From Natrinema amylolyticum (lineage in GTDB: Archaea > Halobacteriota > Halobacteria > Halobacteriales > Natrialbaceae): 64,000 bases of DNA. This document shows, one piece after another, positions 1 to 64,000 of the stretch. The notes beneath the pieces were generated by a model that ran no database searches, was not told where the DNA came from, and saw only the letters and a list, made by a program, of their open reading frames with translations. Position numbers and translations under genes: made by a program. Location of the stretch: NCBI RefSeq assembly GCF_020515625.1, contig NZ_JAIWPJ010000003.1, forward strand, positions 558,001 through 622,000, written 5' to 3'. The number at the start of each line of letters is the position of its first letter. Positions within the stretch are counted from its first letter, which is position 1.

Positions 1-275
1 TCGTCGCCACGCGGGTCGGCGGCGTGCCCGAACAGCTCGCGGACGGTACCCACGGCTGGCTCGTGCCCCCGGCCGACCCGGACACGCTCGCGACCGCGAT
101 CCGGGAGGCGCTCGCGGCCCCCGCGGAACGGCGTCGACGGGGCGCGGCGGCGCGACGCCGGGCGATCGCCCGTTTCTCGACGGAGCGATGCGTCGAACGC
201 CATCACGACCTGTACGAGGCGGCCCTGTCCCGGTCGGCGACGTCGCGGCCGATCGAGTCGGTACGCGCCCGATAG
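1..275 (+). CDS. Glycosyltransferase, C-terminal end only (5' truncated by window)
   Basis: The reading frame is open from the first bases of the window (codons start at position 3) and ends at 273-275. The visible part reads VATRVGGVPEQLADG followed by GWLVPPADPDTLATAI. This is the donor-sugar binding end of a GT-B (family 4) glycosyltransferase: the G-G-V-P-E motif and the conserved GWLVPPxDP loop. A GTG at 24 is internal to this motif and is not a real start. A short arginine-rich tail follows. It lies 85 bases before the WecB-type epimerase on the same strand, so it probably belongs to the same surface-glycan locus. The acceptor specificity lies in the missing N-terminal half and cannot be judged. 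Confidence 0.85.
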   Translation, partial: VATRVGGVPEQLADGTHGWLVPPADPDTLATAIREALAAPAERRRRGAAARRRAIARFSTERCVERHHDLYEAALSRSATSRPIESVRAR

Positions 276-360
276 GGGCGGCGAACGGTCGGCTTGCCTC
301 GCGAAGCCGGTCGTTACGGGCTGCGTATTTTTCACCCCAGACGTATTGGGGAAGACACAC

Positions 361-1440
361 ATGTCGACCCCCCGAATAGCGTTCGTGCTCGGCACTCGAC
401 CGGAGATCATCAAGCTCTCGCCGCTCGTTCGGGCGTGTCTCGAGCGGGCGATCCCGCACGTCGTCGTCCACACCGGACAGCACTACTCCGAGTCGCTCGA
501 TACGGTCTTCTTCGAGCAACTCGAGTTGCCGACGCCGGCCCACGACCTCGCGGTCGGTTCCGGCGACCACGGCGAGCAGACGGCCGCGATGATCCGCGGG
601 CTCGAGGGCGTTCTCGAGACGGAGCGACCCGACCACGTCGTCGTCCAGGGCGACACGAACTCCGCGCTCGCCGGGGCGATCACGGCGAGCAAACGCGAGG
701 CCTCGCTGGCGCACGTCGAGGCCGGACTGCGGAGCTTCGACCGCGAGATGCCCGAGGAGATCAACCGCGTACTGGTCGATCACGTCGCCGATCACTGCTT
801 CGCGCCGACCGACGAGTCGGCGCGGCTGCTCGCGGCGGAGGGGATCGACGGCAATCGCGTCCGCGTCACCGGTAACACGATCGTCGACGCCGTCTTGCAG
901 CACCGCGAGCTGGCGACGGAGAAGAGCGACGTGCTCGCGGAATACGACCTCGAGCCCGGGTCGTTCTCTCTCCTGACGGCCCACCGAGCGGAGAACGTCG
1001 ACGACCCCGAGCGCTTCGCGGGGATCCTCGAGGGCGTCGGCGCGTTCGCGACGCGGACCGACCGCGAGGTCGTCTATCCGATCCATCCGCGGGCGCGAGA
1101 GACGCTCGCGGCGTTCGAGCTGTCGGTCCCGGAGCCGATTCGGCTCGTCGACCCGCTCGACTTCCTCGACTTCCTGACCCTCGAGGACCACGCGAGCCTC
1201 GCGATCACTGATTCGGGCGGGGTCCAGGAGGAAGCGTGCATCCTCGGGACGCCGTGCGTCACGGTTCGAGACAGCACCGAACGACCGGAGACGGTCGATA
1301 TCGGTGCGAACCGACTCGTCGGGACCGACCCGGCGGCCGTCGTCGAGGGGGCCGAGGCGATGGTCGATCGGCCCAGTACGTGGTCGAATCCGTTCGGCGA
1401 CGGCGACGCCGCCGACCGGATTTTGGACGCCTTACTGTAG
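361..1440 (+). CDS. wecB: UDP-N-acetylglucosamine 2-epimerase, non-hydrolysing (WecB family)
   Basis: The enzyme interconverts UDP-GlcNAc and UDP-ManNAc in the cytoplasm, supplying ManNAc or its uronic acid for surface glycans. The 359-residue length is normal. Family landmarks are GTRPEIIKLSPL near residues 11-22, HTGQHYS near 42, the HVEAGLRSF segment with REMPEEINR, LTAHRAENV in the second Rossmann domain, and DSGGVQEE plus RDSTERPE near the C terminus, which bind the UDP-sugar. I chose the ATG at 361; an in-frame TTG at 346 would add five residues with no family support. The UDP-ManNAc dehydrogenase-like gene two positions downstream is the expected next step. The assignment is by motif, not alignment. 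Confidence 0.93.
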   Translation: MSTPRIAFVLGTRPEIIKLSPLVRACLERAIPHVVVHTGQHYSESLDTVFFEQLELPTPAHDLAVGSGDHGEQTAAMIRGLEGVLETERPDHVVVQGDTNSALAGAITASKREASLAHVEAGLRSFDREMPEEINRVLVDHVADHCFAPTDESARLLAAEGIDGNRVRVTGNTIVDAVLQHRELATEKSDVLAEYDLEPGSFSLLTAHRAENVDDPERFAGILEGVGAFATRTDREVVYPIHPRARETLAAFELSVPEPIRLVDPLDFLDFLTLEDHASLAITDSGGVQEEACILGTPCVTVRDSTERPETVDIGANRLVGTDPAAVVEGAEAMVDRPSTWSNPFGDGDAADRILDALL

Positions 1441-1467
1441 GGTATCTGTACCTTTCGGCGGACAACT

Positions 1468-1481
1468 GTCATAAGATAATT
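1468..1481 (+). promoter_or_regulatory. Probable TATA element for the SDR epimerase gene
   Basis: An AT-rich run, CATAAGATAATTA, lies 26-39 bases before the ATG at 1507, in GC-rich surroundings. That is the archaeal TATA-box distance for a leaderless or nearly leaderless mRNA. It suggests the SDR gene has its own promoter within the locus and supports the ATG at 1507 over the GTG at 1492. Confidence 0.5.
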
Positions 1482-1506
1482 ACCACTGTCCGTGGAGCGT
1501 CGAGTC

Positions 1507-2424
1507 ATGGCATCAGTGCTGGTAACCGGTGGACTGGGAGCGATCGGTGCGCCCCTGACCGAAGAGCTCGAACGACGCGGCCACGACGTCTGGGTCGCCG
1601 ACCGCCCGTGGAACGAACGCGAGCGGTACTACCGCTGTGACGTCAGCGAGTACCGACAGCTCGAGCGGGTCTTCGCGGACCGCGAGTTCGACTACGTCTA
1701 CCACCTCGGCGCGGAGTTCGGCCGCCGGAACGGCGAGGACTTCTACGAGACGATGTGGCAGTCCAACGCCGTCGGCACGAAGAACGTGTGCCGACTGCAG
1801 GCCGAGCACGACTTCCGACTGATCTTCTCCTCGAGCAGCGAGGTGTACGGCGATTACGACGACGTGATGGAGGAGTCCGTACCCCTCGAGGAGGGGCCGC
1901 GGCAGCTGAACGACTACGCGATCTCGAAGTGGGTCAACGAACAGCAGATCATGAACGCGGCCGACCGGCACGGCACCGAGTCCGTGCGGGTCCGCTTTTT
2001 CAACACGTACGGGCCGGGCGAGCGCTACAGCGAGTACCGGAGCGTCGTCTGTAAGTTCTGCTACCGCGCGTTACACGACCTGCCGTACCACGTCTACGAG
2101 GACCATCACCGCTCGTTCACGTACATCGACGACACCGTTCGCACGCTCGCGAACGTCGTCGACTCCTTCCATCCCGGGGAGGTGTACAACATCGCCGGCG
2201 AGGAGTACTACGACATCGAGGAGCTCTCGAACATGGTGCTCGGCTACCTGGGCAAGGACGACGAACAGGTCGAGTACCGAGGGACCGAGGAACACAACAC
2301 GCTCAACAAGAAGGCCAGCGTCGAGAAGGCCGTGCGCGACCTCGGCCACGAACAGCGCGTCTCCCTCGAGGAGGGGATCCCGCGAACGATCGACTGGATG
2401 CGCGAGCACTATGACATCGAGTGA
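1507..2424 (+). CDS. NAD-dependent epimerase/dehydratase (extended SDR)
   Basis: This is a 305-residue sugar-nucleotide SDR. The N-terminal Rossmann motif is GGLGAIG (residues 8-14). SSSSEVYG supplies the catalytic Ser, and YAISK gives the YxxxK pair. RFFNTYGPGE and the SFTYIDD segment are typical of UDP-glucose epimerases and GDP-mannose or dTDP-glucose dehydratases. It probably changes a nucleotide sugar at C4 or dehydrates it; the substrate cannot be told from the sequence. The 3' end overlaps the next gene by 14 bases, so the two are probably co-translated. ATG 1507 is preferred because of the TATA-like element about 30 bases upstream. Confidence 0.88.
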   Translation: MASVLVTGGLGAIGAPLTEELERRGHDVWVADRPWNERERYYRCDVSEYRQLERVFADREFDYVYHLGAEFGRRNGEDFYETMWQSNAVGTKNVCRLQAEHDFRLIFSSSSEVYGDYDDVMEESVPLEEGPRQLNDYAISKWVNEQQIMNAADRHGTESVRVRFFNTYGPGERYSEYRSVVCKFCYRALHDLPYHVYEDHHRSFTYIDDTVRTLANVVDSFHPGEVYNIAGEEYYDIEELSNMVLGYLGKDDEQVEYRGTEEHNTLNKKASVEKAVRDLGHEQRVSLEEGIPRTIDWMREHYDIE

Positions 2425-3757
2425 TCCGCGACGCGACGGCGCAGTGGAACCGGCACGGTCCGGTGACGACGAGTTCGACTCGGGCGGGACCCGCGACGGC
2501 CCCGCTCCCAGCGACCCCGAGGGACCGGCTCTCGAGCCGATCGAGGAGGTGGTCGTCGTCGGCACCGGCTTCGTCGGCCTGCCGCTGGCGCTGTTGCTCG
2601 CCGACCGCGGCAAGCGAGTCGTTGGCGTCGACATCGACAGCAACCTCGTCCGGGCGATCAACGACGGGACCCTGAACGTCGACGAGGCCGAACTGCAGGC
2701 GCTGTTGGAGTCCGACGCCGTCGAGCGAAACCTCGAGGCGCGGACAGAGCCGACCGACGGCGACGCGTTCGTCGTCTCGGTTCCGACGCCGCTGACCGAG
2801 CCGAACAAGAGTCCGGACCTCTCCGCGCTCGAGGCCGCCCTCGAATCGATCCGGCCGTACCTCGAGCCGGGCGACCTCGTGAACGTGGAGTCGACGGTGC
2901 CGCCGCTGACCTGCGCGGAGACGGTCGTCCCCGCCCTCGAGGCGGCCGGGCTCGACCCGGGCGCGGAGATCCAGCTCGCCCACTCGCCCGAGCGGATCCT
3001 CCCCGGCGACGTGTTCGAGGAACTCGTCACCAACGACCGCATCATCGGCGGGATCGACGAGCGGAGCCGCCGCCGCGCCGCCATGCTCTACGAGCCCTTC
3101 CTCGAGGGGAGCGTCTACTACACCGACCTGCTGTCGGCCGAGCTCTGCAAGCTCGTCGAGAACACCTACCGGGACGTCAACGTCGCGCTGGCGAACGAGA
3201 TCGCGCTGATCGGCGAGGAGCTCGACGTCGACGCGAGCGAGGTGATCGACCTCGCGAACTATCACCCGCGCGTCGACGTCCTGCAGCCGGGGATCGGTGT
3301 CGGCGGTCACTGCCTGCCGATCGACCCGTGGTTCCTGAACGAGGTCGATCCGGAGCACACGAACCTGATCACGACCGCGCGCCGGATCAACGACAAGATG
3401 CCAGCCGTCGCCGCGCGGAAGGTCCGCCGGGCGCTGGCCCCGCTCGCGGACCCGACGGTCGTCGCGTTCGGGGCCGCGTACAAACCGAACGTCGACGACC
3501 GCCGGAACAGCCCCGCGGAGCGGATCGTCGCCGACCTGCGCGCCGACGGCTACCGCGTCCGCCACTACGACCGCCACGTCGACGAGTTATCCTACGACGA
3601 GCTGTGGTCGGTCCTCGAGCGCGAGTCGCCGGACGTCGTCGTCCAGTTAGTTCCCCACGAGGAGACGGTGGCGGCCCTCGCGGAGCACCGAGTGCGGCTC
3701 GACGACGCGGGCATCGAACTGCTCCAGTTCGGCGTCGAGAACCCGATCGAACCGTGA
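2411..3757 (+). CDS. UDP-N-acetyl-D-mannosamine/nucleotide-sugar dehydrogenase (WecC/UDP-GlcDH family)
   Basis: It oxidises a UDP-hexosamine at C6 to the uronic acid with two NAD+. Given the WecB-type epimerase upstream, UDP-ManNAc to UDP-ManNAcA is the likely reaction. The 448 residues have an acidic N-terminal extension of about 40. Then come the NAD-binding motif GTGFVGLPLALLLA, the central helix ELCKLVENTYRDVN, and GVGGHCLPIDPWF, which carries the catalytic cysteine. AYKPNVDDRRNSPA marks the C-terminal UDP-binding domain. It overlaps the SDR gene by 14 bases, and its TGA overlaps the GTG of the following glycosyltransferase. A UDP-glucose or UDP-GlcNAc dehydrogenase is the alternative, but GGHCLPIDPWF is closer to the WecC group. 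Confidence 0.9.
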   Translation: MTSSDPRRDGAVEPARSGDDEFDSGGTRDGPAPSDPEGPALEPIEEVVVVGTGFVGLPLALLLADRGKRVVGVDIDSNLVRAINDGTLNVDEAELQALLESDAVERNLEARTEPTDGDAFVVSVPTPLTEPNKSPDLSALEAALESIRPYLEPGDLVNVESTVPPLTCAETVVPALEAAGLDPGAEIQLAHSPERILPGDVFEELVTNDRIIGGIDERSRRRAAMLYEPFLEGSVYYTDLLSAELCKLVENTYRDVNVALANEIALIGEELDVDASEVIDLANYHPRVDVLQPGIGVGGHCLPIDPWFLNEVDPEHTNLITTARRINDKMPAVAARKVRRALAPLADPTVVAFGAAYKPNVDDRRNSPAERIVADLRADGYRVRHYDRHVDELSYDELWSVLERESPDVVVQLVPHEETVAALAEHRVRLDDAGIELLQFGVENPIEP

Positions 3758-5094
3758 CCGGGGACGCCACGCCGACGCGGTCACCGTCGTCGGACCGGCG
3801 TTCAACCGGCGAGCGGACGGAACGGGGCGACGACCCGTCCGTCCTGGTCGTCTCGCAACTGTTTCCGCCGGAGTCGATGGCCGGCGCACACCGGTGGGAG
3901 AAACTCCTCCGGAACGCGCCCGATCGCCTCGATTCGCGCGTCGTCTGCCCGCAGCCGTCCGTTCCCGTCGGAGAGTTCGAGCGGCGATACAGTCCGTGGT
4001 CGAGCGAGCGAGTCGGCGGCGTTCCCGTCACGCGACTGTTCACCTACCAGCCCGTCGAGGAACGGACTGACCTCGAGCGGATCCTGAACCACGGGGTCTT
4101 CGCGATTCTCGCGACGATCTACGTGCTCGTTCACGGCCGCAAGTACGACTGCGTCGTCGTCCAGATCGGTCCGCACACGACGCTCCTACCCGGACTCGCG
4201 GCGCTGGCGACCGGACGCGGCCTCGTCGTCGACGTCTACGATCGCTGGCTCGACAACGCGGTCGACTTCGGGTTCACCGACGAACGGTCGTTCGCCTACC
4301 GGCTGCTGCGGTGGGCGGAACGGGTCGCCCTCGAGCGCTGCGACCGGCTCGTCACGCTCACGCCGACGATGGCGGCCCACTACCGCGAGACGTACGACCT
4401 CGACGACGGGAAGATCGAGACGGTCCCGTTCGGCGTCGACGACGACCTCTTCGATCCCTCGGTCGCGAGCGAGGACCGGCCCCGAATCGTCTACACGGGC
4501 AAGCTCGGCGAGGGGCAGGCGTTCGAGCCGTTCCTGCGCGGCTTCCGACGTGCCGATATCGACCACGACCTCGTCATCTACGGCTTCGGCGAGCGCCGGG
4601 CCGAACTCGAGGCGCTGGCTTCCGACCTCGGCATCGACGAGAGCGTTCGGATCAACGGGCCGGTCCCCCGCGAGGAGATCCCGGGGTTGGTGGCGTCGTC
4701 GGCGATCAGCCTGGTGCCCCTCGAGACGGATCGCACCCTCGAGTACGCGCGGCCGACGAAGTTCCTCGAGACGATGGCGCTGGGCACGCCCTACGTCGCC
4801 AGCGCCGTCGCGGAGATCGAGGCCGTCACCGCGGACGCCGGGGCCGGACTCGCCGTCGAGAACGAGCCGGACGCCGTCGCGACGGCGCTCCGGGAACTCG
4901 CCACTGACCCAGAGCGGCGGCGAGCGATGGGGCGGCGCGGAATCGAGTTCGTCGACCGGGAACACCGCTGGAACGAACTGGGCGACAGGGTCGGCGACCT
5001 CCTCTCGGGAGTCGCTCGAGAGCGGAGGGCCGCCGGCTCCGGGCTCCGCGCCCGGCTCGGTCGGCTCGCGGCGGCCGCCGGCCTCCGTCGGTAG
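3754..5094 (+). CDS. Glycosyltransferase family 4
   Basis: A 446-residue GT-B transferase that should move a sugar from a nucleotide donor to a lipid-linked or growing glycan on the cytoplasmic face. An N-terminal tail of about 30 polar residues precedes VLVVSQLFPPESMAGAHRW, the usual GT4 opening. VPFGVDDDLF begins the donor domain, followed by RIVYTGKLGEG, VIYGFGERRAELE, and the ARPTKFLETMALGTPYVAS acceptor/donor loop with the conserved E. The only start consistent with the upstream stop is the GTG at 3754, which shares bases with the TGA of the dehydrogenase (GTGA), indicating translational coupling. It closes the plus-strand arm of the locus. Confidence 0.88.
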   Translation: MTGDATPTRSPSSDRRSTGERTERGDDPSVLVVSQLFPPESMAGAHRWEKLLRNAPDRLDSRVVCPQPSVPVGEFERRYSPWSSERVGGVPVTRLFTYQPVEERTDLERILNHGVFAILATIYVLVHGRKYDCVVVQIGPHTTLLPGLAALATGRGLVVDVYDRWLDNAVDFGFTDERSFAYRLLRWAERVALERCDRLVTLTPTMAAHYRETYDLDDGKIETVPFGVDDDLFDPSVASEDRPRIVYTGKLGEGQAFEPFLRGFRRADIDHDLVIYGFGERRAELEALASDLGIDESVRINGPVPREEIPGLVASSAISLVPLETDRTLEYARPTKFLETMALGTPYVASAVAEIEAVTADAGAGLAVENEPDAVATALRELATDPERRRAMGRRGIEFVDREHRWNELGDRVGDLLSGVARERRAAGSGLRARLGRLAAAAGLRR

Positions 5095-5204
5095 TCGTCA
5101 CTCGCTCGCTTCCCTTTCTCTCCTCGTCGAATGGTCCGGCGCATCGCTCGCAGCGGTGCGGCCGGCGAGCCGCCGCCGGTCGGCGAGCGCGGCCGATAGA
5201 CGAT

Positions 5205-5294
5205 CGACCGGTCAAACGAGTCGGAATTGACGAGTGGTCGAAAGCAGTCAGGACCGACCAGCGGTCGAAAACAGTCGGGATCGACGAGCGGCCG
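5205..5294. repeat. Degenerate 27-base tandem repeat between convergent glycan genes
   Basis: Two clear 27-base units lie at 5227-5253 and 5254-5280, sharing the core GGTCGAAA(A/G)CAGTC. A half unit follows at 5281-5294 and a more diverged one precedes at 5205-5226. The region separates a plus-strand glycosyltransferase (ends 5094) from a minus-strand methyltransferase (ends 5321). Nothing in the 226 bases looks protein coding. The repeat is probably simple slippage sequence between convergent transcripts. Confidence 0.55.
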
Positions 5295-5320
5295 CCGGCC
5301 GCGTCTCCGAACGCGATCGA

Positions 5321-6028
5321 CTACTCGCCGCTGCGGGCGGCGACGACGGCGAGCGTGCTCTTGCCGACCCGGTCCGGCAGGACGCGCTCGCACAGCCAGC
5401 CGCCGATCTGGAGCGGATCGGCGAGCGTGAGCCGACAGTCGCCGACGTACGCGATCTCGATCGGTTCGAACCCGTACCGCTCGAGGAGCTGGGTCAGGGT
5501 CGTGGCGTCGAACCAGCACGTGTGGCCGGTGTTGACGAACTCCTGGTCCAGGAGGCGGAGCGCGGTCCAGTGGACCGCCATCGCGTTCGGCGTCGTGACG
5601 ACGAGTTTGCCGCCGTCGGCCAGGTGCTCGTCGACCGACGCCAGTAGCCCGTCGAAGTCGACGAGGTGTTCGATCAGTTCGCCCACGACGATCACGTCGA
5701 ACGTCTCCTCGAGCGCGAGATCCTGTGCGTCGCCGGTGGTGACGTCGTATCCCGCCTCAGCGAGCGCGGCGAGTTCGTCCTCGAGGACGTCGATGCCGAG
5801 CGCGTCGTCGGCCGCCCGGACGACGAGTTCGTGGAGCCACGCCTCGTCGTGTCGCTTGGCGGAGTCGTGCGCGACGCACCCGACATCGAGGACGGTCTCG
5901 TCTCTGACGTGGGGCTCGATACAGCGTTCGAACGTCGTTTCGACGTTTCGTTTCCGCGTTTCGTTCGCTCTCATTGGAATCAGGTCCGTGCGTTCCGCAG
6001 TCGCGTCGCCGTCGGTCGCCGGCCGCAT
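5321..6028 (-). CDS. Class I SAM-dependent methyltransferase
   Basis: It probably methylates a sugar or other part of the glycan. The 235 residues carry the SAM-binding motif I VLDVGC, the acidic residue after strand 2 (GIDVLED), GDAQDL, and FDVIVVGELIEHL, the usual motif of UbiE/Coq5-like or sugar methyltransferases. KLVVTTPNAMA follows as post motif II. The longest start (6028) lies 16 bases after the upstream glycosyltransferase stop. An internal ATG at 5974 begins MRANETRKRNVE and would give 217 residues; the first 18 residues look non-conserved, so this alternative is quite possible. It is the last gene of the minus-strand arm. Confidence 0.82.
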   Translation of the reverse strand: MRPATDGDATAERTDLIPMRANETRKRNVETTFERCIEPHVRDETVLDVGCVAHDSAKRHDEAWLHELVVRAADDALGIDVLEDELAALAEAGYDVTTGDAQDLALEETFDVIVVGELIEHLVDFDGLLASVDEHLADGGKLVVTTPNAMAVHWTALRLLDQEFVNTGHTCWFDATTLTQLLERYGFEPIEIAYVGDCRLTLADPLQIGGWLCERVLPDRVGKSTLAVVAARSGE

Positions 6029-6044
6029 GCGGTCGAACGCGGCG

Positions 6045-7079
6045 TCATCGCAGCCACGCGACCACGATGATCCGCGTCAGACCGACCGCGAATCCCAGTT
6101 TCGGCTTCTTGCTGTCGCCGTCCTTTCGATCCTCGATCCTGATCGGGATCTCCTCGAGTCGGAGGCCGTTCTTCCGGGCCTCGATGATCAACTCGGGGGC
6201 GTTGAAGCGCTCCTCGGTGAGCGTGAGCCGCTCGAGCATCGATCCCCGGATCGCCCGGTAGCCGTTCGTACAGTCGGTGATGTCGGTGTTCATCAGGACG
6301 TTGATCAGGCCGGTGAAGAACCGGATGCCGGTCCGTCGAACGACGCCGTTGCCGGAGCGATCGACGCCGAGGTACCGCGAACCCATCACGTAATCGGCCT
6401 CGTTCTCGACGATCGGTGCGACGAGCCGGTCCAGTTCCGACGAGGGGTGCTGGCCGTCGCCGTCCGCCGTGACGACGATCACCGCGTCGTTCTCGAGTGC
6501 GATCTCGAACCCGGTCTTCAGGGCACCGCCCTGGCCCTGATTGATCGGGTGCTCGACGACCATCGCGCCGCTCGAGGCGGCCCGCGCGGCGGTCTCGTCG
6601 GCGGACCCGTCCGATACGACCAGCGGCTGGACGTCGTATCCGCGGACCGACTCCGGCAGCGACGAGACGACGGCGCCGACGGTATCGCTCTCGTTGTACG
6701 CGGGAATCACGACGAACACCGTCTCCGCGCCGCCGTCCGTCCGCGGGGCCTGCTCGACGGAGAGCGATCGGGTCAGCGCCGCGACCTCGTCGCGGGCCGC
6801 CCTGGCGACGCTCAGCGCGTACAGGACGACGCCGAGCAGGACGAGCGTCGCGAGCAGCGACACGACGACGTAGCGCCGTTCGATCTCGAGCGCGGTCCCG
6901 ACGAGGTCGAACGCCTCCGGGACGAACACGAGCGATGCCACGCCGCTCGCGAGCGCGAGCGCGATGGCGAGGTCGCGTCGATCGAACCGTCGCCGGTAGC
7001 GGTCGAATCCCCAGTAGAGGATGGCGACCGTGAGCGCGAGCAACGCGACGTCGAGCGGGTCTGGCGGAATCGGACTCAT
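6045..7079 (-). CDS. Glycosyltransferase family 2, dolichyl-phosphate hexose synthase type, with N-terminal membrane helices
   Basis: It probably charges a polyprenol/dolichol phosphate carrier with a hexose at the membrane. In the 344 residues, about three hydrophobic helices lie in the first 90. The GT2 domain follows: VIPAYNESDTVGAVVSSLP, VVSDGSADET, GQGGALKTGFEIA, then TADGDGQH as the metal-binding DxD-like site. TDCTNGYRAIRGSML is a hallmark of the DPM1/GtrB group. Having helices before, rather than after, the GT domain is less usual for GtrB proteins. The start at 7079 overlaps the stop of the upstream epimerase by four bases (ATGA). Open frame continues far upstream but is a shadow of that epimerase. 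Confidence 0.88.
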   Translation of the reverse strand: MSPIPPDPLDVALLALTVAILYWGFDRYRRRFDRRDLAIALALASGVASLVFVPEAFDLVGTALEIERRYVVVSLLATLVLLGVVLYALSVARAARDEVAALTRSLSVEQAPRTDGGAETVFVVIPAYNESDTVGAVVSSLPESVRGYDVQPLVVSDGSADETAARAASSGAMVVEHPINQGQGGALKTGFEIALENDAVIVVTADGDGQHPSSELDRLVAPIVENEADYVMGSRYLGVDRSGNGVVRRTGIRFFTGLINVLMNTDITDCTNGYRAIRGSMLERLTLTEERFNAPELIIEARKNGLRLEEIPIRIEDRKDGDSKKPKLGFAVGLTRIIVVAWLR

Positions 7080-8092
7080 GCGTTCCGTTCGACGAGTCGT
7101 CGGATCGTGTCTTCGACCGTGTGCGTCGGGTCCCAGCCGAGGCGGTCGTGCGTCCGCGTCGTCTCGACCGGGAAGGCGTCGACGAGCGTCTCGTCGCCGC
7201 GGGGGTTTTCGACGAGTTCGGTCGGGACGTCGATGCCCAACACGTCGTCGACGCAGTCGCTGACGACCTCGGCGAGGGCCATCACACTGGGGTCCTCGTC
7301 GCTGGCGATCGTGAACGCTTCGGTGCCCGTCGCTCCCTCGTCCAGCCGGTCGACGAGCACGTCGGCGCTGCGGAGATAGGCCCGAGCGACGTCCTTGACG
7401 TGGACGAAGTTCCGCGATTGGGTCCCGGGTTCGTAGACGGGCAGCGGTTCGGCCGCGAGCGCCCGTTCGACGAAGAAGTTGAGCACCGCTCCCTTCGTGA
7501 TGACCTGGCCGTCGATCGTGTGATCGCCGTACAGGTTCGACTTGAGGAACAGGTGCGCCGGGAACGAGTCCTCGGCGAGGGCGTCGACGAGCCGCTCGCC
7601 AGCGAGCTTGGTCCGTCCATACCAGTTCAGGGGTTCTCGCGGCTGATCGGCCGTGATCGGGAACTCCTGGGGATCGCCGACGACCGCCATGCTCGCGGGG
7701 AAGATCAGGGCCGCGCCGCGTCGCCGGCAGAACCGCGCGACGTGGCTCGTCCCGGTCACGTTGCTCTCGTAGGCGAGCTCCGGGTTCGCCTCGCAGTCCT
7801 CGACGCCGCTGATCGCGGCGAGGTGCATCACGACGTCGGCCCCCTCGAGGGCGTCCCACAGGCGGTCGCGGTTGCGAACGTCGACGTGCTCGACGGTGAC
7901 GTCGCCGATCCGTCGCAGCGAGCCGCGATAGAAGTCGTCGATCGCCGTGATCGACCACGCCGGACGTTCGGACTGGAGGAGCGAGACGACGCGACTCCCG
8001 ATATAGCCAGCCGCCCCGGTGACCGCGACGCGTACCTGCCGGGACTCGTCGCCCGTCGATGCGACGCCGGAGCCGCCCTCATCGGTGGCCAT
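7076..8092 (-). CDS. NAD-dependent epimerase/dehydratase (extended SDR)
   Basis: A 338-residue nucleotide-sugar SDR. A polar lead of about 20 residues precedes VAVTGAAGYIGS, the NAD-binding glycine motif. VMHLAAISG, FPASMAVVG and WYGRTKLAGE (YxxxK catalytic pair) follow. The SDR fold ends with a C-terminal substrate domain containing NFVHVKDVARAY. The substrate is unknown; UDP-glucose 4-epimerase-like activity is the simplest guess. It overlaps the upstream SDR gene by 14 bases and the downstream GT2 by four, so the minus-strand arm is one tightly packed operon. The ATG at 8092 could be late or early by a few codons because the N terminus is poorly conserved. Confidence 0.87.
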   Translation of the reverse strand: MATDEGGSGVASTGDESRQVRVAVTGAAGYIGSRVVSLLQSERPAWSITAIDDFYRGSLRRIGDVTVEHVDVRNRDRLWDALEGADVVMHLAAISGVEDCEANPELAYESNVTGTSHVARFCRRRGAALIFPASMAVVGDPQEFPITADQPREPLNWYGRTKLAGERLVDALAEDSFPAHLFLKSNLYGDHTIDGQVITKGAVLNFFVERALAAEPLPVYEPGTQSRNFVHVKDVARAYLRSADVLVDRLDEGATGTEAFTIASDEDPSVMALAEVVSDCVDDVLGIDVPTELVENPRGDETLVDAFPVETTRTHDRLGWDPTHTVEDTIRRLVERNA

Positions 8093-9086
8093 CGACGTTC
8101 ACCTCCTGCGACGGCGAGTTCGGTCGCGACGCGTCCAGTGTACCGGCGGTGTCCCGCGACTGCGCGAACCGATCGGCGAGCTCTCGAACCCCCGATCGCA
8201 GCGTCCACGACGGTTCGAACCCCGTCTCCGAGAGGCGGTCGAACTCGACGTGGTAGGACGGGCCCGGCCGTTCGTCCTCGAGATAGGCGATCTCGAGGTC
8301 TCGGCCGAGTTCCTCGCTGACGACGCGAGCGACGTCCTCGATGCGGTAGTTCTGGTCGGTGCTCCCGACGTTGTACACGTCTCGCGGCCACTGCTCGGGC
8401 GAGACCGCCGCGTGTTCGTACGCTCGAGCGGCGTCCCGGACGTGAATGAACGGCCGCCAGTTCTCGCCGTCGCCGTACACCGTCAGCGGCCGGCCGGTCA
8501 GTCCCCGGAAGACGAAGTGATTGACGACGAGGTTGAACCGAATCCCCGGCGCGTAGCCGTAATTCGTGCTCATTCGGAGCGACGTTGCCGAGAAGTCGCT
8601 GGCGTCCGCCGCGTCACGGACCGCCCGCTCGGCCTCGACTTTCGCCTCGCCGTACGGATTGCAGGGTGCCGTCGTCGTCGTCTCGTCGATGTTCGTGTCC
8701 GCGGCGTAGCCGTAACTGTTGCACGAGGAGGCGTACACGACCGATTCGACGCCGGCCTCGCTCGCCGCGGTCACGACGTTTTCGGTGCCGCCGACGATGA
8801 CGGCGCGCGTCTCCTCGCGGCGGTCGTGCGTGCTCTCGGCGCCGGTGATCGACGCGAGGTGGATCACGCGGTCGACGCCGCCCATCGCGCTCTCGACGGC
8901 CTCGTAGTCTCTGACGTCACCTCGCCGAAACTCGAGGTCGTCACCGATCGCTCCCAACAGCGCCCGCGGTGAGCCGGCCGCGAGCGAGTCGAGGACCACG
9001 ACCTCCGAGACCGCCTCGTTCTCGCGGAGGCGAGGAACGAGCGCGCTCCCGATGTAGCCACAGCCGCCGGTGACCAGTATCCGCAC
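8079..9086 (-). CDS. NAD-dependent epimerase/dehydratase (extended SDR), second paralogue
   Basis: The 335 residues start directly with ILVTGGCGYIGSALVPRLR, so the ATG at 9086 fits the fold. VIHLASITGA, YASSCNSYGYAA and NPYGEAKVEAE (YxxxK pair) mark the active site. FIHVRDAARAYEHA and NVGSTDQNYRIEDVA belong to the C-terminal substrate domain. It resembles UDP-glucose 4-epimerase/GDP-mannose epimerase-like proteins, but the exact sugar is not readable. It lies three bases downstream of the sulfoquinovose-synthase-like gene. Three different SDRs in a row on this strand suggest that at least two modified sugars are made here. Confidence 0.87.
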   Translation of the reverse strand: MRILVTGGCGYIGSALVPRLRENEAVSEVVVLDSLAAGSPRALLGAIGDDLEFRRGDVRDYEAVESAMGGVDRVIHLASITGAESTHDRREETRAVIVGGTENVVTAASEAGVESVVYASSCNSYGYAADTNIDETTTTAPCNPYGEAKVEAERAVRDAADASDFSATSLRMSTNYGYAPGIRFNLVVNHFVFRGLTGRPLTVYGDGENWRPFIHVRDAARAYEHAAVSPEQWPRDVYNVGSTDQNYRIEDVARVVSEELGRDLEIAYLEDERPGPSYHVEFDRLSETGFEPSWTLRSGVRELADRFAQSRDTAGTLDASRPNSPSQEVNVDGHR

Positions 9087-9089
9087 GGG

Positions 9090-10262
9090 TCAGCCCTCAC
9101 TCAGAACGTCGGGGAGGAATCGGTCCTCGTGCGCGACGATGACGTCCTCGTACCTGAGAAGCGTCTCGAGGATCGAGCGAACGCTCGCTTCGAACGACGT
9201 CGTGCGACCGTCGATCAACGCTTCGTAGCGATCGTTTTCGATCTCCATCGCATGGGTCTCGTCCTCCGACCGCGGGTTCTCGAAGTGTTCGACCTCGACG
9301 CCGAGCCCGAACTCGTTCGCCACGTCGGCGACGGTCTCGGCGATCTCGACGATGCTGATCGCCCGCGTCACCTGATTGTAGACGGTGTGGTCGTCGGGGC
9401 GCTCGTCCGGATCTCCGAGCGCGAGTCGCGCCAGTCCCTCGACGGCGTCCTCGAGCGCGATGAAGGGCTTGCGCTGTTCGCCGCGTCCGTAGACGGTCAT
9501 CGGATAGCCGGCGACGGCCTGCGCGCAGAAGCGGTGTGCGACGACGCCGAAGTAGTAGTCGAAATCGAACCGCGTCCCGAGCCTGGGGTCGGCCGCCGTC
9601 TCGGCGGTCTCGATGCCGTGAGTGATCGCCGTCCGGACGTCCGATACCGGAACGTCGAACTGGTCGTGTGCCAGCCGCATGTTCGCCGCGTCGTGGGACT
9701 TCGTCAGGTGATACCAGCTCCCGGCCATCGCCGGAAACGGGACGTCGTCGCGCTCGCCGCCGTGTTCCATCGTCGCCTCGCCTTCGGGGATGGGGAACTC
9801 GGGCGCGCCGTACACCCCGGTCGTCGTGGTCTCGATGAAGTGCGTGTCCTCGAGGCCGTGTTCCCGCAGCGACCACAGGAGGTTCCGCGTCGCCTGGAGG
9901 TTGTTGTGCTGAGTGAAATTCGCCCGGTCGCGGCTGATCTGGGAGTACGGTGCCGACGGTTGGGCCGCCGTGTGGACGATCGTCTCGGGTTCGTGGATCC
10001 GGATCAGCCGGTCGACGAACTCGCCGTCGGTGAGGTCGCCCTCGACGAACGAGAGGTTCCGAACGCCGTGGACCTCGCCGACCGTCTCGAGCCGATCCGT
10101 CATCGAGGCGACGGGCGTCGCACTCGTCGATCCGACCGTCTCGACCCAGTCTCGTCGCCCGAAGTTGTCGACGAGGACGATTTGATCGTCGGTTCGGGAT
10201 GCGATGCGAACCGCTGTGGGCCAGCCGATATATCCGTCTCCACCGGTGAGCAGCATTGACAT
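9090..10262 (-). CDS. UDP-sulfoquinovose synthase-like SDR (SQD1/SqdB/Agl3 family)
   Basis: Known family members convert UDP-glucose and sulfite to UDP-sulfoquinovose, the donor for sulfolipids or, in Sulfolobus, N-glycans. The 390-residue protein has the special SQD1 landmarks, not those of general epimerases: GGDGYIGWPTA at the start, VDNFGRRDW, TPVASMTDR, SAPYSQISRDRANFTQHNN, WYHLTKSHD (catalytic YxxxK with the family histidine), FDYYFGVVAHRFCAQAV, MTVYGRGEQRKPFIALEDAV, and ENPRSEDETHAME near the end. I recognised these by memory of plant SQD1. ATG 10262 is used; ATG 10256 is possible. It heads the minus-strand operon. Another nucleotide-sugar activity within the same family remains possible. 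Confidence 0.85.
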   Translation of the reverse strand: MSMLLTGGDGYIGWPTAVRIASRTDDQIVLVDNFGRRDWVETVGSTSATPVASMTDRLETVGEVHGVRNLSFVEGDLTDGEFVDRLIRIHEPETIVHTAAQPSAPYSQISRDRANFTQHNNLQATRNLLWSLREHGLEDTHFIETTTTGVYGAPEFPIPEGEATMEHGGERDDVPFPAMAGSWYHLTKSHDAANMRLAHDQFDVPVSDVRTAITHGIETAETAADPRLGTRFDFDYYFGVVAHRFCAQAVAGYPMTVYGRGEQRKPFIALEDAVEGLARLALGDPDERPDDHTVYNQVTRAISIVEIAETVADVANEFGLGVEVEHFENPRSEDETHAMEIENDRYEALIDGRTTSFEASVRSILETLLRYEDVIVAHEDRFLPDVLSEG

Positions 10263-10438
10263 GATGCTACCAGATAGTGATCCGAACGATAGCAAAAAAT
10301 GTATCCATTGGAAAGATCCAATGATAATGCTAGCGCCATTATTTACTGAACATCTTAGCTATCTTCGTTCACTTGGCGAAATAGTATAAGGATCTAGTGA
10401 ATCAAATTTATTGCCGGTGACGTCGCAAAACGGTTCGT
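10263..10438. promoter_or_regulatory. AT-rich divergent promoter region
   Basis: This 176-base stretch separates the divergent minus-strand glycan operon from the plus-strand CxxC gene and is far more AT-rich than either. It holds a 7-base-arm inverted repeat (CATTGGA, four bases, TCCAATG) at 10306-10323. An AAATTTATTG run near 10405-10414 sits about 25-30 bases before the ATG at 10439, as expected for a TATA box. The inverted repeat could be an operator or a hairpin. Confidence 0.5.
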
Positions 10439-10588
10439 ATGGCTGAGACAGGCGATTCCGACGAGCCGTCAGAGACGTGTGACCGATGCGGCGAACTGCT
10501 CGATGACGAACTGATGGACGACATCGAGGACGGCGTGGGCTGCGTCGAAATTTGGAGACACCTCAGCGAGAACCGTGACGAGGAGTGA
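10439..10588 (+). CDS. Small CxxC zinc-ribbon-like haloarchaeal protein, 49 residues
   Basis: A short open frame begins at ATG 10439 and ends TGA 10586-10588. The protein is very acidic and has TCDRCGELLDDEL, a CxxC knuckle, and a single later Cys in DGVGCVEIWRH. Haloarchaea encode many such microproteins with two or three cysteines that are thought to bind zinc. With only three Cys and one His, a complete four-ligand site would need the His at residue 41 or dimerisation. A TATA-like run lies at the leaderless distance upstream, and codon use matches the genome, so I think it is a real gene. Function is unknown. Confidence 0.65.
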   Translation: MAETGDSDEPSETCDRCGELLDDELMDDIEDGVGCVEIWRHLSENRDEE

Positions 10589-10681
10589 GTCGTCCGGGTC
10601 GACCGTTCCCTAGCGCGGTGTCGCAGCGATCGGTGATGACCAGTAGTTTCAACACCGCTCCGATAGGACGTGATACACGGT

Positions 10682-12235
10682 ATGCGACTGACGCGTGACC
10701 TCTGGGGCCGTCTCTCCCTGGCGGGGTTTCTGGCCGCGTTCGCGGTCGTCATCGGTCGGCCGCTCCCCCTGGCGGGAACGGTGCTGATCGGCGCATCGAT
10801 CCTCGCGTCGCAGTACTCGTTTCTCGCCGCGCTCGACCGGACGAGACGCCGACTCTCGGTGACGCGATCGCTCCCGTCCGCGCCCGTTCGAGCCGACGAG
10901 TCGACGCCGATCCCGATCAGTGCGACGCTCGCGGACCCGGCGCCGTTCGCCCTCGAGATAGCTGTCGGGCTGCCGACCGCGGCGACGTCGGACCGCGACG
11001 CGGCGGTCCTGACGCTCGAGCCGGACGCGACGACCGCGACGGAGACCGTCTCCGTCACGTGGCCGGTCGTCGGGAGCCACCGGTTCGACGCGGCTCGAGT
11101 GACCGCGACCGACGGCCGGTTCGTCGAGACGTTCGCGACGGGCGAGCGACCGACGGTCTCGGTCGAGTCGCGAGGCCCTCGGCGGATTCACGTCGGGGAG
11201 GGCGGCGACCGGCTCGCGAGCCTGTACGGTGCCCACACGCTGCGTCGGTCGGGTCGCGGGCTCGAGCCGGCCGAAATACGGGAACACGTTCCCGGGGACG
11301 CGGCCAAACGGATCGATTGGAAGGCGACCGCGCGGCTCGCGACGCCCCACGTCCGCGAGTACGAGACCGAGACGACGCGTCGGACCCTCCTCGTGGTCGA
11401 TCACCGTCGGTCCCTCTCGACCGGCCCGCCGGCGGTGACGAAACTCGACTACCTCCGAGAAGTGATGCTCGCGACGGCCGAGAGCGCCCGCGAACTCGAC
11501 GACCCGCTCGGACTCGTCGCCGTCGACGACCGCGGCGTGACGACTCGTCTCGAGCCGACCGCGACGACCGAGACGTACGCGACGGTCCGCCGCGAACTCC
11601 TCGACGTCGAGCCGACGCCGTCTGAACCGACCGCCCGACGCGCTGCTGAGTCGACTGCCCGGCACGCCGCCGAGCCGGCCGCTCGAGCGCCGACGCGAGC
11701 GAGCGACGGCGGGTGCGCCGCGCGAGGACGGTCGGCTGGGGCGACCGCCGACCCCGATCCGTCGATTCACGAGCGGCCGACGCGGGCGACGGCTCGCCGC
11801 TCGGTCCGGGATCTCGAGGGCGACGGCGATCCCTTCGCGGAGACGCTCCGTCCGTTCTACGCCGATTCCGGGCGGTACTACCGGCTCGCACGGGAACGCC
11901 CGCTCTTCGACGCCGTGGAGACGGCGCTGACGTCGAACGCGTCTGCGACGTGGACGGTCCTCTTCACCGACGACACCGACCCGTCCGAGCTTCGCGAGAC
12001 GGTGTCGATGGCCCGCGCGAACGGCGCCGCCGTCACGGTCTTCCTCGCACCGACGGTGCTCTACGAACCCGGCGGTATCGACGACGTCGAACGGGCGTAC
12101 GACCGCTACCTCGAGTTCGAGGCGTTGCGCCGCGACCTCGCGCGACTCGACCGCGTTCGCGCGTTCGAAGTCGGGCCCAGCGATCGACTCGCGGCCGTCC
12201 TCGAGGCCGGGCGCGAACGGGGTGGGCGACGATGA
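10682..12235 (+). CDS. DUF58 domain protein (MoxR-associated)
   Basis: A 517-residue membrane-anchored protein of the DUF58 group, which works with MoxR AAA+ ATPases in poorly understood maturation or envelope systems. Two hydrophobic segments lie within about residues 10-50. The beta-rich middle leads to the DUF58 signature SGRGLEPAEIREHVPGD with RIDWKATAR, then a von Willebrand A-like region starting TRRTLLVVDHRRS. A low-complexity alanine/arginine-rich insertion spans about residues 315-375 and looks unconserved. The ATG at 10682 is chosen over GTG 10670. It overlaps the next gene by four bases (ATGA) and starts a three-gene operon facing the moxR operon. Confidence 0.85.
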   Translation: MRLTRDLWGRLSLAGFLAAFAVVIGRPLPLAGTVLIGASILASQYSFLAALDRTRRRLSVTRSLPSAPVRADESTPIPISATLADPAPFALEIAVGLPTAATSDRDAAVLTLEPDATTATETVSVTWPVVGSHRFDAARVTATDGRFVETFATGERPTVSVESRGPRRIHVGEGGDRLASLYGAHTLRRSGRGLEPAEIREHVPGDAAKRIDWKATARLATPHVREYETETTRRTLLVVDHRRSLSTGPPAVTKLDYLREVMLATAESARELDDPLGLVAVDDRGVTTRLEPTATTETYATVRRELLDVEPTPSEPTARRAAESTARHAAEPAARAPTRASDGGCAARGRSAGATADPDPSIHERPTRATARRSVRDLEGDGDPFAETLRPFYADSGRYYRLARERPLFDAVETALTSNASATWTVLFTDDTDPSELRETVSMARANGAAVTVFLAPTVLYEPGGIDDVERAYDRYLEFEALRRDLARLDRVRAFEVGPSDRLAAVLEAGRERGGRR

Positions 12236-12822
12236 GCGGCCGGTCGACGGATCTCGACGTGCCGACGGTCCTGGTGCTCGCGGCGCTCGTCGCGGTGTTC
12301 TCCTACGCCGCCGGCTGGCCGGGTGTGGTCGCCGGCGTCGCGACCGTCGCCGTCTGGTACGTGCTCGAGACGCCGTCCGCGGTGGCGATCGGCCACGTCG
12401 CGCTCGTCGGGCTCTTTCCGGCCGGGATCGACCCGGTCCCGTTCGCGATCGTCGAGGCCGGGTTCGTCGCGCTCGTGCTCGCGTCGGCCCCGCGAACGGC
12501 GAGGCGCGCTCGGATCGGCCACACCGTGGCCGTGCTCGCGAGCGTCGGGGGGCTCGCGGGGATCGCCTGGGCCGTGCTGGGTCCGGCGGGGCGACCGCTG
12601 TGGGCGGCCGCCGTCGCGTCGCTCGCCGCCCTGGCCGGGGGCGTGTACGGCCTCCACCGATACGGACTCGTCTTCGTTCTCGACCGCAGGGAACGCGACC
12701 GCACCGAGCCGCGGCGACGACAGCGCGAGTCGATCGCCGAACCGGCGACCGCGGCGACGGAGCGCGTCGGTTCGTCGCCGCCGGACGCGGACTCGACAGC
12801 CGACGCTGATAGCTACCGATGA
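12232..12822 (+). CDS. Multi-pass membrane protein of the DUF58 operon
   Basis: 196 residues with about five or six hydrophobic helices between residues 10 and 140 (for example VLVLAALVAVFSYAAGW and VAIGHVALVGLFPAG), followed by a charged Arg/Ala/Asp-rich cytoplasmic tail. I do not recognise a domain. It is wedged between DUF58 and the next gene with four-base overlaps at both ends, so it is almost certainly translated with them and is likely a membrane partner of the MoxR/DUF58 system. The ATG at 12232 is fixed by the overlap. Longer open frame upstream is only a shadow of DUF58. Confidence 0.78.
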   Translation: MSGRSTDLDVPTVLVLAALVAVFSYAAGWPGVVAGVATVAVWYVLETPSAVAIGHVALVGLFPAGIDPVPFAIVEAGFVALVLASAPRTARRARIGHTVAVLASVGGLAGIAWAVLGPAGRPLWAAAVASLAALAGGVYGLHRYGLVFVLDRRERDRTEPRRRQRESIAEPATAATERVGSSPPDADSTADADSYR

Positions 12823-13697
12823 CTCAGAGCACTGACGACCCAGATCGGACCGACTCACGACCGCCGCAGCGCGACGATGCCGCTGCGGAATCGACTCCGG
12901 ACCGGGCCGAGGCGGCCGCCAGGGCGGAACTGCTGGCCGAAGAGAACGCCCGCCTCCGGGCGGAGTACGCACGCTCGATGCGGGGGATGTACCGCCGAAC
13001 CGCGCGATGGCTCGCCGTCGTCGGCGCAGTCGCCGTCCTCGGCGGCGGCCTGTTTCCCGACGGCCGAAACGTCCTGTTCGCCCTCGGCGCGACCGGCCTG
13101 TTCGGCGCGATCCTCACCTACTACCTCACTCCCGGCCGGTTCGTCGCCGCCGACGTCGGCGACTGCGTCTACGCCGCCGCCGCGACGAACGCGCAGGCCC
13201 TGGCCGACGAACTCGCCCTCCGGGATGACCGCCTCTATCTCCCCGGAACCGGCGCGTCGTCGGTCCGGCTGTTCGTCCCACAGCGGGCCGAGTACGAGCT
13301 CCCCGACGACCGATTGAGCCCCGTCAGTACCGGATCGGCGGACCGAGGTCTCGTCCTCGAGCCGACCGGTAGTAGACTCCTCGCGGAGTTCGAGCGGACG
13401 CTCGACGAGTCGCTTTCGGCCGAGCCGACGGCCGCGGCGACGCGGCTCGCCGACGGCCTCGTCGAACAGTTCGAGCTCGCGACCAGTGCCGACCCGGCAG
13501 TCGATGCCGACGACGGGCGCGCGACCATCGCCGTCGAATCGTCCGCCTTCGGCGACGTCGACCGGTTCGATCACCCCGTCGCCTCGTTTCTCGCGGCCGG
13601 GTTGGCCGACGCCCTCGATCGGCCGGTCGAACTCGAGGTCGATTCCGGCGCGGAGCGAACCGAGTGGCTGATCACGTGTCGCTGGGAGCCGGCGTAA
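12819..13697 (+). CDS. Haloarchaeal membrane-anchored protein of the DUF58 operon
   Basis: 292 residues. An N-terminal polar stretch of about 30 residues leads into a short Ala/Glu-rich helix likely to be a coiled coil (AELLAEENARLRAEYARSM). Two membrane segments follow near residues 65-105 (WLAVVGAVAVLGGGLF and VLFALGATGLFGAILTYYL). The remaining 190 residues are a soluble acidic domain with repeated beta-strand-like stretches (RLFVPQRAEYELPDD, WLITCRWEPA). I know similar genes beside MoxR/DUF58 in haloarchaea but no function. It overlaps the preceding gene by four bases and ends 47 bases from the convergent moxR stop. Confidence 0.78.
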   Translation: MTQSTDDPDRTDSRPPQRDDAAAESTPDRAEAAARAELLAEENARLRAEYARSMRGMYRRTARWLAVVGAVAVLGGGLFPDGRNVLFALGATGLFGAILTYYLTPGRFVAADVGDCVYAAAATNAQALADELALRDDRLYLPGTGASSVRLFVPQRAEYELPDDRLSPVSTGSADRGLVLEPTGSRLLAEFERTLDESLSAEPTAAATRLADGLVEQFELATSADPAVDADDGRATIAVESSAFGDVDRFDHPVASFLAAGLADALDRPVELEVDSGAERTEWLITCRWEPA

Positions 13698-13744
13698 CTC
13701 GCCTCGCGTCCGACTGCCCGGACCGGTGTTCTCTCGGTCCGACG

Positions 13745-14788
13745 TCACTCCGTCGAGGCCGCGTCGCCGCCGTCGCTCACTGCCTCCTGCTCGAGCCCCG
13801 CCTCGGTCCCCGGGACGTCGACGGACTCGAGGACGTCCGCGACGACTTCGTCCGCGGCGACGTCGCTCAGCCCAGCGTCGGTCGTCAACACGAGCCGATG
13901 CGCTAAAATCGGCTCGGCCAGCGCCTTCGCGTCGTCCGGAATGACGTACTCGCGACCGCGAATCGCGGCCCGTACCTTGACGCCGTCGAGATACGCGAGC
14001 GTCGCCCGCGGCGACGCTCCGTGAGCGACGTCGGGGTGGGCTCGCGTCGCTCCGACGAGATCGACGAGGTACTCCTTGACTGGGCGGGCGACGTGAACGT
14101 CGTCGGCGCGCTCCCGCGCCGCGAGTATCTCCTCGCGGTCGACGACCTGCTCGACCGCAGTTGGGCCGAGCATCGGCTCGTCGTCGAAGCGGTCGACGAG
14201 CTCCAGTTCGGCGTCTTCGTCGGGGAGCTCGATCCGGTGTTTGAACTGGAAGCGATCGCGCTGGGCCTCCGGCAGCTCGAAGACGCCCTCCATCTCGATC
14301 GGGTTCTGCGTCGCAATGACCACGAACGGCCGCGGCAGCTCGAGGGTCTCCCCGCCGATGGTGACGTGGCGCTCTTGCATGGCCTCGAGCAGGGCGCTCT
14401 GGGTCTTCGGCGTCGCGCGGTTGATCTCGTCGGCGACGACCACGTTCGCGAAGACCGGGCCCCGCTGAAGCTCGAACGTGCCCGTGCTCTCCCGGTAAAT
14501 CTCCGTCCCCGTGATGTCCGCCGGGAGGATGTCCGGCGTCATCTGGACGCGGTTGTACTCGAGGCCGCTCGCGCGGGCGAAGAGGGTCGCGAGCGTCGTC
14601 TTCGCCACGCCGGGGACCCCCTCGAGCAGGAGGTGGCCGCGAGTTAGCAGCGTGATCGTGAGCAGTTCGACCGCGTCGTCGTTGCCGACGAGGACGCGGC
14701 CGATCTCCGCGCGTAACGCGTCGTAGATCGCTTCCGGATCGCCCGTGTCTGTACGACTGCCGTCGGTTCTCGGATCGTTCTCGCTCAT
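13745..14788 (-). CDS. MoxR family AAA+ ATPase
   Basis: The MoxR group comprises cytoplasmic ATPases that remodel or activate partner proteins, typically those with VWA or DUF58 domains. The 347 residues show Walker A GVPGVAKTT, the pre-sensor KTQSALLEAMQERHV, Walker B VVVADEINRA, sensor 1 VIATQNPIE, the arginine finger region LPEAQRDRFQFK, and the C-terminal lid with HPDVAHGASPRATLAYL. This is a normal length and an intact active site. It is the third gene of a minus-strand operon, 84 bases after the DUF4350 gene. It converges on the DUF58 operon, so the likely partners are encoded tail to tail. Confidence 0.93.
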   Translation of the reverse strand: MSENDPRTDGSRTDTGDPEAIYDALRAEIGRVLVGNDDAVELLTITLLTRGHLLLEGVPGVAKTTLATLFARASGLEYNRVQMTPDILPADITGTEIYRESTGTFELQRGPVFANVVVADEINRATPKTQSALLEAMQERHVTIGGETLELPRPFVVIATQNPIEMEGVFELPEAQRDRFQFKHRIELPDEDAELELVDRFDDEPMLGPTAVEQVVDREEILAARERADDVHVARPVKEYLVDLVGATRAHPDVAHGASPRATLAYLDGVKVRAAIRGREYVIPDDAKALAEPILAHRLVLTTDAGLSDVAADEVVADVLESVDVPGTEAGLEQEAVSDGGDAASTE

Positions 14789-14872
14789 TCGTAGTCTCGT
14801 GTCTGGTCCGTCGGGTCGCTTCGGACGGGTTCGTTCGTCGCGCCTCCGGTCCGCCGCATGGACCGGGCCCGT

Positions 14873-16042
14873 TCAGTCGACGGTATCGTGGTCATCACGG
14901 TCCCGTCGGATACGGGTACCGTCTGCTATCACGCGCTGGATCCGATCGTCGTCCCACTCGGGATGCCGTCGTCGAACGATCGCTTCCCGCTCCGCGTCGG
15001 ACAGGACGGACACCGAGGACGACCGCGCTGACGATGCCGAGCCGTCGCGCGGGTCGGCGCGTCGGGAGCGGTCGCCGGGCAGCAGTCGCCGGGCGCGCAC
15101 CGCCACCGAGCGGGCGCGTCGTCCGGACGCCGCTGCGATCGCGACGACGCCGCCGACTCCGAGCAGCAACTGCAGCGGTCGAACAGCGCGTATCGTCAGG
15201 ACCGCGGCGGTCAGCGGCGGGACGTCGGCGGTGTGCGAGACGTCCAGCAGGACGCGGTCGGCGTCGCCGTACAGCTCCCGGACGAACCGACCGTTGTCCG
15301 GTCGGCCGATCATCACGTTGATCACGAGGCTCGGATCGCCGACCGTGACGACCCGTCCGCGCTCGACGCTCTCTACGGTCGCGACCGGATACGTTCCGAG
15401 TTCGTCGTCCGGCCCGAGCCGGTCGTCGTCCGCGGTGAGGTAGGCGAGATCGCTCGTCGTGACGAGCACCGTCGTATTCTCCGATCCCGGATCGACCGCC
15501 GTCGCGTAATTGAGCGTCAACCGGTCGACCCCGTCGGTCAGCGAGTGGTTCTCGACGCCGGTCGCGACCGGCATCGCCGGCCCCCCGTCGTTCTCGTACT
15601 CGTCGCGGAGCAGGCGTCCGTCCGCGCGGGCCGAAGCACCGACGTCGGCCAGCAGCGCATTACCGTTCTCGCCGACGTTCTCGAGGACGACGAGCGTGCC
15701 GCCGTTCTCGACGAACGTCCTGATCCGCGCGGCCTCCGCGTCGGTGTAGGGCTCGTCCGGCGCGACGACGAACGCGACCGTCCCGTTAGCGGCGGACTCG
15801 TCGGAAAACGCCTCGTATTCGATCGAATCGCGGATGAGTTCGCTCTCGATGTCGGGGTCGGCTTCGATCTCGTCGCGGAGGTCGGTCGCGCCGTCCCAGG
15901 TGGGATTGTGCGGGCTAAACGCCGCCGTAGACGTCGCCGCGAGGATCCCCAGCGTGCCGACGGTCGCCAGCGCGAGCGTGACCAACAGGGCGCGCGGCCA
16001 GACGATTCCCTCCTCGTCGACGGTACCGGCGTGCCAGTTCAC
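14873..16042 (-). CDS. DUF4350 domain membrane protein
   Basis: 389 residues. A hydrophobic N-terminal helix (about residues 13-35) precedes a domain with SIEYEAFSDESAANG, FVVAPDEPYTDAEAARI and FVENGGTLVVLEN. This is the DUF4350 pattern, a GATase-like fold common next to MoxR/DUF58. TLNYATAVDPGSENT and VVTVGDPSLVINVMIG follow, then a second membrane helix near residue 290 (LLLGVGGVVAIAAASG). The tail is Arg/Ser/Asp rich. I use GTG 16042 because it overlaps the upstream TGA by four bases (GTGA); longer frames upstream are shadow. It may sense or bind something outside the membrane; no catalytic activity is evident. Confidence 0.8.
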   Translation of the reverse strand: MNWHAGTVDEEGIVWPRALLVTLALATVGTLGILAATSTAAFSPHNPTWDGATDLRDEIEADPDIESELIRDSIEYEAFSDESAANGTVAFVVAPDEPYTDAEAARIRTFVENGGTLVVLENVGENGNALLADVGASARADGRLLRDEYENDGGPAMPVATGVENHSLTDGVDRLTLNYATAVDPGSENTTVLVTTSDLAYLTADDDRLGPDDELGTYPVATVESVERGRVVTVGDPSLVINVMIGRPDNGRFVRELYGDADRVLLDVSHTADVPPLTAAVLTIRAVRPLQLLLGVGGVVAIAAASGRRARSVAVRARRLLPGDRSRRADPRDGSASSARSSSVSVLSDAEREAIVRRRHPEWDDDRIQRVIADGTRIRRDRDDHDTVD

Positions 16043-16332
16043 GGGAGCACCTCCGGCGGAAGCACTTCTGGCGGGAGTACCTCGAGAAGCCGGTGGGCGA
16101 CGAGCGCGGCGAACCCGACGAGGCCGAGCAGCGTGAGCCATTTCAGCCGAGATCGCCACGTCGGCGTCACGTTAACCGGCGCGGTGAGTTCCGTGACGAC
16201 GAGCAGGCCGATCAACGAACACACGAAGAACAGTTCGGCGGAGAGCGAGCCGAACAGCGCCAGGAGGAGTACCGTCGCTACCATCCACGCGAGCTGTCCG
16301 CGGACGAACCGCATCCGGCGCGGAGTCGCCAT
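16039..16332 (-). CDS. Small membrane protein heading the DUF4350-moxR operon
   Basis: 97 residues with three hydrophobic helices (LAWMVATVLLLALFGSLSAEL, FFVCSLIGLLVVTEL and LLGLVGFAALVAHRL, roughly). The C terminus is a short repeat, EVLPPEVLPPEVLP, encoded by three diverged 15-base units at about 16042-16086. The stop is coupled to the following GTG. No domain is recognised. Its place at the head of a MoxR operon suggests a membrane component of that system. The synonymous differences between repeat units suggest the repeat is old, not a recent slippage event. Confidence 0.75.
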   Translation of the reverse strand: MATPRRMRFVRGQLAWMVATVLLLALFGSLSAELFFVCSLIGLLVVTELTAPVNVTPTWRSRLKWLTLLGLVGFAALVAHRLLEVLPPEVLPPEVLP

Positions 16333-17590
16333 CTAGCGGTCCTTCGCCGTCGCTGTATCTAACTATGCGGAGGATAATTGGAGATAGGTATCGGCTATTT
16401 CTAATAGTAGCTGGCCGCAGTCGGTGTGATTTTCCGCGAGAGCACGTCTTGTCCGGTGTTTTTGTACATTATTCATAGATAATAACTAGGTAACGCTAGA
16501 CTTTGTTTAAAGCGGTATTTTCAGAACCTTCCATTACTGTCCACTAATGACGAACTGTCGATCGGACCGTTCGGTCGACAGACGTATTACAGACATACGG
16601 CTGTAATGTATACTGTAGTCAGTCGTTCCTGAAGTCCTTCTCGACGAATTCGTTATCGTTCGCGGTCCGTTATCGTTCGTCATCGCTCGCGGTTCTGGGA
16701 TGGGGCATCCCGGCGTGCTGCGTCGACCAGTCGCCGCCTCCGGAGGTAGCTTCTCGAGGAGGGGCCGCCGTCCCCGTGGGACTCGTTCGGACCGACTCCG
16801 CGACCGCTGCGGGGGTCGAAAACGAGAGGGACGGAGGGGGAATCGGTACCGGTTTCCTCCCAGTTAGCAGTCGGCGACGATCACCGTCCGCGATAGGCAC
16901 GTTCGACGAGCGACCGATAGCGCTGCTCAAATACTATGAAATCTGGTAGGTGGCACAAAGTAAAATCTAGATATACTATTTCAGAGCCGATCGCCGCTCG
17001 GTTCGCATCCGGGTAGAGACCGACACCGAGAGTGTTGTCGGCCCCGTCACCCGCCCAACCGACGAACCGGTTCGGAGACGTCTCTCTCTCTCGAGAACGG
17101 GCGGAACGACGGACGCGCTACTGTGCCCGTCGAATCCCGTATCGTTCGATCCTATTGGAGGCCCTCGCGGTCGGGACGCGATTCCCGCGGCTCTCGCGTT
17201 GATTCCTCGGCAAAGCACGTCCATTGGTGCCACTCGACCGGTGGAAGCGCGGTCTCGGGCCGAACGGGGGTGGACTCCGTTCTCTCCCAATAGCAGGCAG
17301 TGCTCTCGCTCGTTCTGTGTCGATATGTGATCTATCTTTTGATACACATACGAAAGTGTATTACTATACTAATCTGGTATTTAGCATATCTCGGTCGGCC
17401 GCTCGAGTTTGCCAGTGCGGCGTCATCGCTCGTCGGCGCGACCGACGGACTGCCGAGCGCGAGGCGAGCGCCGCACTTCGCTGTGCGACCGCTCAGTCTC
17501 GCCGTGGAGTCCGAGCACGCTCAGCGTGGGATCCGAGTCAACTCGAGCAGACCCGAAAACGATACGGCCCCCTTCTCCCTAGGACAACTA
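16333..17590. other. Gene-poor intergenic stretch with AT-rich ends and two spaced palindromes
   Basis: No frame in these 1258 bases looks coding. Two weak minus-strand frames (16670-16930 and 16976-17347) have no conserved features and mixed codon use. AT-rich segments lie at about 16365-16620, 16925-16980 and 17320-17390. The repeat CGTTATCGTTCG occurs twice near 16650-16680. Two inverted repeats with eight-base spacers are present: ATTACAG/CTGTAAT at 16586-16607 and ATACAC/GTGTAT at 17342-17361. The region may carry long regulatory leaders or relics of a lost gene. Confidence 0.5.
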
Positions 17591-18631
17591 ATGAGTACCC
17601 TGTCGGGGAACTGGCGCGAGGCCATCGACGACGTGGACGCGGCGCTGATCGACGGCTATCAGAGCGGGTTCCCGGTCGAAGAGCGTCCGTTCCGCCGCGT
17701 CGGTGCCGATCTCGGAATCAACGAGTCGGCGGCGATCGAGCGCGTCCGCGCCCTGCGGGAGGCCGGTATCGTCCGCCGGTTCGGTGCCGTCCTCAACCCG
17801 CCCGTGATCGGCTCGTCGACGCTCGCCGCGGTGCAAGCGCCCGCGGACCGCTTCGAGGAGGTCGCCGCGATCGTCAACGACTACCGGCAGGTCAACCACA
17901 ACTACGCCCGCGACCACGAGTGGAACATGTGGTTCGTTGTCACCGCCGGCTCCCGGGCCGCTCGCGACGACATTCTGGCCGACATCGAGCGCCGCACCGG
18001 CTGTGACGTCCTGAACTTGCCGATGCTGACCGACTACTACATCGATCTCGAGTTTCCCGTCGTCAACGGCGATCGCTTCGCGCGCGAGTCCCTCGAGGAG
18101 CGACTGGACTCCTCCGCGACCCGGATCAGCGAGGAAGCGGCGGGCGATCTCTCCGCGCTCGAGGCCGAACTCTTGCTCGAGATTCAGGACGGGTTCCCGC
18201 TATCGGCGACGCCGTACCGCGATATCGCGGAGTCAGTCGGCTACGCCGTCGAAGACGTGCTCGCGGCCGTCGAGCGATTGCTCGAGAGTGGCTGTCTCAA
18301 GCGCATCGGCTGCGTGATCAACCACGTCGTGACTGGCTTTGACGCCAACTGCATGGTCGTCTGGGACGTGCCCGACGAGTCCCTCGACGAGTGGGGCGAG
18401 CGGGCGGGCGGGCTGCCCTACGTTACGCTCTGTTACAATCGGCCCCGCCGACCCGAACAGGAGTGGCCGTATAACCTGTTTACGATGATCCACGGCCGCG
18501 ATCCGGAGGCCGTCGACGCGAAGATCGACGAACTCGCCGCCGACTACCTCCCCGTCGACCACGAGCGGCTCTACTCGACGGAGACGCTGAAACAGACGGG
18601 TGCGCGCTACGACGATCTGGTCGGCCGCTGA
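17591..18631 (+). CDS. ahbAB: Fused siroheme decarboxylase AhbA-AhbB (Lrp/AsnC-like fold)
   Basis: Siroheme decarboxylase removes two carboxyls from siroheme to give 12,18-didecarboxysiroheme in the archaeal alternative heme pathway. The usual enzyme is a heterodimer of AhbA and AhbB. Here one 346-residue chain contains both: each half starts with a winged-helix (RVGADLGINESAAIERV; RDIAESVGYAVEDVLAAV) followed by the heme-binding RAM-like domain. The first half has NHNYARDHEWNMWFV and the second CYNRPRRPEQEWPYNLF, matching the substrate-binding motifs of AhbA and AhbB. ATG 17591 is chosen. The annotated alternative would be an Lrp-type regulator, but these motifs argue for the enzyme. No other heme gene is adjacent. 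Confidence 0.85.
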   Translation: MSTLSGNWREAIDDVDAALIDGYQSGFPVEERPFRRVGADLGINESAAIERVRALREAGIVRRFGAVLNPPVIGSSTLAAVQAPADRFEEVAAIVNDYRQVNHNYARDHEWNMWFVVTAGSRAARDDILADIERRTGCDVLNLPMLTDYYIDLEFPVVNGDRFARESLEERLDSSATRISEEAAGDLSALEAELLLEIQDGFPLSATPYRDIAESVGYAVEDVLAAVERLLESGCLKRIGCVINHVVTGFDANCMVVWDVPDESLDEWGERAGGLPYVTLCYNRPRRPEQEWPYNLFTMIHGRDPEAVDAKIDELAADYLPVDHERLYSTETLKQTGARYDDLVGR

Positions 18632-18773
18632 GTCGCCGCCTCGCCGCCACGAGTCCGTTGTGCGGTCGGTTTCGGTTCGTGACGCCGTCGTGCCCGACCG
18701 GGTTCGTCTCATCGGGGACTTCCTGCCGAGTACCGAGGGATCGGCTGGGAATTCCGGCCACTATGCGATTTCT

Positions 18774-19280
18774 CGTCCACGCGTCGAGTGAGATCGGGAA
18801 ATTTCGCGGAGGAACGCGTTTCTCGCTTCCGCTCCGGACCGTGTCACCCCGGCTGTCGAATGAAATGCGATAGCAGACGAACCCGTGGAGCCGGACCGGC
18901 CGTCGAATGGATCGTCTCGGAGCGGCGTCTCGAGCGGGGACGGCCTCGAGACCCCACGTGTCGAGTGAACTCGTCAGCGGACTACCACCCCAGGTGTCGA
19001 ATGTAAGTGTGGTAAATTAGGTAATAGACGCCCGAGAAGTACCGTTCCGAATAGAAACACCCCGACTGTCGAGTGAAATGTGATAGCGAGACACGACCCT
19101 CGAGACGCACATCGGATGAAGTCTGAACCGTTTTGGCGAGTGATGGCTGAATCGTCTTGGCGGATGACGTCAGAATCGTCTTCCACCCCAGGTGTCGAGT
19201 GAAATCACCTACTGAAAATGATCTCCTGTCGAAAATGGCTACGCTCTACGCAGCTACCCCGGCTGTCGAATGAAATCCGC
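18774..19280 (+). repeat. Row of same-orientation origin recognition boxes (ORB-like) downstream of orc1/cdc6
   Basis: At least six copies of an ORB-like element lie in about 500 bases, all reading the same way. Positions are 18845-18866, 18952-18972, 18985-19010, 19058-19080, 19183-19208 and 19254-19277, plus weaker ones near 18776-18796 and 18896-18910. The core is CCCC followed by AGGTGTCGAGTG or GRCTGTCGARTGAAAT. Reversed, this has the archaeal ORB shape: a TTTCACTCGACA-type half followed by a G string. Two copies (18845, 19058) share a longer tail ending YGATAGC. Spacing is irregular (about 40-140 bases), unlike CRISPR. A similar ORB-rich block downstream of cdc6E in Haloarcula hispanica was reported to restrain the origin. 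Confidence 0.85.
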
Positions 19281-19284
19281 CGAG

Positions 19285-20538
19285 TTACGTTCGGTTGAGT
19301 TCCGAGAAACGAGTATCGTTGCGAATAACGGCCTGTACGACGGATGGATCCTCCAATAGGTAGTAGTAATTCGTGACGCCGCTACTGTACCCGCGTCCGA
19401 CTCGTTCGGTCCGCCCGAGAATATCGAGAAACACCTGTTCGTCGAGTTTGTCGCTCATTCGGCGCTGAGAGAGCGTTTCGATCCCGAGAGCGCTATCCGA
19501 CGTGATCGTTTGGTACATCTCGTAGATCTCGCGGGTGGCGAACTCTTCTCGGTCGCTGTGTTGCTCCGCGAGTATCGACAGCGCGTAGACGGACGCCTTG
19601 ATCTGCGTCGGTTGCCCCTCGAGAAGCTGGGAAAATCGGTCGATATCGGCTCTCTCTCGAGCGTTCCGTACGTGCTCCTCGGTCACTTCCTCGGCGTCTC
19701 CGTCCTTCGCCAGTTCGCCGGCGTTCCGGAGGATATCTAACGCTTTCCTCGCATCGCCGTGTTCTTGGGCAGCGAACGCGGCGCTCAGTGGGATGACGTC
19801 GTCCAAAAGGACGCCGTCTCTGAACGCATCCTCTCGATTCGACATGATCTCGCGGAGTTGGTTCGCGTCGTACGGTGGGAACACGAACTCGCGGTCCTGC
19901 AGACTACTGAGAATCCGCTCGTCGAGCGATTCCTTGAACGAGATTTTGTTGCTGATCGCGATGATCCCCACGTTACAGGAGTCCAGTTTCCCGGCTTCTC
20001 CCGCCCGAGACAGTTGCATGAGGATCTCGCTGTCCTGGAGTTTGTCGATCTCGTCCAAAATGATGATCGCGACGTCGTAGCGCTGATCGAGAATCGACCA
20101 AAAGCGTTCGTAGTAGACGTCGGTCGATAATCCGGTGACGGGGATACTGATGCCCGTCTCTTCCGGATCGTTCAGCGTTTGAGCCAGATTGATCACGACG
20201 CGCGTTTCGGTCTTCGTCTGCGTACAGTCGACGTACGCTCTCCCCAGCTCCGTCCCGTTCTCGACCGAATACTGTTGGGCGCTTCTGGTGACGTGTTTCG
20301 CGACGAGCGATTTACCGGTCCCCGTTTTCCCGTAAATGAGCGTGTTTCGAGGCGACTGGCCTTTCACCGCGGGATGAATGCTCGAGGCGACGTTCTTGAT
20401 CTCGCTGTCTCTGCCGATAATTCGATCCTCGTTCGGAACGAGGTCGATGTCGAGGAGCTCCTTGCGGCTGAATATCGGGTCCTCCGTCGCCCAGAAGTCC
20501 TCGAGGGACCCGTCTTCGGTCCCGGTGCCGTTTTCCAT
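19285..20538 (-). CDS. cdc6: Orc1/Cdc6 family replication initiator
   Basis: The product binds origin recognition boxes and loads the MCM helicase. The 417 residues have the expected order: Walker A IYGKTGTGKS near residue 70, the initiator-specific region, Walker B IIILDEIDKL near 155, sensor 1 IIAISNK, LDERILSSLQDREFVFPPYD (the sensor/arginine-finger zone), sensor 2 GDARKALDILRNAGE, and a C-terminal winged helix with YEMYQTI and RRMSDKLDE. The ATG at 20538 sits 24-32 bases after a TATA-like CATATATAG at 20562-20570, so the mRNA is nearly leaderless. Boxes flank the gene on both sides. Haloarchaea carry several paralogues, each tied to its own origin; this is one such pair. Confidence 0.93.
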   Translation of the reverse strand: MENGTGTEDGSLEDFWATEDPIFSRKELLDIDLVPNEDRIIGRDSEIKNVASSIHPAVKGQSPRNTLIYGKTGTGKSLVAKHVTRSAQQYSVENGTELGRAYVDCTQTKTETRVVINLAQTLNDPEETGISIPVTGLSTDVYYERFWSILDQRYDVAIIILDEIDKLQDSEILMQLSRAGEAGKLDSCNVGIIAISNKISFKESLDERILSSLQDREFVFPPYDANQLREIMSNREDAFRDGVLLDDVIPLSAAFAAQEHGDARKALDILRNAGELAKDGDAEEVTEEHVRNARERADIDRFSQLLEGQPTQIKASVYALSILAEQHSDREEFATREIYEMYQTITSDSALGIETLSQRRMSDKLDEQVFLDILGRTERVGRGYSSGVTNYYYLLEDPSVVQAVIRNDTRFSELNRT

Positions 20539-20561
20539 ACCCGTCCCGTACCGATGGGGAT

Positions 20562-20570
20562 CATATATAG
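20562..20570 (-). promoter_or_regulatory. TATA element of orc1/cdc6
   Basis: CATATATAG (CTATATATG on the minus strand) lies 24-32 bases before the ATG at 20538. A half box, GTCGGGTGTAGAGTGC, lies at 20595-20610, just upstream of the promoter on the minus strand, and a fuller one at 20660-20682. The initiator could therefore bind close to its own promoter and control its own expression. Confidence 0.6.
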
Positions 20571-20589
20571 GCTAGTGATTGGGAGCGAC

Positions 20590-21035
20590 CAGTCGTCGGG
20601 TGTAGAGTGCACAAATCAGCGTAACTATGGCTTGTGTTCCCAATCTGGTCTACAGACGTGGCCCCTCATGTCGAGTGAAATCGGAGGATGACGTGGCCGA
20701 GGAGTTCTGTGGAAATCCAGTCGTCAAACGAGATGGTTTCGTGGAAGGGCGGTGAAACAAACTCCCACACCCCAGGTGTCGAGTGTAGAGTGCCGAAAAG
20801 GCGTCGTAAAAACGCTAAAACGAGCGTCCAGCAATTCGCGATCCGTCTCCCTCGATTCCGTTTCAGTGGAGTACGGGTGTCGTTTCTAGCTATCGGATAT
20901 AAATCTTTCCCACTATAGTTATAGTTACTTGACTACAATTTGGCAGTCGATATCCGATTATTTCCTGAACAGTCCAGATAGACGCTCTCTCATAGCCTTT
21001 CGACCATCTACACTCGACACCTGGGGTGTGGGTGT
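20590..21035. other. Replication origin core: inverted ORBs around an AT-rich unwinding zone
   Basis: Two long boxes form a perfect 25-base inverted repeat at 20764-20788 and 21008-21032 (core CACCCCAGGTGTCGAGTG on the plus strand, its reverse complement at the right). Between them the sequence becomes AT-rich at about 20876-20975, with TATAGTTATAGTTA near 20923-20936. A 9-base inverted repeat, ATCGGATAT/ATATCCGAT, occurs at 20892-20900 and 20950-20958. Additional same-orientation boxes are at 20595-20610 (half) and 20660-20682. This is the standard haloarchaeal oriC layout of paired inverted ORBs around a duplex-unwinding element beside orc1/cdc6. I see no gene in 20539-21132. Confidence 0.88.
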
Positions 21036-21132
21036 AACATATTCTTTTAGACAGATAGTCAACCGGCGTCATAAACGATCTTCTCTACCACTGTAACTCC
21101 CACGAGACCACTGTAACTCCTGCGAGTCCCGA

Positions 21133-24100
21133 TTACTCGAGCGCCTCGGCCACGACTTCGATCGGCGTCGGCGGCTCCGCTGGGGCGTCGGGTCTGTTCT
21201 CGAGTTGGGTGCGACAGGAGGCGCCGGGGGCGACGACGCGGTCGCCCTCGCTGTCGTCGACCTGCTCGTAGAGGATCGAGGCGATGGCGTCGCTCATCGA
21301 GGCGTGTTCGGACTCGTAGCCGAAACTGCCGGCCATCCCACAGCAGCCTGAATCGAGCGGATCGACGGCGTAGCCGGCCCGTCGGAGCACGCCGACGGCG
21401 TGGTGGTCCTTCGCGACCGACTTCTGGTGGCAGTGGCCGTGATAGACCAGGTCGTCGGTCGCCGCGCGCTCGTCGAACGCGATCTCCTCGTCCAGTCGGA
21501 AGGTGTCGACGTACTCGCAGACGCCGTAGGTGGCATCGGCGAGCGTCTCGGCGGCCTCGGTCGAGAGCAGATCGAGGTAATCGCCCTGGAACATGACCGC
21601 GTCGGAGGGCTCGATGACGACCACGTCCCAACCGTCGGCGACCCGCGGCGCGAGCGCGTTGACGTTTTCGCGGGCCGCGTCTCCCGCCTTCTCCAGAAAG
21701 CCCTTCGAGAACGCCGGTCGACCCGTATCGCCGAGATCGTCGGGGACGGCGACGTGGACGCCGGCGGCCTCGAGCACGCGGACGGCCGCCTTCCCGGCGT
21801 CGGGGTGGCTGTAGTTGGTGTAGGTGTCGGGGTAGAGGACGACCTTTCGGATGGCGTCGGCCTCTCTGACGCGCGCGCCGCCGCGCTCGTGGAACCAATC
21901 ACGGAAGGTCTTCGCATGGAACGTCGGCAGCGGTCGATCGGAATCGATCCCGAGGGTCACTTCGAGCGCCTTGCGCGCGCCCGGCAGCTTCGGCAGGGCG
22001 TTCGACAGCGGGGCGAGCTGGCTCCCCCACTTCGAGAGAGTCGCGACGTTGGCGAAGAGCCGATCCCGGAGCGTCGCGCCGTTGCGCTGGTGGTACTCGT
22101 GGGTGACCTCGGCCTTGAGCTTCGCCATGTCGACCTCGCTCGGACAGTCGATGGCACAGCCCTTACAGCCGATACACAGCCCCATCACCTCCTCGACGAA
22201 CTCGTCGGAGACGGCCTCGTCGGGATCCAAGTCGCCGCTCATGGCCTGTCGGAGCGCGTTCGCCCGACCTCGAGTCGCCGTGATCTCCTCCCGACTCGCG
22301 CGGTAGGTCGGACACATCACGCCGCCCGTGGTCTCCTGTTCGCCGCGACAGCCCCCACAGCCGTGACAGAGCTCGACCATGCCCTGCATGCCGTTGTCGT
22401 TCTCCCACTCGAGCGCGGGCTCGAAGCCCGCGTCGAACTCGTAGTCGGGATCGAACCGCAGGTGCTCCCGCAGATCAGTGGGATCATCCTCGCGGAAGAC
22501 GACCTGTCCCGGGTTCAGGAGCCAGTCGGGATCGAACGCCGTTTTGAGGTCCTGAAACGTCTCCCAGAGTTCGTCGCCGTAGCGTTTGTGATTCCACTGG
22601 GTGCGGGCGCGGCCGTCGCCGTGCTCGCCCGAGACGGAGCCCCCTAATTCGACCACGAGGTCCGTCACGTCGTCCGCGATCCCGTGGAGTTGCTCGAGGC
22701 CCACTTCGGTCTTCGTGTTCACGAGCGGCCGGACGTGGAGGACCCCGGGCCCGGCGTGCGCGTAGAAACTGGCGTAAGTGTCGTGTTTCTCGAGGATCTC
22801 TTCGAACGCCTCGACGAACTCGGGGAGCTTCGCGGGCGGGATCGCGGTGTCCTCGATGAAGGAGATATGCTTCTCGTCGGTCGTCCGCGAGAGCAAGATC
22901 GGCAGGCCGGACTTGCGGAGCTTCCAGAGCTTCGCACGCTCGGCGTCGTCGTAGGCCTCCAGGGCCTCGAGCGCGAGGGTCTCGGCGTCACTGTTCGGGG
23001 CGTCTTCGGCCGGCTCCCCTGCGGGCGTCGCCGACGGCACGCGGTCGGCGAGCAGGCCGGCGACCTGCTCCCTGCCGTGGTCGTCGTCCTCGGCGTAGAA
23101 CTCGACGAGCAGGACGGCGTTCGTCCCGTCGGGGAGCAGCTCGGTGACCGGGCCGAACTCCGCGGTGTCGCGGGCCAGATCGATCAGTACGTCGTCTAAC
23201 ACCTCGACGGCGGCGGGGTCGTGTGCGAGGATCGGCTCGACGTCCCGCATCGCCTCGTGGAGATCGGGATAGCAGAGCAGGGAGACGGCCTTCGTCTCGG
23301 GCACCGGCTCGAGCGAGACGGTGGCCTCGGTGACGATCGCGAGGGTGCCCTCGCTGCCGGCCAGCAGCCGCGCGAGATTGACCGTTCCGGGCTCACCGGT
23401 CTCTTCACCACCTGGCAAGTCCTCGCCGCGGGCCTCGGCGACGAGCCGGTCGAGGTTGTATCCGGAGACGTTCCGTTTGAGATCGGGATACGTTTCCTCG
23501 ATGCGGTCCGCGTCCTCCGCGATGACGCGCTCGACTTCGGCGTAGATCCGTCCCTCGAGGTCGCCATCGGGCTCAGCCCGCTCAGAAATCTCCTCGAGGC
23601 TGACCTCGCCGAAGCGAGTGACGGTGCCGTCGGCGAGGACGGCCTCGCACTCCTCGAGATAGGCGTCGGTCTTGCCGTACTTCAGGGAGTGTGCGCCGGT
23701 CGAGTTGTTCCCGATCGCGCCACCGATGGCGCTCTTGTCGCCCCAGGCTGGGTCGGGGGCGAACTTGAGGTCGTACGGGTCGAGAGCCTCGTCCAGCGTC
23801 CCGAGGATCGTCCCGGGCTGGACCGTCGCCGTGTGGCCGTCCGGATCGATCTCGAGGATCTCGTTCATGTACCGCGTGAAGTCGAGCACGACGGCCCGAT
23901 TGACCGTCTGGCCGGCGAGGCTCGTCCCGCCGCCCCGCGGGAGGACCGGGATCTCCCGCTCCGCACAGTACTCGAGGATCCCCGCCACGTCGGCCGTCGA
24001 CGTCGGGAAGGCGACGGCGATCGGCGTCATCTCGTAGGCGCTCGCGTCGGTCGCGTACAGTTCGCGGGAGTAGGAGTCGGCGCGGACCTCGCAGTCGACG

Positions 24101-24207
24101 ATCCCCTCGAGGTCCGCGACCAGGGCCGGGCGATCGACGTCGTCGCTCCGATAGTCGTAGTTCGCTCGCCGGTCGGCGGCCGGGTCAGCGCTCGGCTCCA
24201 GGGACAT
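21133..24207 (-). CDS. FAD-linked oxidase fused to 4Fe-4S/CCG oxidoreductase (D-2-hydroxyacid dehydrogenase type)
   Basis: A 1024-residue fusion of the GlcD-type FAD domain with a GlpC/GlcF-type iron-sulfur subunit, like the YdiJ group. It probably oxidises a D-2-hydroxyacid (lactate, glycolate or 2-hydroxyglutarate) and passes electrons to a quinone or other acceptor. The FAD-binding PP-loop is PVLPRGGGTSLAGQ near residue 90, with GNNSTGAHSLKYG and TEATVSLEPVPETK following. SVSGEHGDGRAR is the typical catalytic/flavin motif. From about residue 620, CHGCGGCRGEQETTGG and CIGCKGCAIDCP bind 4Fe-4S clusters. SGCCGMAGSFGYE is the CCG domain. All key motifs are intact. It stands alone beside the origin. 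Confidence 0.88.
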   Translation of the reverse strand: MSLEPSADPAADRRANYDYRSDDVDRPALVADLEGIVDCEVRADSYSRELYATDASAYEMTPIAVAFPTSTADVAGILEYCAEREIPVLPRGGGTSLAGQTVNRAVVLDFTRYMNEILEIDPDGHTATVQPGTILGTLDEALDPYDLKFAPDPAWGDKSAIGGAIGNNSTGAHSLKYGKTDAYLEECEAVLADGTVTRFGEVSLEEISERAEPDGDLEGRIYAEVERVIAEDADRIEETYPDLKRNVSGYNLDRLVAEARGEDLPGGEETGEPGTVNLARLLAGSEGTLAIVTEATVSLEPVPETKAVSLLCYPDLHEAMRDVEPILAHDPAAVEVLDDVLIDLARDTAEFGPVTELLPDGTNAVLLVEFYAEDDDHGREQVAGLLADRVPSATPAGEPAEDAPNSDAETLALEALEAYDDAERAKLWKLRKSGLPILLSRTTDEKHISFIEDTAIPPAKLPEFVEAFEEILEKHDTYASFYAHAGPGVLHVRPLVNTKTEVGLEQLHGIADDVTDLVVELGGSVSGEHGDGRARTQWNHKRYGDELWETFQDLKTAFDPDWLLNPGQVVFREDDPTDLREHLRFDPDYEFDAGFEPALEWENDNGMQGMVELCHGCGGCRGEQETTGGVMCPTYRASREEITATRGRANALRQAMSGDLDPDEAVSDEFVEEVMGLCIGCKGCAIDCPSEVDMAKLKAEVTHEYHQRNGATLRDRLFANVATLSKWGSQLAPLSNALPKLPGARKALEVTLGIDSDRPLPTFHAKTFRDWFHERGGARVREADAIRKVVLYPDTYTNYSHPDAGKAAVRVLEAAGVHVAVPDDLGDTGRPAFSKGFLEKAGDAARENVNALAPRVADGWDVVVIEPSDAVMFQGDYLDLLSTEAAETLADATYGVCEYVDTFRLDEEIAFDERAATDDLVYHGHCHQKSVAKDHHAVGVLRRAGYAVDPLDSGCCGMAGSFGYESEHASMSDAIASILYEQVDDSEGDRVVAPGASCRTQLENRPDAPAEPPTPIEVVAEALE

Positions 24208-24604
24208 ACGTCACCCTTGCTCAGGGGCGGCTAAAAATACCCGCATTCCGACAATCAGTCGACACCCGGCCCTGCTGCCGATTCCGTCCCATTCGGTGGC
24301 CGGATCCGAGCATCTATCGAGGGGGGATGGGACGAGGCCGGCCAGGCGGTTCGAGAGCCGCCGCCCGGCCGGCACGCGGACGTTCCGATACTGGGAGTGG
24401 TGACCGAATCCGAAAGTGGCCCCGTCGTTTTTCCACGTGCGCCCCCGGGGCCGCCGCCCGAGTCGCCGGGCGGTACTCTCTCTACCAGCGGCGGCGAAAC
24501 AAACGCTCTGCCTAACTAGTTGGGGCAGAGCAGGGGCTGATCGGATATGGGGTGTTCGGCTCGAGTCCGGTTCGACGCGCGGCGGGACCATCGCGACGGT
24601 CGCG
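24208..24604. other. Intergenic stretch with a hairpin downstream of the 3-hydroxyacyl-CoA dehydrogenase gene
   Basis: These 397 bases hold no credible gene. GCTCTGCC at 24505-24512 pairs with GGCAGAGC at 24524-24531 (8-base stem, 11-base loop), about 75 bases past the minus-strand dehydrogenase stop. It could end that transcript, though it has no strong T-run. A short AT stretch near 24229-24246 is at promoter distance from the FAD-oxidase start at 24207. Confidence 0.4.
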
Positions 24605-25492
24605 TTACGCGTCGTCGCCCCACTCGCCGCTCATGCCGACGCGCTCGCCGTCTTCCCAGACGTAGTAGCCCTCGCCGGTCTTCTTGCCGAGGTTGCCCGC
24701 GCGGACCTTCCGGCGCAGGGACTGCGGCGGTTTGAACCGCTCGCCGAGTTCTTCGCGGAGGTATTCCGCGATGTGCAGGCGCACGTCCAGCCCGACGTGG
24801 TCGGTCAGCTCGAGCGGCCCCATCGGATGCCCGTAGCCAATCTCCATCCCTTCGTCGATGTCGGCCGGGCTGGCGACGCCCTGCTCGACCATCCGGATCG
24901 CCTCGAGGCCCAGCGCCAGCCCGAGTCGCGACGTGGCGAAGCCGGCCGTGTCCCGGACGACGACGTCCTCCTTCTCGAGGCCCTGCACGTAATCGACGGC
25001 GAACGCCTCGGTGCGGTCGTCGGTCTGCTCGGCGATGACGATCTCGACGAGGTCCATGATGTGGGGCGGGTTGAAGAAGTGGAGGCCGACGGCGCGCTCG
25101 GGGTGCTCGAGCGCGCTGGCCATCTCGGTCACCGACAGCGAGGAGGTGTTCGAGGCGATCACCGTCTCCTCGTCTGCGGCGTCCTCGACGTCCGCGAAGA
25201 CCTCCTGTTTGAGGTCCATGTCCTCCGGTACCGCTTCGACGACCAGGTCGGCGTCCGCGACCGCGTCCGCGAGGTCGGTCGTCCCCTCGATTCGCTCGAG
25301 GGTTTCCTCCATCTCTTCCTCGCTGAGTTTGTCCCGATCGACGCCGCCCTGCAGGTTCTCGCGGATCCCCTCGAGGCCGTTATCAACGAACTCCTCCTCA
25401 ATGTCCCGGAGGATCACGTCGTGGCCCGCCATGGCGGAGACCTGTGCGATTCCGTGGCCCATACTGCCGGCTCCCAGTACGGTGACTTGCAT
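24605..25492 (-). CDS. 3-hydroxyacyl-CoA (3-hydroxybutyryl-CoA) dehydrogenase
   Basis: It oxidises L-3-hydroxyacyl-CoA with NAD+ in beta-oxidation, or does the reverse. The 295 residues fit the single-domain-pair HBDH family. The N terminus begins directly with QVTVLGAGSMGHGIAQV (NAD motif), followed by IASNTSSLSVTEMA, GLHFFNPPHIMDLVEI (catalytic His within HFFNP) and GYGHPMGPLELTDHVGLD in the C-terminal domain. I chose the ATG at 25492. The frame is open to 25729, but the extra 79 residues have no family support and cover a 26-base tandem repeat. It is divergent from the thiolase at 25953, so both steps may be co-regulated. Confidence 0.92.
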   Translation of the reverse strand: MQVTVLGAGSMGHGIAQVSAMAGHDVILRDIEEEFVDNGLEGIRENLQGGVDRDKLSEEEMEETLERIEGTTDLADAVADADLVVEAVPEDMDLKQEVFADVEDAADEETVIASNTSSLSVTEMASALEHPERAVGLHFFNPPHIMDLVEIVIAEQTDDRTEAFAVDYVQGLEKEDVVVRDTAGFATSRLGLALGLEAIRMVEQGVASPADIDEGMEIGYGHPMGPLELTDHVGLDVRLHIAEYLREELGERFKPPQSLRRKVRAGNLGKKTGEGYYVWEDGERVGMSGEWGDDA

Positions 25493-25574
25493 GTGCGAGG
25501 CCACAGCGGAAACGATCAAAAGCGTTCCCTTTCGAACGAACCGCTCGAACCGTACGAACGCGGTACCAGTCCGA

Positions 25575-25626
25575 AATCCACTGCGCATCAACCGCTCCAG
25601 AATCCACTGCGCATCAGCCGCTCCAG
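25575..25626. repeat. 26-base tandem duplication upstream of the 3-hydroxyacyl-CoA dehydrogenase
   Basis: Two adjacent 26-base units at 25575-25600 and 25601-25626 differ at a single base (CATCAACC versus CATCAGCC). A third partial piece, TCCAGTCCAG, follows. They sit 83-134 bases before the dehydrogenase start, in the divergent region shared with the thiolase. Apart from this, 25493-25952 (460 bases) contains no gene I can support. Confidence 0.75.
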
Positions 25627-25952
25627 TCCAGTGGCGCGCGCTGTCGCTCGGGACGATCGACAGCGAAGGTCGATCGACGTAACGGCTGGGGACTCCGGGC
25701 CCCTCGCCCCTTTCAGTCCCATCCCACACAGCGCCTCTTCCTCCCCAACCGACTGCGGTCCTCGCTCCCGCTGGTCGCTCCGGTCCTCATCCCTCGCACG
25801 GCTTCGGACCGCGGCTCACACGATTTCGCTGCGGCCCAGCGCGCGCCACCGCACGTGGGACGTCCTTCGCACCGAACCGAAGCCGAAAATCCCCGACCGG
25901 ATACCGGAGAACGGAGCTACTTTAGTTCCGGAGCGCGAGCCACTCACTACCA

Positions 25953-27095
25953 ATGAGCGACCGCCAGCCGGTTATCGTACAGGCAGTCAGGACTCCGCAG
26001 GGGAAACACGGTGGCGTCTACGCCGACACGGGGAGCGAGGAACTCTCGGTGCCGCTCGTAAACGAGATGCTCGAGCGGACGGGGCTCTCGGGCGCGGCCG
26101 TCGACGACATCAGGTGGGGCTGTGCCAAGCAGGTCAACGAGCAGAGCAACAATATCGCCCGCGTGATCGCGCTCCTCTCGGACCTCGGCGAGGAGGTTCC
26201 CGGCACGACCATCGACCGACTCTGTGCCTCCTCGGCGGAGGCGATCATGAGCGCCAGCGACGCGATTCGGGCGGGCCAGCGCGACGTCATCGTCGCCGGC
26301 GGCGTCGAGAACATGTCCCGCAACGAGCGCCGGAAGGGGATCGACTCCTACGCCGGGATCGCCGAGCAGTACGACGCGGCCGGGCTCGCGATGGGCCAGA
26401 CCGCCGAGACGGTCGCCGAGGAGTTCGATATCGGCCGCGACGAGCAGGACGAGTACGGCGCTCGCAGCCAGCAGCGCGCGGTGGAAGCGACCGAGGCGGG
26501 AACATTCGACGAGGAAATCGTCCCCATCGAGACGGCCGACGGGACCGTCACCGAGGACGAAGGACTCCGTCCCGGCACGACCAAAGAAAAGATCGCCGGC
26601 CTGCCGCCCGCGTTCCGTGAGGACGGCACCGTCACCGCCGCCAATGCCTCGCAGGTCTCCGACGGCGCCGCCGGGGTCCTCATCACGAGCCGCGAGTTCG
26701 CTGAGGAACGGGGCCTCGAGATCATGGCCGAAATCGAGGATCACAACGTCGCCGGCGTCGATCCGACGGTGATGGGGATCGGCCCCGTTCCGGCGGTCCG
26801 CGGAATCTGGGAGCGAAACGGTCGCGACGCCGACGACTACGATCTCGTGGAACTCAACGAGGCCTTCGCCAGCCAGACGATCTACTGCCGGGACGAACTC
26901 GGCTTCGACGACGAGCGCTTCAACGTCAACGGCGGCGCGATCGCCATCGGTCATCCGTTGGGTGCCTCGGGCGCACGACTTCCCGTCACGCTGATCCACG
27001 AACTGCAGCGCCGGGGCGGCGGGCTGGGGCTCTCGACGATGTGCGTCGGCTACGGCCAGGGCGCGGCCGTCGAGTTCCGCGTGCCCGAGCAGTAA
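25953..27095 (+). CDS. Thiolase (acetyl-CoA C-acyltransferase)
   Basis: It cleaves 3-ketoacyl-CoA with CoA, or joins two acetyl-CoA. The 380 residues have the three thiolase signatures. The nucleophile cysteine is in DRLCASSAEAI near residue 90. The substrate-binding motif is VELNEAFASQ, and the GHPLGASGARL motif carries the catalytic His near 340. The second catalytic Cys is in STMCVGYGQGAA near the end. The ATG at 25953 is preceded by a TTTAGTT-like AT stretch at a promoter distance. The gene is divergent from the 3-hydroxyacyl-CoA dehydrogenase that acts just before it in beta-oxidation. Confidence 0.93.
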   Translation: MSDRQPVIVQAVRTPQGKHGGVYADTGSEELSVPLVNEMLERTGLSGAAVDDIRWGCAKQVNEQSNNIARVIALLSDLGEEVPGTTIDRLCASSAEAIMSASDAIRAGQRDVIVAGGVENMSRNERRKGIDSYAGIAEQYDAAGLAMGQTAETVAEEFDIGRDEQDEYGARSQQRAVEATEAGTFDEEIVPIETADGTVTEDEGLRPGTTKEKIAGLPPAFREDGTVTAANASQVSDGAAGVLITSREFAEERGLEIMAEIEDHNVAGVDPTVMGIGPVPAVRGIWERNGRDADDYDLVELNEAFASQTIYCRDELGFDDERFNVNGGAIAIGHPLGASGARLPVTLIHELQRRGGGLGLSTMCVGYGQGAAVEFRVPEQ

Positions 27096-27324
27096 CGACT
27101 CCGACCGCGTTCGTCCCGGATTGTGACTGCCGTCGAGCCGCGTTCGTCGCGGCCGTCTCGAGCCGGTACCGGAGCCGTTCGACCGGCTGCGAGCGATAAA
27201 ACCGGGATTCGAGTTCGTTTCCAACTGTCAGTCTCGTCCTCGAGGCCCGTCGTCTCGCCGGTCGAAAACGACCGCAAAAATTCCGAGCCGGTTCGCGGCC
27301 GACGCCGCGATCGCAGCGCCTCGG

Positions 27325-28464
27325 TTACAGGATCTGGTCGGCGATGATGTTCTTCTGGATCTCGCTGGTGCCCTCGTAGATCTTCGTGATGCGGGCGTCG
27401 CGGTAGTAGCGCTCGGCGGGGTAGTCCGTGACGTAGCCCGAGCCGCCGTGGACCTGGATGCCCTCGTCGGCGACTTCGACCGAGATCTCGGAGGCGAACA
27501 GCTTCGCCATGCTCGAGTACTGCGCGGCGACGTCCTGGTTGTTCTGCTCGACCTGGGTCGCGGCGCGGTAGGTCAGCGAGCGGGCGGCCTCGACCTTGGT
27601 GGCCATCTCAGCGATCTTGTGCTGGATGGCCTGGAACTCCGAGATCTTCTGGTCGAACTGCTCGCGCTGGTTGGCGTACTCGATGGCGGCGTCGAGTGCG
27701 CCCTGGGCGGCACCGACGGCCTGTGCGGCGACGCTGGTACGGCCGGAGGCGAAGAACTCCATCAGCTGGTAGAAGCCCTTGTCGATCTCGCCGATGACGT
27801 TCTCCTCGGGGATGCGGACGTCGTCGATGACGACCTCTGCGAGGTCCGACGCGCGAATGCCCAGCTTGTTGGTGATCTTCTCGGTCTTGATGCCGTCGCG
27901 GTCCATCTCGACGAGGAACGCGGTGATGCCGCGGTGACCCTCGTCGGGGCTGGTCTTGGCCATCAGGACGCCGACGTCGGCGACGGTCCCGTTGGTGATC
28001 CACATCTTGTTCCCGTTGAGGACGTACTCGTCGCCGTCCTTCTCGGCGACCGTCTCGATGCCGGCGACGTTCGAGCCGTGTGCCGGCTCGGAGATCATCG
28101 AACAGGAGGCGGTCTCCCCGTTGGCGATCTTGGGCAGCCACTCCTCTTTCATCCACTCGTCGCCGAACTCGATGATCATGTCCGTCCCGAAGCCGGCGGA
28201 GCCGACGGCGCTCCCGATACCGGGGTCGGCGCGCCAGAGCTCCTCGGTGACGATCGTCGAGGAGATCTTGTCCATCCCGGCACCGTCGTACTCGAGCGGG
28301 ATGTTCGGCGCGACGAAGTCGTATTCGGCGGCCTTCTCGCGGAGATCTTCCGGATACTTGTGTTCTCGGTCGTGCTCCTCGGCGACCGGCACCATCTCGT
28401 TTTCACCGAATTCGCGGACGGCATCGCGGATCGCTTCGTGCTCGGCTGACAGCTGGAATGCCAT
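27325..28464 (-). CDS. Acyl-CoA dehydrogenase
   Basis: It introduces the 2,3 double bond into acyl-CoA, passing electrons to ETF. The 379 residues match the short/medium-chain family. SMISEPAHGSNVAG with LNGNKMWITNG forms the FAD/substrate region. The C terminus has VHGGSGYVTDYPAERYYRDA and KIYEGTSEIQ, in which the Glu of YEGTSE is the catalytic base. The start codon at 28464 follows an AT-rich stretch. It is flanked by the acyl-CoA ligase on the same strand 163 bases upstream, so they may be in one regulon without being one operon. Confidence 0.93.
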   Translation of the reverse strand: MAFQLSAEHEAIRDAVREFGENEMVPVAEEHDREHKYPEDLREKAAEYDFVAPNIPLEYDGAGMDKISSTIVTEELWRADPGIGSAVGSAGFGTDMIIEFGDEWMKEEWLPKIANGETASCSMISEPAHGSNVAGIETVAEKDGDEYVLNGNKMWITNGTVADVGVLMAKTSPDEGHRGITAFLVEMDRDGIKTEKITNKLGIRASDLAEVVIDDVRIPEENVIGEIDKGFYQLMEFFASGRTSVAAQAVGAAQGALDAAIEYANQREQFDQKISEFQAIQHKIAEMATKVEAARSLTYRAATQVEQNNQDVAAQYSSMAKLFASEISVEVADEGIQVHGGSGYVTDYPAERYYRDARITKIYEGTSEIQKNIIADQIL

Positions 28465-28627
28465 ATGGTTTGCTTGGTGTCGTCTTACAAAGTAGCTTCG
28501 GATATGCTCGAAATTTGTTTTTGTTAATACATCGGCGGACGAACCGCGAGAGTGGAAACGGGCGGGGCGGGTCGGTTCTGACAGGTGGGAATGCCTCGGT
28601 CAGTGGAAGACCGCGACCAAGCGGCGA

Positions 28628-30190
28628 TCAGTCGTCGCTCTCGTCGCGGAGTTCGAACTTCTGGACCTTGCCGGTCGTCGTCCGGGGGAGTTCTTGCACG
28701 AACTCGACCTCTCGTGGGTGTTTGTACTCCGCGAGGTTCGTCAGACAGTACTGTTTGATGTCTTCGGGCGTCGCCTCGGCGTCGGGCGTCGTCACGACGA
28801 AGGCCTTGACCGTCTCGCCCCGACGCTCGTCCGGAACTCCGACGACGGCGGCGTCGGCGACGTCGGGGTGCTCGAAGAGGAGCTCCTCGACTTCGCGCGG
28901 GTAGACGTTGTAGCCGCCGGTGACGATCATGTGTTTCTCCCGGTCCACGACGTAGAAGAAGTTATCTTCGTCCCAGTAGCCGATGTCGCCGGTGTGGAAC
29001 CAGCGCTTGCCGTCCTCATACGTAAACGCCTCCTCGTTGGCCTCCGGCAGCCCGTAGTACTCCGTCATCACGTTCGGGCCGTGGATGACGAGTTCGCCCG
29101 TGATATCGTGAAGGTCGGCCTCCTCTTCGTCGATCGGACCTTCTTCCACGCGTGGAACTTCGTCGAACTCATCATCGACGATCTTGGCCTCGACGCCCTC
29201 GAGTGGTTGCCCGATGCTCCCCTTCCGGCGGTTCTCGTTCGTGTTAGCGTGGGTGACCGGACTCGTCTCCGTCAGCCCGTAGCCCTCGTTGAGCTGGACG
29301 CCCCACAGCTCCTCGAATCGGTCCAGGACCTCGAGCGGCAGGCTCGAGCCCCCGGAGTTAGCGAAGCGCAGCGCCTCGAACTCGTACTCGTCGGCGTCGG
29401 GCTGGTTGATCATGTCGTTGAACATCGCGGGGACGGCGAACATGATCGTGATCTCGTCGTCCTCGAGCTGGTCCATGACCGTCGGCGCGTCCCACTCGGG
29501 GACGGGGTAGTAGGTGCCGCCGCTGTACATCGCGCCGTTCATGACGACGGACATGCCGTAGATGTGGAACAGCGGGAGCGTGCCGATGAGTCGATCGGAG
29601 GCCTGGAAGCCCCCTGGCGGGACGCTCGCGTTGGCTCGCGTCGTAAAGGCCAGATTGTGGTGGGTCAACAGGACGCCCTTCGGCGTGCCGGTCGTCCCCG
29701 ACGTGTAGGGCTGGACCGCGACATCGTCGTCGGCGCGGTCGACGATCCCTTTAGTGTCGTCTGCGAGAAAGTCGTCGAACGCGGTGGCACCGTCGGCCGC
29801 TCCGCCGACGCTGATCACCTGTTCGACGTCCGTATCGTCCTGGACCTCGAGGACCGTGGGGACGAGGTCGGCCAGCGAGACGACCGCCTTCGCCCCGCTG
29901 TCGCCGAGCATGTGGCTGATCTCGCGGGCCTTGTACTGCGGGTTCATCGGGACGATGATCCCGCCGGCGCGCAACGTGCCGTAGAAGGCCGTGACGAACT
30001 GCGGCAGGTTCGGGAGGTAGATGCCGACGCGGTCGCCCTCGCCGATGCCGCGATCCTCGAGCGCCTGCGCGAATCGTCCGGCTCGCTCCCAGAACTCCTC
30101 GTAGGTCAGTTCGGTTCCACGATACGCGATCGCGGCCGAATCCGGGTTCGCTTCCACGGTCTCGCCGACGTCCGTCACGAGATTTGTCAT
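28628..30190 (-). CDS. Long-chain fatty acid/organic acid-CoA ligase (AMP-forming)
   Basis: It activates a carboxylic acid to its CoA ester through an acyl-AMP. The 520 residues contain the full ANL set: P-loop YTSGTTGTPKGVLLTHHN, EGYGLTETSPV, the hinge aspartate motif WFHTGDIGYWD, GGYNVYPREVEE and the catalytic lysine in PRTTTGKVQKFELR. The binding-pocket sequence does not reveal chain length; the family covers long-chain, medium-chain and some aromatic acids. ATG 30190 is chosen; the frame open to 30244 is not conserved. It lies downstream of the TRAP transporter genes on the same strand, which fits activation of an imported acid. Confidence 0.92.
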   Translation of the reverse strand: MTNLVTDVGETVEANPDSAAIAYRGTELTYEEFWERAGRFAQALEDRGIGEGDRVGIYLPNLPQFVTAFYGTLRAGGIIVPMNPQYKAREISHMLGDSGAKAVVSLADLVPTVLEVQDDTDVEQVISVGGAADGATAFDDFLADDTKGIVDRADDDVAVQPYTSGTTGTPKGVLLTHHNLAFTTRANASVPPGGFQASDRLIGTLPLFHIYGMSVVMNGAMYSGGTYYPVPEWDAPTVMDQLEDDEITIMFAVPAMFNDMINQPDADEYEFEALRFANSGGSSLPLEVLDRFEELWGVQLNEGYGLTETSPVTHANTNENRRKGSIGQPLEGVEAKIVDDEFDEVPRVEEGPIDEEEADLHDITGELVIHGPNVMTEYYGLPEANEEAFTYEDGKRWFHTGDIGYWDEDNFFYVVDREKHMIVTGGYNVYPREVEELLFEHPDVADAAVVGVPDERRGETVKAFVVTTPDAEATPEDIKQYCLTNLAEYKHPREVEFVQELPRTTTGKVQKFELRDESDD

Positions 30191-30307
30191 ACCTTGTGTA
30201 GGGTCGTCTGAGGGCCACAAAAGGGTTGTTACTCGGTAATCCAATTTACTTCGGTTGTTTCCGAAAACGGGGACCGAACGGCCGCGTGGCCGCGACCGGG
30301 TCCGCGG

Positions 30308-32509
30308 TCAGTCGAGGGTCGACGCCTCGACGCCGGCGTCGGTCTCGGCCGACATCTCGTAGCCCACGACGAACCGGGCGTGGAGTAGCGCGCCGACGAT
30401 AGCGGCCGCGGCGACGAGTTGCACGGCGACGTGGACGAGCGACCCGAACATGGCACAGAGCGCGGCGGCGACGTAGAGCCCTCGGGCCGGTGACGAGAGG
30501 TCTCGAGCGCCGTCGAAGCCGACCGTCGCGACGATCAGCCCGACGGTCCCCGCCAGGACGACGGGGAACGCGATGAGCGTCTCCCGCGACCACTCGATGA
30601 GGCTGTCGTTCGCGACGAAGGCGTACGGGATGACGAACCCGGGCGCACCGAGCCGGAGCGACTGCACGCACGATCGCATGAAGCTCGCGTTCGCGATTCG
30701 CGACCCGATCGCGACCGAGATCGCGACCGGCGGCGTGATCGCCGACAGCATCGCGAAGTAGAACACGAACATGTGCGTCGTGATGACGGGCGTCCCGAGT
30801 TCGGTCACCGGTCTGGCGACCAGGATGGCCACCAGAATGTACGCTGCGGGCGTCGGCATTCCCAGCCCGAACAGGATACTGGCGATCATCGCGAGGAACA
30901 ACACGACGAAGAGTCCCCCGCCGAAGCCGAGGAGGCTCACATCGCTCATCCCGATGATACTCGTCGCGACTCGCGCGGTCAGCCCGGATCCCTCGAGCAG
31001 TTTGACGATCACGCCCATCGCCGCGAGTACGCCGACGAGCGGAGCCATCTCGACGCCGCCCTGCTTGAAGCCGTCCAGCGTTTGCTTGGTCGTTCCGAGC
31101 AGGTTCCGGACGATGTCGTCGGCCGAGACCCCCCCGTCGTCGGCAGCCGCTGGCGCGTCGGTGCCCACGTGCACCACGTCGACGAGGAAATTACGGACGT
31201 ACATCACGAGGACGATCGAGAAGATCGTGTACATCCCCGCCGCGAAGGGCGAGAACTGCAGATAGACGAGCGTCGTCAGGAGCACGGCCATCGGGACCGC
31301 GAAGTGGACGCCGCCCAGGAGCAGTCGCCAGTCGAACGACGACAGATCGCTCGAGATCCAGCCGAACTTGAGGATCGTGAAGTGGACCGCGAGACAGACG
31401 CTGAAGTAGAACAGCGCCGCCGGAATCATCCCGGCCTTGACGATGTCCAGATACGGAACGCCGATGATGTCCGCCATCAGGAACGCCGCGACGCCCATGA
31501 CGGGCGGCAGCATCTGGCCGCCAGCGGAGGCGACCGCCTCGATCGATGCGGCGATTTCGTCGCTGACGCCCTGGTCTTTGATCATCGGGATCGTGAAGCT
31601 CCCGGTCGTCGCGGTGTTGGCCGCCGCACTGCCAGTGATCGATCCCATGATCATGCTCGAGATGACGGCGATCTGGACGACACCGGTCCGGAGACTCGTT
31701 CCGAGTTCCTGGCCAATCTCGCGGACGAAATCCATCAGGCCGTAGGCCTTGGCGATCCCCGCGAACATGATGAAGATCGCGACCCACGTCGAACCGATCC
31801 GCATGAGAGTATCGTCGTAAACGCCGCTGATACCGATCGCACCGTTCTCGGCGATCTGCGCCCAACTCATTCCCGAGTGACGGAACACGCCGAACAGCTG
31901 GCTGCCGACCATCGAGTGAGCATACAGGACCGAGAGCACGGCGACGACCGCGATGACCGTGCCGAACGCCCTGCGGGTCACGTCGATCGCGAGCGCGATC
32001 AGGATCCCGCCGACGACGTGGTCAGTGGTGTTGTAGCCGAGGACGAACGCGTCTCCCTGTAGTCGGGTGAAATTGAGGTAGACGTAGACCGACGCCGCGA
32101 TCGCCGTCACGGCTAACGCGACGGCGATGAACGGGTCGATCCTCGCGTACGCACGGCGGAGCCGTTCGAGTCCGCTAGCCGACTCCACGTCCGGCGACGG
32201 CGACGAAGGCTCGGCTCCTGCATCGTCGACGGCTCCGGCGTACCCGGTCGTGCCGTCGAACCGGTTCGTGACGTAATCGAGATAGTACAGCGCCACGCCG
32301 GTCCCGAAGAAGACGATCATGTACTGTTCGACTCGAGTCACCCAGCCGGGTTGCCCGACGAGTCCCTCGAGGACCGACGGCCAGCCGAACACGAGCGTCG
32401 CGGCGTACACGACGGTAAAGAGGGTCAGCCCGAGGCCGACCGCGTAGACAACGGCGTCGAGGGCCCGTAGCGGGAGGCCCCGTTCGGAACGTCGATTGAG
32501 TGCAGACAT
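30308..32509 (-). CDS. TRAP transporter fused permease (DctQ-DctM type), TAXI family
   Basis: Sodium-coupled uptake of an organic acid with a periplasmic-type binding protein. The 733 residues are hydrophobic throughout, with the small DctQ-like domain at the N terminus and the large DctM-like domain following, a fusion usual for TAXI-TRAP systems. Landmarks are the signature stretch MGSITGSAAANTATTGSF, the helix-loop GGQMLPPVMGVAAFLMADI, and GLGMPTPAAYILVA. A charged cytoplasmic loop lies near residues 95-120. It starts eight bases after the stop of the TAXI binding protein, so they are one operon. Substrate is unknown; dicarboxylates, glutamate and aromatic acids are known for this group. 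Confidence 0.92.
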   Translation of the reverse strand: MSALNRRSERGLPLRALDAVVYAVGLGLTLFTVVYAATLVFGWPSVLEGLVGQPGWVTRVEQYMIVFFGTGVALYYLDYVTNRFDGTTGYAGAVDDAGAEPSSPSPDVESASGLERLRRAYARIDPFIAVALAVTAIAASVYVYLNFTRLQGDAFVLGYNTTDHVVGGILIALAIDVTRRAFGTVIAVVAVLSVLYAHSMVGSQLFGVFRHSGMSWAQIAENGAIGISGVYDDTLMRIGSTWVAIFIMFAGIAKAYGLMDFVREIGQELGTSLRTGVVQIAVISSMIMGSITGSAAANTATTGSFTIPMIKDQGVSDEIAASIEAVASAGGQMLPPVMGVAAFLMADIIGVPYLDIVKAGMIPAALFYFSVCLAVHFTILKFGWISSDLSSFDWRLLLGGVHFAVPMAVLLTTLVYLQFSPFAAGMYTIFSIVLVMYVRNFLVDVVHVGTDAPAAADDGGVSADDIVRNLLGTTKQTLDGFKQGGVEMAPLVGVLAAMGVIVKLLEGSGLTARVATSIIGMSDVSLLGFGGGLFVVLFLAMIASILFGLGMPTPAAYILVAILVARPVTELGTPVITTHMFVFYFAMLSAITPPVAISVAIGSRIANASFMRSCVQSLRLGAPGFVIPYAFVANDSLIEWSRETLIAFPVVLAGTVGLIVATVGFDGARDLSSPARGLYVAAALCAMFGSLVHVAVQLVAAAAIVGALLHARFVVGYEMSAETDAGVEASTLD

Positions 32510-32517
32510 CGGTCGTA

Positions 32518-33546
32518 CTACTCGTCGGCGCGCTCGAAGTCCTCGCTCCAGACGCCCAGTTCCTCGTAGAAGTCGGCCGCGGCCGGATGGAACGGAACGC
32601 CGTCGTACATGTTCTTGACCCAGAACGAATCCTCCGCGAAGGTCCCCAGCAGGGCGTGGTAGTCCGCGAGTTCGTCCTTCTGTTCGTGCATCGCCTCGAG
32701 GAAGTCGTAGACGGTGTCGTAGTCGAGGTCACCGCGCGAGACGAAGTTGTATGCGAACGTCGGAGCGGGGATCTCGCCCGGTGTGTCCGCGCCGTCGATC
32801 TGGCCGGTGTCGACGGACTGGGAGAGCAGCCGCTCGTCGTCTGCCCACGCTTGGGCGGTCGAGTCCTCGACGTCGAGAACTTTCAAATCGACCGTGCTGG
32901 CGATCTCTTGGAGCCAGGCCGGGTTCGCCACGAAGTTCATCAGCGTCCCGACGCCGACGTCGAGCTGGTTCTCGTTCATCGCGTTGCCCTGGCCACCGTA
33001 ACCGACGCTGACGCGCTCGTAGTCGTCGGTCGCATATCCGAGCGCCCTCTCGAGGGCGGGTGCAGTCCCGGAGCCGCTCGGTGTCGGCGACACTGCCGTG
33101 TCGGGGCCGATATCCGACAGCGTTTCGAGGTCCGCATCGTTGGTGATGAAGAACCACGGCAGGTCGTAGTAGTGGAAGATCTGCGTCATCTCGAAGTCGA
33201 GCTCACCGAAGGGGTCGTTGCCCTGTTGGACGTCGTAGGCCGACCAGTTCTGGATGTACACCATCTCGGCGTCTTCGCTCTGGAGCGCGCCGATGTTCGC
33301 TTCCGTGCCCTGGCTCGTCTTGGCTTCGACGAAGAGGTCGTCCGTCTGGTCGTTAACCGCGCTCGCGAGCCCCTGGTTCGCACCGTAGGCCGTCGTGCTC
33401 GAGGTCGACGTCCGCATTCGGACGGTCGTCTGACTGCTGTCGCTTCCCGAACAGCCGGCCAGTGCCGTTGCCGCTCCGACGCCAGTTGCCGCGAGAAGTG
33501 ATCGCCGAGTCGTACTGCTGTCGCTGTACTTTCGTTCGTGCGCCAT
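32518..33546 (-). CDS. TAXI family TRAP transporter solute-binding lipoprotein
   Basis: The extracytoplasmic binding protein for the fused permease. The 342 residues open with a twin-arginine signal (TTRRSLLAATGVGAATALAG) ending in a lipobox-type Cys followed by GSDSS. It should therefore be Tat exported and lipid-anchored on the outer face. The mature part has the TAXI features: TTAYGANQGLASAVN near the front, SQGTEANIGALQSEDAE, and GNAMNENQLDVGVGTLM. I chose ATG 33546 over 33570 because it places the signal normally. Together with the ligase and dehydrogenases nearby, it suggests an imported acid that is CoA-activated and oxidised. Confidence 0.9.
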   Translation of the reverse strand: MAHERKYSDSSTTRRSLLAATGVGAATALAGCSGSDSSQTTVRMRTSTSSTTAYGANQGLASAVNDQTDDLFVEAKTSQGTEANIGALQSEDAEMVYIQNWSAYDVQQGNDPFGELDFEMTQIFHYYDLPWFFITNDADLETLSDIGPDTAVSPTPSGSGTAPALERALGYATDDYERVSVGYGGQGNAMNENQLDVGVGTLMNFVANPAWLQEIASTVDLKVLDVEDSTAQAWADDERLLSQSVDTGQIDGADTPGEIPAPTFAYNFVSRGDLDYDTVYDFLEAMHEQKDELADYHALLGTFAEDSFWVKNMYDGVPFHPAAADFYEELGVWSEDFERADE

Positions 33547-33774
33547 GCCAATCCGATACATACCTCCCAATTATAGTCCTTCCGTTATCTGTCGAAAACC
33601 TACGTAACAGGACGCTAATATGATCGTTCCGATCTGATCGCGCTCGAGCGTTCCGACGACGGGCGAGTGGCGGCCGCCGACCGTCCGTAACCGATCGCTC
33701 GAACCCGTCACGACGACGACGCATGTGACAACCGGTATCGCAATACCTATTGTGCCATTTACCTAGGTCCACGT

Positions 33775-34938
33775 ATGCTGGATTTCGTTCAGCTCGAGGA
33801 AGACCTCGGCCAAGAAGAGCGGATGATCCGGGACACGGCCCGGGAATTCGTCGAAGAACACGTCAAGCCCGACATCGGTGAGCACTTCGAGCAGGGAACG
33901 TTCCCGAAGGAACTCATTCCGAAGATGGGCGAACTCGGCTTCTACGCTCCCAATCTCGAGGGCTACGGCTCGCCGAACGTCTCGGAGACGGCCTACGGGC
34001 TCCTGATGCAGGAACTCGAGGCGGGCGACTCGGGGCTGCGCTCGATGGCGTCGGTCCAGGGAGCGCTCGTCATGTACCCGATTCACGCCTACGGGAGCGA
34101 GGAGCAGAAAGAGGAGTGGCTGCCGGACATGGGGCGAGGCGAGGCGATCGGCTGTTTCGGCCTCACCGAACCCGAACACGGCTCGAATCCGTCGGCGATG
34201 GAGACCCGCGCCGAGCGCGACGGCGACGGCTACGTCCTCAACGGCTCGAAGACGTGGATCACGAACTCGCCGATCGCCGACGTCGCCATCGTCTGGGCGC
34301 GCGACAAATCGGCCGAGGACGACCCCGTTCGCGGGTTCCTCGTCGAGACCGACCGCGACGGCGTCACGACGAACAAGATCGACGACAAACTCTCGCTGCG
34401 AGCCTCGATCACGGGCGAGATCGGGCTGAACGGCGTCCACGTGCCCGAGGAGAACGTCCTCCCCGGCGTCACCGGCATGAAGGGGCCGCTGTCCTGTCTC
34501 ACGCAGGCCCGCTACGGCATCGCCTGGGGCGCCGTCGGCGCGGCGCGAGACTGCTTCGAGGAGGCCCGCCAGTACGCGAAGGACCGCGACCAGTTCGGCG
34601 GCCCGATCGGTCGGTTCCAGCTCCAACAGCGCAAGCTCGCGGAGATGGGCACCCAGATCACGCTGGCGCAACTGCTGGCCCACCGACTCGCCGAACTCAA
34701 AGAGCGCGGCGAGATGCGACCGCAGCACGTCTCGATGTCGAAGCGGAACAACGTCCGAACGGCCCGCGATCAGGCGCGGATCGCCCGCGAGATGCTCGGC
34801 GGTAACGGCATCACGACGGACTATTCGCCGATGCGTCACATGGCCAACATGGAGACGGTCTACACCTACGAGGGCACTCACGACATCCACACGCTCGTCC
34901 TCGGCGAGGAGTTCACCGGCATCCCCGCCTACCAGTAG
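33775..34938 (+). CDS. gcdH: Glutaryl-CoA dehydrogenase-like acyl-CoA dehydrogenase
   Basis: Glutaryl-CoA dehydrogenase oxidises and decarboxylates glutaryl-CoA to crotonyl-CoA, feeding lysine, tryptophan or aromatic acid breakdown. The 387 residues are close to the GCDH group by recognisable stretches: CFGLTEPEHGSNPSAMETR, LNGSKTWITNSPIADV, SLRASITGEIGL, GVHVPEENVLPGV, ARYGIAWG, RARYGIAWG-like context, EMLGGNGI, and NTYEGTHDIH in the family but YTYEGTHDIH here, including the catalytic Glu. Its substrate is inferred from family resemblance. It is divergent from the TAXI binding protein and 185 bases before an IclR regulator on the same strand. Confidence 0.88.
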   Translation: MLDFVQLEEDLGQEERMIRDTAREFVEEHVKPDIGEHFEQGTFPKELIPKMGELGFYAPNLEGYGSPNVSETAYGLLMQELEAGDSGLRSMASVQGALVMYPIHAYGSEEQKEEWLPDMGRGEAIGCFGLTEPEHGSNPSAMETRAERDGDGYVLNGSKTWITNSPIADVAIVWARDKSAEDDPVRGFLVETDRDGVTTNKIDDKLSLRASITGEIGLNGVHVPEENVLPGVTGMKGPLSCLTQARYGIAWGAVGAARDCFEEARQYAKDRDQFGGPIGRFQLQQRKLAEMGTQITLAQLLAHRLAELKERGEMRPQHVSMSKRNNVRTARDQARIAREMLGGNGITTDYSPMRHMANMETVYTYEGTHDIHTLVLGEEFTGIPAYQ

Positions 34939-35123
34939 CGACCGGAACCGACCGTTCGAACCCTTTTTTATCCCTTCTCGTCTGCGTTCGTCTTCCGGAC
35001 TCATCGCCCGAATCGACTCCTCGCCGCACACGCTCGAGTCCCGTTCGACCCGCTCGTTCCGCTCTCCGACACTCGCGTCCCGGCGTCCGGAACATTGATT
35101 GCGATGTGCGAACAGCATCGGAT

Positions 35124-35894
35124 ATGGACACGGCGGGAAACGGAGACGAGGCCGACGGGACGGGCGTCTCGACGACGCGGAAAACGTTCGCAATCCTCGA
35201 GGCACTCAAAACGGAGGAGGGAGTCACGATCGCGGACCTTACCGAGCGAACGGACCTCTCCAAGAGCACCGTCTATCGCCACCTCACGACGCTGACCGAT
35301 CTGGGCTACGTGGTCGAGCGCGACGGGGAGTACTACGTAGGCTTCCGGTTCGTCGAACTCGGCGAACAGGCTCGCTCCCGGAGAGTGGGATACACGGCCG
35401 CCAAGCGAGCGGTGTTCGAACTCGGCCAGGAGACCGACGAACGAGCGGTCTTCATGGTCGAAGAGGACGACGAGGCCGTCTACGTCCACCGATACGGCAG
35501 CCTCTCGAACACGCTGATCGGGCACCGCCGGCCGCTCCACTCGATGGCGTCGGGCAAGGTCATTCTCGCAGAGCGGGACGACGACGCGGTTTCCGACTAC
35601 ATCGACGACGTCGGTCTCGAGGCGCTCACGCCGAACACGATCACCGATCCCGACGCGCTGTTCGAGGACCTCGAACGGATCCGCGATCGGGGGTACGGGG
35701 TGAACGATCAGGAACACATGGACGGGCTCCGCGGGGTCGCCGTTCCCGTGTATACGCCCGAGGACGACTTTCTCGGGTCGTTGGGCATCTTCGGACCGAC
35801 CAGTCGATTCTCCGACGAGTACGTTCACGACGACCTCTCGGCCCGACTCCGAGACAAGGCCGGTGAGATCAGAGTGACGCTCGCCTACGGCTAA
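35124..35894 (+). CDS. IclR family transcriptional regulator
   Basis: A 256-residue DNA-binding repressor or activator. An N-terminal winged helix (residues 16-80; TIADLTERTDLSKSTVYRHL) is followed by the IclR effector domain with ERAVFMVEEDDEAVYVHRYG and PLHSMASGKVILAE, and VAVPVYTPEDDFLGSLGIFGP. In many organisms IclR proteins control acid and aromatic catabolism, so it probably regulates the adjacent TRAP/GCDH/ligase genes. ATG 35124 is chosen over GTG 35106; a TATA-like ACATTGATTG lies at the usual distance upstream. Three GTTTC/GAAAC palindromes after the gene may be its sites. Confidence 0.92.
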   Translation: MDTAGNGDEADGTGVSTTRKTFAILEALKTEEGVTIADLTERTDLSKSTVYRHLTTLTDLGYVVERDGEYYVGFRFVELGEQARSRRVGYTAAKRAVFELGQETDERAVFMVEEDDEAVYVHRYGSLSNTLIGHRRPLHSMASGKVILAERDDDAVSDYIDDVGLEALTPNTITDPDALFEDLERIRDRGYGVNDQEHMDGLRGVAVPVYTPEDDFLGSLGIFGPTSRFSDEYVHDDLSARLRDKAGEIRVTLAYG

Positions 35895-35938
35895 CGGAGC
35901 CACCGATATCGTTCGCACGCCGTCCGCTATCGGCCGCG

Positions 35939-35979
35939 CTCGCGGCGAGCGTTTCGTTGATCGAAACGCTCGCCGCGAG
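35939..35979. terminator. Perfect 18-base-pair hairpin after the IclR gene
   Basis: Bases 35939-35956 are the exact reverse complement of 35962-35979, with a five-base loop TTGAT. The stem is GC-rich and its tip is GTTTCG/CGAAAC. It starts 45 bases past the IclR stop. It could terminate the IclR mRNA, although archaeal terminators normally depend on T-runs and none follows. The stem tip recurs as shorter palindromes at 36064-36080 and 36085-36105, so an operator role is an alternative. Confidence 0.55.
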
Positions 35980-36063
35980 AACTGACCGCTTCGTTCGATT
36001 CACGAGCCATATACGCCGACTATGTCCTTGTTCGAACCGACCAGATCGGCGAGCGAACGACCT

Positions 36064-36105
36064 GTTTCGGCGAGCGAAACGAACGCTGTTTCTCATCGAA
36101 ACAGC
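36064..36105. promoter_or_regulatory. Two adjacent GTTTC/GAAAC palindromes
   Basis: GTTTCG-GCGAG-CGAAAC occupies 36064-36080 and GCTGTTTC-TCATC-GAAACAGC occupies 36085-36105. Both are perfect inverted repeats with five-base centres, like the larger hairpin at 35939-35979. They lie 18-59 bases before the small frame at 36123. This spacing and symmetry would suit a dimeric regulator. The neighbouring IclR protein is a candidate, but there is no direct evidence. Confidence 0.45.
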
Positions 36106-36122
36106 TTTCTTCGGCTCATCAC

Positions 36123-36512
36123 ATGTCACGGCTACCGACAGAGCAGCACGCGGCTCCCGAACCGGATCAGAAAGTCCTGCGCCTCATCCGACGGTACGAC
36201 CTCGAGGGCGTCGGCGACGTCGAACCGCTCACCGACGACGTCGACCGGCTGTACGCCCTCCTCGAAGGTTCGGTCGGCACTCGCAGCGAGCAGACCGCCG
36301 CCAGCCGCCGACTCGAGTGGGCGAGGATCGACGACGCTACGCTGCTCGAGGCGGTGCCTGCGACTGTCGCGATCCGTAGTCGCTCACCGCCGACCGAGCG
36401 CTCGGTCAGAAAGCGTGACAGTCATACCAGTGTTATGGGTTCTGGATGGGCCGCTGGTCTCTTTCTCTCTGTCACTGTCTGCTTCAGTCTCGATATCTGG
36501 TCTCCACAATAA
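36123..36512 (+). pseudogene. Probable remnant of an RdfA-like (rod-determining factor) gene
   Basis: The 129-residue frame begins with a plausible archaeal start, and its first 90 residues show two stretches I recognise from haloarchaeal RdfA proteins. One is VLRLIRRYDLEGVGD, like the N terminus. The other is DDVDRLYALLEG followed by RLEWARIDDATLLEAV, like the later part, where full-length proteins have a VENLYRLL-type segment and a following RRRLERAGVD-type segment. The middle (the RDLADYFNR-type segment) is missing, and after residue 90 the sequence no longer looks like the family. I infer an internal deletion and loss of the C terminus. It may still be expressed. Recognition is from memory and moderate. 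Confidence 0.45.
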
Positions 36513-36891
36513 CTTTTCTATTGACATATGTGTGGGCCGACGATGGAGTTACTGGTCACACGGAGACGAGACGAGCTGTCCCGAAACGCGGCGAAAGCCG
36601 CTCGTGTCCGGTTATAACTGAACACTCTGAGACGGATTACCGGAATTTCGATCCGTTTTCGAAACAGTGCATATCGGCTCGTGATACCGCAACGACCGCA
36701 TTTCGGGTTATGGACTCGCATCGATGCAGTGCGGAGGCAAATATATTGTATATACAATGGTTCTATGAAATGGTTGTATTGACTATATCTTTAGGAGTGA
36801 CGACGCTCGAGAGACGGGTTCGATCGACTGGGCGTACGAAAGCGATCGGATCCGCCGAGGGTTTATCAGTCAATCCGCGGCCAAAGGGGGT
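36513..36891. other. AT-rich intergenic region with a perfect palindrome and a promoter
   Basis: There is no gene in these 379 bases. ATTGTATATACAAT at 36745-36758 is a perfect 14-base palindrome, and AT-rich sequence continues to about 36800. GTTTATCAG near 36858-36866 lies 25-33 bases before the ATG at 36892, as a TATA box for a leaderless message would. The palindrome is farther upstream (134 bases) and may be an operator or the relic of another promoter. Confidence 0.5.
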
Positions 36892-37347
36892 ATGTCGGAT
36901 CACTCCCGACGATCACGACGAACAGTCCTCCGAACAGTGGGCGCGCTCGGCACGGGAGCGCTCGCCGCAGTGACGACCGCCGGTGCGAGTACCGGGGGGT
37001 CGTCCAACCGACCCGATCACGCATCGGGCACGGGGCGTGCGCGGCCGCCATCTCGCAGTTCGTCTTCGGACGATAGCGCGATCGGCGACGTCCTCGACGG
37101 TACCGATCTGTACATCGGCGTCGTCGATCGGATCGTCGACGGAGAACACGTCGTCCTCCTGCTCGAGGACGGCGACGCGGTCGTCGACCAGCTCGTGCTG
37201 TCGGTCGACCGGTTCGACGATATCGAGCCGGACGACATCCTGTTGACCGCCGCCGCGGACGGCGAGTTGCACGCGCACCGACGCGTCCCCTCGAAACCGA
37301 ACGGGTGTCCCGACCCCGATTTCGAACGCCTCTCGTCCGATGAGTGA
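36892..37347 (+). CDS. Tat-exported DUF3006-like protein
   Basis: 151 residues. The first 35 form a twin-arginine-type signal (SRRSRRTVLRTVGALGTG with a hydrophobic Ala/Gly stretch). A low-complexity Ser/Arg/Gly linker runs to about residue 60. The rest, IGVVDRIVDGEHVVLLLEDG then QLVLSVDRF and DDILLTAAADGELHAH, has the layout of DUF3006, a small beta-barrel-like domain of unknown role often found in exported proteins. A TATA-like element at leaderless distance supports ATG 36892. It has no operon partner. Whether it is soluble outside the cell or anchored is not clear; there is no lipobox Cys. Confidence 0.75.
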   Translation: MSDHSRRSRRTVLRTVGALGTGALAAVTTAGASTGGSSNRPDHASGTGRARPPSRSSSSDDSAIGDVLDGTDLYIGVVDRIVDGEHVVLLLEDGDAVVDQLVLSVDRFDDIEPDDILLTAAADGELHAHRRVPSKPNGCPDPDFERLSSDE

Positions 37348-37515
37348 GACGGTCGTCGTGTGAACTACGGTCTACCGCAGGATGGCGGACGATCTCTCGA
37401 GCCCGTTCACGACCGGTAGCGTCCCGTCCCGCTGTTGCCGGTTGTGAACCCATCGCACCGGCCGGAATCAGCAAGTACAACGCGTAATGCTCGGAATCGC
37501 GTAGATCCGGATACA

Positions 37516-37875
37516 ATGATGGGAACGTCCTCGTTCGGGACCAGGTTAGATCAGCCGGGTACCACTGGCCTCCGCGCCGCGTTCTTCAGCGTCTGGTTCG
37601 TCGATCTCGTCGCGACGATCCTGTTCTTCACCGTTCCGTACGCGTACGAACTGAATCCCGTGACGGTCTTCCTGCACGACCTCTTCGGGGTCGCCGGTGT
37701 CGTTCTCGCTGCGCTCATCTACGCCGGGTTCGTGCTCGCGATCGGCCACGTCCTCTCGAGACCGTTCGACGTCGGCTTCGTTCTGACCGTCGTGGTCCTG
37801 TACGCCCTCTTCGCGAGCAACAACGTCGTTCTCCTGGTGTCTCGCGAGCCGCTACTGGCCCCGATCGTGCCGTAA
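37516..37875 (+). CDS. Small multi-pass membrane protein (DUF5658-like)
   Basis: 119 residues, with three or four hydrophobic helices: FFSVWFVDLVATILFFTVP, FGVAGVVLAALIYAGFVLA and VGFVLTVVVLYALFASNN. The opening SVWFVDLVAT and ELNPVTVFLHDL resemble small archaeal DUF5658-type proteins, but I hold that loosely. Start ATG 37516 (or 37519) is chosen; the frame open to 37435 gives an unlikely charged leader. It is a single gene with no clear partner. Function unknown. Confidence 0.65.
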   Translation: MMGTSSFGTRLDQPGTTGLRAAFFSVWFVDLVATILFFTVPYAYELNPVTVFLHDLFGVAGVVLAALIYAGFVLAIGHVLSRPFDVGFVLTVVVLYALFASNNVVLLVSREPLLAPIVP

Positions 37876-38161
37876 TCGAGACGGAGTTTCCGTGCCGATC
37901 CGCCCGCTCGAGGGGAAAACCGAAGCGAACGGGTAGCCGCCGTCGTTTCTGACCGTCCACTCCGGACGCTGATCGCAGCGAGTGCTACGGACCGAACCAG
38001 GAACGGGGACGCTCGAGCCGACTGGCTCGTCGAATCGATGTCGCGACCGGCGTGTATAATCGGCCCGCCGCGATGAGGATCCGCGCTGCAGTAGAGTGAA
38101 TCGATCTGACCGTTTCGGGAAAGGTTCAAACCCCCACATGAAGATGCAAGGGGCGATTCAA

Positions 38162-38344
38162 ATGGCACTCTCACTTTGGTTCCTGCCCGAGTCCGACGAG
38201 CGGTAAGACCTCGCGAAGCAGGCCGGCATCATCAGCGCCGTCGTCCGCATCTCGTTGCGTGAGACGGGACGCTTCGCCGATGCGGGAATCGACGCGGCCG
38301 TCGTCGAGGAGAATCTCACTGACGGATACGACGCGACTGGGTGA
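38162..38344 (+). pseudogene. Small gene interrupted by an in-frame TAA
   Basis: ATG 38162 opens MALSLWFLPESDER, then TAA at 38204-38206. The same frame continues without a stop as DLAKQAGIISAVVRISLRET and on through GRFADAGIDAAVVEENLTDG, ending at TGA 38342-38344. Codon use on both sides of the TAA matches the genome (C or G at third positions), and the joined product would be a 60-residue peptide. I do not recognise the family. The simplest reading is a recent nonsense mutation. TAA is not a known recoded codon, so read-through is unlikely. It is downstream of a purine-rich leader. Confidence 0.45.
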
Positions 38345-38699
38345 ACCCGGCCGCGACGAGGAGACAGAGCGGTTCCGTCCCGCGAAACCTCAGCCGACTC
38401 GGCGTCCCGGTCGTCTGCGACGACCGGATGGCCGGTATTCGCTGACCTCGAATCGACGCGAGCGTCCCGGCCCGCGGGGCTCGCTGACCTCGACGTTCGA
38501 TGCTAACGGTCTGCCTCGAGACGCAGATTCCGATCCCGGCACTGGCTCCGGATATCACCGCCGAACGGCTCTCGGAGCGCCTCGAGTACTTCCTCGACCG
38601 GGCCCGTCACGATCACCTCGCGGCGGTATGTTTTAATACTAACCGGTCGACAGAGATAGGTATGTATCGCCACACCGGTCCGCCGCCGCGGGTGAGACG
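38345..38699. other. Intergenic stretch with possible relic frame and promoter of the next gene
   Basis: A plus-strand frame from 38500 has a stretch (ALAPDITAERLSERLEYFL, then DRARHDHLAAV) that looks protein-like, but it runs into the AT-rich promoter ATGTTTTAATACT near 38628-38640 and overlaps the next start. It may be the end of a lost gene. Otherwise these 355 bases hold nothing I can name. Confidence 0.35.
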
Positions 38700-38927
38700 A
38701 TGAACGCGTCCGAGGAGTTCTGGGACATTCTCTGTGCCTACGACTCGTACTTCTATCTCATGCTCGTCGTCGTCACCGTGATGGGCGTCCTGAACGGGGC
38801 GGCGATGGCGCTCGGCGAGCAGTCCGAGGGCGCGTTCGTCGTCTCGTTGCTGGTCTTCGGAATCCTCGGGCTCACGGGCGGCGGCCTCGCCGTCGTCCTC
38901 TGGCAGTGCAACCGACGGTCACCGTAG
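38700..38927 (+). CDS. Small two-helix membrane protein
   Basis: 75 residues, with helices at about 18-37 (FYLMLVVVTVMGVLNGAAMA) and 46-66 (FVVSLLVFGILGLTGGGLA), plus a short Cys-Asn-Arg tail. An AT-rich promoter-like run, TTTTAATAC, lies 60-70 bases upstream. No family recognised. Codon bias is native, and the hydrophobic pattern is regular, so I think it is real. Function unknown. Confidence 0.6.
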   Translation: MNASEEFWDILCAYDSYFYLMLVVVTVMGVLNGAAMALGEQSEGAFVVSLLVFGILGLTGGGLAVVLWQCNRRSP

Positions 38928-39103
38928 CGTCTCCCCGATCCCCTCCCTCACGTCTCCCACATCGCCGTCTCCGGCGCATCGATCCGCTGTGCGACCATCT
39001 ACCGCGACTGCTCCGCGATCTGCCGCGCCACCGCTCACTGCGCCGACTCGAGTCGACCGGCTGATCGGTAGATTCTTTTGCCTGTCGGTGATGGCTGCTA
39101 GTC

Positions 39104-40042
39104 ATGTCCACGCAGGCTCCGGACGAGCAGGCGCTCCTCGAGACCGCACGGAACGATCCCGAGACCGTCGATGTCGACACAGTCGTCGCCCTGCTCGACG
39201 CCGACCAGGGGCAGGTTCGCGCCACCGCGCTGCAGTGCTTGCGCGTCGTCGCTACCGACGATCCGGCTCGCGTCGCCGCGGTCAGCGACGACGTCATCGA
39301 GCGACTCGACGACGAGTTTCCCGTCGCGGGAAGTACCGCGACCGCCGTCCTCGCGTCCGTTGCGGACGAGCGGCCTGACGCGGTCCGCCCGGCGCTCCCG
39401 CTGCTGGTCGACAAGCTCGACGAACACCCGCCCCAGACCGGTCACAGGGCGGTCCGAGCGCTGACACCGCTGCTCGAGGCCGATCCGAGCGAGTTTGTCC
39501 CGGCGGCGGACGCCCTGCTCGACGTAGTGGTCGATCCGCCGGCGGTCTGGGCACCGGAGTCGGCGGAACTGCGCGACCGTCCCAGCGACCAGCGAGAGGC
39601 GGTCACGAACCTCTTGGCGTCCCGGCGGGACGAGATCGCGAAAGACAGGGCGCGCGTGAAAGAGATACGGGAGTTCGCGGCGCACGCGCTCGTCGAGGTC
39701 ACGGCGACCGCGCCCGATGCGATCGCCGACCGACTCGACGAGCTGCCGCCCGCCCTCTCGAACGACCCGCCGCTCGCTCGCGCGGCGACCATCGACGTCG
39801 TCGCGAACGTCGCCGCGGACGACCCCGCGGCCGCGACGCCGACGGTCGACGCGTTGATCGACCGGCTCGCGGACGACGCCGAGTTCGTCCGCGCACACGC
39901 GATCCGCGCGTTGGGGTTCGCCGAGGCGACCGACGCGGTTCGACCGCTTCGAGAGCTGGCCGACGAGGGCGATGATGCGTTCCACGACCTGGCCGGCGAG
40001 ACCGCCGACTGGCTCGCTGGGATCGACCGACCGGCCGAGTGA
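39104..40042 (+). CDS. HEAT-repeat (armadillo-like) protein
   Basis: 312 residues in consecutive helical pairs of about 35-40 residues. Examples are VDTVVALLDADQGQVRATAL, VAGSTATAVLASVADERPD, VTNLLASRRDEIAKDRARV and AEFVRAHAIRALGFAEATD. This is the HEAT or PBS-lyase-like pattern that makes a solenoid for protein binding. No catalytic motif is seen. The ATG at 39104 lies 25-33 bases after ATTCTTTTG, a likely TATA box, so transcription is probably leaderless. It stands alone. Similar haloarchaeal proteins are annotated only as HEAT repeat proteins; the partner is unknown. Confidence 0.8.
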   Translation: MSTQAPDEQALLETARNDPETVDVDTVVALLDADQGQVRATALQCLRVVATDDPARVAAVSDDVIERLDDEFPVAGSTATAVLASVADERPDAVRPALPLLVDKLDEHPPQTGHRAVRALTPLLEADPSEFVPAADALLDVVVDPPAVWAPESAELRDRPSDQREAVTNLLASRRDEIAKDRARVKEIREFAAHALVEVTATAPDAIADRLDELPPALSNDPPLARAATIDVVANVAADDPAAATPTVDALIDRLADDAEFVRAHAIRALGFAEATDAVRPLRELADEGDDAFHDLAGETADWLAGIDRPAE

Positions 40043-40117
40043 AATCGTGTTCCCCGTCGCTCAGTGCTCTCGTCGTCCGACTCGCGGACCGTCGACACAC
40101 TCGACCGGGATAGATTC

Positions 40118-40166
40118 CTATCTATATTCGGTGTATTTACGTAGATAGCTAGCTCACATAAAATAC
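40118..40166 (+). promoter_or_regulatory. Promoter of the ABC operon with an upstream inverted repeat
   Basis: CATAAAATACATC at about 40156-40168 is a TATA-like element 40-50 bases before the ATG at 40207. Just upstream, CTATCTA (40118-40124) and TAGATAG (40142-40148) form a perfect inverted repeat with a 17-base spacer. Its position next to the expected BRE/TATA suits an activator. The TrmB-like gene at the end of the locus is a possible binder, though the classical TrmB box (TACT, 7-8 bases, GAGTA) is not present here. Confidence 0.45.
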
Positions 40167-40206
40167 ATCCCCACACTTATGTATGTGCGACATTGACTAG
40201 GGGAGT

Positions 40207-41919
40207 ATGGTCGCGGGTCCAACAAGTGGGGACTATAGCGATATAGTGTCCCGACGCGAATTCGTATCGCTCGCTGGTGTAACGGGTGCGGCTGCGGTCG
40301 CCGGCTGTCTCGGTGGCGGCACCGACGACGGCGACTGGTTCCTCGCCACCCAGACGGACTTTCCCGCCAGCAACTACCACTGGAACCTCCTCGTCGGCTG
40401 GGAGATTCCGCACGATCAGTTCGGTCTGTTCGCCCAGTGGACCCAGTACCTGATCGAGGACGACGAGTTCCATCCACATCTCGTTCAGGAGTGGGAACAC
40501 GACGGCGGCGAAATGACGCTCACCCTCTCCGAGGAGTTTACCTGGGGCAGCGGCGACGAGCTGACCGCCGAGGATCTCGTCTTCCAGCTCGAGGTCTTCG
40601 AGGCGGCGGACCAGCCGATCTGGCAGTTCATCGACGACGCCGAGGCGACCGGCGACTACGAGTTGACGGTCTCCTATCCTGAAGGGACGAACACGGATCT
40701 CGTCGAGTACGCGCTGCTGGGTGAACTGGCTGCCTACTCGCCGGACGACTTCGAGGGCGAGAACTGGGAGGACGATCCTGCCGGCGTCGATATCGAAACC
40801 CCCGATCCGTCGGGGCCGCTCGCGCTGACGGCACACAACGACACCTACTCCCAGACCGAACCTCGAGACGGCCTCGAGGACTACGCCGACCACCACTTAG
40901 CGGATCGCTACAACTGGGCCGGCTACCGGGTCGAGTTCCGCGACGGCAACAACGCCGCCCACGAGTCACTGATCAACAACGAGACCGACGGGCAACACAG
41001 CCTGTTCACCCCGCCGGACGTCCTCGAGGAGTTCCCCGACGACGTCCGCGAGTTCCAAGTCCCGGGCGGTTTCGGCATGGCGATCTGGTTCGATCACGAC
41101 GTCGAACCCTGGGATCAGCGGGCGGTCAGACAGGCGTTTTATCACTCGATCGACCGCGAGTCGGTCATTAGGAGCGTCGGCGAGAGCACGAAGATCAGCC
41201 ACCATCCCGCGCCGACCGGGCTCACGTGGGCGAGCGTGGATAACTGGCTCGGCTCCACCGAACCCGAGGGCTTCACCGTCTACGATCACGACCCGGAGCG
41301 GGCCGAAGAACTGCTCAACGAGGCCGGCTACGAGATGGGCGAGATCGGCGTCGAGCTGACCTATCCCCAGACCTGGTCCGACTGGGCGAACGCCGCCCAG
41401 ACCGTCGTCGATCACCTCAATCAGGCCGGCTGGGACGCGTCCGGTGACCCTCGCTCCGAGGGTCCCGGGAGCTACGCGGGCTCCGGTCCCGAGGTCTTCG
41501 TCGACCAGCACACGGAGGGCGGCGCACCGCGCATGAACCATCCGTACTTCTCGCTCGACTACATCCTCCGGAACCGGCTGCGAGACACCGAGAGCCACTT
41601 CGCCAACTACCCGACCGAGGTCGAGATAGACGGAGAGACGATCGACGTCGAGTCGGAGCTGCAGGCGCTCGCGACGACCACCGACGAGGCCGAACAGGAA
41701 GCCATCGTCGAGCGGCTGGCCCGGGTCGTCAACGAGGACGTTCCCTGCGTCTACGTCATGGAGAAGTACGAGCAGTCGTTCATCAACGGTGCCCGATTCG
41801 AGATCCCCGACGACGATAGTCCCCACTTCTCCTCTTACTGGCCGATGTGGTGGCTTCCCAAGGTCGACGAGAGCCTCGAGGGATACGATTCGCCCGGGCT
41901 GCTGAAGTTCGACGACTGA
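40207..41919 (+). CDS. ABC transporter substrate-binding lipoprotein (peptide/oligosaccharide, family 5)
   Basis: The outside-facing binding protein of a Dpp/Opp-type importer. 570 residues begin with a Tat-type signal (VSRREFVSLAGVTGAAAVAG) ending in a lipobox Cys before LGGGTDDGD. The body shows typical family-5 stretches: LTAEDLVFQLEVFEA, a DDFEGENWEDDP acidic loop, DQRAVRQAFYHSIDRESVI and ERAEELLNEAGYEMG. In archaea this family often carries cello- or xylo-oligosaccharides rather than peptides. The GH3 enzyme in the same locus favours an oligosaccharide. It starts the operon; the first permease follows after 23 bases. Confidence 0.9.
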   Translation: MVAGPTSGDYSDIVSRREFVSLAGVTGAAAVAGCLGGGTDDGDWFLATQTDFPASNYHWNLLVGWEIPHDQFGLFAQWTQYLIEDDEFHPHLVQEWEHDGGEMTLTLSEEFTWGSGDELTAEDLVFQLEVFEAADQPIWQFIDDAEATGDYELTVSYPEGTNTDLVEYALLGELAAYSPDDFEGENWEDDPAGVDIETPDPSGPLALTAHNDTYSQTEPRDGLEDYADHHLADRYNWAGYRVEFRDGNNAAHESLINNETDGQHSLFTPPDVLEEFPDDVREFQVPGGFGMAIWFDHDVEPWDQRAVRQAFYHSIDRESVIRSVGESTKISHHPAPTGLTWASVDNWLGSTEPEGFTVYDHDPERAEELLNEAGYEMGEIGVELTYPQTWSDWANAAQTVVDHLNQAGWDASGDPRSEGPGSYAGSGPEVFVDQHTEGGAPRMNHPYFSLDYILRNRLRDTESHFANYPTEVEIDGETIDVESELQALATTTDEAEQEAIVERLARVVNEDVPCVYVMEKYEQSFINGARFEIPDDDSPHFSSYWPMWWLPKVDESLEGYDSPGLLKFDD

Positions 41920-41942
41920 CCGGATCGCACATCGTTTTCGCT

Positions 41943-42959
41943 ATGAACTGGTACATCAAGCGGACCGGACAAGCACTGTTCACGCTCTGGGCGGTCGTCA
42001 CGATCGCGTTCGGGCTGGCCTGGAGCGTTCCAGGGTCGCTCGTCGATCACATGGTCGATCGGATCGTCCAGAACAGCAACATCGACCCGGAAGTCGTGCG
42101 CCAATCGATCGAGAGCCGCCTCATGTTCGACCCGGACGCGTCGGTGACCGAGGCGTACGTGACGTACATGTCGGAACTGCTCGACGGCAATCTGGGCTAC
42201 TCGTTCGTGGCCGGCCAGGACGTCAGCACGACGCTCGCCGAGGCCGTCCCGTGGACGCTGCTCGTGATGTCGCTCGCGACGCTCGGCATGTTCTCGGTCT
42301 CCCTGGCGCTCGGCGCGATCATGGCCTACCGGGAGGGATCGCGGTTCGATCTCGCGAACACGATCGTCGGTATCATCACGACCTCGATTCCCTACTTCGT
42401 CGCCGCGTTCCTGTTGATCCTCTGGGTCGGCCACAGCGACGCACCGATCCTCGACCTGTTCCCGCCGCGCGGGCGGCAACCGCCGCGGGTCGATCCTGGC
42501 CTCACCCTCGAGTTCGTCACGGGGGCGCTCAGACACGCGACGCTGCCGGCTCTGTCGTATGTCATCACCGGCTACGGGCTGCTCGCGCTCTCGATGCGGG
42601 GCAACAGCATCCAAACGCTCGGCGAGGACTACGTTCGAGTCGCCGAACTCCGCGGCCTGCCCTCGCGGCGGATCGCGCTCCGCTACGTCGGGCGCAACGC
42701 CGTGTTGCCGCTCTACACCAGCCTGCTGCTCTCGATCGGGTTCATGCTGGGGTCGTCGGTCGTGCTGGAACAGATCTTCCAGTATCACGGCGTCGGCTAC
42801 TGGATGTTCGAGGCGATCAACGACAACGACGTCCCGCTGATGATGGGGACGTTCATCGTGATCACGATCTGCGTCGTGATCGCGACGTTCGTCGCAGACG
42901 TCACGTACAGCATGTTAGATCCGCGGATCAAATCGGGTGATGACGGTGAAGCGTACTGA
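41943..42959 (+). CDS. ABC transporter permease (DppB type)
   Basis: 338 residues, with an N-terminal helix (QALFTLWAVVTIAFGLAWS) and five further membrane segments. The binding-protein-dependent transport loop is LSMRGNSIQTLGEDYVRVAE with LRGLPSRRIALRYVGRNAVLP following, the EAA-type coupling helix that contacts the ATPase. VVLEQIFQYHGVGYWMFEAI is a normal DppB ending. It follows the binding protein and overlaps the second permease. The ATG at 41943 is used; upstream frame is shadow of the binding protein. It forms a heteromeric channel with the next gene product. Confidence 0.92.
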   Translation: MNWYIKRTGQALFTLWAVVTIAFGLAWSVPGSLVDHMVDRIVQNSNIDPEVVRQSIESRLMFDPDASVTEAYVTYMSELLDGNLGYSFVAGQDVSTTLAEAVPWTLLVMSLATLGMFSVSLALGAIMAYREGSRFDLANTIVGIITTSIPYFVAAFLLILWVGHSDAPILDLFPPRGRQPPRVDPGLTLEFVTGALRHATLPALSYVITGYGLLALSMRGNSIQTLGEDYVRVAELRGLPSRRIALRYVGRNAVLPLYTSLLLSIGFMLGSSVVLEQIFQYHGVGYWMFEAINDNDVPLMMGTFIVITICVVIATFVADVTYSMLDPRIKSGDDGEAY

Positions 42960-44121
42960 GGACGAGACACGCACCGACGGCGACGCTCGCACGGACGACG
43001 GCCACCGCGCTGACGAGACACGCAGCGATCACCGGACGGGCGACGATCCGCGCACTGACGGCGGGACCACCGGCATGTTCGGTGAGTCGGAATTCACGGA
43101 GATCACCCGCCGTCAACGGCTGCGCGAGTTGCTCGAGGAGTCGGTCGTCGCCCCGTTCAAAGTGGCGTGGTCCGACTGGCGGACGAAGGTCGCGCTGGTC
43201 CTCCTCGCGACCTTCGTCGCGACGGCGGTCCTCGTCTGGCTCCACCAGCTGGGGTATACCGTGTTGAACGACGCGCTCCGACTCTTCGGCTCGCCCTGGC
43301 AGCTCGAGTCGCCCCAGAGCCCGGTCTCACTGGGGCAAGACCAGGTCGGCGTCAGACCGTTTCGGGACTGGCGCTACCCGCTGGGGACCTTCGACAACGG
43401 CGTCGGGATCCTCTCGGGGCTGCTCTGGGCGACGCCCGGCATGCTGCAGATGATCCTCGCCGGCGGGGTCTTCTCGACGGCCATGGCGACCGTCGTCGGG
43501 ACGGTGTCGGGATACAAGGGCGGGACCGTCGAGTCGGTGCTGAACACGATCGTCGACGTCGCGATGTCGATTCCCGGCCTGCCGCTGGTCGTCGTGCTCG
43601 TCGCGATCATTCAGCCCTCCTCGCCGTACGTGATCGGGATCCTCATCACGGTCAACGTCTGGGCGGGGCTCGCGCGGACGATCCACTCGCAGGTGCTGTC
43701 CCTGCGCGAGAAGTCCTACGTCGAGGCGTCACGCACGATGGGGATCTCGTCCCCACAGATCATCCGAAAGGACATCCTGCCGAACCTGATGCCGTACGTG
43801 ACGGTCAACTTCGTCTACGCGGCCCGCCGCGTCGTCTACGACAGCATCGCGCTGTACTATCTGGGGCTACTCGGCGGCAGTACGGCCGAGAACTGGGGCG
43901 TGATGCTCGACTGGGCGTACAACGTCAACAACGCCCTGACCGTCTCGGGCAAATCGTACATGATCCTCTTCCCGATGCTCCCGATCGTCGTGCTGTCGAT
44001 GGCGCTGATCCTCCTCTCGCAGGGGACGGACCGCCTGTTCAACCCGCGGGTCCGCACCCGTCACGAGGGCGAAACGGTCTGGGAAGACGACACCGACCGC
44101 GAGGTCAACCCACCGGTATGA
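42940..44121 (+). CDS. ABC transporter permease (DppC type)
   Basis: 393 residues (394 if GTG 42937 is used). A long polar Asp/Arg/Thr-rich leader of about 45 residues precedes the first helix, longer than is usual for the family. The transport domain has six helices, with FSTAMATVVGTVSGYKGG and the coupling loop LREKSYVEASRTMGISSPQI, followed by RKDILPNLMPYV. It overlaps the DppB gene by 20 bases and precedes the first ATPase by three bases, so all five ABC genes are coupled. Partner of the preceding permease. Confidence 0.9.
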   Translation: MTVKRTEDETRTDGDARTDDGHRADETRSDHRTGDDPRTDGGTTGMFGESEFTEITRRQRLRELLEESVVAPFKVAWSDWRTKVALVLLATFVATAVLVWLHQLGYTVLNDALRLFGSPWQLESPQSPVSLGQDQVGVRPFRDWRYPLGTFDNGVGILSGLLWATPGMLQMILAGGVFSTAMATVVGTVSGYKGGTVESVLNTIVDVAMSIPGLPLVVVLVAIIQPSSPYVIGILITVNVWAGLARTIHSQVLSLREKSYVEASRTMGISSPQIIRKDILPNLMPYVTVNFVYAARRVVYDSIALYYLGLLGGSTAENWGVMLDWAYNVNNALTVSGKSYMILFPMLPIVVLSMALILLSQGTDRLFNPRVRTRHEGETVWEDDTDREVNPPV

Positions 44122-44124
44122 GCA

Positions 44125-45258
44125 ATGACTGAACGAGACACCCAACCCACACAGACGGCGACGCGCGGTACAGACAGTACGACCGATCGAACGCGCGATG
44201 CGGACGGCGCGACCGACCGAATCATCGAGATACGGGACGCCGAGGTCGCCTTCGAGATGGACCGCGGCGTCTCTCGCGTGCTGGACGACGTCGACCTCGA
44301 CGTTCGGCGCGGCGAGATCCTCGGCGTCGTCGGCGAGAGCGGCAGCGGCAAGTCGATGCTCGCCTCGTCGATGCTGGACGCGGTAGTCGACCCCGGCGTC
44401 CTGTCGGGCGAAATCACCTACTATCCCGAGGACGGCGACCCCGTCGACGTCCTCGGCCTCAGCGATCGAGCGCTGAAGGGACTGCGCTGGGAGGAGATCT
44501 CCATGGTGTTCCAGGGCGCGATGAGTTCGTTCAACCCGACCATGGGGGTCCGCGAGCACTTCGAGGAGACGCTCGAGGCCCACGAGTACGACGTCGAGGC
44601 CGGAATGGATCGCGCCCGCGAACTCCTCTCCGACCTCTATCTCGAGCCCGAGCGCGTCCTCGGTTCCTACCCGCACGAACTCAGCGGCGGCATGCAACAG
44701 CGGGCGCTGATCGCGCTCTCGCTGATCCTCGAGCCGGCGGTGCTCGTGATGGACGAGCCGACGGCCGCGCTGGACCTGCTGATGCAGCGCTCGATCCTCT
44801 CCCTGCTCGAGGACCTCCAGGAGAAGTACGATCTGACGATGGTGTTCATCACGCACGACCTGCCGCTGGTCGCCGAACTGGCCGACCGGATCGCCGTGCT
44901 GTACGCCTTCGAACTGATCGAACTCGGCCCGACCGAGGAGATCTTACATCGCGCCGCACACCCCTACACGCGGGCGCTGCTGAACGCGACGCCGAACCTC
45001 GACGCGCCGCTCTCCGAGATGCGACCGATCGAGGGCTCGGCCCCGGACCCGGTCGACGTCCCCGCGGGCTGTTCGTATCATCCGCGCTGTCCCCTCGCCG
45101 ACGAGACCTGCGTTGCCGACGATCCGGCCTTTCAGCAGGTCAGCGAGGACCACGAAGTCACGTGCTTTCACTGGCGGGACGCGGCCGACGAGGTCCCGTT
45201 CACCGTCGACGCGGCACGCGGGAATCCGCAGGCGTCGATCACGGAGGAACAGCGATGA
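44125..45258 (+). CDS. ABC transporter ATP-binding protein (DppD type)
   Basis: 377 residues. An approximately 30-residue polar leader is followed by Walker A GESGSGKSM, the Q-loop MVFQGAMSSF, the ABC signature LSGGMQQRALIAL, Walker B LVMDEPTAALD and the switch His in VFITHDLPLVAE. The C-terminal oligopeptide-transporter extension has CSYHPRCPLADETC, whose cysteines bind a 4Fe-4S cluster in some homologues. It is normal in length for DppD. It forms a heterodimer with the next gene product. The stop overlaps the next ATG (ATGA). Confidence 0.93.
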   Translation: MTERDTQPTQTATRGTDSTTDRTRDADGATDRIIEIRDAEVAFEMDRGVSRVLDDVDLDVRRGEILGVVGESGSGKSMLASSMLDAVVDPGVLSGEITYYPEDGDPVDVLGLSDRALKGLRWEEISMVFQGAMSSFNPTMGVREHFEETLEAHEYDVEAGMDRARELLSDLYLEPERVLGSYPHELSGGMQQRALIALSLILEPAVLVMDEPTAALDLLMQRSILSLLEDLQEKYDLTMVFITHDLPLVAELADRIAVLYAFELIELGPTEEILHRAAHPYTRALLNATPNLDAPLSEMRPIEGSAPDPVDVPAGCSYHPRCPLADETCVADDPAFQQVSEDHEVTCFHWRDAADEVPFTVDAARGNPQASITEEQR

Positions 45259-46361
45259 CCGGGGAGCCGCTCGTCTCGCTCGAGGAGTGCGAGGTCCACT
45301 TCGAGGAGAGTCAGGGGCTGTTCGAGTTCGGCGATCCGGAGACCGTCAGAGCCGTCGACGGCGTCTCGCTGGATATCGGGGAAAACGACGTCGTCGCCCT
45401 CGTCGGGGAGTCGGGCTGCGGGAAGACCACGCTCGGGAAGACGGCGATCGGGCTCCAGCGCCCGACCGGCGGGAGCGTCCGGTATCGCGGGCAGGACGTC
45501 TGGGACGCGAAGGACGGCCGCGGCGACGTGACGATCCCCTACGACGAGATCCGCCGCTCGCTCCAGATCATCCATCAGGACCCCGGGAGCGCGCTCAACC
45601 CGAACCGTCGGGTGCTGAAGATCCTCGAGGCCCCGCTCGAGCGCTGGCAGGCCGACATGAGCGCCGGCGACCGCCGTCGAGAGGTGCTCTCGATGCTCGA
45701 GCGCGTCGGGATGACGCCGCCGAGCGACTACGCCGGCCGCTACCCCCACCAGCTCTCGGGCGGCGAACAACAGCGCGTCGCGCTCGTCCGCGCGCTGCTG
45801 ATGGATCCCGACCTGATCCTGGCCGACGAGGCCATCTCGGCGCTGGACGTCTCCCTGCGCGTCGAGATGATGGACCTGCTACTCGAGTTGCAGGGCCAGT
45901 TCGACACGTCGTTCGTCTTCGTCTCGCACGACCTCTCGAACGCGCGGTACCTGGCGTCCCACGCCGACGGTCGGATCGGCGTGATGTATCTCGGCCGGCT
46001 GGTCGAGATCGGGCCCGCCGAACGGGTGATCAACGATCCCAAACATCCCTACACGAAGGTGCTCCGGTGGGCGACGCCGGACCTCCACGCCGGAACCGAC
46101 GCCGCGGAGCCGCCCGTTCGGACGATCGACGTCCCCGATCCGACGGACCCGCCGAGCGGCTGCCGGTTCCACACGCGGTGTCCCGAAGCGCGCGAGGCGT
46201 GCCGGCGCACCGATCCGGACGCCGTCAGTCTCGGAGACGACCACGAGGTGGCGTGCTTCCGTGAGGTCCCCGACCACGAGTACTGGTCGTCGCCGCCGCT
46301 GACCGACGAGGGCGACTCGAGCGACGGCGGATCCCAGTCTCCCCCGCAGTCCACGGACTGA
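45255..46361 (+). CDS. ABC transporter ATP-binding protein (DppF type)
   Basis: 368 residues. Walker A is GESGCGKTT; the Q-loop is IIHQDPGSALNPNR; LSGGEQQRVALVRAL is the signature; LILADEAISALDVS is Walker B; and FVFVSHDLSNARYL has the switch His. The C terminus again has the Cys-rich oligopeptide-transporter tail (CRFHTRCPEAREAC). ATG 45255 overlaps the upstream stop by four bases; the longer frame upstream is shadow. It is the last of the five ABC genes, 89 bases before the GH3 enzyme, which has its own promoter-like element. Confidence 0.93.
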   Translation: MTGEPLVSLEECEVHFEESQGLFEFGDPETVRAVDGVSLDIGENDVVALVGESGCGKTTLGKTAIGLQRPTGGSVRYRGQDVWDAKDGRGDVTIPYDEIRRSLQIIHQDPGSALNPNRRVLKILEAPLERWQADMSAGDRRREVLSMLERVGMTPPSDYAGRYPHQLSGGEQQRVALVRALLMDPDLILADEAISALDVSLRVEMMDLLLELQGQFDTSFVFVSHDLSNARYLASHADGRIGVMYLGRLVEIGPAERVINDPKHPYTKVLRWATPDLHAGTDAAEPPVRTIDVPDPTDPPSGCRFHTRCPEAREACRRTDPDAVSLGDDHEVACFREVPDHEYWSSPPLTDEGDSSDGGSQSPPQSTD

Positions 46362-46416
46362 CCGCTCTCCGTCGCCGTTCGATCCGATTCGAGCCGGTTC
46401 TCTTCTGGAGCACCCA

Positions 46417-46425
46417 ATTTTAAGA
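46417..46425 (+). promoter_or_regulatory. TATA element of the GH3 gene
   Basis: AATTTTAAGAGG lies about 26-34 bases before ATG 46451, a typical leaderless spacing, whereas the alternative GTG at 46427 would be inside or just after the TATA box. This decides the start at 46451 and gives the GH3 gene its own promoter in addition to any read-through from the ABC operon. Confidence 0.6.
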
Positions 46426-46450
46426 GGTGTCGGTCCGATTAAACGAAGGA

Positions 46451-48673
46451 ATGACTGGTCGAGAACGACCTTCCGAGAGCGATGACTGTCCGGTACCCGA
46501 CCTCGAGCGCTTGACGCTGTCCGAAAAGGTCGGGCAGCTCGTCGGTGCCTACGTCGGATCGATGGGCGATACCGAACTGAGCGTCGACGACGCGGCGGCG
46601 CTCGTCCGCGACGAGGGCGTCGGAACGATCGCCGCGTTCGGGATCGGTATCTCCCCGCACCGCGACCCCCTGCGGGTCGCCGAGATCGCCAATCGACTGC
46701 AGCGGGTCGCCATAGAGGAGACGCGCCACGGAATCCCGCTGTTGCTCCCCGTCGACGCCGTCCACGGCCACGCGTACGTCGACGGGGCCACGGTGTTCCC
46801 CCACGGTCTAGGCGTCGCAGCGACCCGAAACCCGGCGAACGCGCGTCTGGCCGGCGAGATCACGGCCGCGGAGATGCGCGCGACGGGCGCGAATCTGAAC
46901 TACGGCCCGACCTGCGACGTGGCCCGCGATCCGCGCTGGGGCCGCACCTTCGAGACCTTCGGCGAGAGCCCGCTGCTCTGTGGCGCGTTCGCCGGCGCGA
47001 CCGTTCGCGGGCTCGAGTCCGAGGCGGACGGGCCGCGGGTCGCCGCGACGGCGAAACACTTCCCCGCCTACGGCGACCCCGCGGGCGGCGAGGACGCCGC
47101 GGCGGTGGATCGCTCCGCGAGCACGCTCCACCGGCTGTTCCTCCCACCGTTCGCCCGGGCCATCGACGCCGGCGCGTCGGTCGTGATGCCGTGTTACAAC
47201 TCGATCGACGGCGAACCGGCTCACGGCTCCCGGCGGTACCTCACTGAACTCCTGCGCGAGCGGCTCGGATTTGACGGTGCCGTCGCCTCGGACTGGGGCG
47301 GGATCGACCACCTCCACGAGGATCACCGCGTGACGGCGTCGCAGCGGGATTCGGCGCGAACTGCCGTCGACGCGGGGCTCGACCTGATCTCGATCGGGCG
47401 TGACGAGTACACAGCCCACATTCGGGACCTCGTCGAGTCCGGCGATCTCTCCGAAGCGCGCATCGACGACGCGGTCGCCCGAATCCTCGAGCTGAAGGCG
47501 TCGCTCGGCCTCTTCGAGGACCCCTACGTCGACATCGAACGGGTCCGGACGACGGTCGGCGCGTCGGCCCATCGGCGGGCCGCACTTCAGGCGGCCCGCG
47601 AGTCACAGACCCTCCTCGAGAACGACGGGGTGCTCCCGCTGGCCGACGACCTCGACTCGATCCTCGTCGCGGGGCCGAACGCCGACTCCCTGCGCAACCA
47701 GTACGGCGGCTGGAGCGTGCAGGATCCCGATCCGGACTCGGGGACGACGGTGCTCGAGGGGATCGCGGACCGCGCCGGCGACGAGACGACGGTCCGATAC
47801 GAGCGGGGAGCGACGGTCGGCGAGCGAGCGGACCTCGAGGCGGTCGCGGACGCGGCGGCGGACGCGGACGTGGCGGTCGTCGCCGTCGGCGAGGGCTGGT
47901 ACTACCACGAGTTCGGTCCGAAGGGGCTCGTCGGCTCGACCGGGGAGTTCCCCACCCGGTCGCGACTCGAACTCCCGGCCGCCCAGCGCGACCTGCTCGA
48001 GGCGGTCCACGAGACCGGGACGCCGCTCGCGGTCGTCGCGATCGCGGGTCGGCCGCTGGCGCTCTCCTGGACCGCCGACAACGCCGACGCGCTGCTGTAC
48101 TCGTACTATCCGGGGAGCGAGGGCGGGGAGGCCATCGCGGACGTCCTGTTCGGCGATGTCGATCCGGCGGGTCGGCTGCCGATCAGCGTCCCGCGCTCGG
48201 CGGGCGATCTCCCGTCGGCGTTCAACCACGTCGCCCATCCGACGCCGATCGGGGCCGACGAACACCCCGACACGTACGATCCGCTCTACGCGTTCGGCGA
48301 CGGCGAGAGCTACACCGAGTTCGCGTGTTCGGACCTGTCGGTCGCGGACTCGCGGATCGGTTCCGCCGAATCGATCACCGCGTCGGTCACCGTCGAGAAC
48401 GTCGGCGACCGGCCGGGCGATCGGGCGGTGGACTGCTTCCTGCGAGACGACGTGAGCTCGCGGGTTCGGCCCGTCCGCGAGCACGTCGGCTTCGCGCGGG
48501 TCAGCCTCGAGCCCGGCGAGTCGACGACCGCCGAAATGACGATTCCGAACGACGCGCTCGCCGTGACCGACTCCCGCGGTCGAACGACGGTCGAACCGGG
48601 CTCGTTCACGCTTTCCTGTGACGGACGCTCGACGACGGTCACGGTCGAGCGCTCCGACGAGCGCAGTCACTGA
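46451..48673 (+). CDS. Glycoside hydrolase family 3 (beta-glucosidase type)
   Basis: It should hydrolyse terminal beta-linked glucose or xylose from oligosaccharides. The 740 residues have the family layout. The N-terminal TIM-like barrel has VDAVHGHAYVDGATVFPHG, NYGPTCDVARDPRWGRTFE and AATAKHFPAYGD. The nucleophile Asp is in AVASDWGGIDHLHE near residue 280. The second domain has ILVAGPNADSLRNQYGGWS, and the C-terminal fibronectin-III-like domain ends with TLSCDGRS. There is no signal peptide, so it is cytoplasmic and acts on imported oligosaccharides, which agrees with the ABC importer just upstream. Family members differ in sugar; the bond specificity is not readable. Confidence 0.9.
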   Translation: MTGRERPSESDDCPVPDLERLTLSEKVGQLVGAYVGSMGDTELSVDDAAALVRDEGVGTIAAFGIGISPHRDPLRVAEIANRLQRVAIEETRHGIPLLLPVDAVHGHAYVDGATVFPHGLGVAATRNPANARLAGEITAAEMRATGANLNYGPTCDVARDPRWGRTFETFGESPLLCGAFAGATVRGLESEADGPRVAATAKHFPAYGDPAGGEDAAAVDRSASTLHRLFLPPFARAIDAGASVVMPCYNSIDGEPAHGSRRYLTELLRERLGFDGAVASDWGGIDHLHEDHRVTASQRDSARTAVDAGLDLISIGRDEYTAHIRDLVESGDLSEARIDDAVARILELKASLGLFEDPYVDIERVRTTVGASAHRRAALQAARESQTLLENDGVLPLADDLDSILVAGPNADSLRNQYGGWSVQDPDPDSGTTVLEGIADRAGDETTVRYERGATVGERADLEAVADAAADADVAVVAVGEGWYYHEFGPKGLVGSTGEFPTRSRLELPAAQRDLLEAVHETGTPLAVVAIAGRPLALSWTADNADALLYSYYPGSEGGEAIADVLFGDVDPAGRLPISVPRSAGDLPSAFNHVAHPTPIGADEHPDTYDPLYAFGDGESYTEFACSDLSVADSRIGSAESITASVTVENVGDRPGDRAVDCFLRDDVSSRVRPVREHVGFARVSLEPGESTTAEMTIPNDALAVTDSRGRTTVEPGSFTLSCDGRSTTVTVERSDERSH

Positions 48674-48990
48674 CGGCCGCCGTTCGAATCGGCATCGGCC
48701 TCCCCCCGTTTCCGCACCGTTTCCCCCTCCAGCGTGAGCGCTGTCCGTAGATCTCGAGAACGTGCGACACAGCAGCTGCATCGCCCATTCTCGCCCTCCA
48801 GATCGAACCGATACTGACAGCAGATTTGTGTGTTGGCTAGTGAATAACGAATCACTCACTCGAAACCGTCGGACTCCAGCCGGTTCTATCACGTAGCAGT
48901 CGGAACAAGAACATATTTCGAAATTGTGTATAATATATTATCAAACACCGCAGACATACGTTTTTGTACGACCATTAACTATGGACAAGT
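48674..48990. other. Intergenic region and promoter of the TrmB-like gene
   Basis: 317 bases without a gene. An AT-rich block at about 48900-48945, with ATAATATATTA near 48931-48941, is followed by TTTTTGTACG near 48961-48970. AGTGA-ATAACGAA-TCACT, a 5-base-arm inverted repeat, lies near 48840-48857. I see no classical TrmB box. Confidence 0.4.
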
Positions 48991-50052
48991 ATGGATACGG
49001 AGACACTCCGACGGGCGCTCGAGGACGCCGGGCTGACCGGTCAACAGGCGGAGGCCTACCTGACGCTCCTCGAATCGGGAACCGCCCCCGTGACCGAAAT
49101 CGCCCAACAGTCGTCGGTCTCATCCTCGCGGATCTACGACGTCGTCCGCTCGTTAGCGGAGGAAGGGTTCGTGGAGACCCTCGAGCGCGACCGGTTGCAC
49201 GCTCGGCCGCGCGAGCCAGTCGACGTCCTCAATCGACTGCGCCAGAAGAGCGAGACCCTCGCGGACGCCGCCGCCGAGATCGAGGACCGCTGGGAGCGAC
49301 CGGACCCGAAGGAATCGCGAATCAGCGTCCTCAAACGGACCGAAACGGTCCTCAAGAGTACCGGGGACGCGATCGACGAGGCGACCGTTTCCGTCGCGCT
49401 GGCGGCCACGCCTGAGCAACTCGAGGCGTTACGACCCCGGCTCGAGACCGCCGCGGCTAACGGCGTCTTGGTCCACATCGCGGTCTACGACGGCGGCGGA
49501 ACCGAGGTCCCCGACATCGAGGGCGTCCTCGAGATGCGACGGTGTCCGATCCCCGGGCCGTTCCTGGCGATCGTCGATCGTCGGTACGCGTTCTTCGCCC
49601 CGAACGTCCACAGCGACCGCTCCTACGGGATCACGATCGGTGACGAGATCCTCTCCTTTATCATGCACTGGTACTTCCGGACGTGTCTGTGGGCGCACAA
49701 CGAACGACTCCAGCTCGATCGGGACCAGCCCCCCACCTACGTGAGCATCGAGGGGTTCGTCTACGACGCCGCGTCGTTGCTCCGCGACGGGGCGTCGATG
49801 ACGCTACAGGTGATCGGCCGCCGGATCGAAACCGGCGACCCGGTCGAGATTCGCGGCGATCTCGTCCGGGCGACGTGGGGTGGGCAACTCGAGCCGCCGC
49901 GAAATCCCACGTATACGGACCTCGCGGGACAGGTAACGCTCTTCCTCGAGACCGACGACGGACTCGTCTCGATCGGTGCGTGGGGCGCGCTGTTCGAGGA
50001 CGTCGAGGCCGAAATCATTCGCGTGACCGGCATCGAACTGCCGGAACCGTGA
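48991..50052 (+). CDS. TrmB family sugar-sensing transcriptional regulator
   Basis: 353 residues: an N-terminal winged helix (LTGQQAEAYLTLLESGTAPVTEIA, then SSVSSSRIYDVVRSLAEEG), a dimerising helix near 80-110, and a large C-terminal domain with SYGITIGDEILSFIMHWYF and a last strand-rich part typical of TrmB sugar sensors. It should control sugar uptake and metabolism. Its place after the ABC importer and GH3 suggests it regulates these. ATG 48991 fits the winged helix start. It ends the locus. Confidence 0.9.
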   Translation: MDTETLRRALEDAGLTGQQAEAYLTLLESGTAPVTEIAQQSSVSSSRIYDVVRSLAEEGFVETLERDRLHARPREPVDVLNRLRQKSETLADAAAEIEDRWERPDPKESRISVLKRTETVLKSTGDAIDEATVSVALAATPEQLEALRPRLETAAANGVLVHIAVYDGGGTEVPDIEGVLEMRRCPIPGPFLAIVDRRYAFFAPNVHSDRSYGITIGDEILSFIMHWYFRTCLWAHNERLQLDRDQPPTYVSIEGFVYDAASLLRDGASMTLQVIGRRIETGDPVEIRGDLVRATWGGQLEPPRNPTYTDLAGQVTLFLETDDGLVSIGAWGALFEDVEAEIIRVTGIELPEP

Positions 50053-51003
50053 ATCCGTTCGCAGCGAGGGGCCACCGTGATCGTCTCGATTGATCCGACG
50101 GAATTGGATTACAAACATATGTATGTAATCTCTTGGGTCCGGAGACGGTCGTTACACCGCTGATCGAGTCAGTATTCGGTCCGGATTCGTCGCATACCGT
50201 CGAGTCTTCCATCCGTGACAGCGTTATCAGCGAACACTCGAGGAGGGATATTATTCCAATAATATATGATCGAACTATAGACGATATATCTTTTATATTT
50301 GAATACTGGTATATTAGCGCTGTAGAACTGTACTGACTATTCTCACCTCCAACTATATTCCTCAAATGCCTATTTCCGGAAGTATAGGGCGTCTTGTCGT
50401 AATAAGGTGTGAATAGCGATTTTGAAATCGGATCGCAGTTCGTGGGTCGGTCGGCGGTGATATTCGCACAGTCTCGACCGATGGTGATATCGATAAAACC
50501 GCCTCAAATGGCTTTTCAAGCGAATTCTGCAACAATATCTGCGTAACTTTCACTCCGCTGACCGTCGACTATCGCTCTCTGTCTCTATATGATGGGCTGA
50601 TTTCAAGTACGTATCCAAAGTATACTGTACATCTGGTAGTTTGTAATCGTATTGCCATCGTGCTACGCGACGGCCTACCGGATGAGGATTACTTCCATTC
50701 CAGTAGGTGGGTAGAGAAGTGGCCGTACTGTGTTCAAATGCGTTATCCGATTCGGATGATTCGCCGCTCTCAGGGAACTCTCGCCCGCGGCGTGTCTCCG
50801 CCAGATCGAACTCGCCGAAGCGGCCGGCTTCGATCACATCGTCTCTCAGAGTCACAGCCCCGGTCGGGAGGCGTTCTGTGAAATACTGCGGCGAGACGCT
50901 TCTCCCAGTTCTCGGACGCGACGGTTCGCCCTGCGTTCGTCCGGACGCCCTCGAGTACCAGCCGTTCTCCTGAGTCGGGCTCGAGAGTGAGTCCGTGACC
51001 TCG
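50053..51003. other. AT-rich gene-poor stretch with a 22-base near-palindrome
   Basis: 951 bases with low GC in the first half. At 50108-50129 there is an imperfect palindrome built from ATTACA, AACATATGTAT and GTAAT (one mismatched pair), immediately after the TrmB stop. A minus-strand frame from about 50550 to 51224 is open but runs across the DUF389 gene and has no recognisable content. I cannot support any gene here. It may be a decayed mobile element. Confidence 0.45.
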
Positions 51004-52323
51004 TTACTGGTCCGTCTGGGTGTACTGAACCACCACCTCCGGACGCTCGGACTCGACGAGCGGTCCGGTCGGCAGGTGGATCGCCGACTCCGCGCGGACG
51101 CTCTCTCTGGATTCGATCGCGTCACTGACCGGTGGCGGGTCCGTTCCGATCGGATAGCCGACCGTAACGACGACGCGCTCCGGTTGACGGGGCGGGACCG
51201 GATCGCCGTAGTCGATCGTGACATCGATGAGCGAGAGCTCGGCGTACTCGGACGACGCGAGAACGGTGGCCACGTCCTCGTTGACCGCCTCTTCGTACAT
51301 CCCAGTTCGATAGGTATCGTAGGTCACGACGCCGAGAAACGTCGAGAGGACGACTATCGTGACGGCGAGTGCGACGACGCGCTTCTCCGTCGAGACGCGC
51401 GCTTCGTCCTGCTGAAACCAGCTCTCCGGCCGATAGCCTTTATACCAGAGGACAGCGAGGCTGGTGATATTGATCGTCAGGATGTTGACGAGGACGAGGA
51501 CGCTCGCGGCGAGGGCGACCTGCGGGAGGCCCCACGCGATACCGATGCCGATGACGCCCAGTGGCGGAACGAGCGCGGCGGCGATCATGACGCCGACGAG
51601 GGCGGCCGACGTCCCCGCAGTGAGCGTCCACGCGCCCGCCACGCCGGCACCGATCGCGATGACGAGCGAGAGCAGATCGGGTGTCAACCGGCCCTGAATC
51701 TCCGAAATCGAGAAGAGATCGATCATCGGTGAGACGAGTCCGGTCGTCCGGATGGCGAACGCGAAGACGGCAGCGGTGACGACGCCGATTCCGAGTCCGA
51801 TCGCCTGGAGTTTGATCCCCCGCCGAAACAGCACACGATCGTTGATGACCGTGCCCACGCTCGCACCGAGCGCGGGGCCGATCAACGGTGCGATCACCAT
51901 CGACCCGACGACGACCGCCGGTGAATCGAGCAACAGGCCGGCGGTCGCGACGATCACGCTCATGACCGTCATGACGAGATACGTGCTGAATCGGGGGGTG
52001 AGATCCTTCGCTCGAGCCTGCATTTCCTCGCGAGAGATGCGCGGGGTATTCTGGGCGAACCGCTGCTCGAGGTCGTCGTACCGGTCCGAGACGACGGTCT
52101 CCGCATCGACGATCACGGTGTAGGAGTCCTCGTCGATCCCGGTCTCGCGGAGGCTGTCGAGGACGGATTCGACCGCGGGCGTCGGCAGCGGGAACGTGAT
52201 GACGACCGAGGGCTCCTCGCGGCTTCCTTCCTCGATGAGCGTGTATTCGATGCCTTCCTCATCGAGTACCTCCTCGACGACGTCCCGCTTCTGCTTCGGG
52301 ATCAGCATCTCCACGAGGCGCAT
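51004..52323 (-). CDS. DUF389 / TIGR00341 family membrane protein
   Basis: 439 residues. The N-terminal 100 residues form a soluble domain (RLVEMLIPKQKRDVVEEVLDE, repeated ferredoxin-like strands). Six or more membrane helices follow, with FSTYLVMTVMSVIVATAGLLLDSPAVVVGSMVIAPLIGPALG near residue 120 (given in part) and the repeated TAGTSAALVGVMIAAALVPP-like motif. A C-terminal acidic beta-rich domain ends VVQYTQTDQ. The family is widespread but its function is unknown; ion transport has been suggested. It stands alone on the minus strand. The ATG at 52323 gives a natural fold start. Confidence 0.88.
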   Translation of the reverse strand: MRLVEMLIPKQKRDVVEEVLDEEGIEYTLIEEGSREEPSVVITFPLPTPAVESVLDSLRETGIDEDSYTVIVDAETVVSDRYDDLEQRFAQNTPRISREEMQARAKDLTPRFSTYLVMTVMSVIVATAGLLLDSPAVVVGSMVIAPLIGPALGASVGTVINDRVLFRRGIKLQAIGLGIGVVTAAVFAFAIRTTGLVSPMIDLFSISEIQGRLTPDLLSLVIAIGAGVAGAWTLTAGTSAALVGVMIAAALVPPLGVIGIGIAWGLPQVALAASVLVLVNILTINITSLAVLWYKGYRPESWFQQDEARVSTEKRVVALAVTIVVLSTFLGVVTYDTYRTGMYEEAVNEDVATVLASSEYAELSLIDVTIDYGDPVPPRQPERVVVTVGYPIGTDPPPVSDAIESRESVRAESAIHLPTGPLVESERPEVVVQYTQTDQ

Positions 52324-52508
52324 GGTCTCAGCACGACGATCCCGTGGAAAAACGTTCGACCTGACATCGAACCGGACAACGGTGGTTCGGTCCGCCTCGA
52401 GAGGATTCTCGAGAACAGGCCCGCATCACGATCGGTCGGTCGACTATCCGGTCTCGTGCCTCGTCGCAGTACACAGCCGCGGCTCACGAAGGAGTTCGTC
52501 GCGAGAAG

Positions 52509-52582
52509 TGGGCCAACTCGGATTTGAACCGAGAGCCTCCACCTTATCAGAGTGGCGCTCAACCTAATTGAGCTATTGGCCC
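52509..52582 (-). tRNA. tRNA-Ile (anticodon GAT)
   Basis: On the minus strand, GGGCCAA opens and TTGGCCC closes the acceptor stem, with A as the discriminator base. TAGCTCAATTAGGTTGAGC is the D arm, the anticodon loop reads CTGATAA (anticodon GAT), and CTCGGTTCAAATCCGAG is the T arm. All four stems pair. 74 bases; no intron; no encoded CCA. It lies between the DUF389 and FxsA genes. Confidence 0.97.
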
Positions 52583-52661
52583 GCGTTGCCGTCTTCTTCG
52601 CACTCGGTAGTTGCTCGGTGGGACGTTTAAGCGTTTCTTTCTTTGGGACCCGTGCGAACCG

Positions 52662-53258
52662 CTACCGAGCGAGGGGGTCGTCGTCTCGCTCGTCGTCCGT
52701 GTCGTCCGTCCGCTCGTCGCCGAAGTCGATCGTGTACGAGTCGTCGCCGTTTCCGTCGACGGTGTAGTCGTCATCACCGAGGTCGTACGTCCCGCCGTCG
52801 GTCGACTCGGTGGATCCGTCCGCCGTCTCGTCGTTCGGGAAGCCGAACGTCCAGACGTTGCCGCTGGCGAACCCGCCCGTCTTCTTGTCCGCGTAGGGGA
52901 CGATCACGAACCGCTTGAGGGCCGCGCGGATCGGGATCCGCGTCAGCGGAACGGCCAGCAGGAAGCCGATGACGTCGGTCACCAGCCCGGGAGTCAGCAG
53001 GAACGCCCCGGCGGCGATCAGCAGGCCCCCGTCGAGCAGTTCGTTGGTCGGCGGCTTCCCCGCGGCCATCGTCCGTTGCATCTTCCGGATCGTCCGTCGC
53101 CCTTCCGCGCGGACGAGGAGCATCCCGACCAGTCCAGTCAGGACGACGAGTAAGATCATCCCGACCCAGCTGACGAACCCGAACTGGGTAACGATCACCG
53201 CGAGCAACACGGCGTCGAGAAACGGGATGAGCAACAGCGCGAAGATCCACCGGAGCAT
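52662..53258 (-). CDS. fxsA: FxsA family membrane protein with acidic tail
   Basis: 198 residues. The first 125 are the FxsA domain, with helices FALLLIPFLDAVLLAVIV and WVGMILLVVLTGLVGMLLV, and the conserved LLDGGLLIAAGAFLLTPGLVTDVIGFLL. E. coli FxsA affects phage exclusion by F plasmids through an unknown membrane effect; here the role is unknown. The last 70 residues form an Asp-rich low-complexity tail, unlike bacterial FxsA but usual for haloarchaea. The start at 53258 begins immediately with the first helix. Confidence 0.88.
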   Translation of the reverse strand: MLRWIFALLLIPFLDAVLLAVIVTQFGFVSWVGMILLVVLTGLVGMLLVRAEGRRTIRKMQRTMAAGKPPTNELLDGGLLIAAGAFLLTPGLVTDVIGFLLAVPLTRIPIRAALKRFVIVPYADKKTGGFASGNVWTFGFPNDETADGSTESTDGGTYDLGDDDYTVDGNGDDSYTIDFGDERTDDTDDERDDDPLAR

Positions 53259-53390
53259 ACCTCGATATAGCCACCGAAGGGTGAAAATCCTTTACTCTCG
53301 TTCCAGAAGCGGAATTCCCGCCGCTCGAGTCCCAGTCGACGGGCCGTGAGCGAACGAAGGGCTTACGCCGCGGACTCACCTCGGTCCGGT

Positions 53391-55040
53391 ATGGACGATA
53401 CGACCCGCGTCGAGTGGCGCGAGTGGGGACAGGACGCCTTCGACGAGGCGGCGGAGTCCGACGTTCCCGTCTTGCTCTCGCTGACTGCGACGTGGTGCGA
53501 TCACTGCCACGAGATGGACGCGGAGACCTACGCCGAGCCCCGAATCGCGGCCAACGTCAACGACAGTTTCGTTCCCGTTCGGGTGGACGTGGACCGCTAC
53601 CCGCGCGTTCGCGACCGGTACAATATGGGCGGGTTCCCGTCGACGGTCTTTCTCGCACCCGACGGCAAGGTCCTGACCGGTGCGGGCTATCTCGGTCCCG
53701 ACGGGATGCGACAGGTCCTCGACAGCGTCCGGACCATGTGGGACACGAAAGGCAGCGGTGCGGCGCGCGTCCCGCGGCCGCTCCGGGAGGACAACCCGCC
53801 GGCCGGCGAGCTGACGGCCGACGTCGAGTCGGCCATGCTCGGCCAGCTCTCGGAGAGCTACGACGAGACCGCCGGCGGCTGGGGCGACAGTCCGAAGTTC
53901 CCGCTGCCCGACGCCCTCGAGTTCGCGCTCAAACGCGACCGAGACATGGCGCTGCGGTCGTACGACGCGGTCGGTGCGAACCTGTTAGACGAGTACGACG
54001 GCGGCTTCTACCGGTTCGCGACCGACCGCGACTGGTCGGGACTCCAACGCGAGAAGCTCTTGGATTCCAACGGTGCGCTCGTGCGCGCGTTCGCCAACGC
54101 CTACCTTCACACCGGGAAAGACGAGTACCGCGACCCCGCCGATCGCACGATCGAGTTCCTGACGACGACGCTGTGGAACGCCGACGCCGACGCCTTCGCG
54201 AACAGTCAGGCCCCCGGCGAGGACGACGCCCACAGCCTCGACGCGACCGATCGAGCGGCCGCCGACGAGCCGCCGGTCGACGACGGCGTCCTCGCCGGTC
54301 CGAACTCGCTGGCGATCGAGGGACTGCTCACGTACTACGCCTACACCGACGACGATCGGGCCCGCCGGTACGCCGAACGCGCGCTCGCGACCCTCCGCGA
54401 GGACCTGCTCGAGGAGGGGGTCGTCGCCCACGCACGTGACGACGACGCCGTCGAGCGCGACGCCGACGGCGATGCGCTCCCGCTTCTCGCGAATCAGGCC
54501 CGCGCGCTGGCGGCGCTGACGACGGCCGCCAGCACCCTCGAGACGGACGTGCTCGAAGACGCGACGGCCGTCGCGGAGGCGACGATCGACCGGCTCCACG
54601 ACGAGGACTCGTTCCTCGACGGTCCCGCCGAGGGCGTTGGCCTGTGCGATCGGCCGTTACGGCCGCTCGACTCGAACGTCGCGTTCGCGGACGCGCTGAT
54701 CGATCTGGCAGCCCTCACCGGCGAGGACCGCTACCGCGAGTTCGCCCGCGAGACCCTCGAGGCCTTCGCGGGGGCGAGCGACCGGTTCACCGTCCAGGTC
54801 GCCCGCTACGCGACGGCCGTCTCCCGGCTGCTCGAGGGGCCGCTGGTGATCCGGGTGGCCGCCGAACCCGGCTCCGACCTCCACCGAGCGGCGCTCCGGA
54901 TGGCCGACCACGAGAAGGTCGTCGTCCCCGACGCCGACTGCGAGGCGGGGACGGCGCGGGTCGAACGCGGCGACCGCATGTCAGAGCGTGCCGAAACTCC
55001 GGACGAGTTGAGCGAGCGCGTTCAGTCCCTTCTCGACTGA
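53391..55040 (+). CDS. DUF255 thioredoxin-fold protein (YyaL/SSP411 family)
   Basis: 549 residues. The N-terminal thioredoxin-like domain has LTATWCDHCHEMDAETYAEP (the CxxC is CDHC) and NMGGFPSTVFLAPDGK. It is followed by an (alpha/alpha)6-type region with KFPLPDALEFALKRD and NALLLANQA-like stretches (PLLANQARALAAL). These proteins are usually 600-700 residues; this one is shorter in the middle but keeps both parts. They bind or act on thiols and sugars in ways not well known. ATG 53391 is chosen; upstream residues from 53346 are not conserved. Confidence 0.88.
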   Translation: MDDTTRVEWREWGQDAFDEAAESDVPVLLSLTATWCDHCHEMDAETYAEPRIAANVNDSFVPVRVDVDRYPRVRDRYNMGGFPSTVFLAPDGKVLTGAGYLGPDGMRQVLDSVRTMWDTKGSGAARVPRPLREDNPPAGELTADVESAMLGQLSESYDETAGGWGDSPKFPLPDALEFALKRDRDMALRSYDAVGANLLDEYDGGFYRFATDRDWSGLQREKLLDSNGALVRAFANAYLHTGKDEYRDPADRTIEFLTTTLWNADADAFANSQAPGEDDAHSLDATDRAAADEPPVDDGVLAGPNSLAIEGLLTYYAYTDDDRARRYAERALATLREDLLEEGVVAHARDDDAVERDADGDALPLLANQARALAALTTAASTLETDVLEDATAVAEATIDRLHDEDSFLDGPAEGVGLCDRPLRPLDSNVAFADALIDLAALTGEDRYREFARETLEAFAGASDRFTVQVARYATAVSRLLEGPLVIRVAAEPGSDLHRAALRMADHEKVVVPDADCEAGTARVERGDRMSERAETPDELSERVQSLLD

Positions 55041-55090
55041 CATTCGGCCCCTACCGGCCGAGACCGGTCTCGAGGCAAACTACCACAGTG

Positions 55091-55098
55091 TTTATATT
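55091..55098 (+). promoter_or_regulatory. TATA element of the second TrmB-like gene
   Basis: TTTATATT, 24-31 bases before ATG 55122 but only 12-19 before ATG 55110. Archaeal initiation about 25 bases after the TATA box would fall just before 55122. This argues for a leaderless start at the second ATG. Confidence 0.65.
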
Positions 55099-55121
55099 TC
55101 TTCGGTCGGATGGTTCCAGAC

Positions 55122-55925
55122 ATGGCCAGTCTCAGGGATCTCGGGCTCTCCGAGTACGAAGCTCGAGCCTACCGATCGTTGCTCAACACCGGCCCCACAA
55201 CGGCGAAGGAGTTGTCACGGGCGAGTGACGTCCCGATGGGGCGGATCTACGACGTGTTGAACAGTATCGAGCAGTACAATCTGGTCCGGAGTCAGACCGC
55301 GAGCCGACCGAAGAAGTACGTCGCCGTCGAGCCGTCGACGGCGCTCGATCGGCTCCTCGAGGACAAGAAACGGGAACTCGAGGAGAAGGCCGACCAGTAC
55401 GAGTCGATCGTCGATGATCTGGCCGACGAACTCCACGCGGCCGAGCCGGTCGAAGAGCAGTTCTGGACCGCCGCGGTCGGTCCCGAGGAGACGATGGACC
55501 TGCTCTTGGAGCGGCTGGCGGCCGCCGACCGCGACATCGTGATGGTCTCGTCCCATCCGTCCCCGCAGTGGGACATTCAGGCCGCGAGCGAGGAGATCAA
55601 CGCTCAGCTCGAGGACGCACTCGACCGGGGCGTCTCGATCGATCTGTTGATGACTCGCGAGATGGTCGCCTCCATGTCGGAAGAGGTGGGGCGGCGCTAC
55701 CGGGAGACGCTCCAGCAGCGAGACGACTTCGCGGTCCGGACGAACGACGACGTCACGGGCTCGTTCAACATCATCGACGGCATCGAGATCTGCATTCAGG
55801 TGCCGAACCCGCTGTCCTCGGGCGAGGCCTTCGGCATGATCGATCTCAAGGATCCCGAGTTCGCCGCGAACGTCCACGAGGAGTTCGTCCCGCGCTGGGA
55901 AGAAGCGGAGCCGCTCGAGTTCTAG
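55122..55925 (+). CDS. TrmB family transcriptional regulator (second)
   Basis: 267 residues. The winged helix reads [39 protein letters not shown] and [17 protein letters not shown], then a coiled-coil-like Glu/Lys helix ([19 protein letters not shown]). The C-terminal PLD-like/TrmB effector domain has [20 protein letters not shown] and [15 protein letters not shown]. It is shorter than the sugar-binding TrmB at 48991 and lacks its last domain, so it is closer to short haloarchaeal TrmB/TrmBL proteins. The stop shares CTAG with the convergent mptA stop. Targets unknown. Confidence 0.88.
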
Positions 55926-56848
55926 CTCTCGATCTCGTCGCGCAGCGTTCCCATCTCGACGATGCGCTCGGCGTGGGCGTTGTGCTGGTGGATCGACTCG
56001 TCGTTGGACTGGCTCATCGTGATCACCGCGTCGTCGGCCAGGTGATCGAACTCGTCGACGACCCCCTCGGCCAGCGCGCGGACGCAGTCCTCGACGAACT
56101 TCGCGTCGGCGTGGGCCTCGTAGGTCATGTGATCCTCGTCGGGCCGCTTCGCGAGGTTGTAGATCCGGGCGCTCATCGAGTCCCGCGCGATGTCGATGAT
56201 GTCGTTCAGATCGACCGACGGATCGCCGTTGGCCTCGACGGTCAGCGTCGCGTGGCCCCGCTGGGAGTGCCCCGGTTGGGGCACTTCGTCCAGGAACTCC
56301 GTGATCGTCTCCGCCTCGACGCCCAGGTCCTCGAGCGTCTGCTTCGCGCGTGCGGTCGACATCCCCTGCGAGCAGGGACAGACCGTCATGCCAGTGACTC
56401 GCGCACCGATCTCCTCGCGGGTGCCCTCGTCGGTCGCCGTCGCCGCGGCCACGATATCGACCGTGTGTTGGGTCTCGCGGTCGCTCGCGGGCGTCTGTTC
56501 GCGCCGCATGAACTCGGCCTCCATCGAGACCTCCGCCTTCGACGTGTAATCGTGGCGCTCGAGCAGCCGTTCGGCGGCCTCGCCGCAGACCTCTTCGACG
56601 CCGTAGGCCTCCTCGCGGGTGGCGTCCTCTAAGATCTCGTCGATGACCTCCATGTTGCGGCTCATGTCAGCACCCTTGCGCCAGCCCGGGAGGTCGACGA
56701 AGACCTCGAACTCGGCGGTGAGGACGATCGGGCGCTTGTCCTCGCGGGCGATCTTGACGAGCTTGTCGACGCCGGTGACGCCGACCTGACTCAGGCCGAC
56801 GGTCACGTCGGGCGACGTCGCCTGCACGTCCGGCAACTGATGACTCAT
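55922..56848 (-). CDS. mptA: GTP cyclohydrolase MptA (type IB / FolE2 family)
   Basis: It converts GTP to 7,8-dihydroneopterin 2',3'-cyclic phosphate, the first step of archaeal methanopterin or folate-type pterin synthesis. The 308 residues include the metal-binding Cys in [11 protein letters not shown] near residue 155, the [15 protein letters not shown] segment with catalytic His residues near 200, and the N-terminal [18 protein letters not shown] typical of MptA. The ATG at 56848 is chosen; the preceding MRA is probably not translated. It overlaps the TrmB-like gene tail to tail in a CTAG. Confidence 0.95.
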
Positions 56849-56947
56849 TGCCCGCATTCAGGGCAGCGGGCGATTCAACCTTTCGGAACCAGTAGTAACT
56901 GGCTCGACGGTCGGTCGGCCGGCTCCATCTCGAGCACCCGTCGTTTC

Positions 56948-56978
56948 TTTAAGTGTCTCTGGTCACAAGGTAGAGCTA
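56948..56978 (+). repeat. 31-base promoter-like repeat, copy 1
   Basis: TTTAAGTG-T-CTCTGGTCACAAGGT-AG-AGCTA, matching the copy at 59359-59389 at 28 of 31 positions. The TTTAAG at its start resembles a haloarchaeal TATA box, in which case most of the repeat would be the first transcribed bases. It lies 182 bases upstream of the site-2 protease gene, in a 311-base gap that has no other gene. Confidence 0.7.
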
Positions 56979-57159
56979 TGACGGGAAGACCGCCGTTCTC
57001 TGACGTGCCAATTCGGTAGTCGCGACGCTCTGTCTCTCGAGAGCCGAGTGAAACGACCCGGCAGTAACACCCCTGTAGAGTCCCACGCCGAACGGACGGT
57101 ACGGAACACCGGAAAATCGCTTTCACGTCAACTAAGACCCCGGAGCGACAGCGGAGAGT

Positions 57160-58299
57160 GTGCGAAGTTACACGATCACGGAAATCTGGGGCATCCCCAT
57201 TCGAATCAACACCTCCTTACTGATCTTCCTCCCGATCCTCGCGTGGCTCATCGGGAGCGGCCAGCAGATCGAACTGTACGCCGGCTTCATCGAGCGATTC
57301 ACCGGAACCGGGTTCGACCTCGCTCGGCTCCGCGCCGGGACGACGCCGTGGCTCATCGGTATCACGGCGGCGGTCGGCCTGTTCGCGAGCGTCACGCTGC
57401 ACGAACTCGGCCACTCGTGGGCAGCGTTGCGGTACGGCATCGAGATCGAGTCGATCACCCTGTGGATCCTCGGCGGCATGGCGTCGCTGACGTCGCTGCC
57501 GAAGGAGTGGAACCGCGAGTTCTGGATCGCCATCGCCGGCCCCCTCACGAGCGTCCTCGTCGCCGCCGTCTGTTATGCGGGCGTTCTCGTCGCGCCGAAT
57601 TCGCTTCAGGCGTCCCGGTTCATCGTCGGCTATCTAGCTATCACGAACCTGTTCTTAGCGGGATTCAACCTCCTCCCCGCGTTCCCGATGGACGGCGGGC
57701 GCATCTTCCGCGCCCTCCTGGCTCGCTCCCGCCCGTACGGCACCGCGACGCGGATCGCGGCGCGGGTGGGTGTCATCTTCGCGCTCCTGTTCGCTATCGT
57801 CGGCGTCCTCACGTTCCAGCTCATGCTCATTCTCCTCGCCTTCTTCATCTACGGCGCCGCGACGACGGAATCGCAGAGCGTCCTCCTCGACGAACTGCTC
57901 GAGGGCATCACGGTCGGCGACATCATGACCCGGGATCCCGCGACGGTCTCGGCCGACACGACGCTCGAGGAGTTCGGTGACCGGATGCTCCGCGACCGTC
58001 AGCCGATCCACCTCGTCACGGACGGGAGCGGGGCGGTCCTCGGCGTGATCACGCTCGGCGACCTCCGGACGGCTCGCGGCGACGACCGCGGCACGACCCG
58101 CGTCGACGCGGTCATGCGGGAGATTTCCCGGACCGAGTCGACCGCCGACGCCTTCGACACGCTGGCCCTGCTGAACCAGTCCGGGAGCGGGAACGTGCTG
58201 GTCGAGGAGAACGGGGATCCCGTCGGCGTGCTCTCGAAAGCCGATTACGCGCACGCCATGACGGTCCGGCGCGGCTTCCAGAGCGGTATCAGCGGATAG
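57160..58299 (+). CDS. Site-2 protease family intramembrane metalloprotease with two CBS domains
   Basis: 379 residues. The zinc motif HELGH (residues 87-91, in SVTLHELGHSWAALRYG) is in the second or third helix; the third ligand is the Asp in FPMDGGRIFRALLA near residue 172. About six membrane helices are visible. From residue 245, two CBS domains follow (VGDIMTRDPATVSADTTLEE and VDAVMREISRTESTADAF), which in other proteins bind adenosyl ligands and regulate the activity. It cleaves membrane-anchored regulators in other organisms; its substrate here is unknown. GTG 57160 is used. It has a long leader carrying the 31-base repeat. Confidence 0.92.
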   Translation: MRSYTITEIWGIPIRINTSLLIFLPILAWLIGSGQQIELYAGFIERFTGTGFDLARLRAGTTPWLIGITAAVGLFASVTLHELGHSWAALRYGIEIESITLWILGGMASLTSLPKEWNREFWIAIAGPLTSVLVAAVCYAGVLVAPNSLQASRFIVGYLAITNLFLAGFNLLPAFPMDGGRIFRALLARSRPYGTATRIAARVGVIFALLFAIVGVLTFQLMLILLAFFIYGAATTESQSVLLDELLEGITVGDIMTRDPATVSADTTLEEFGDRMLRDRQPIHLVTDGSGAVLGVITLGDLRTARGDDRGTTRVDAVMREISRTESTADAFDTLALLNQSGSGNVLVEENGDPVGVLSKADYAHAMTVRRGFQSGISG

Positions 58300-58405
58300 T
58301 GCGCTCTATCTCGCCGCTCTGTGCGGCCGGCTGTTTTCGTGCGAAATCGGTTCGGCGAGACGTCGATTCGCTCGTTTTTCGGTCTTCCAGACTCGAGTCC
58401 CGGCC

Positions 58406-59326
58406 ATGGCCACCGTTCCGACGCACGTCCGCGAGACCGTCGACGACCAGCTGGCGGCGATCGAGCGCGCACACGACGTCGCGGTCGTCCTGGCGGTCGC
58501 CCGCGGCAGCCACGCCTGGGGGGCGGCGAGTCCCGACAGCGACTACGATGTCGGCTTCGTCTTCGCGCCGACCGATTTGCGGCGCTACGCCCACCTCGAG
58601 GGCGCTCCCGAAACCGTCGTCGTGGACCGCGGCGAGTTCGAGTATCAGGGCTGGGACGTGCGGACGTTCGCGCGCCTGCTCGCCGATTCGAACGAGGGCG
58701 CGATCGACCTGCTGCGGAGTCCGATTCGCTATCGGCTCGCGTACGATCCCGCTGCCCTCACCGCGTACATCAAGCGGACGTACAATCCGATCGACATCTA
58801 TCACACGTGGCGCGGGATCGCGACGAGCAACTACCGCAAGTACCTCTCGCGGCACCTGGTCCGGAGCGACGACGAGACCTTCCCGATCGTCGATGCCGGA
58901 AGCGAGGAGTACACCGTCGAAACCGACGACGGGACGATGACGGTCTCGGTCGACGACGAGCAGTTCAGCGAGACGCAGACGAGGCCCACGGTCAAGCGAA
59001 ACCTGCTGATCTGCCGCGCGGCCATGTCCGCCTACTACCTCAAAGCGACCGGTGAGTGCAGCGAACACGACCTGCCGGCCCTCGAGTTCGAGACCTTCCT
59101 TCGCGAGCAGGCACCCGCAGTCTTCGACGCCGACCGGATCGACCGCGCTCGCGAGTTGCTCGAGCGGAAACGGGCGGGCGAGGGCGAGGCCGTAATCGGC
59201 GACGCCGTGGGTCGCGAGTTCGCCCACCCGCCGAAAGCGATCGATCCCGAAATTCACGCCCGGGATGGGCCCGATACCGGCCGACTCGACGAGTTCATCG
59301 ACGAGATGATCGATGCGGTTCAGTAG
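58406..59326 (+). CDS. Nucleotidyltransferase superfamily protein (RNA repair/YcgL type)
   Basis: 306 residues. The polymerase-beta fold is shown by LAVARGSHAWGAASPDSDYDVG, with the G-S motif and the two catalytic Asp residues in DSDYD near residues 47-51. EYQGWDVRTFARLLADSNEG and RIDLLRSP-like text (AIDLLRSPIRYRL) follow, and a helical C-terminal half ends with EFIDEMIDAV. It probably moves a nucleotide to RNA or another acceptor; families with this GSxxxG-DxD pattern include predicted RNA repair enzymes. The ATG at 58406 is chosen. No antitoxin-like partner is adjacent. Confidence 0.82.
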   Translation: MATVPTHVRETVDDQLAAIERAHDVAVVLAVARGSHAWGAASPDSDYDVGFVFAPTDLRRYAHLEGAPETVVVDRGEFEYQGWDVRTFARLLADSNEGAIDLLRSPIRYRLAYDPAALTAYIKRTYNPIDIYHTWRGIATSNYRKYLSRHLVRSDDETFPIVDAGSEEYTVETDDGTMTVSVDDEQFSETQTRPTVKRNLLICRAAMSAYYLKATGECSEHDLPALEFETFLREQAPAVFDADRIDRARELLERKRAGEGEAVIGDAVGREFAHPPKAIDPEIHARDGPDTGRLDEFIDEMIDAVQ

Positions 59327-59358
59327 CACGCATCGGAACCGTCTCGCCGCCGATTCTC

Positions 59359-59389
59359 TTTAAGTGCCTCTGGTCACAAGGTGAAGCTA
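59359..59389 (+). repeat. 31-base promoter-like repeat, copy 2
   Basis: TTTAAGTG-C-CTCTGGTCACAAGGT-GA-AGCTA, differing from copy 1 (56948-56978) at three positions. It is 168 bases upstream of the RNA polymerase epsilon gene at 59557, in a 230-base gap with no other gene. The bases after the repeat do not match those after copy 1, so the conserved part is sharply bounded. Confidence 0.7.
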
Positions 59390-59556
59390 CGAAGGGCTTT
59401 TCGCGGACCGATCGTCTCGAACAGCGAGTGCTGGTGCCCGCTATCGCTCGAGAGACGCGTGGATCGCGGGTTCCTGTTAGAAAGCCTGTCTGTCCGTCGA
59501 ACTGGTGTACTGAACGGAGCGAGCCTTTTTCACTCTCCCTCTCCGAGCGACAGACG

Positions 59557-60324
59557 ATGCAAGACGACGGTGCCGACCCTGGTCCAGATCCCGAGCGAGC
59601 CCCAGCCGTCGCGGACGGCGTCGAGCCCGACCCCGACAGCGAGCGCCGCCTCGAGACCCGCCCCGGGTCCGGATCGCTCTCGCGGGCCGACGTGCAACGC
59701 GATTCGACGGTCCGTCGGTGGGGCGTCGTCACGCCGAGCGCGACGGTCATCGGCCGCGCGGACTCGCCCGACGCGGACCTCTCCGAGAACGTCCGTCGCC
59801 TCCACGACGAACAGCACGCGGCGACGCCGGGCTACAGCGAACGCGCCCACCGTCTCGATCGGCTGCGAACCACGCAGGCGCTCTGTAACGTCCTCGAGGT
59901 GACGCCGTGGCAACGGGACCTCGCATTGGGCGTCATGGACGAGATCGACCTCACCGAGTTCGGCAGTCAGCGCGCGATCGAGAAGGTGGCGCTGGTCGCG
60001 ATCCGCCACGTCGTCGACGTCGACCGCCAGCAGTACTTCGGGCTGGACGATATCGATGCACAGGAGCTCTCCGCCGACCGGATGGAGGAACTGTTCGGTC
60101 GGTATCGCGCACACGACATCACCGACGAGGAGACGTTCGAGCGACTCGCGGCCGAGTACGGGCTGGATACGACGAGCCTGAACCGGCTCCGTCGCGTCCT
60201 CAAGTCCCAACTCGAAGACGAACTGCCGGCCTACGGGCGCAACCCCTATCGGGACCCGAACCTACCGGACGTGACGGAGTCGGAGACCGAGGCTGCGGAC
60301 GCGGCCACCGGGACCGAAAGCTAA
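59557..60324 (+). CDS. rpoeps: DNA-directed RNA polymerase subunit epsilon (haloarchaeal)
   Basis: 255 residues matching the haloarchaeal protein named RNA polymerase subunit epsilon; its contribution to RNA polymerase is not well established. I recognise ERAHRLDRLRTTQALCNVLE, VTPWQRDLALGVMDEIDLTE, GSQRAIEKVALVAIRHVVD, GLDTTSLNRLRRVLKSQLE and GRNPYRDPNLPDV. The first 50 residues are a poorly conserved acidic extension, and it has a TFIIB-cyclin-like helical core. The ATG at 59557 is used; a CTTTTT stretch 25-30 bases earlier may be the TATA box. No other polymerase gene is adjacent. Confidence 0.87.
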   Translation: MQDDGADPGPDPERAPAVADGVEPDPDSERRLETRPGSGSLSRADVQRDSTVRRWGVVTPSATVIGRADSPDADLSENVRRLHDEQHAATPGYSERAHRLDRLRTTQALCNVLEVTPWQRDLALGVMDEIDLTEFGSQRAIEKVALVAIRHVVDVDRQQYFGLDDIDAQELSADRMEELFGRYRAHDITDEETFERLAAEYGLDTTSLNRLRRVLKSQLEDELPAYGRNPYRDPNLPDVTESETEAADAATGTES

Positions 60325-60424
60325 CGACGCGGCCGCCGCCCGAATTCTGGACCGGGCCCGCACCGCGTCTCGGTTCGACTGCCGGTGACCGGCGACTTTT
60401 CCGTATTAGGCTCCTATCGGCACT

Positions 60425-61078
60425 ATGGCTGACGCTGACACCGGATCGACACCGGAAACGACCGACCGAATCGAAATCTACGCCGACTACGTCTGCCCGT
60501 TCTGTTATCTGGGGACGCGCTCGCTTGCACAGTACCGCGAGGGCCGCGACGAGCCGCTCGAGGTCGAGTGGCACCCCTTCGACCTGCGGAGCGGGAAGCG
60601 GAACGCGGACGGCTCGATCGATCACGACGTCGACGACGGCAAGGGCGACGAGTACTACGAGCAGGCGAGACAGAACGTCCGCCGGCTGCAGGAGGAGTAC
60701 GGCGTCGAGATGGCACAGGAGATCGCGACCGACGTCGACTCGTTGAACGCACAGGTCGCCTCGTGGTACGTCAAACAGGAGTATCCCGAGCAGTGGGCTG
60801 CGTTCGACGAGGCGATCTACACCGCGCTCTGGCAGAACGGCCGCGACATCGGCGACGTCGACGTACTGGCCGATCTCGCGTCGGACGTCGACCTCCCGAC
60901 CGACGAGATCCGCGACGCGGTCGACGACGAGGGCATCCGTGCGGAGCTCGAGGACCGATTTGCCGAGGCCCAGCAGAAGGGGATCACCGGCGTGCCGACG
61001 TTCGTCTCCGACGGCCACGCCGCCCGAGGCTCGGTCCCGCCGGAGCACTTGGAACGACTCGTCGAGGGCGATCGGTAG
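60425..61078 (+). CDS. DsbA family oxidoreductase (FrnE-like)
   Basis: 217 residues, thioredoxin fold. The active site is CPFC in YADYVCPFCYLGTRSL near residue 25, and the C-terminal part has GITGVPTFV with the cis-Pro. FrnE-type proteins are cytoplasmic disulfide isomerases. No signal peptide. The ATG at 60425 is preceded by TATTAGG at the TATA distance. Its stop is immediately adjacent to the convergent NAD kinase stop (no gap). Confidence 0.92.
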   Translation: MADADTGSTPETTDRIEIYADYVCPFCYLGTRSLAQYREGRDEPLEVEWHPFDLRSGKRNADGSIDHDVDDGKGDEYYEQARQNVRRLQEEYGVEMAQEIATDVDSLNAQVASWYVKQEYPEQWAAFDEAIYTALWQNGRDIGDVDVLADLASDVDLPTDEIRDAVDDEGIRAELEDRFAEAQQKGITGVPTFVSDGHAARGSVPPEHLERLVEGDR

Positions 61079-61915
61079 TCACTCGAGCTTGTCGAGGCCG
61101 TCGAAGAAGTTCGCCTGCGGGCCGACCAGCCTGACGGACTCGGTCGCGAGCGAGACCGAAACCGCGGCGGGGGGCTCGAGGCGCTGTCGGTTCCGGCCGT
61201 CGCTGATCGCGTAGGCGGTCCCGGTCCCGGAGACGGAGAGCGTGATCTCGGTCTCCGGTTCGACGACCAGCGGGGGCATCGACTCGGTCGCGGCCATCTG
61301 CGTGACGACGAGCGTCTCGGCGGACGGATGGACCAGCGGTCCGCCCTCGCTCAAATTATACGCGGTCGAGCCCGTCGGCGTGGCCACGAGGACGCCGTCC
61401 GCGTGGCTCTCGGCGTACCGCTGGCCGTCGACGTCGATATCGATCGTCGCGCCGCCGCCGTTGCCCCGTCGCGGCCCGTGGACGACGACCTCGTTGAGCG
61501 CGGGCTCGAGCGTCCAGTCCTCCTCGACGCCGGTCGCTCGCAGTCGCGCGAGTTCGCGTTCCTCTACGGTCCCCGTTTCCGCGAGTTCCGAGACGAGTTC
61601 GGTGACGACGCCGACGGCGTCGTCGGGCGCGACGGCGTTGAGAAAGCCGACTTCGCCGAGGTTGACTCCCAGGATCGGCGTCGACCTGACCTCGCGGGCG
61701 ACGAACAGCAGCGTCCCGTCGCCGCCGATGCTCACGACGAGGTCGCGGCCCGCCATCGCGGCGACCGGGACGGCGCTCGCCCTGACCGCCCCGCCGGTCG
61801 CGTCGTCGACGACGACGTCGGCTCCCTCGCGCTCGAGGGCGTCGACGAGGCTCGCGGCGAGTGCCTGTGCACGCTCGTTGTCACGTTGGGCGACGATTCC
61901 GACGGCGACGTCCAT
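61079..61915 (-). CDS. nadK: NAD kinase
   Basis: It makes NADP from NAD with ATP or polyphosphate. 278 residues contain GGDGTLLFVA (catalytic GGDGT), ILGVNLGEVGFLN, NEVVVHG, and DGVLVATPTGSTAYNLSEGG, the full NAD-kinase signature. It is the usual length. It is convergent with the FrnE-like gene. No promoter is obvious. Confidence 0.95.
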   Translation of the reverse strand: MDVAVGIVAQRDNERAQALAASLVDALEREGADVVVDDATGGAVRASAVPVAAMAGRDLVVSIGGDGTLLFVAREVRSTPILGVNLGEVGFLNAVAPDDAVGVVTELVSELAETGTVEERELARLRATGVEEDWTLEPALNEVVVHGPRRGNGGGATIDIDVDGQRYAESHADGVLVATPTGSTAYNLSEGGPLVHPSAETLVVTQMAATESMPPLVVEPETEITLSVSGTGTAYAISDGRNRQRLEPPAAVSVSLATESVRLVGPQANFFDGLDKLE

Positions 61916-62007
61916 CGACGGCGGCTACCCGCCCCGTCGTCAAAAAGCCACGCTTGTCCGGCCGCCGGCGACGCGCTTCGTCCGGATGGAACGACTCCGG
62001 ACGGCGA

Positions 62008-62351
62008 CTCGCCGTCGTCGACGCCGATCCGCTCGAGATGATGTATCAGGACCGGGCGAAACGTCGCAACGAAATATACGATTTCTCCCGAAGCCTGACG
62101 GAGGCGGGCGGTACCGCGCTGTCGACCAGCGAGGCCTCGCAGGAGACGCCTACGCCTCGCGGTACGGCATCGTCGAGTCTCTCACGGACGCCGTCTTCGT
62201 CCTGCAGTACGTCGGGCCAGCGGACGTCCGCGAGACCCGGCTGGCGGTCGAGATCCGGAAGATCCGCGATGCGAACCACTCTCGAGAGAAAAAGCCCTAC
62301 GAGATCACGAGCGAGGGTATTTCCGTCTATCAACAGGCGAACCTGTTCTGA
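62008..62351 (+). pseudogene. Decayed RAD55/KaiC-like ATPase, C-terminal remnant with frameshift
   Basis: The remnant reads AVVDADPLEMMYQDRAKRRN and continues EIYDFSRSLTEAGGTAL then SEASQE in one frame. From about 62146 it continues in the next frame as DAYASRYGIVESLTDAVFVL, then RLAVEIRKIRDANHSREKKP and ISVYQQANLF, to a stop at 62349-62351. This is the end of the RecA-superfamily RAD55-like proteins of haloarchaea. Restoring one G between 62145 and 62146 joins the frames (QEDAYASRY). The N-terminal half with Walker A is absent upstream. So it is both truncated and frameshifted. Confidence 0.7.
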
Positions 62352-62471
62352 CCGTCTGCCGTCTCGGTTCCGCCTAGCCGACCGTTACAGCGGGGTCTGA
62401 TCCAGTAAGAGACTACTTATCGACGTGTTCAGGGCCCATACTTTTGCGGACAGGAGCCCGATTATTCTCAC

Positions 62472-62711
62472 ATGGCGCAACGGACGACAGCCGACGAAAC
62501 ACTGCCGCGAGAGGAACTCGCCGAGTACCTCCAAGAGCTCGCGACCGAGTTCGAGGGCGAGAGCGAGGAGGTCTCGATCAGGGTCGGGAACAAGAACGTA
62601 TCGCTCAACCCGCCCCACAACATCGACGTCTCGGTCGAGACCGTCGAGCGCTCCTCGATGCTCCGCGGGAACCGTGAAACAGTCGAGATCGAACTGAGCT
62701 GGAAACCCTAA
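62472..62711 (+). CDS. Amphi-Trp domain protein
   Basis: 79 residues with the small amphi-Trp domain: ELAEYLQELATEFEGES, VGNKNVSLNPP and a final strand ELSWKP. These proteins are frequent in haloarchaea but have no known function; the name comes from a conserved Trp in an amphipathic strand, seen here as the last-but-two residue. It is one base upstream of the next gene and is probably co-transcribed with it. Confidence 0.85.
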   Translation: MAQRTTADETLPREELAEYLQELATEFEGESEEVSIRVGNKNVSLNPPHNIDVSVETVERSSMLRGNRETVEIELSWKP

Positions 62712-62712
62712 C

Positions 62713-63075
62713 ATGGCCGCCGCGGACTCCATCCTGATCTTCGTCCTGAGCCTGCTGGTCGGAACGGTCGGGATCCTCGCAGGCGCGCGGCTGGTGTTGG
62801 ACAGGGACGCGAGCTTCGTGAACGCAGCGGTGACCGCCCTCATCGGCGCGGCCGCGTGGGGGATCACGAGCTTCTTCGTCGGCTGGGTCCCCATTCTGGG
62901 GGTCTTGTTGATGCTAATCATCTGGGTCGGCGTCATCAACTGGCGGTATCCCGGCGGCTGGGGCTCCGCGGCCGCGATCGGGTTCGTCGCCTGGATCGTC
63001 GCGGTCGGAATCCTCTACGCGCTCGCCGTAGTCGGGTTCGTAACCCCCGACGCGCTCGGGATCCCCGGCATCTAG
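62713..63075 (+). CDS. Four-helix membrane protein
   Basis: 120 residues with four regular hydrophobic helices (ILIFVLSLLVGTVGILAGA, VTALIGAAAWGITSFFVG, ILGVLLMLIIWVGVINW and IGFVAWIVAVGILYALAVV). It begins one base after the amphi-Trp gene, so the two form an operon. No family recognised. Confidence 0.78.
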   Translation: MAAADSILIFVLSLLVGTVGILAGARLVLDRDASFVNAAVTALIGAAAWGITSFFVGWVPILGVLLMLIIWVGVINWRYPGGWGSAAAIGFVAWIVAVGILYALAVVGFVTPDALGIPGI

Positions 63076-63155
63076 CGCCGCTCCCGTCGTTCCCACCGTC
63101 GAAGACGGAAGGAAACCCCTTTTTTCGTCCGCGCGAGTGGTTCGCGTAGACAGCA

Positions 63156-63584
63156 ATGTACGAGACGATCCTGCTTCCGACGGACGGCAGCGACCACGCG
63201 GCGACCGTCGCGGACCACGCCATCGACGTCGCGACCACGCGAGACGCGGCCCTCCACGTCCTCTCGGTCGTCGACGACCGCGCGTTCCTCGTGCTCGACG
63301 ACGACCGCATCGAGGACGTCCGCGACGACCTCGAGGCGACCGCCCGGGAGGCGGTCGACGACGCGGCCACTCGCGCCGCCGATCACGGGATCGAGACGAC
63401 GACGGCGGTCGACACCGGCAACCCCGCAGAGTGTATCGTCGATTACGCCGCGACCGCCGACGTCGACCTGATCGTCATGGGTACCAGCGGCGACGAGTAC
63501 GAACGCAACGTCGTCGGCAGCGTCTCCCAGCGCGTCGTCCGCGAAGCCCCCGTCCCCGTCACCACCGTCGGTCCCGACGTGTGA
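63156..63584 (+). CDS. Universal stress protein (UspA family)
   Basis: 142 residues. ILLPTDGSDHAATVADHAI begins the fold. The ATP-binding G-2x-G-9x-G(S) motif is close to MGTSGDEYERNVVGSVSQRV. It ends with PVPVTTV. The ATG at 63156 fits. These proteins bind nucleotides and protect against stress. Single gene with a T-rich promoter-like run just upstream (63117-63125). Confidence 0.93.
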   Translation: MYETILLPTDGSDHAATVADHAIDVATTRDAALHVLSVVDDRAFLVLDDDRIEDVRDDLEATAREAVDDAATRAADHGIETTTAVDTGNPAECIVDYAATADVDLIVMGTSGDEYERNVVGSVSQRVVREAPVPVTTVGPDV

Positions 63585-63789
63585 GCGGGATCGAATCCGC
63601 ACGGCGATAGCTGCTCGTCCGCCGAACGAGGCGATCGATTCGCTCGAGCAGGCGAAATGTTAGACGACCGCGTGACCGGAGATACTGCTGCGACCGCGAT
63701 CCGCTCGTCCACTATCACCGTACGCGAACGGGATATCTCGGATCGGTTACACACGGTTTGATGTGCACGCCGTCACTAGTGATGCAGAG

Positions 63790-64000
63790 ATGCGCCGTTC
63801 GATCGTGATCTCAGCCGTTCTGCTCGTTCTCGCCGTCGCCCTCATCGGCGGGCCGTCGCTGTTGCTGTCGCTATCGACCAGTCAGACGGCGTCAGAAGCA
63901 CCGGCCCAGACGGAGCAAACGGAGCAGCGGACGCCGGAACTCGTCTCGTTCGACGACTCCGAGAGCAGTTTCTGGGAGTATCTCAGTCCCACCAAGCGAT
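63790..64000 (+). CDS. Exported protein, N-terminal part only (3' truncated by window)
   Basis: The first 70 residues are visible. A short positive N terminus (MRRS) and a hydrophobic core (IVISAVLLVLAVALIGGP) suggest a Sec signal or membrane anchor. A Thr/Gln/Glu-rich linker follows, then ELVSFDDSESSFWEYLSPT. I do not recognise a family. An upstream ATG at 63782 leads to a quick stop, so 63790 is the start. Confidence 0.6.
   Translation, partial: MRRSIVISAVLLVLAVALIGGPSLLLSLSTSQTASEAPAQTEQTEQRTPELVSFDDSESSFWEYLSPTKR

Follow-up and report, generated by a model that had tools for sequence, protein, structure and literature searches.

A haloarchaeal SQD1-like protein of Natrinema amylolyticum belongs to an archaeal sister subfamily of the UDP-sulfoquinovose synthases and may make a sulfonated amino sugar

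The SQD1-like protein encoded in the 64,000-nucleotide stretch of Natrinema amylolyticum DNA analysed here (the window) belongs to the SQD1 superfamily, in an archaeal (Halobacteriota) subfamily that is sister to the known UDP-sulfoquinovose synthases, and is most likely an NAD-dependent SDR acting on nucleotide sugars. We tentatively propose that it makes C6-sulfonated nucleotide sugars for surface glycans, with an amino sugar (UDP-GlcNAc) a likelier substrate than UDP-glucose. To our knowledge, the C-S bond formation of sulfoquinovose is known from one enzyme family, studied in a plant, some bacteria and Sulfolobus, and we describe here a widespread archaeal sister family that carries the annotation of that enzyme even though it lacks residues shown to be essential. 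Should the product prove to be a sulfonated amino sugar, a missing gene of a known N-glycan could be assigned and the archaeal homologues would need renaming; sulfonated surface sugars would also be common in salt-loving archaea.

The gene lies in frame 1 of the minus strand at 10262..9090, with its ATG at 10262 and its stop codon ending at 9090, and is the first gene of an operon; translation, profile, tree and model matches together identify the product (P0001, 390 aa) as an SQD1-like extended SDR. The A+T-rich region upstream of it (10263..10400, minus strand) contains a TATACTATTT box, read by eye, and is a probable promoter. The original prediction singled out three motifs, GGDGYIGW, SAPYSQISRDRANFTQHNN and WYHLTKSHD, and all three are found exactly in the translation, at residues 7-14, 103-121 and 183-191 respectively. 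The motif set as a whole nevertheless differs from that of SQD1 and Agl3, since A-Q-P stands directly before SAPYS where SQD1 and Agl3 have E-Q-R.

Membership of the superfamily is indicated by several comparisons. In a phmmer search of all solved chains the best match is SQD1 (E 7e-73, 249 bits), with the best non-SQD1 chain at 37 bits, and Foldseek with the predicted model likewise places SQD1 first (E 2.8e-29, versus 1.4e-15 for the next match). The AlphaFold model used is of medium confidence (pLDDT 70.8) and was built from an input alignment of SQD1-type proteins; we have dropped it as evidence on the pocket, as pLDDT is below 50 in two active-site loops (150-155 and 180-187). The score with the NCBIfam model for UDP-sulfoquinovose synthase (NF041015) is 338 bits against an equivalog cut-off of 575, a cut-off that is evidently narrow because it is passed by one of 14 control genomes, inferred to be S. 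acidocaldarius, and because the SQD1-type archaeal gene of genome G548, at 508 bits, also falls below it; with a single control genome passing, we set the shortfall aside as proof of non-membership. An alternative that we consider unlikely is that the protein adds no sulfite and has instead become an SDR of another kind, such as an epimerase or a dehydratase, on an SQD1 scaffold, contributing to a non-sulfonated deoxy or amino sugar. Its likeness to GalE (TIGR01179, 47 bits, cut-off 262) and to NDP-hexose 4,6-dehydratase (TIGR01181, 50 bits, cut-off 365) is at the level of the superfamily only, and the acid/base pair that follows the catalytic Thr in 4,6-dehydratases is absent, Thr-Gly replacing Asp-Glu/Lys.

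The original prediction expected the protein to fall inside the SQD1/Agl3 clade, and the trees depart from this in part, placing it in a separate archaeal clade that is sister to the sampled SQD1 and SqdB sequences. In a tree of 59 rows, including three outgroup rows with long branches, the window protein groups with its haloarchaeal homologues, apart from the SQD1-type proteins, in an archaeal clade of 35 rows (support 95/99). The adjoining group of 21 rows (92/87) contains Arabidopsis SQD1, S. meliloti SqdB, proteins from cyanobacteria, acidobacteria, Chloroflexota and others, and the archaeal loci L114, L115 and L117. When the outgroup and the latter two loci are omitted (35 rows), the split between the archaeal and SQD1-type clades has support of 100/100. 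The Agl3 sequence is absent from both trees, and it is regarded as SQD1-type from its motifs AEQRSAP and GTMGEYG, which are read from printed primers (excerpt of PMC4388408). L115 and L117 (genomes G399 and G620), from archaea of the same phylum, represent a third sequence variant within the superfamily, on a long branch; they show AEISSAPYS or AEIPAAPYS together with GTMG.

The archaeal clade shares with SQD1, SqdB and Agl3 (UDP-sulfoquinovose synthase, EC 3.13.1.1) the SDR fold, the GxxGxxG motif, Thr...YxxxK, His96, Gln100, Ser180, His183, SAPYS and TQHNN, but differs from them by E99A, R101P, G144T and M146T and by further near-fixed differences. T147, Y184 and K188 of the window protein align with T145, Y182 and K186 of SQD1, the catalytic YxxxK being Tyr184-His-Leu-Thr-Lys188 (9699..9713, minus strand). 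All 76 archaeal-clade sequences retain the catalytic Thr and Tyr as well as the His that precedes the motif, and 75 retain the Lys, which is Arg in one non-haloarchaeal row; the flanking His, Gln and Ser are also conserved. Against this constancy, Arg101 of SQD1 is replaced by Pro in all 76 sequences; in the window protein this is Pro102, within Ala100-Gln101-Pro102 (9957..9965, minus strand), which aligns with SQD1 Glu99-Gln100-Arg101. Met146 (Met145 of Agl3) is replaced by Thr in 75 of the 76, here Thr148 within Thr147-Thr148-Gly149 (9816..9824, minus strand; SQD1 Thr145-Met146-Gly147); Ala takes the place of Glu99 in 75, and Thr that of Gly144 in all 76. Of the 65 haloarchaeal sequences in these counts, one is from a plasmid record and the others represent 64 of the 157 matching genomes; they are partly best matches and partly chosen across families rather than at random. 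The counts exclude L115, L117 and two intein-bearing haloarchaeal proteins, the last two of which also show AQPSAPYS and TTTTG. Among SQD1-type sequences Arg101 is present in 85 of 85 and Met146 in 84, although 80 of these rows come from a pattern scan with EQR in one of its two patterns, so that Arg101 was there partly selected; the five unselected rows (SQD1, S. meliloti, Rhodococcus, Pseudonocardia and L114) also have Arg101. The 80 scan loci are mostly from cyanobacteria and acidobacteria, with a few from Chloroflexota and others, and none of those kept is from Sulfolobus, the source of Agl3.

The consequences of such replacements can be gauged from Agl3, in which activity is abolished in the alanine mutants H95A, R101A, M145A, Y182A and K186A, falls to 12% in E147A and to 15% in Y148A, and is full in T144A (excerpt of PMC4388408). 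The loss of Arg101 and Met146 thus argues against an ordinary UDP-sulfoquinovose synthase that acts on UDP-glucose and sulfite, tolerates the swaps and provides sulfoquinovose for an N-glycan or lipid, as do the position of the protein in the sister clade rather than inside the SQD1-type one and the amino sugar carried by the Haloarcula hispanica glycan described below. We regard such an enzyme as possible but doubtful. In its favour, the closest homologues are UDP-sulfoquinovose synthases, the haloarchaeal cluster IV has been so named in print (excerpts of PMC4388408 and PMC1544339), and the gene for AglF, a supplier of UDP-glucose, is often a neighbour (within 12 kb in nine of 39 genomes). 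The pocket also appears to tolerate change, because the S. meliloti and Rhodococcus homologues have Val, and that of Pseudonocardia has Lys, at the position of Glu148 (Glu147 of Agl3).

This same position, after the catalytic Thr region, is occupied in all 76 archaeal-clade sequences by Val, Ile or Leu, which would suit an enzyme without a sulfite step. GalE-type enzymes are likewise without an acid after the catalytic Thr. We do not treat the change to Val as diagnostic of a lost dehydratase acid, since Val occurs there in S. meliloti and Rhodococcus as well. A reaction without sulfite would further agree with the loss of residues that Agl3 needs for turnover (excerpt of PMC4388408) and with the departure from the published fingerprint of UDP-sulfoquinovose synthases, [ST]MGxnYx3K (excerpt of PMC8987622), the window protein having TTG and 75 of the 76 clade members having Thr at the Met position. 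Since the swaps are fixed clade-wide while the catalytic residues stay, we infer that they reflect a different occupant of the pocket, and a shift of substrate across the whole clade would explain them. Arg101 and Met146 may, however, be needed for sulfite addition itself, which counts against our proposal of a sulfonating enzyme.

That sulfite is nonetheless probably added, giving a sulfonated product, is suggested by the kept catalytic frame and by H. hispanica, a species that carries a C6-sulfonated sugar and whose single SQD-family gene is a member of the same subfamily; the latter point also argues against the reading without sulfite. The S-layer N-glycan of this species is 6-sulfo-QuiN-(1,6)-[Glc-(1,2)]-Gal, and DolP-QuiNS is present in its membrane (excerpt of PMC9943897). 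By our calculation the m/z of 673.27 published there fits Hex2 and that of 898 fits Hex2 + 225.03, a free amine, whereas sulfoquinovose would give 899.29. The residue masses calculated for the C6-sulfonated sugar are 267.04 when derived from GlcNAc, 225.03 from GlcN and 226.01 from Glc. Genome G084 of our sample is H. hispanica ATCC 33960, from 4001 bases that are 100% identical to plasmid NC_015944 at the same coordinates, strain N601 being an equally good match. It contains a single SQD-family gene (467.6-468.8 kb of the main chromosome; 355 bits with NF041015, the next at 38), whose product is 75% identical to the window protein. The gene is followed by two SDR genes and an STT3/AglB-like gene, so that it stands two genes from an oligosaccharyltransferase paralogue, and AglF, AglM, GlmS and a flippase predicted from our own reading lie within about 11 kb of it. 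The STT3/AglB-like gene (locus L059, 5319-7652, minus strand) is a second, divergent one, with 127 bits against TIGR04154, below the cut-off; the canonical AglB is elsewhere in the genome.

Interpolation from a single fixed point, AglB (HAH_1202), places this cluster at approximately HAH_0486 to HAH_0495, with the SQD-like gene near HAH_0495, in agreement with the glycosyltransferase cluster HAH_0486-HAH_0496 named for H. hispanica (excerpt of PMC9943897). The available part of that paper names no gene for the sulfonation of 6-sulfo-QuiN, and we found no published assignment in the part of the literature covered, which cites the primary papers on this glycan from 2015 and 2020. An amino sugar is the more likely substrate in view of the H. 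hispanica glycan, the active-site replacements and the neighbouring GlmS and GlmU genes. A point against this is that the H. hispanica sugar, having a free amino group, would need de-N-acetylation, and no deacetylase was recognised among the cluster genes inspected. We also considered a link between the operon and the (methyl)sulfoquinovose reported for Haloferax volcanii in the literature available in part, and rejected it: the control genome of this species has no NF041015 match at E 1e-8 (weak matches below the cut-off appear at 1e-3), in agreement with a report that it lacks an Agl3 homologue (excerpt of PMC4245038). Because Haloferax volcanii is without the gene, reports of sulfo-sugars and the SQD-like family do not correspond one to one.

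In the pathway that we propose, the SQD1-like enzyme would oxidise C4 of a UDP-hexose, the C6 hydroxyl would be lost to give a 5,6-ene, and sulfite would be added at C6 before C4 is reduced again. The likelier substrate, UDP-GlcNAc (or UDP-GlcN), would yield UDP-6-sulfo-quinovosamine, N-acetylated or free, which the two partner SDRs might finish or epimerise. In the strain studied here the membrane GT2 could load the sugar on dolichyl phosphate, and the methyltransferase could cap it, for the S-layer or another surface glycan. UDP-GlcNAc 5,6-dehydratases exist in the same superfamily and carry out 5,6-ene chemistry on UDP-GlcNAc; they differ in having a TCE or [ST]DK motif where the window protein has TTG, and in being without a sulfite step (excerpt of PMC8987622). 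More speculatively, the whole A-Q-P/T-T-G clade could be a separate UDP-6-sulfo-quinovosamine synthase, adding sulfite onto a UDP-GlcNAc-derived 5,6-ene and supplying the sulfonated amino sugar of archaeal N-glycans, known to us so far from H. hispanica, and the SQD-like/SDR/SDR module, often with GlmS and GlmU, could be its pathway, common to haloarchaea and other Halobacteriota.

The distribution of the family is broad. Homologues are present in 157 of 391 sampled Halobacteria genomes (E 1e-30 or better) and in eight of 21 sampled Natrinema genomes, that of the window included, so the module is strain-variable. In a draw of 392 genomes from the phylum, 41 match at E 1e-20, 13 of them outside the order and class of the window; the 14 loci of these outlying genomes comprise 11 of the A-Q-P type (L116 with TTMG), one of the SQD1 type (L114) and two of the third variant. 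Around the haloarchaeal genes, in 39 hand-chosen neighbourhoods of about 20 kb each, a homologue of the second SDR, SDR2 (at least 48%), is present in 35 and of the third, SDR3, in 36, while the GT2 of the window recurs in four and its methyltransferase in three; the conserved unit is therefore the SQD-like gene with two SDRs, and the GT2 and methyltransferase are local additions. The same neighbourhoods contain a TrmB-type regulator (21), GlmS (16), a GlmU-like gene (17) and an STT3-like gene (6). Gene-by-gene reading of seven of the 11 non-haloarchaeal A-Q-P loci shows two SDRs directly after the SQD-like gene in six (L111 has one), and in all seven a TrmB-like gene that adjoins it or lies within 2 kb. 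No TrmB-like regulator was seen beside the window copy (10263-21000) or in the neighbourhoods of two Natrinema relatives. In L105 (G564) a PF03601 membrane protein is encoded directly before the SQD-like gene (2909-4246), an arrangement seen in this one non-haloarchaeal genome; NCBI labels proteins of this kind putative sulfate exporters.

Proximity to genes of amino-sugar and glycan metabolism was compared with expectations that assume random placement and ignore shared descent. On this footing 18 of 39 genomes have GlmS at 12 kb or less from the SQD-like gene where 0.47 would be expected (71 copies, above the cut-off only), nine have AglF within 12 kb where 0.31 would be expected (34 genomes have AglF; copies above the cut-off, 47 of the 79 matches listed), and ten have canonical AglB within 25 kb where 0.57 would be expected. 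Counting all 79 listed AglF-like matches raises the figure for AglF to 11 of 39. AglF supplies UDP-glucose. We have dropped the proximity of GlmS as proof of an amino-sugar substrate, AglF being enriched too, and gene context by itself leaves the substrate undecided because AglF is also near and in L105 follows the GlmU-like gene that comes after the module; L116 has GlmS and a GlmU-like gene. In the genome of the window none of GlmS, AglF and canonical AglB is on the contig of the SQD-like gene, which in the case of GlmS counts against our proposal.

The oligosaccharyltransferase neighbours and the GT2 also make a dolichol-linked surface glycan the more likely destination, rather than a lipid. 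A sulfo-sugar destined for a membrane sulfolipid and not for a protein glycan has been suggested for a similar operon of Haloquadratum walsbyi (excerpt of PMC1544339), but it appears improbable given the canonical AglB genes near ten of the 39 SQD-like genes, the STT3-like gene after the module in H. hispanica, and the resemblance of the window's GT2 to dolichyl- or polyprenyl-phosphate sugar synthases, its best matches although below their cut-offs.

The operon of the window consists of five tightly packed minus-strand genes, with a 3-base gap, a 14-base overlap, a 4-base overlap and a 16-base gap at its joints (starts from the ORF list and translation). Its make-up, two SDRs, a GT2 and a methyltransferase behind the SQD1-like gene, is as originally predicted: all are on the same strand, and the classes are backed by Pfam (Epimerase, GT2 with DUF2304, and Methyltransf_23) and by NCBIfam. 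SDR2 (8079..9086, minus strand, GTG start) and SDR3 (7076..8092, minus strand), identified by Pfam and NCBIfam matches and by their recurrence in neighbourhoods, are of the GalE-like epimerase family and form genes 2 and 3 of the conserved module. They are followed on the same strand by two accessory genes, a membrane DUF2304 and GT2 glycosyltransferase (6045..7079), which is a candidate dolichyl-phosphate sugar synthase, and a class I methyltransferase (5321..6028, Methyltransf_23 by Pfam). The GT2 protein has its DUF2304 part at the N-terminus, and its top NCBIfam scores, below the cut-offs, are with polyprenyl-phospho-GalNAc synthase and AglJ.

A neighbouring divergent operon on the plus strand encodes a WecB-type UDP-GlcNAc 2-epimerase (346..1440), an SDR (1507..2424; Pfam and NCBIfam), a UDP-sugar dehydrogenase that is probably of the UDP-ManNAc type (2411..3757) and a GT4 glycosyltransferase (3754..5094; Pfam and NCBIfam). 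The ManNAcA-type branch predicted here is plausible, WecB being above its own cut-off (TIGR00236, 384 bits) but the dehydrogenase only above that of its family and not above those specific for UDP-ManNAc. The companion prediction, of a sulfoquinovose-type branch, keeps its sulfonated sugar as the likeliest product of an SQD1-superfamily enzyme heading a glycan operon; sulfoquinovose as the sugar's identity is put in doubt by the replacement of Arg101 and Met146 and by the 6-sulfo-quinovosamine of H. hispanica (known from an excerpt of the source).

The Natrinema genome is 4.71 Mb and the window lies on a contig of 667 kb. A similar gene order is found on plasmid pNVE414 of Natrinema versiforme, and Pfam identifies a Cdc6/Orc1 gene at 19288-20538 (minus strand), near the glycan set; for these two reasons the glycan genes are probably on a secondary replicon.

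Annotation of the protein as a UDP-sulfoquinovose synthase is not new, because haloarchaeal homologues have already been so named: a 2006 paper noted an SqdB operon in a haloarchaeon (PMC1544339), and Zolghadr et al. set a haloarchaeal 'cluster IV' apart in 2015, including NJ7G_0131 of Natrinema sp. J7-2 and Haloquadratum SqdB (PMC4388408), both sources being available in part. Judged by organism names and description, cluster IV appears to correspond to the subfamily of the window protein. The H. walsbyi operon, SqdB with two GalE homologues, has the same three-gene make-up as the conserved module; the window adds the GT2 and methyltransferase, and the paper speaks of sulfolipid biosynthesis (excerpt of PMC1544339). 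What we add is the fixed residue signature, the reach of the sister clade outside the haloarchaea, the conservation of the three-gene module and a link to the 6-sulfo-quinovosamine of H. hispanica, which has one member of the subfamily within its glycan cluster (excerpt of PMC9943897).

Two further features were observed in passing. On the plus strand at 40207-48673 the window encodes, as read by eye, an ABC importer for peptides or oligosaccharides (a binding protein, two permeases and two ATPases) followed by a GH3-like glycosidase. In two relatives, L095 (G318, 8673-10886) and L096 (G239, 8379-10589), the SQD-like gene, on the minus strand in both, is interrupted inside the catalytic YxxxK motif by an in-frame, intein-like stretch of some 350 aa that contains a LAGLIDADG_3 domain.

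Follow-up and report, generated by a model that had tools for sequence, protein, structure and literature searches.

What does a short sequence do that stands, almost unchanged, in front of two different genes of one haloarchaeal locus, one of which encodes a subunit of RNA polymerase? The question arises from a stretch of 64,000 nucleotides of the Natrinema amylolyticum genome (the window, to which positions refer unless the contig is named), where an initial annotation had noticed a 31-bp repeat at 56948-56978 and 59359-59389. As it had claimed, 28 of the 31 positions are identical, and the flanking genes are those that it named, a peptidase M50 with CBS domains and RNA polymerase epsilon (rpoeps, encoding RpoEps). 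The identity of the latter follows from the name 'DNA-directed RNA polymerase subunit epsilon' given by NCBI to plasmid orthologues of the window gene, whose product has no Pfam or NCBIfam match.

The repeat pair and its locus

The core of the repeat, CTCTGGTCACAAGGT, occurs exactly twice in the window, and at four sites when up to three mismatches are allowed, against 0.87 expected. A model built from the sequences of the copies alone finds both of them at E = 3e-13 and no third site in the window. Moreover, the 31-bp pattern with at most three mismatches retrieved eight sites from the whole genome and none for the reversed control which, together with the window counts, rules out a chance repeat. 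All eight copies lie on one strand of one contig (contig positions 108729; 356797, 356918 and 357034; 481153 and 481283; and the window pair at 614948 and 617359), and a distance of over 100 kb separates six of them from rpoeps. Further copies and conservation, which the initial annotation had proposed to look for, were both found, the former in these eight genomic sites and the latter in other haloarchaea. Its statement that similarity ends with the repeat holds only in part: the conserved block continues for about 8-17 bp beyond the predicted start of transcription, where the window copies read TGACGGG and CGAAGGG, and a second, looser box lies further on (Table 1).

Table 1. Features of the locus, in window coordinates. 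Box 1 holds the TATA box, the core and the predicted start; box 2 is the motif found further downstream.
Feature	Position	Strand	Details
Copy 1, box 1	56938..56996	+	CCG-like triplet upstream; TATA TTTAAGTG 56948-56955; core CTCTGGTCACAAGGT 56957-56971; predicted start A56978; model match 56939-56988, E 3e-13
Copy 1, box 2 (AGTCGCGACGCT)	57018..57029	+	motif located in window
Site-2 protease with CBS domains, 379 aa	57160..58299	+	PF02163 E 5e-25; PF00571 E 1e-15; ~210 bp after copy 1 TATA box
rlaP-like nucleotidyltransferase, 306 aa	58406..59326	+	between both copies; PF10127 E 8e-30
Copy 2, box 1	59349..59407	+	TATA TTTAAGTG 59359-59366; core CTCTGGTCACAAGGT 59368-59382; predicted start A59389; T4 tract 10 nt further; model match 59350-59400, E 2.9e-13
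Copy 2, box 2 (AGCGAGTGCTGG)	59423..59434	+	weaker match; motif located in window
rpoeps, RNA polymerase subunit epsilon, 255 aa	59557..60324	+	orthologues annotated RNA polymerase subunit epsilon
DsbA-family protein	60425..61078	+	PF01323 E 1e-32

The gene for the DsbA-family protein is a conserved neighbour of rpoeps, in Halobacterium too (the same neighbourhood is seen at loci L187, L108 and L109), and the rlaP-like gene is a frequent neighbour of rpoeps within the family of the window's genome. In relatives, rlaP can have the element directly upstream, with box 2 adjoining its start codon; no copy precedes it in the window's genome (58299-58405). Other small features of the locus can be mentioned here. 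The box 2-like sequence AGCGACAG is found at 57144-57151 and 59546-59553, where it precedes the site-2 protease gene and rpoeps by at most some 15 nt, and the pattern AG[CT][GC]AC[AG]G has only 24 sites on both strands of the 64 kb. A leaderless frame of 13 codons, MTGRxxFSxxxIR, occupies 56978-57019 and recurs in relatives.

Anatomy and spread of the element

The copies share a unit of about 95 bp, which comprises a TATA box, a near-invariant block YTCTGG[T/C][C/G]ACAAGG, the sequence AGATACGARGG at the predicted start and, 30-50 nt further on, box 2 (AGCGACGGC-like). This length is deduced from the frequent tandem copies, whose spacing is never below 93 bp, and from the starts of genes, which seldom fall within 88 bp of an element. 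Column conservation, computed over 214 copies, begins 10 bp ahead of the TATA box and reaches about +47 from its first base, and the columns read in order a CCG-like triplet, YTC, TTTAAGT, NN, YTCTGG[TC][CG]ACAAGG[TG] and RNAG[AC]TA[CT]GARGG. The best candidate for the start is the A at TATA+30, which has a T before it, and the positions TATA+19 and +20, each an A in 99% of the copies, would then be -11 and -10, within a conserved interval of -20 to +8. In this regard, the TATA box and shared transcript start advanced by the initial annotation are well supported across haloarchaea, with a near-invariant TTTAAGT, the AA at -11/-10 and a T-A step about 30 bp downstream, although the starts now predicted for the window (56978 and 59389) lie 5 bp downstream of its guess. 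As for box 2, an unsupervised motif search over 292 non-redundant copies recovered AG[CT][GC][AG]CGGC[TG]CT from about 90% of them, mainly at TATA+60 to +79; its log-likelihood was 508, while shuffled sequence gave 37 and the upstream control 310. Furthermore, a T4 tract follows the predicted start by some 10 nt in 57 of the 292 copies, and a hairpin and then a T-run are seen after some of them (e.g., L064, L068, L083, L087 and L337). A structured RNA was rejected, since the segment from TATA+30 to +89 gives no folding signal (mean z of +0.2 versus -0.06 for the upstream control) and the element matches no Rfam family at E <=1.

Haloarchaeal promoters are laid out with a TATA box, a BRE of the CGAAA type and a 'WW' element at -10 (PMC4983044). 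The element resembles this core promoter in its TATA-like T/A core, which precedes a predicted purine start by about 27 bp, and the AA at -11/-10 corresponds to the 'WW' element, but it departs from it in a near-invariant block of 14 bp between the TATA box and the start, in being conserved past the start, and in its tie to one RNA polymerase subunit. In the copy alignment, a CGAAA-type BRE is absent directly upstream of the TATA box, where positions -3 to -1 are T/C, T/C and C.

The element is widespread but patchy. The TATA-plus-core pattern, with up to three mismatches, is found in all 29 genomes of the genus, in 114/121 of the family and in 110/292 of the class, control matches being almost nil, and the sequence model at E <=0.01 detects the element in 123 of the 292 sampled haloarchaea, with 1-15 copies per genome. 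In the scan of named genomes, every one with the pattern is a haloarchaeon, among them Natrinema, Natrialba, Natronorubrum, Halopiger, Halorussus, Halococcus and Halobacterium (including H. salinarum DSM 3754). Text searches, with subscription journals and supplements outside their scope, found no published account of such an element; for GGTCACAAGG and its relatives, the papers listed were all unrelated.

The copies are intergenic, and their orientation is biased with respect to the next gene (same strand in 370 of 435 cases, opposed in 65), whereas the previous gene shows hardly any strand preference (227 and 209). Downstream of the copies, rpoeps (178/472 copies) and rlaP (110/472) are met most often, in counts that are inflated for the rpoeps region, as the loci fetched were those surrounding the best matches; small numbers of copies precede GNAT, DsbA, prs, menA-like and serS genes, the last names being assigned from reading the sequences. 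In several lineages, a copy faces a convergent rpoeps and points into its 3' end, or is placed shortly behind rpoeps, and many copies therefore cannot be promoters of protein genes. Copies at L337 (position 2396, minus strand), L261 and L262 run in this way toward the 3' end of their convergent rpoeps; behind the one at L337 come a perfect hairpin and T5, which make a short RNA of about 55 nt likely there. In H. salinarum, a copy is located 116 bp before rpoeps, and a TATA-like TTTATT some 30 bp before its start codon. At five rpoeps loci the fetched stretch contains no copy. The initial annotation had also suggested a regulon or a common leader, which is possible, but apart from rpoeps and rlaP most copies have varied protein-coding targets or none.

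Co-occurrence of the element with rpoeps

The epsilon subunit of the haloarchaeal RNA polymerase has been known for decades (PMC8305020). The review of the field describes it as present in only a subset of haloarchaea, states that a polymerase containing epsilon transcribes native templates efficiently, unlike the one without it, and calls its biological relevance enigmatic (PMC8305020). For these reasons, the distribution of the element was compared with that of rpoeps, taking as orthologues the proteins matching the window's RpoEps with E <1e-30, which were found in 122 of the 292 genomes. Element and rpoeps occur together in 121 genomes, rpoeps alone in one, the element alone in two and neither in 168 (Fisher P 2e-79, a statistic that ignores shared ancestry), and outside the family of the window's genome the corresponding numbers are 49, 1, 2 and 166. 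As for the exceptions, the genome with only rpoeps (G260) carries a diverged gene, 40% identical; one of the genomes with only the element has a weak match at about chance level (E 0.006), and the other has its site (E 4e-4) 52 bp downstream of an epsilon paralogue that has diverged. No RpoEps was found outside Halobacteria, in 53 genomes from other classes of the same phylum.

Moreover, genera g11 and g53 are split into species with both and species with neither; G170, a g53 genome that lacks rpoeps, shows a site at the borderline (E 0.013). Halobonum (G214) is the sole sampled member of its family (f4) with a full rpoeps and also the sole one with many strong copies (eight, on several contigs), and most of those located are on contigs other than that of rpoeps. 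The neighbouring rlaP was considered as the partner of the element and rejected, as the two are linked only within one family; outside it they are unlinked (2 genomes with both, 9 with rlaP only, 49 with the element only, 158 with neither), so that synteny alone does not explain the pattern. To judge from this joint distribution, the element is almost certainly tied to the epsilon gene, which is the main point missed by the initial annotation. The window gene is the orthologue of the epsilon of Halobacterium, a subunit already linked to transcription of native DNA (PMC8305020); what differs is that a DNA sequence would now be tied to epsilon, none such having been found in the literature searched.

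The association extends to paralogues and plasmids. Epsilon-like paralogues with 30-40% identity are accompanied by diverged copies (TTTAAGTATTYCTTGCGACAATATGCG in form), located 50-126 bp behind the paralogue (L302, L303, L304, L314, L315 and L317) or 150-180 bp before it (L308 and L309), with core scores of 11.7-33.8 versus a best null of 5.9; at several other paralogue loci there is no diverged copy. In the first six of these loci, paralogue, diverged element and hairpin-like sequence form a compact repeated cassette. Among plasmid epsilon genes, the copies are strong in Halorussus vallis and Halococcus dombrowskii but weak in Halarchaeum and Natrinema thermotolerans. Haloarcula tailed virus 2 (MZ334525; L335 530-1321) also encodes an epsilon-like protein, annotated as hypothetical, with no element within the 2.4 kb read.

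Finally, the sequence around the start distinguishes two variants of the element, of which I is AGATACGA-like and II is CATAGTGAG-like (three labels, left undecided by the script, were set by eye). On a tree of 66 RpoEps proteins, variant II requires 2 changes, a number as low in 0 of 500 shuffles, and host family requires 11, a comparison partially confounded by shared ancestry and by the anonymous family codes. The clade of variant II unites RpoEps proteins of three families, with a single exception elsewhere (L087).

Readings of the element

The element thus has a defined anatomy, spread and conservation, and follows RpoEps nearly one to one, remote copies and paralogues included. We lean towards considering it as a class of haloarchaeal core promoter read by the RNA polymerase that contains RpoEps. 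In this scenario, the epsilon-containing polymerase would use the element as a dedicated core promoter, RpoEps probably making contact with it, and transcription would begin at the T-A step about 30 bp past the TATA box. The products would mostly be short non-coding transcripts, with a predicted end beyond box 2. Since copies precede rpoeps, autoregulation is suggested, and since others precede rlaP, this gene may be a direct target, sometimes driven by the element. Several observations count against this reading: a TATA-like sequence of its own appears to lie close to rpoeps, which would then not depend on the element as sole promoter; several copies face the 3' end of a convergent gene, with no evident gene target; the BRE position is pyrimidine-rich; five rpoeps loci and several paralogue loci show no copy in the stretch fetched; and the resemblance of RpoEps to TFIIB, described below, is not significant. 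The sequence is compatible with epsilon as an activator or as a repressor, and with short transcripts that have a role of their own or none.

An unlikely alternative, albeit the most serious one, takes the copies for members of a family of small RNA genes, which would simply share a strong promoter. The active product would be an RNA of about 50-100 nt, conserved at its 5' end and in box 2, that acts on or with the epsilon polymerase, more or less in the manner of 6S RNA on the bacterial polymerase. The unit of about 95 bp with its minimum tandem spacing of 93, the presence of box 2 in the part predicted to be transcribed, the hairpin and T-run that end some copies, and the copies with no gene ahead would all fit such a family. 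On the contrary, folding (mean z of +0.2) is no better than in the upstream control, the sequence between the boxes is unconserved, Rfam gives no match, and at rlaP the protein begins right after box 2. Compared with 6S RNA-like small RNAs associated with polymerase, the units share a possible production of short RNAs tied to RNA polymerase, but they have no conserved secondary structure, are much shorter and occur many times per genome. The small RNA family proposed by the initial annotation is possible as a product, but a conserved fold is absent.

Archaeal repressors commonly bind between the TATA box and the start. It is conceivable, though a little less probable than a small RNA family, that the block in this interval is an operator at which RpoEps or a co-inherited regulator would bind to repress or autoregulate, the copies being ordinary promoters under one repressor. 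The position of the conserved site, the weak dyad that the block shows in some clades and the frequency of rpoeps as downstream gene (178/472 copies), which suggests feedback, are in line with an operator, whereas conservation that begins 10 bp ahead of the TATA box and continues, with little break, until about 17 nt past the start exceeds the need of one operator, and no common function lies behind many of the copies.

Already disfavoured, and very improbable, is a mobile or recombining repeat that would travel with the rpoeps locus and have no regulatory role: copies do cluster near rpoeps, occur in tandem and reach plasmids, but they are sharply conserved column by column in many families, exclusively intergenic, biased in orientation relative to the next gene and kept at orthologous remote sites (e.g., before prs in several species), and their variant tracks the lineage of RpoEps. 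Least credible of all is that leaderless genes begin at the copies and encode tiny proteins (in the window's genome of 13 aa, MTGRxxFSxxxIR): three copies of this genome have an ATG exactly at the predicted start followed by 13 codons, and a stop falls within 42 codons in 80% of ATG-type versus 50% of ACG-type copies, but the codon at the predicted start of the 292 copies is ACG in 193, ATG in 56, ATA in 18 and GTG in 14, and the peptides vary in length and sequence, their common residues stemming from both DNA boxes. A conserved small peptide as a general feature was rejected on these codon counts and variable peptides.

For RpoEps as a sequence member of the TFIIB family, nothing firm came from Pfam, NCBIfam, a PDB sequence search, hhalign or shuffled Smith-Waterman alignments: 21 RpoEps orthologues have no TFIIB match at E up to 1, and hhalign of RpoEps against the six TFBs of the window's genome is not significant. 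Two AlphaFold2 models (pLDDT 72 and 77) predict a helical core, and the top Foldseek matches of both are Brf2, TFIIB, archaeal TFB (1ais) and cyclin T; their probabilities reach 0.97, but with E values of 0.2-0.6 and TM scores of 0.26-0.42 the resemblance is below significance. The models hence offer a hint that RpoEps may have a TFB-like cyclin fold. In this line, the situation recalls alternative initiation factors such as bacterial sigma factors and haloarchaeal TFB/TBP pairs, in which a fixed promoter sequence is likewise found only where the cognate factor occurs and co-varies with it; the difference is that the candidate here is a lineage-specific RNA polymerase subunit with no significant TFB sequence similarity. 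A broader and more tentative proposal, which we regard as possible but doubtful, is that RpoEps would be a TFB-like (cyclin-fold) promoter-recognition subunit of some haloarchaea, forming with its cognate promoter a transcription channel apart, which would produce short RNAs and regulate the subunit's own gene, with plasmids carrying their own matched pairs of epsilon and promoter.

Present or absent together with rpoeps at many sites, the element is an obvious candidate for what epsilon recognises. Halobacterium salinarum has both the element and rpoeps, which makes a direct test possible. If the proposal is true, an archaeal polymerase would pick promoters through an accessory subunit, somewhat like a sigma factor.
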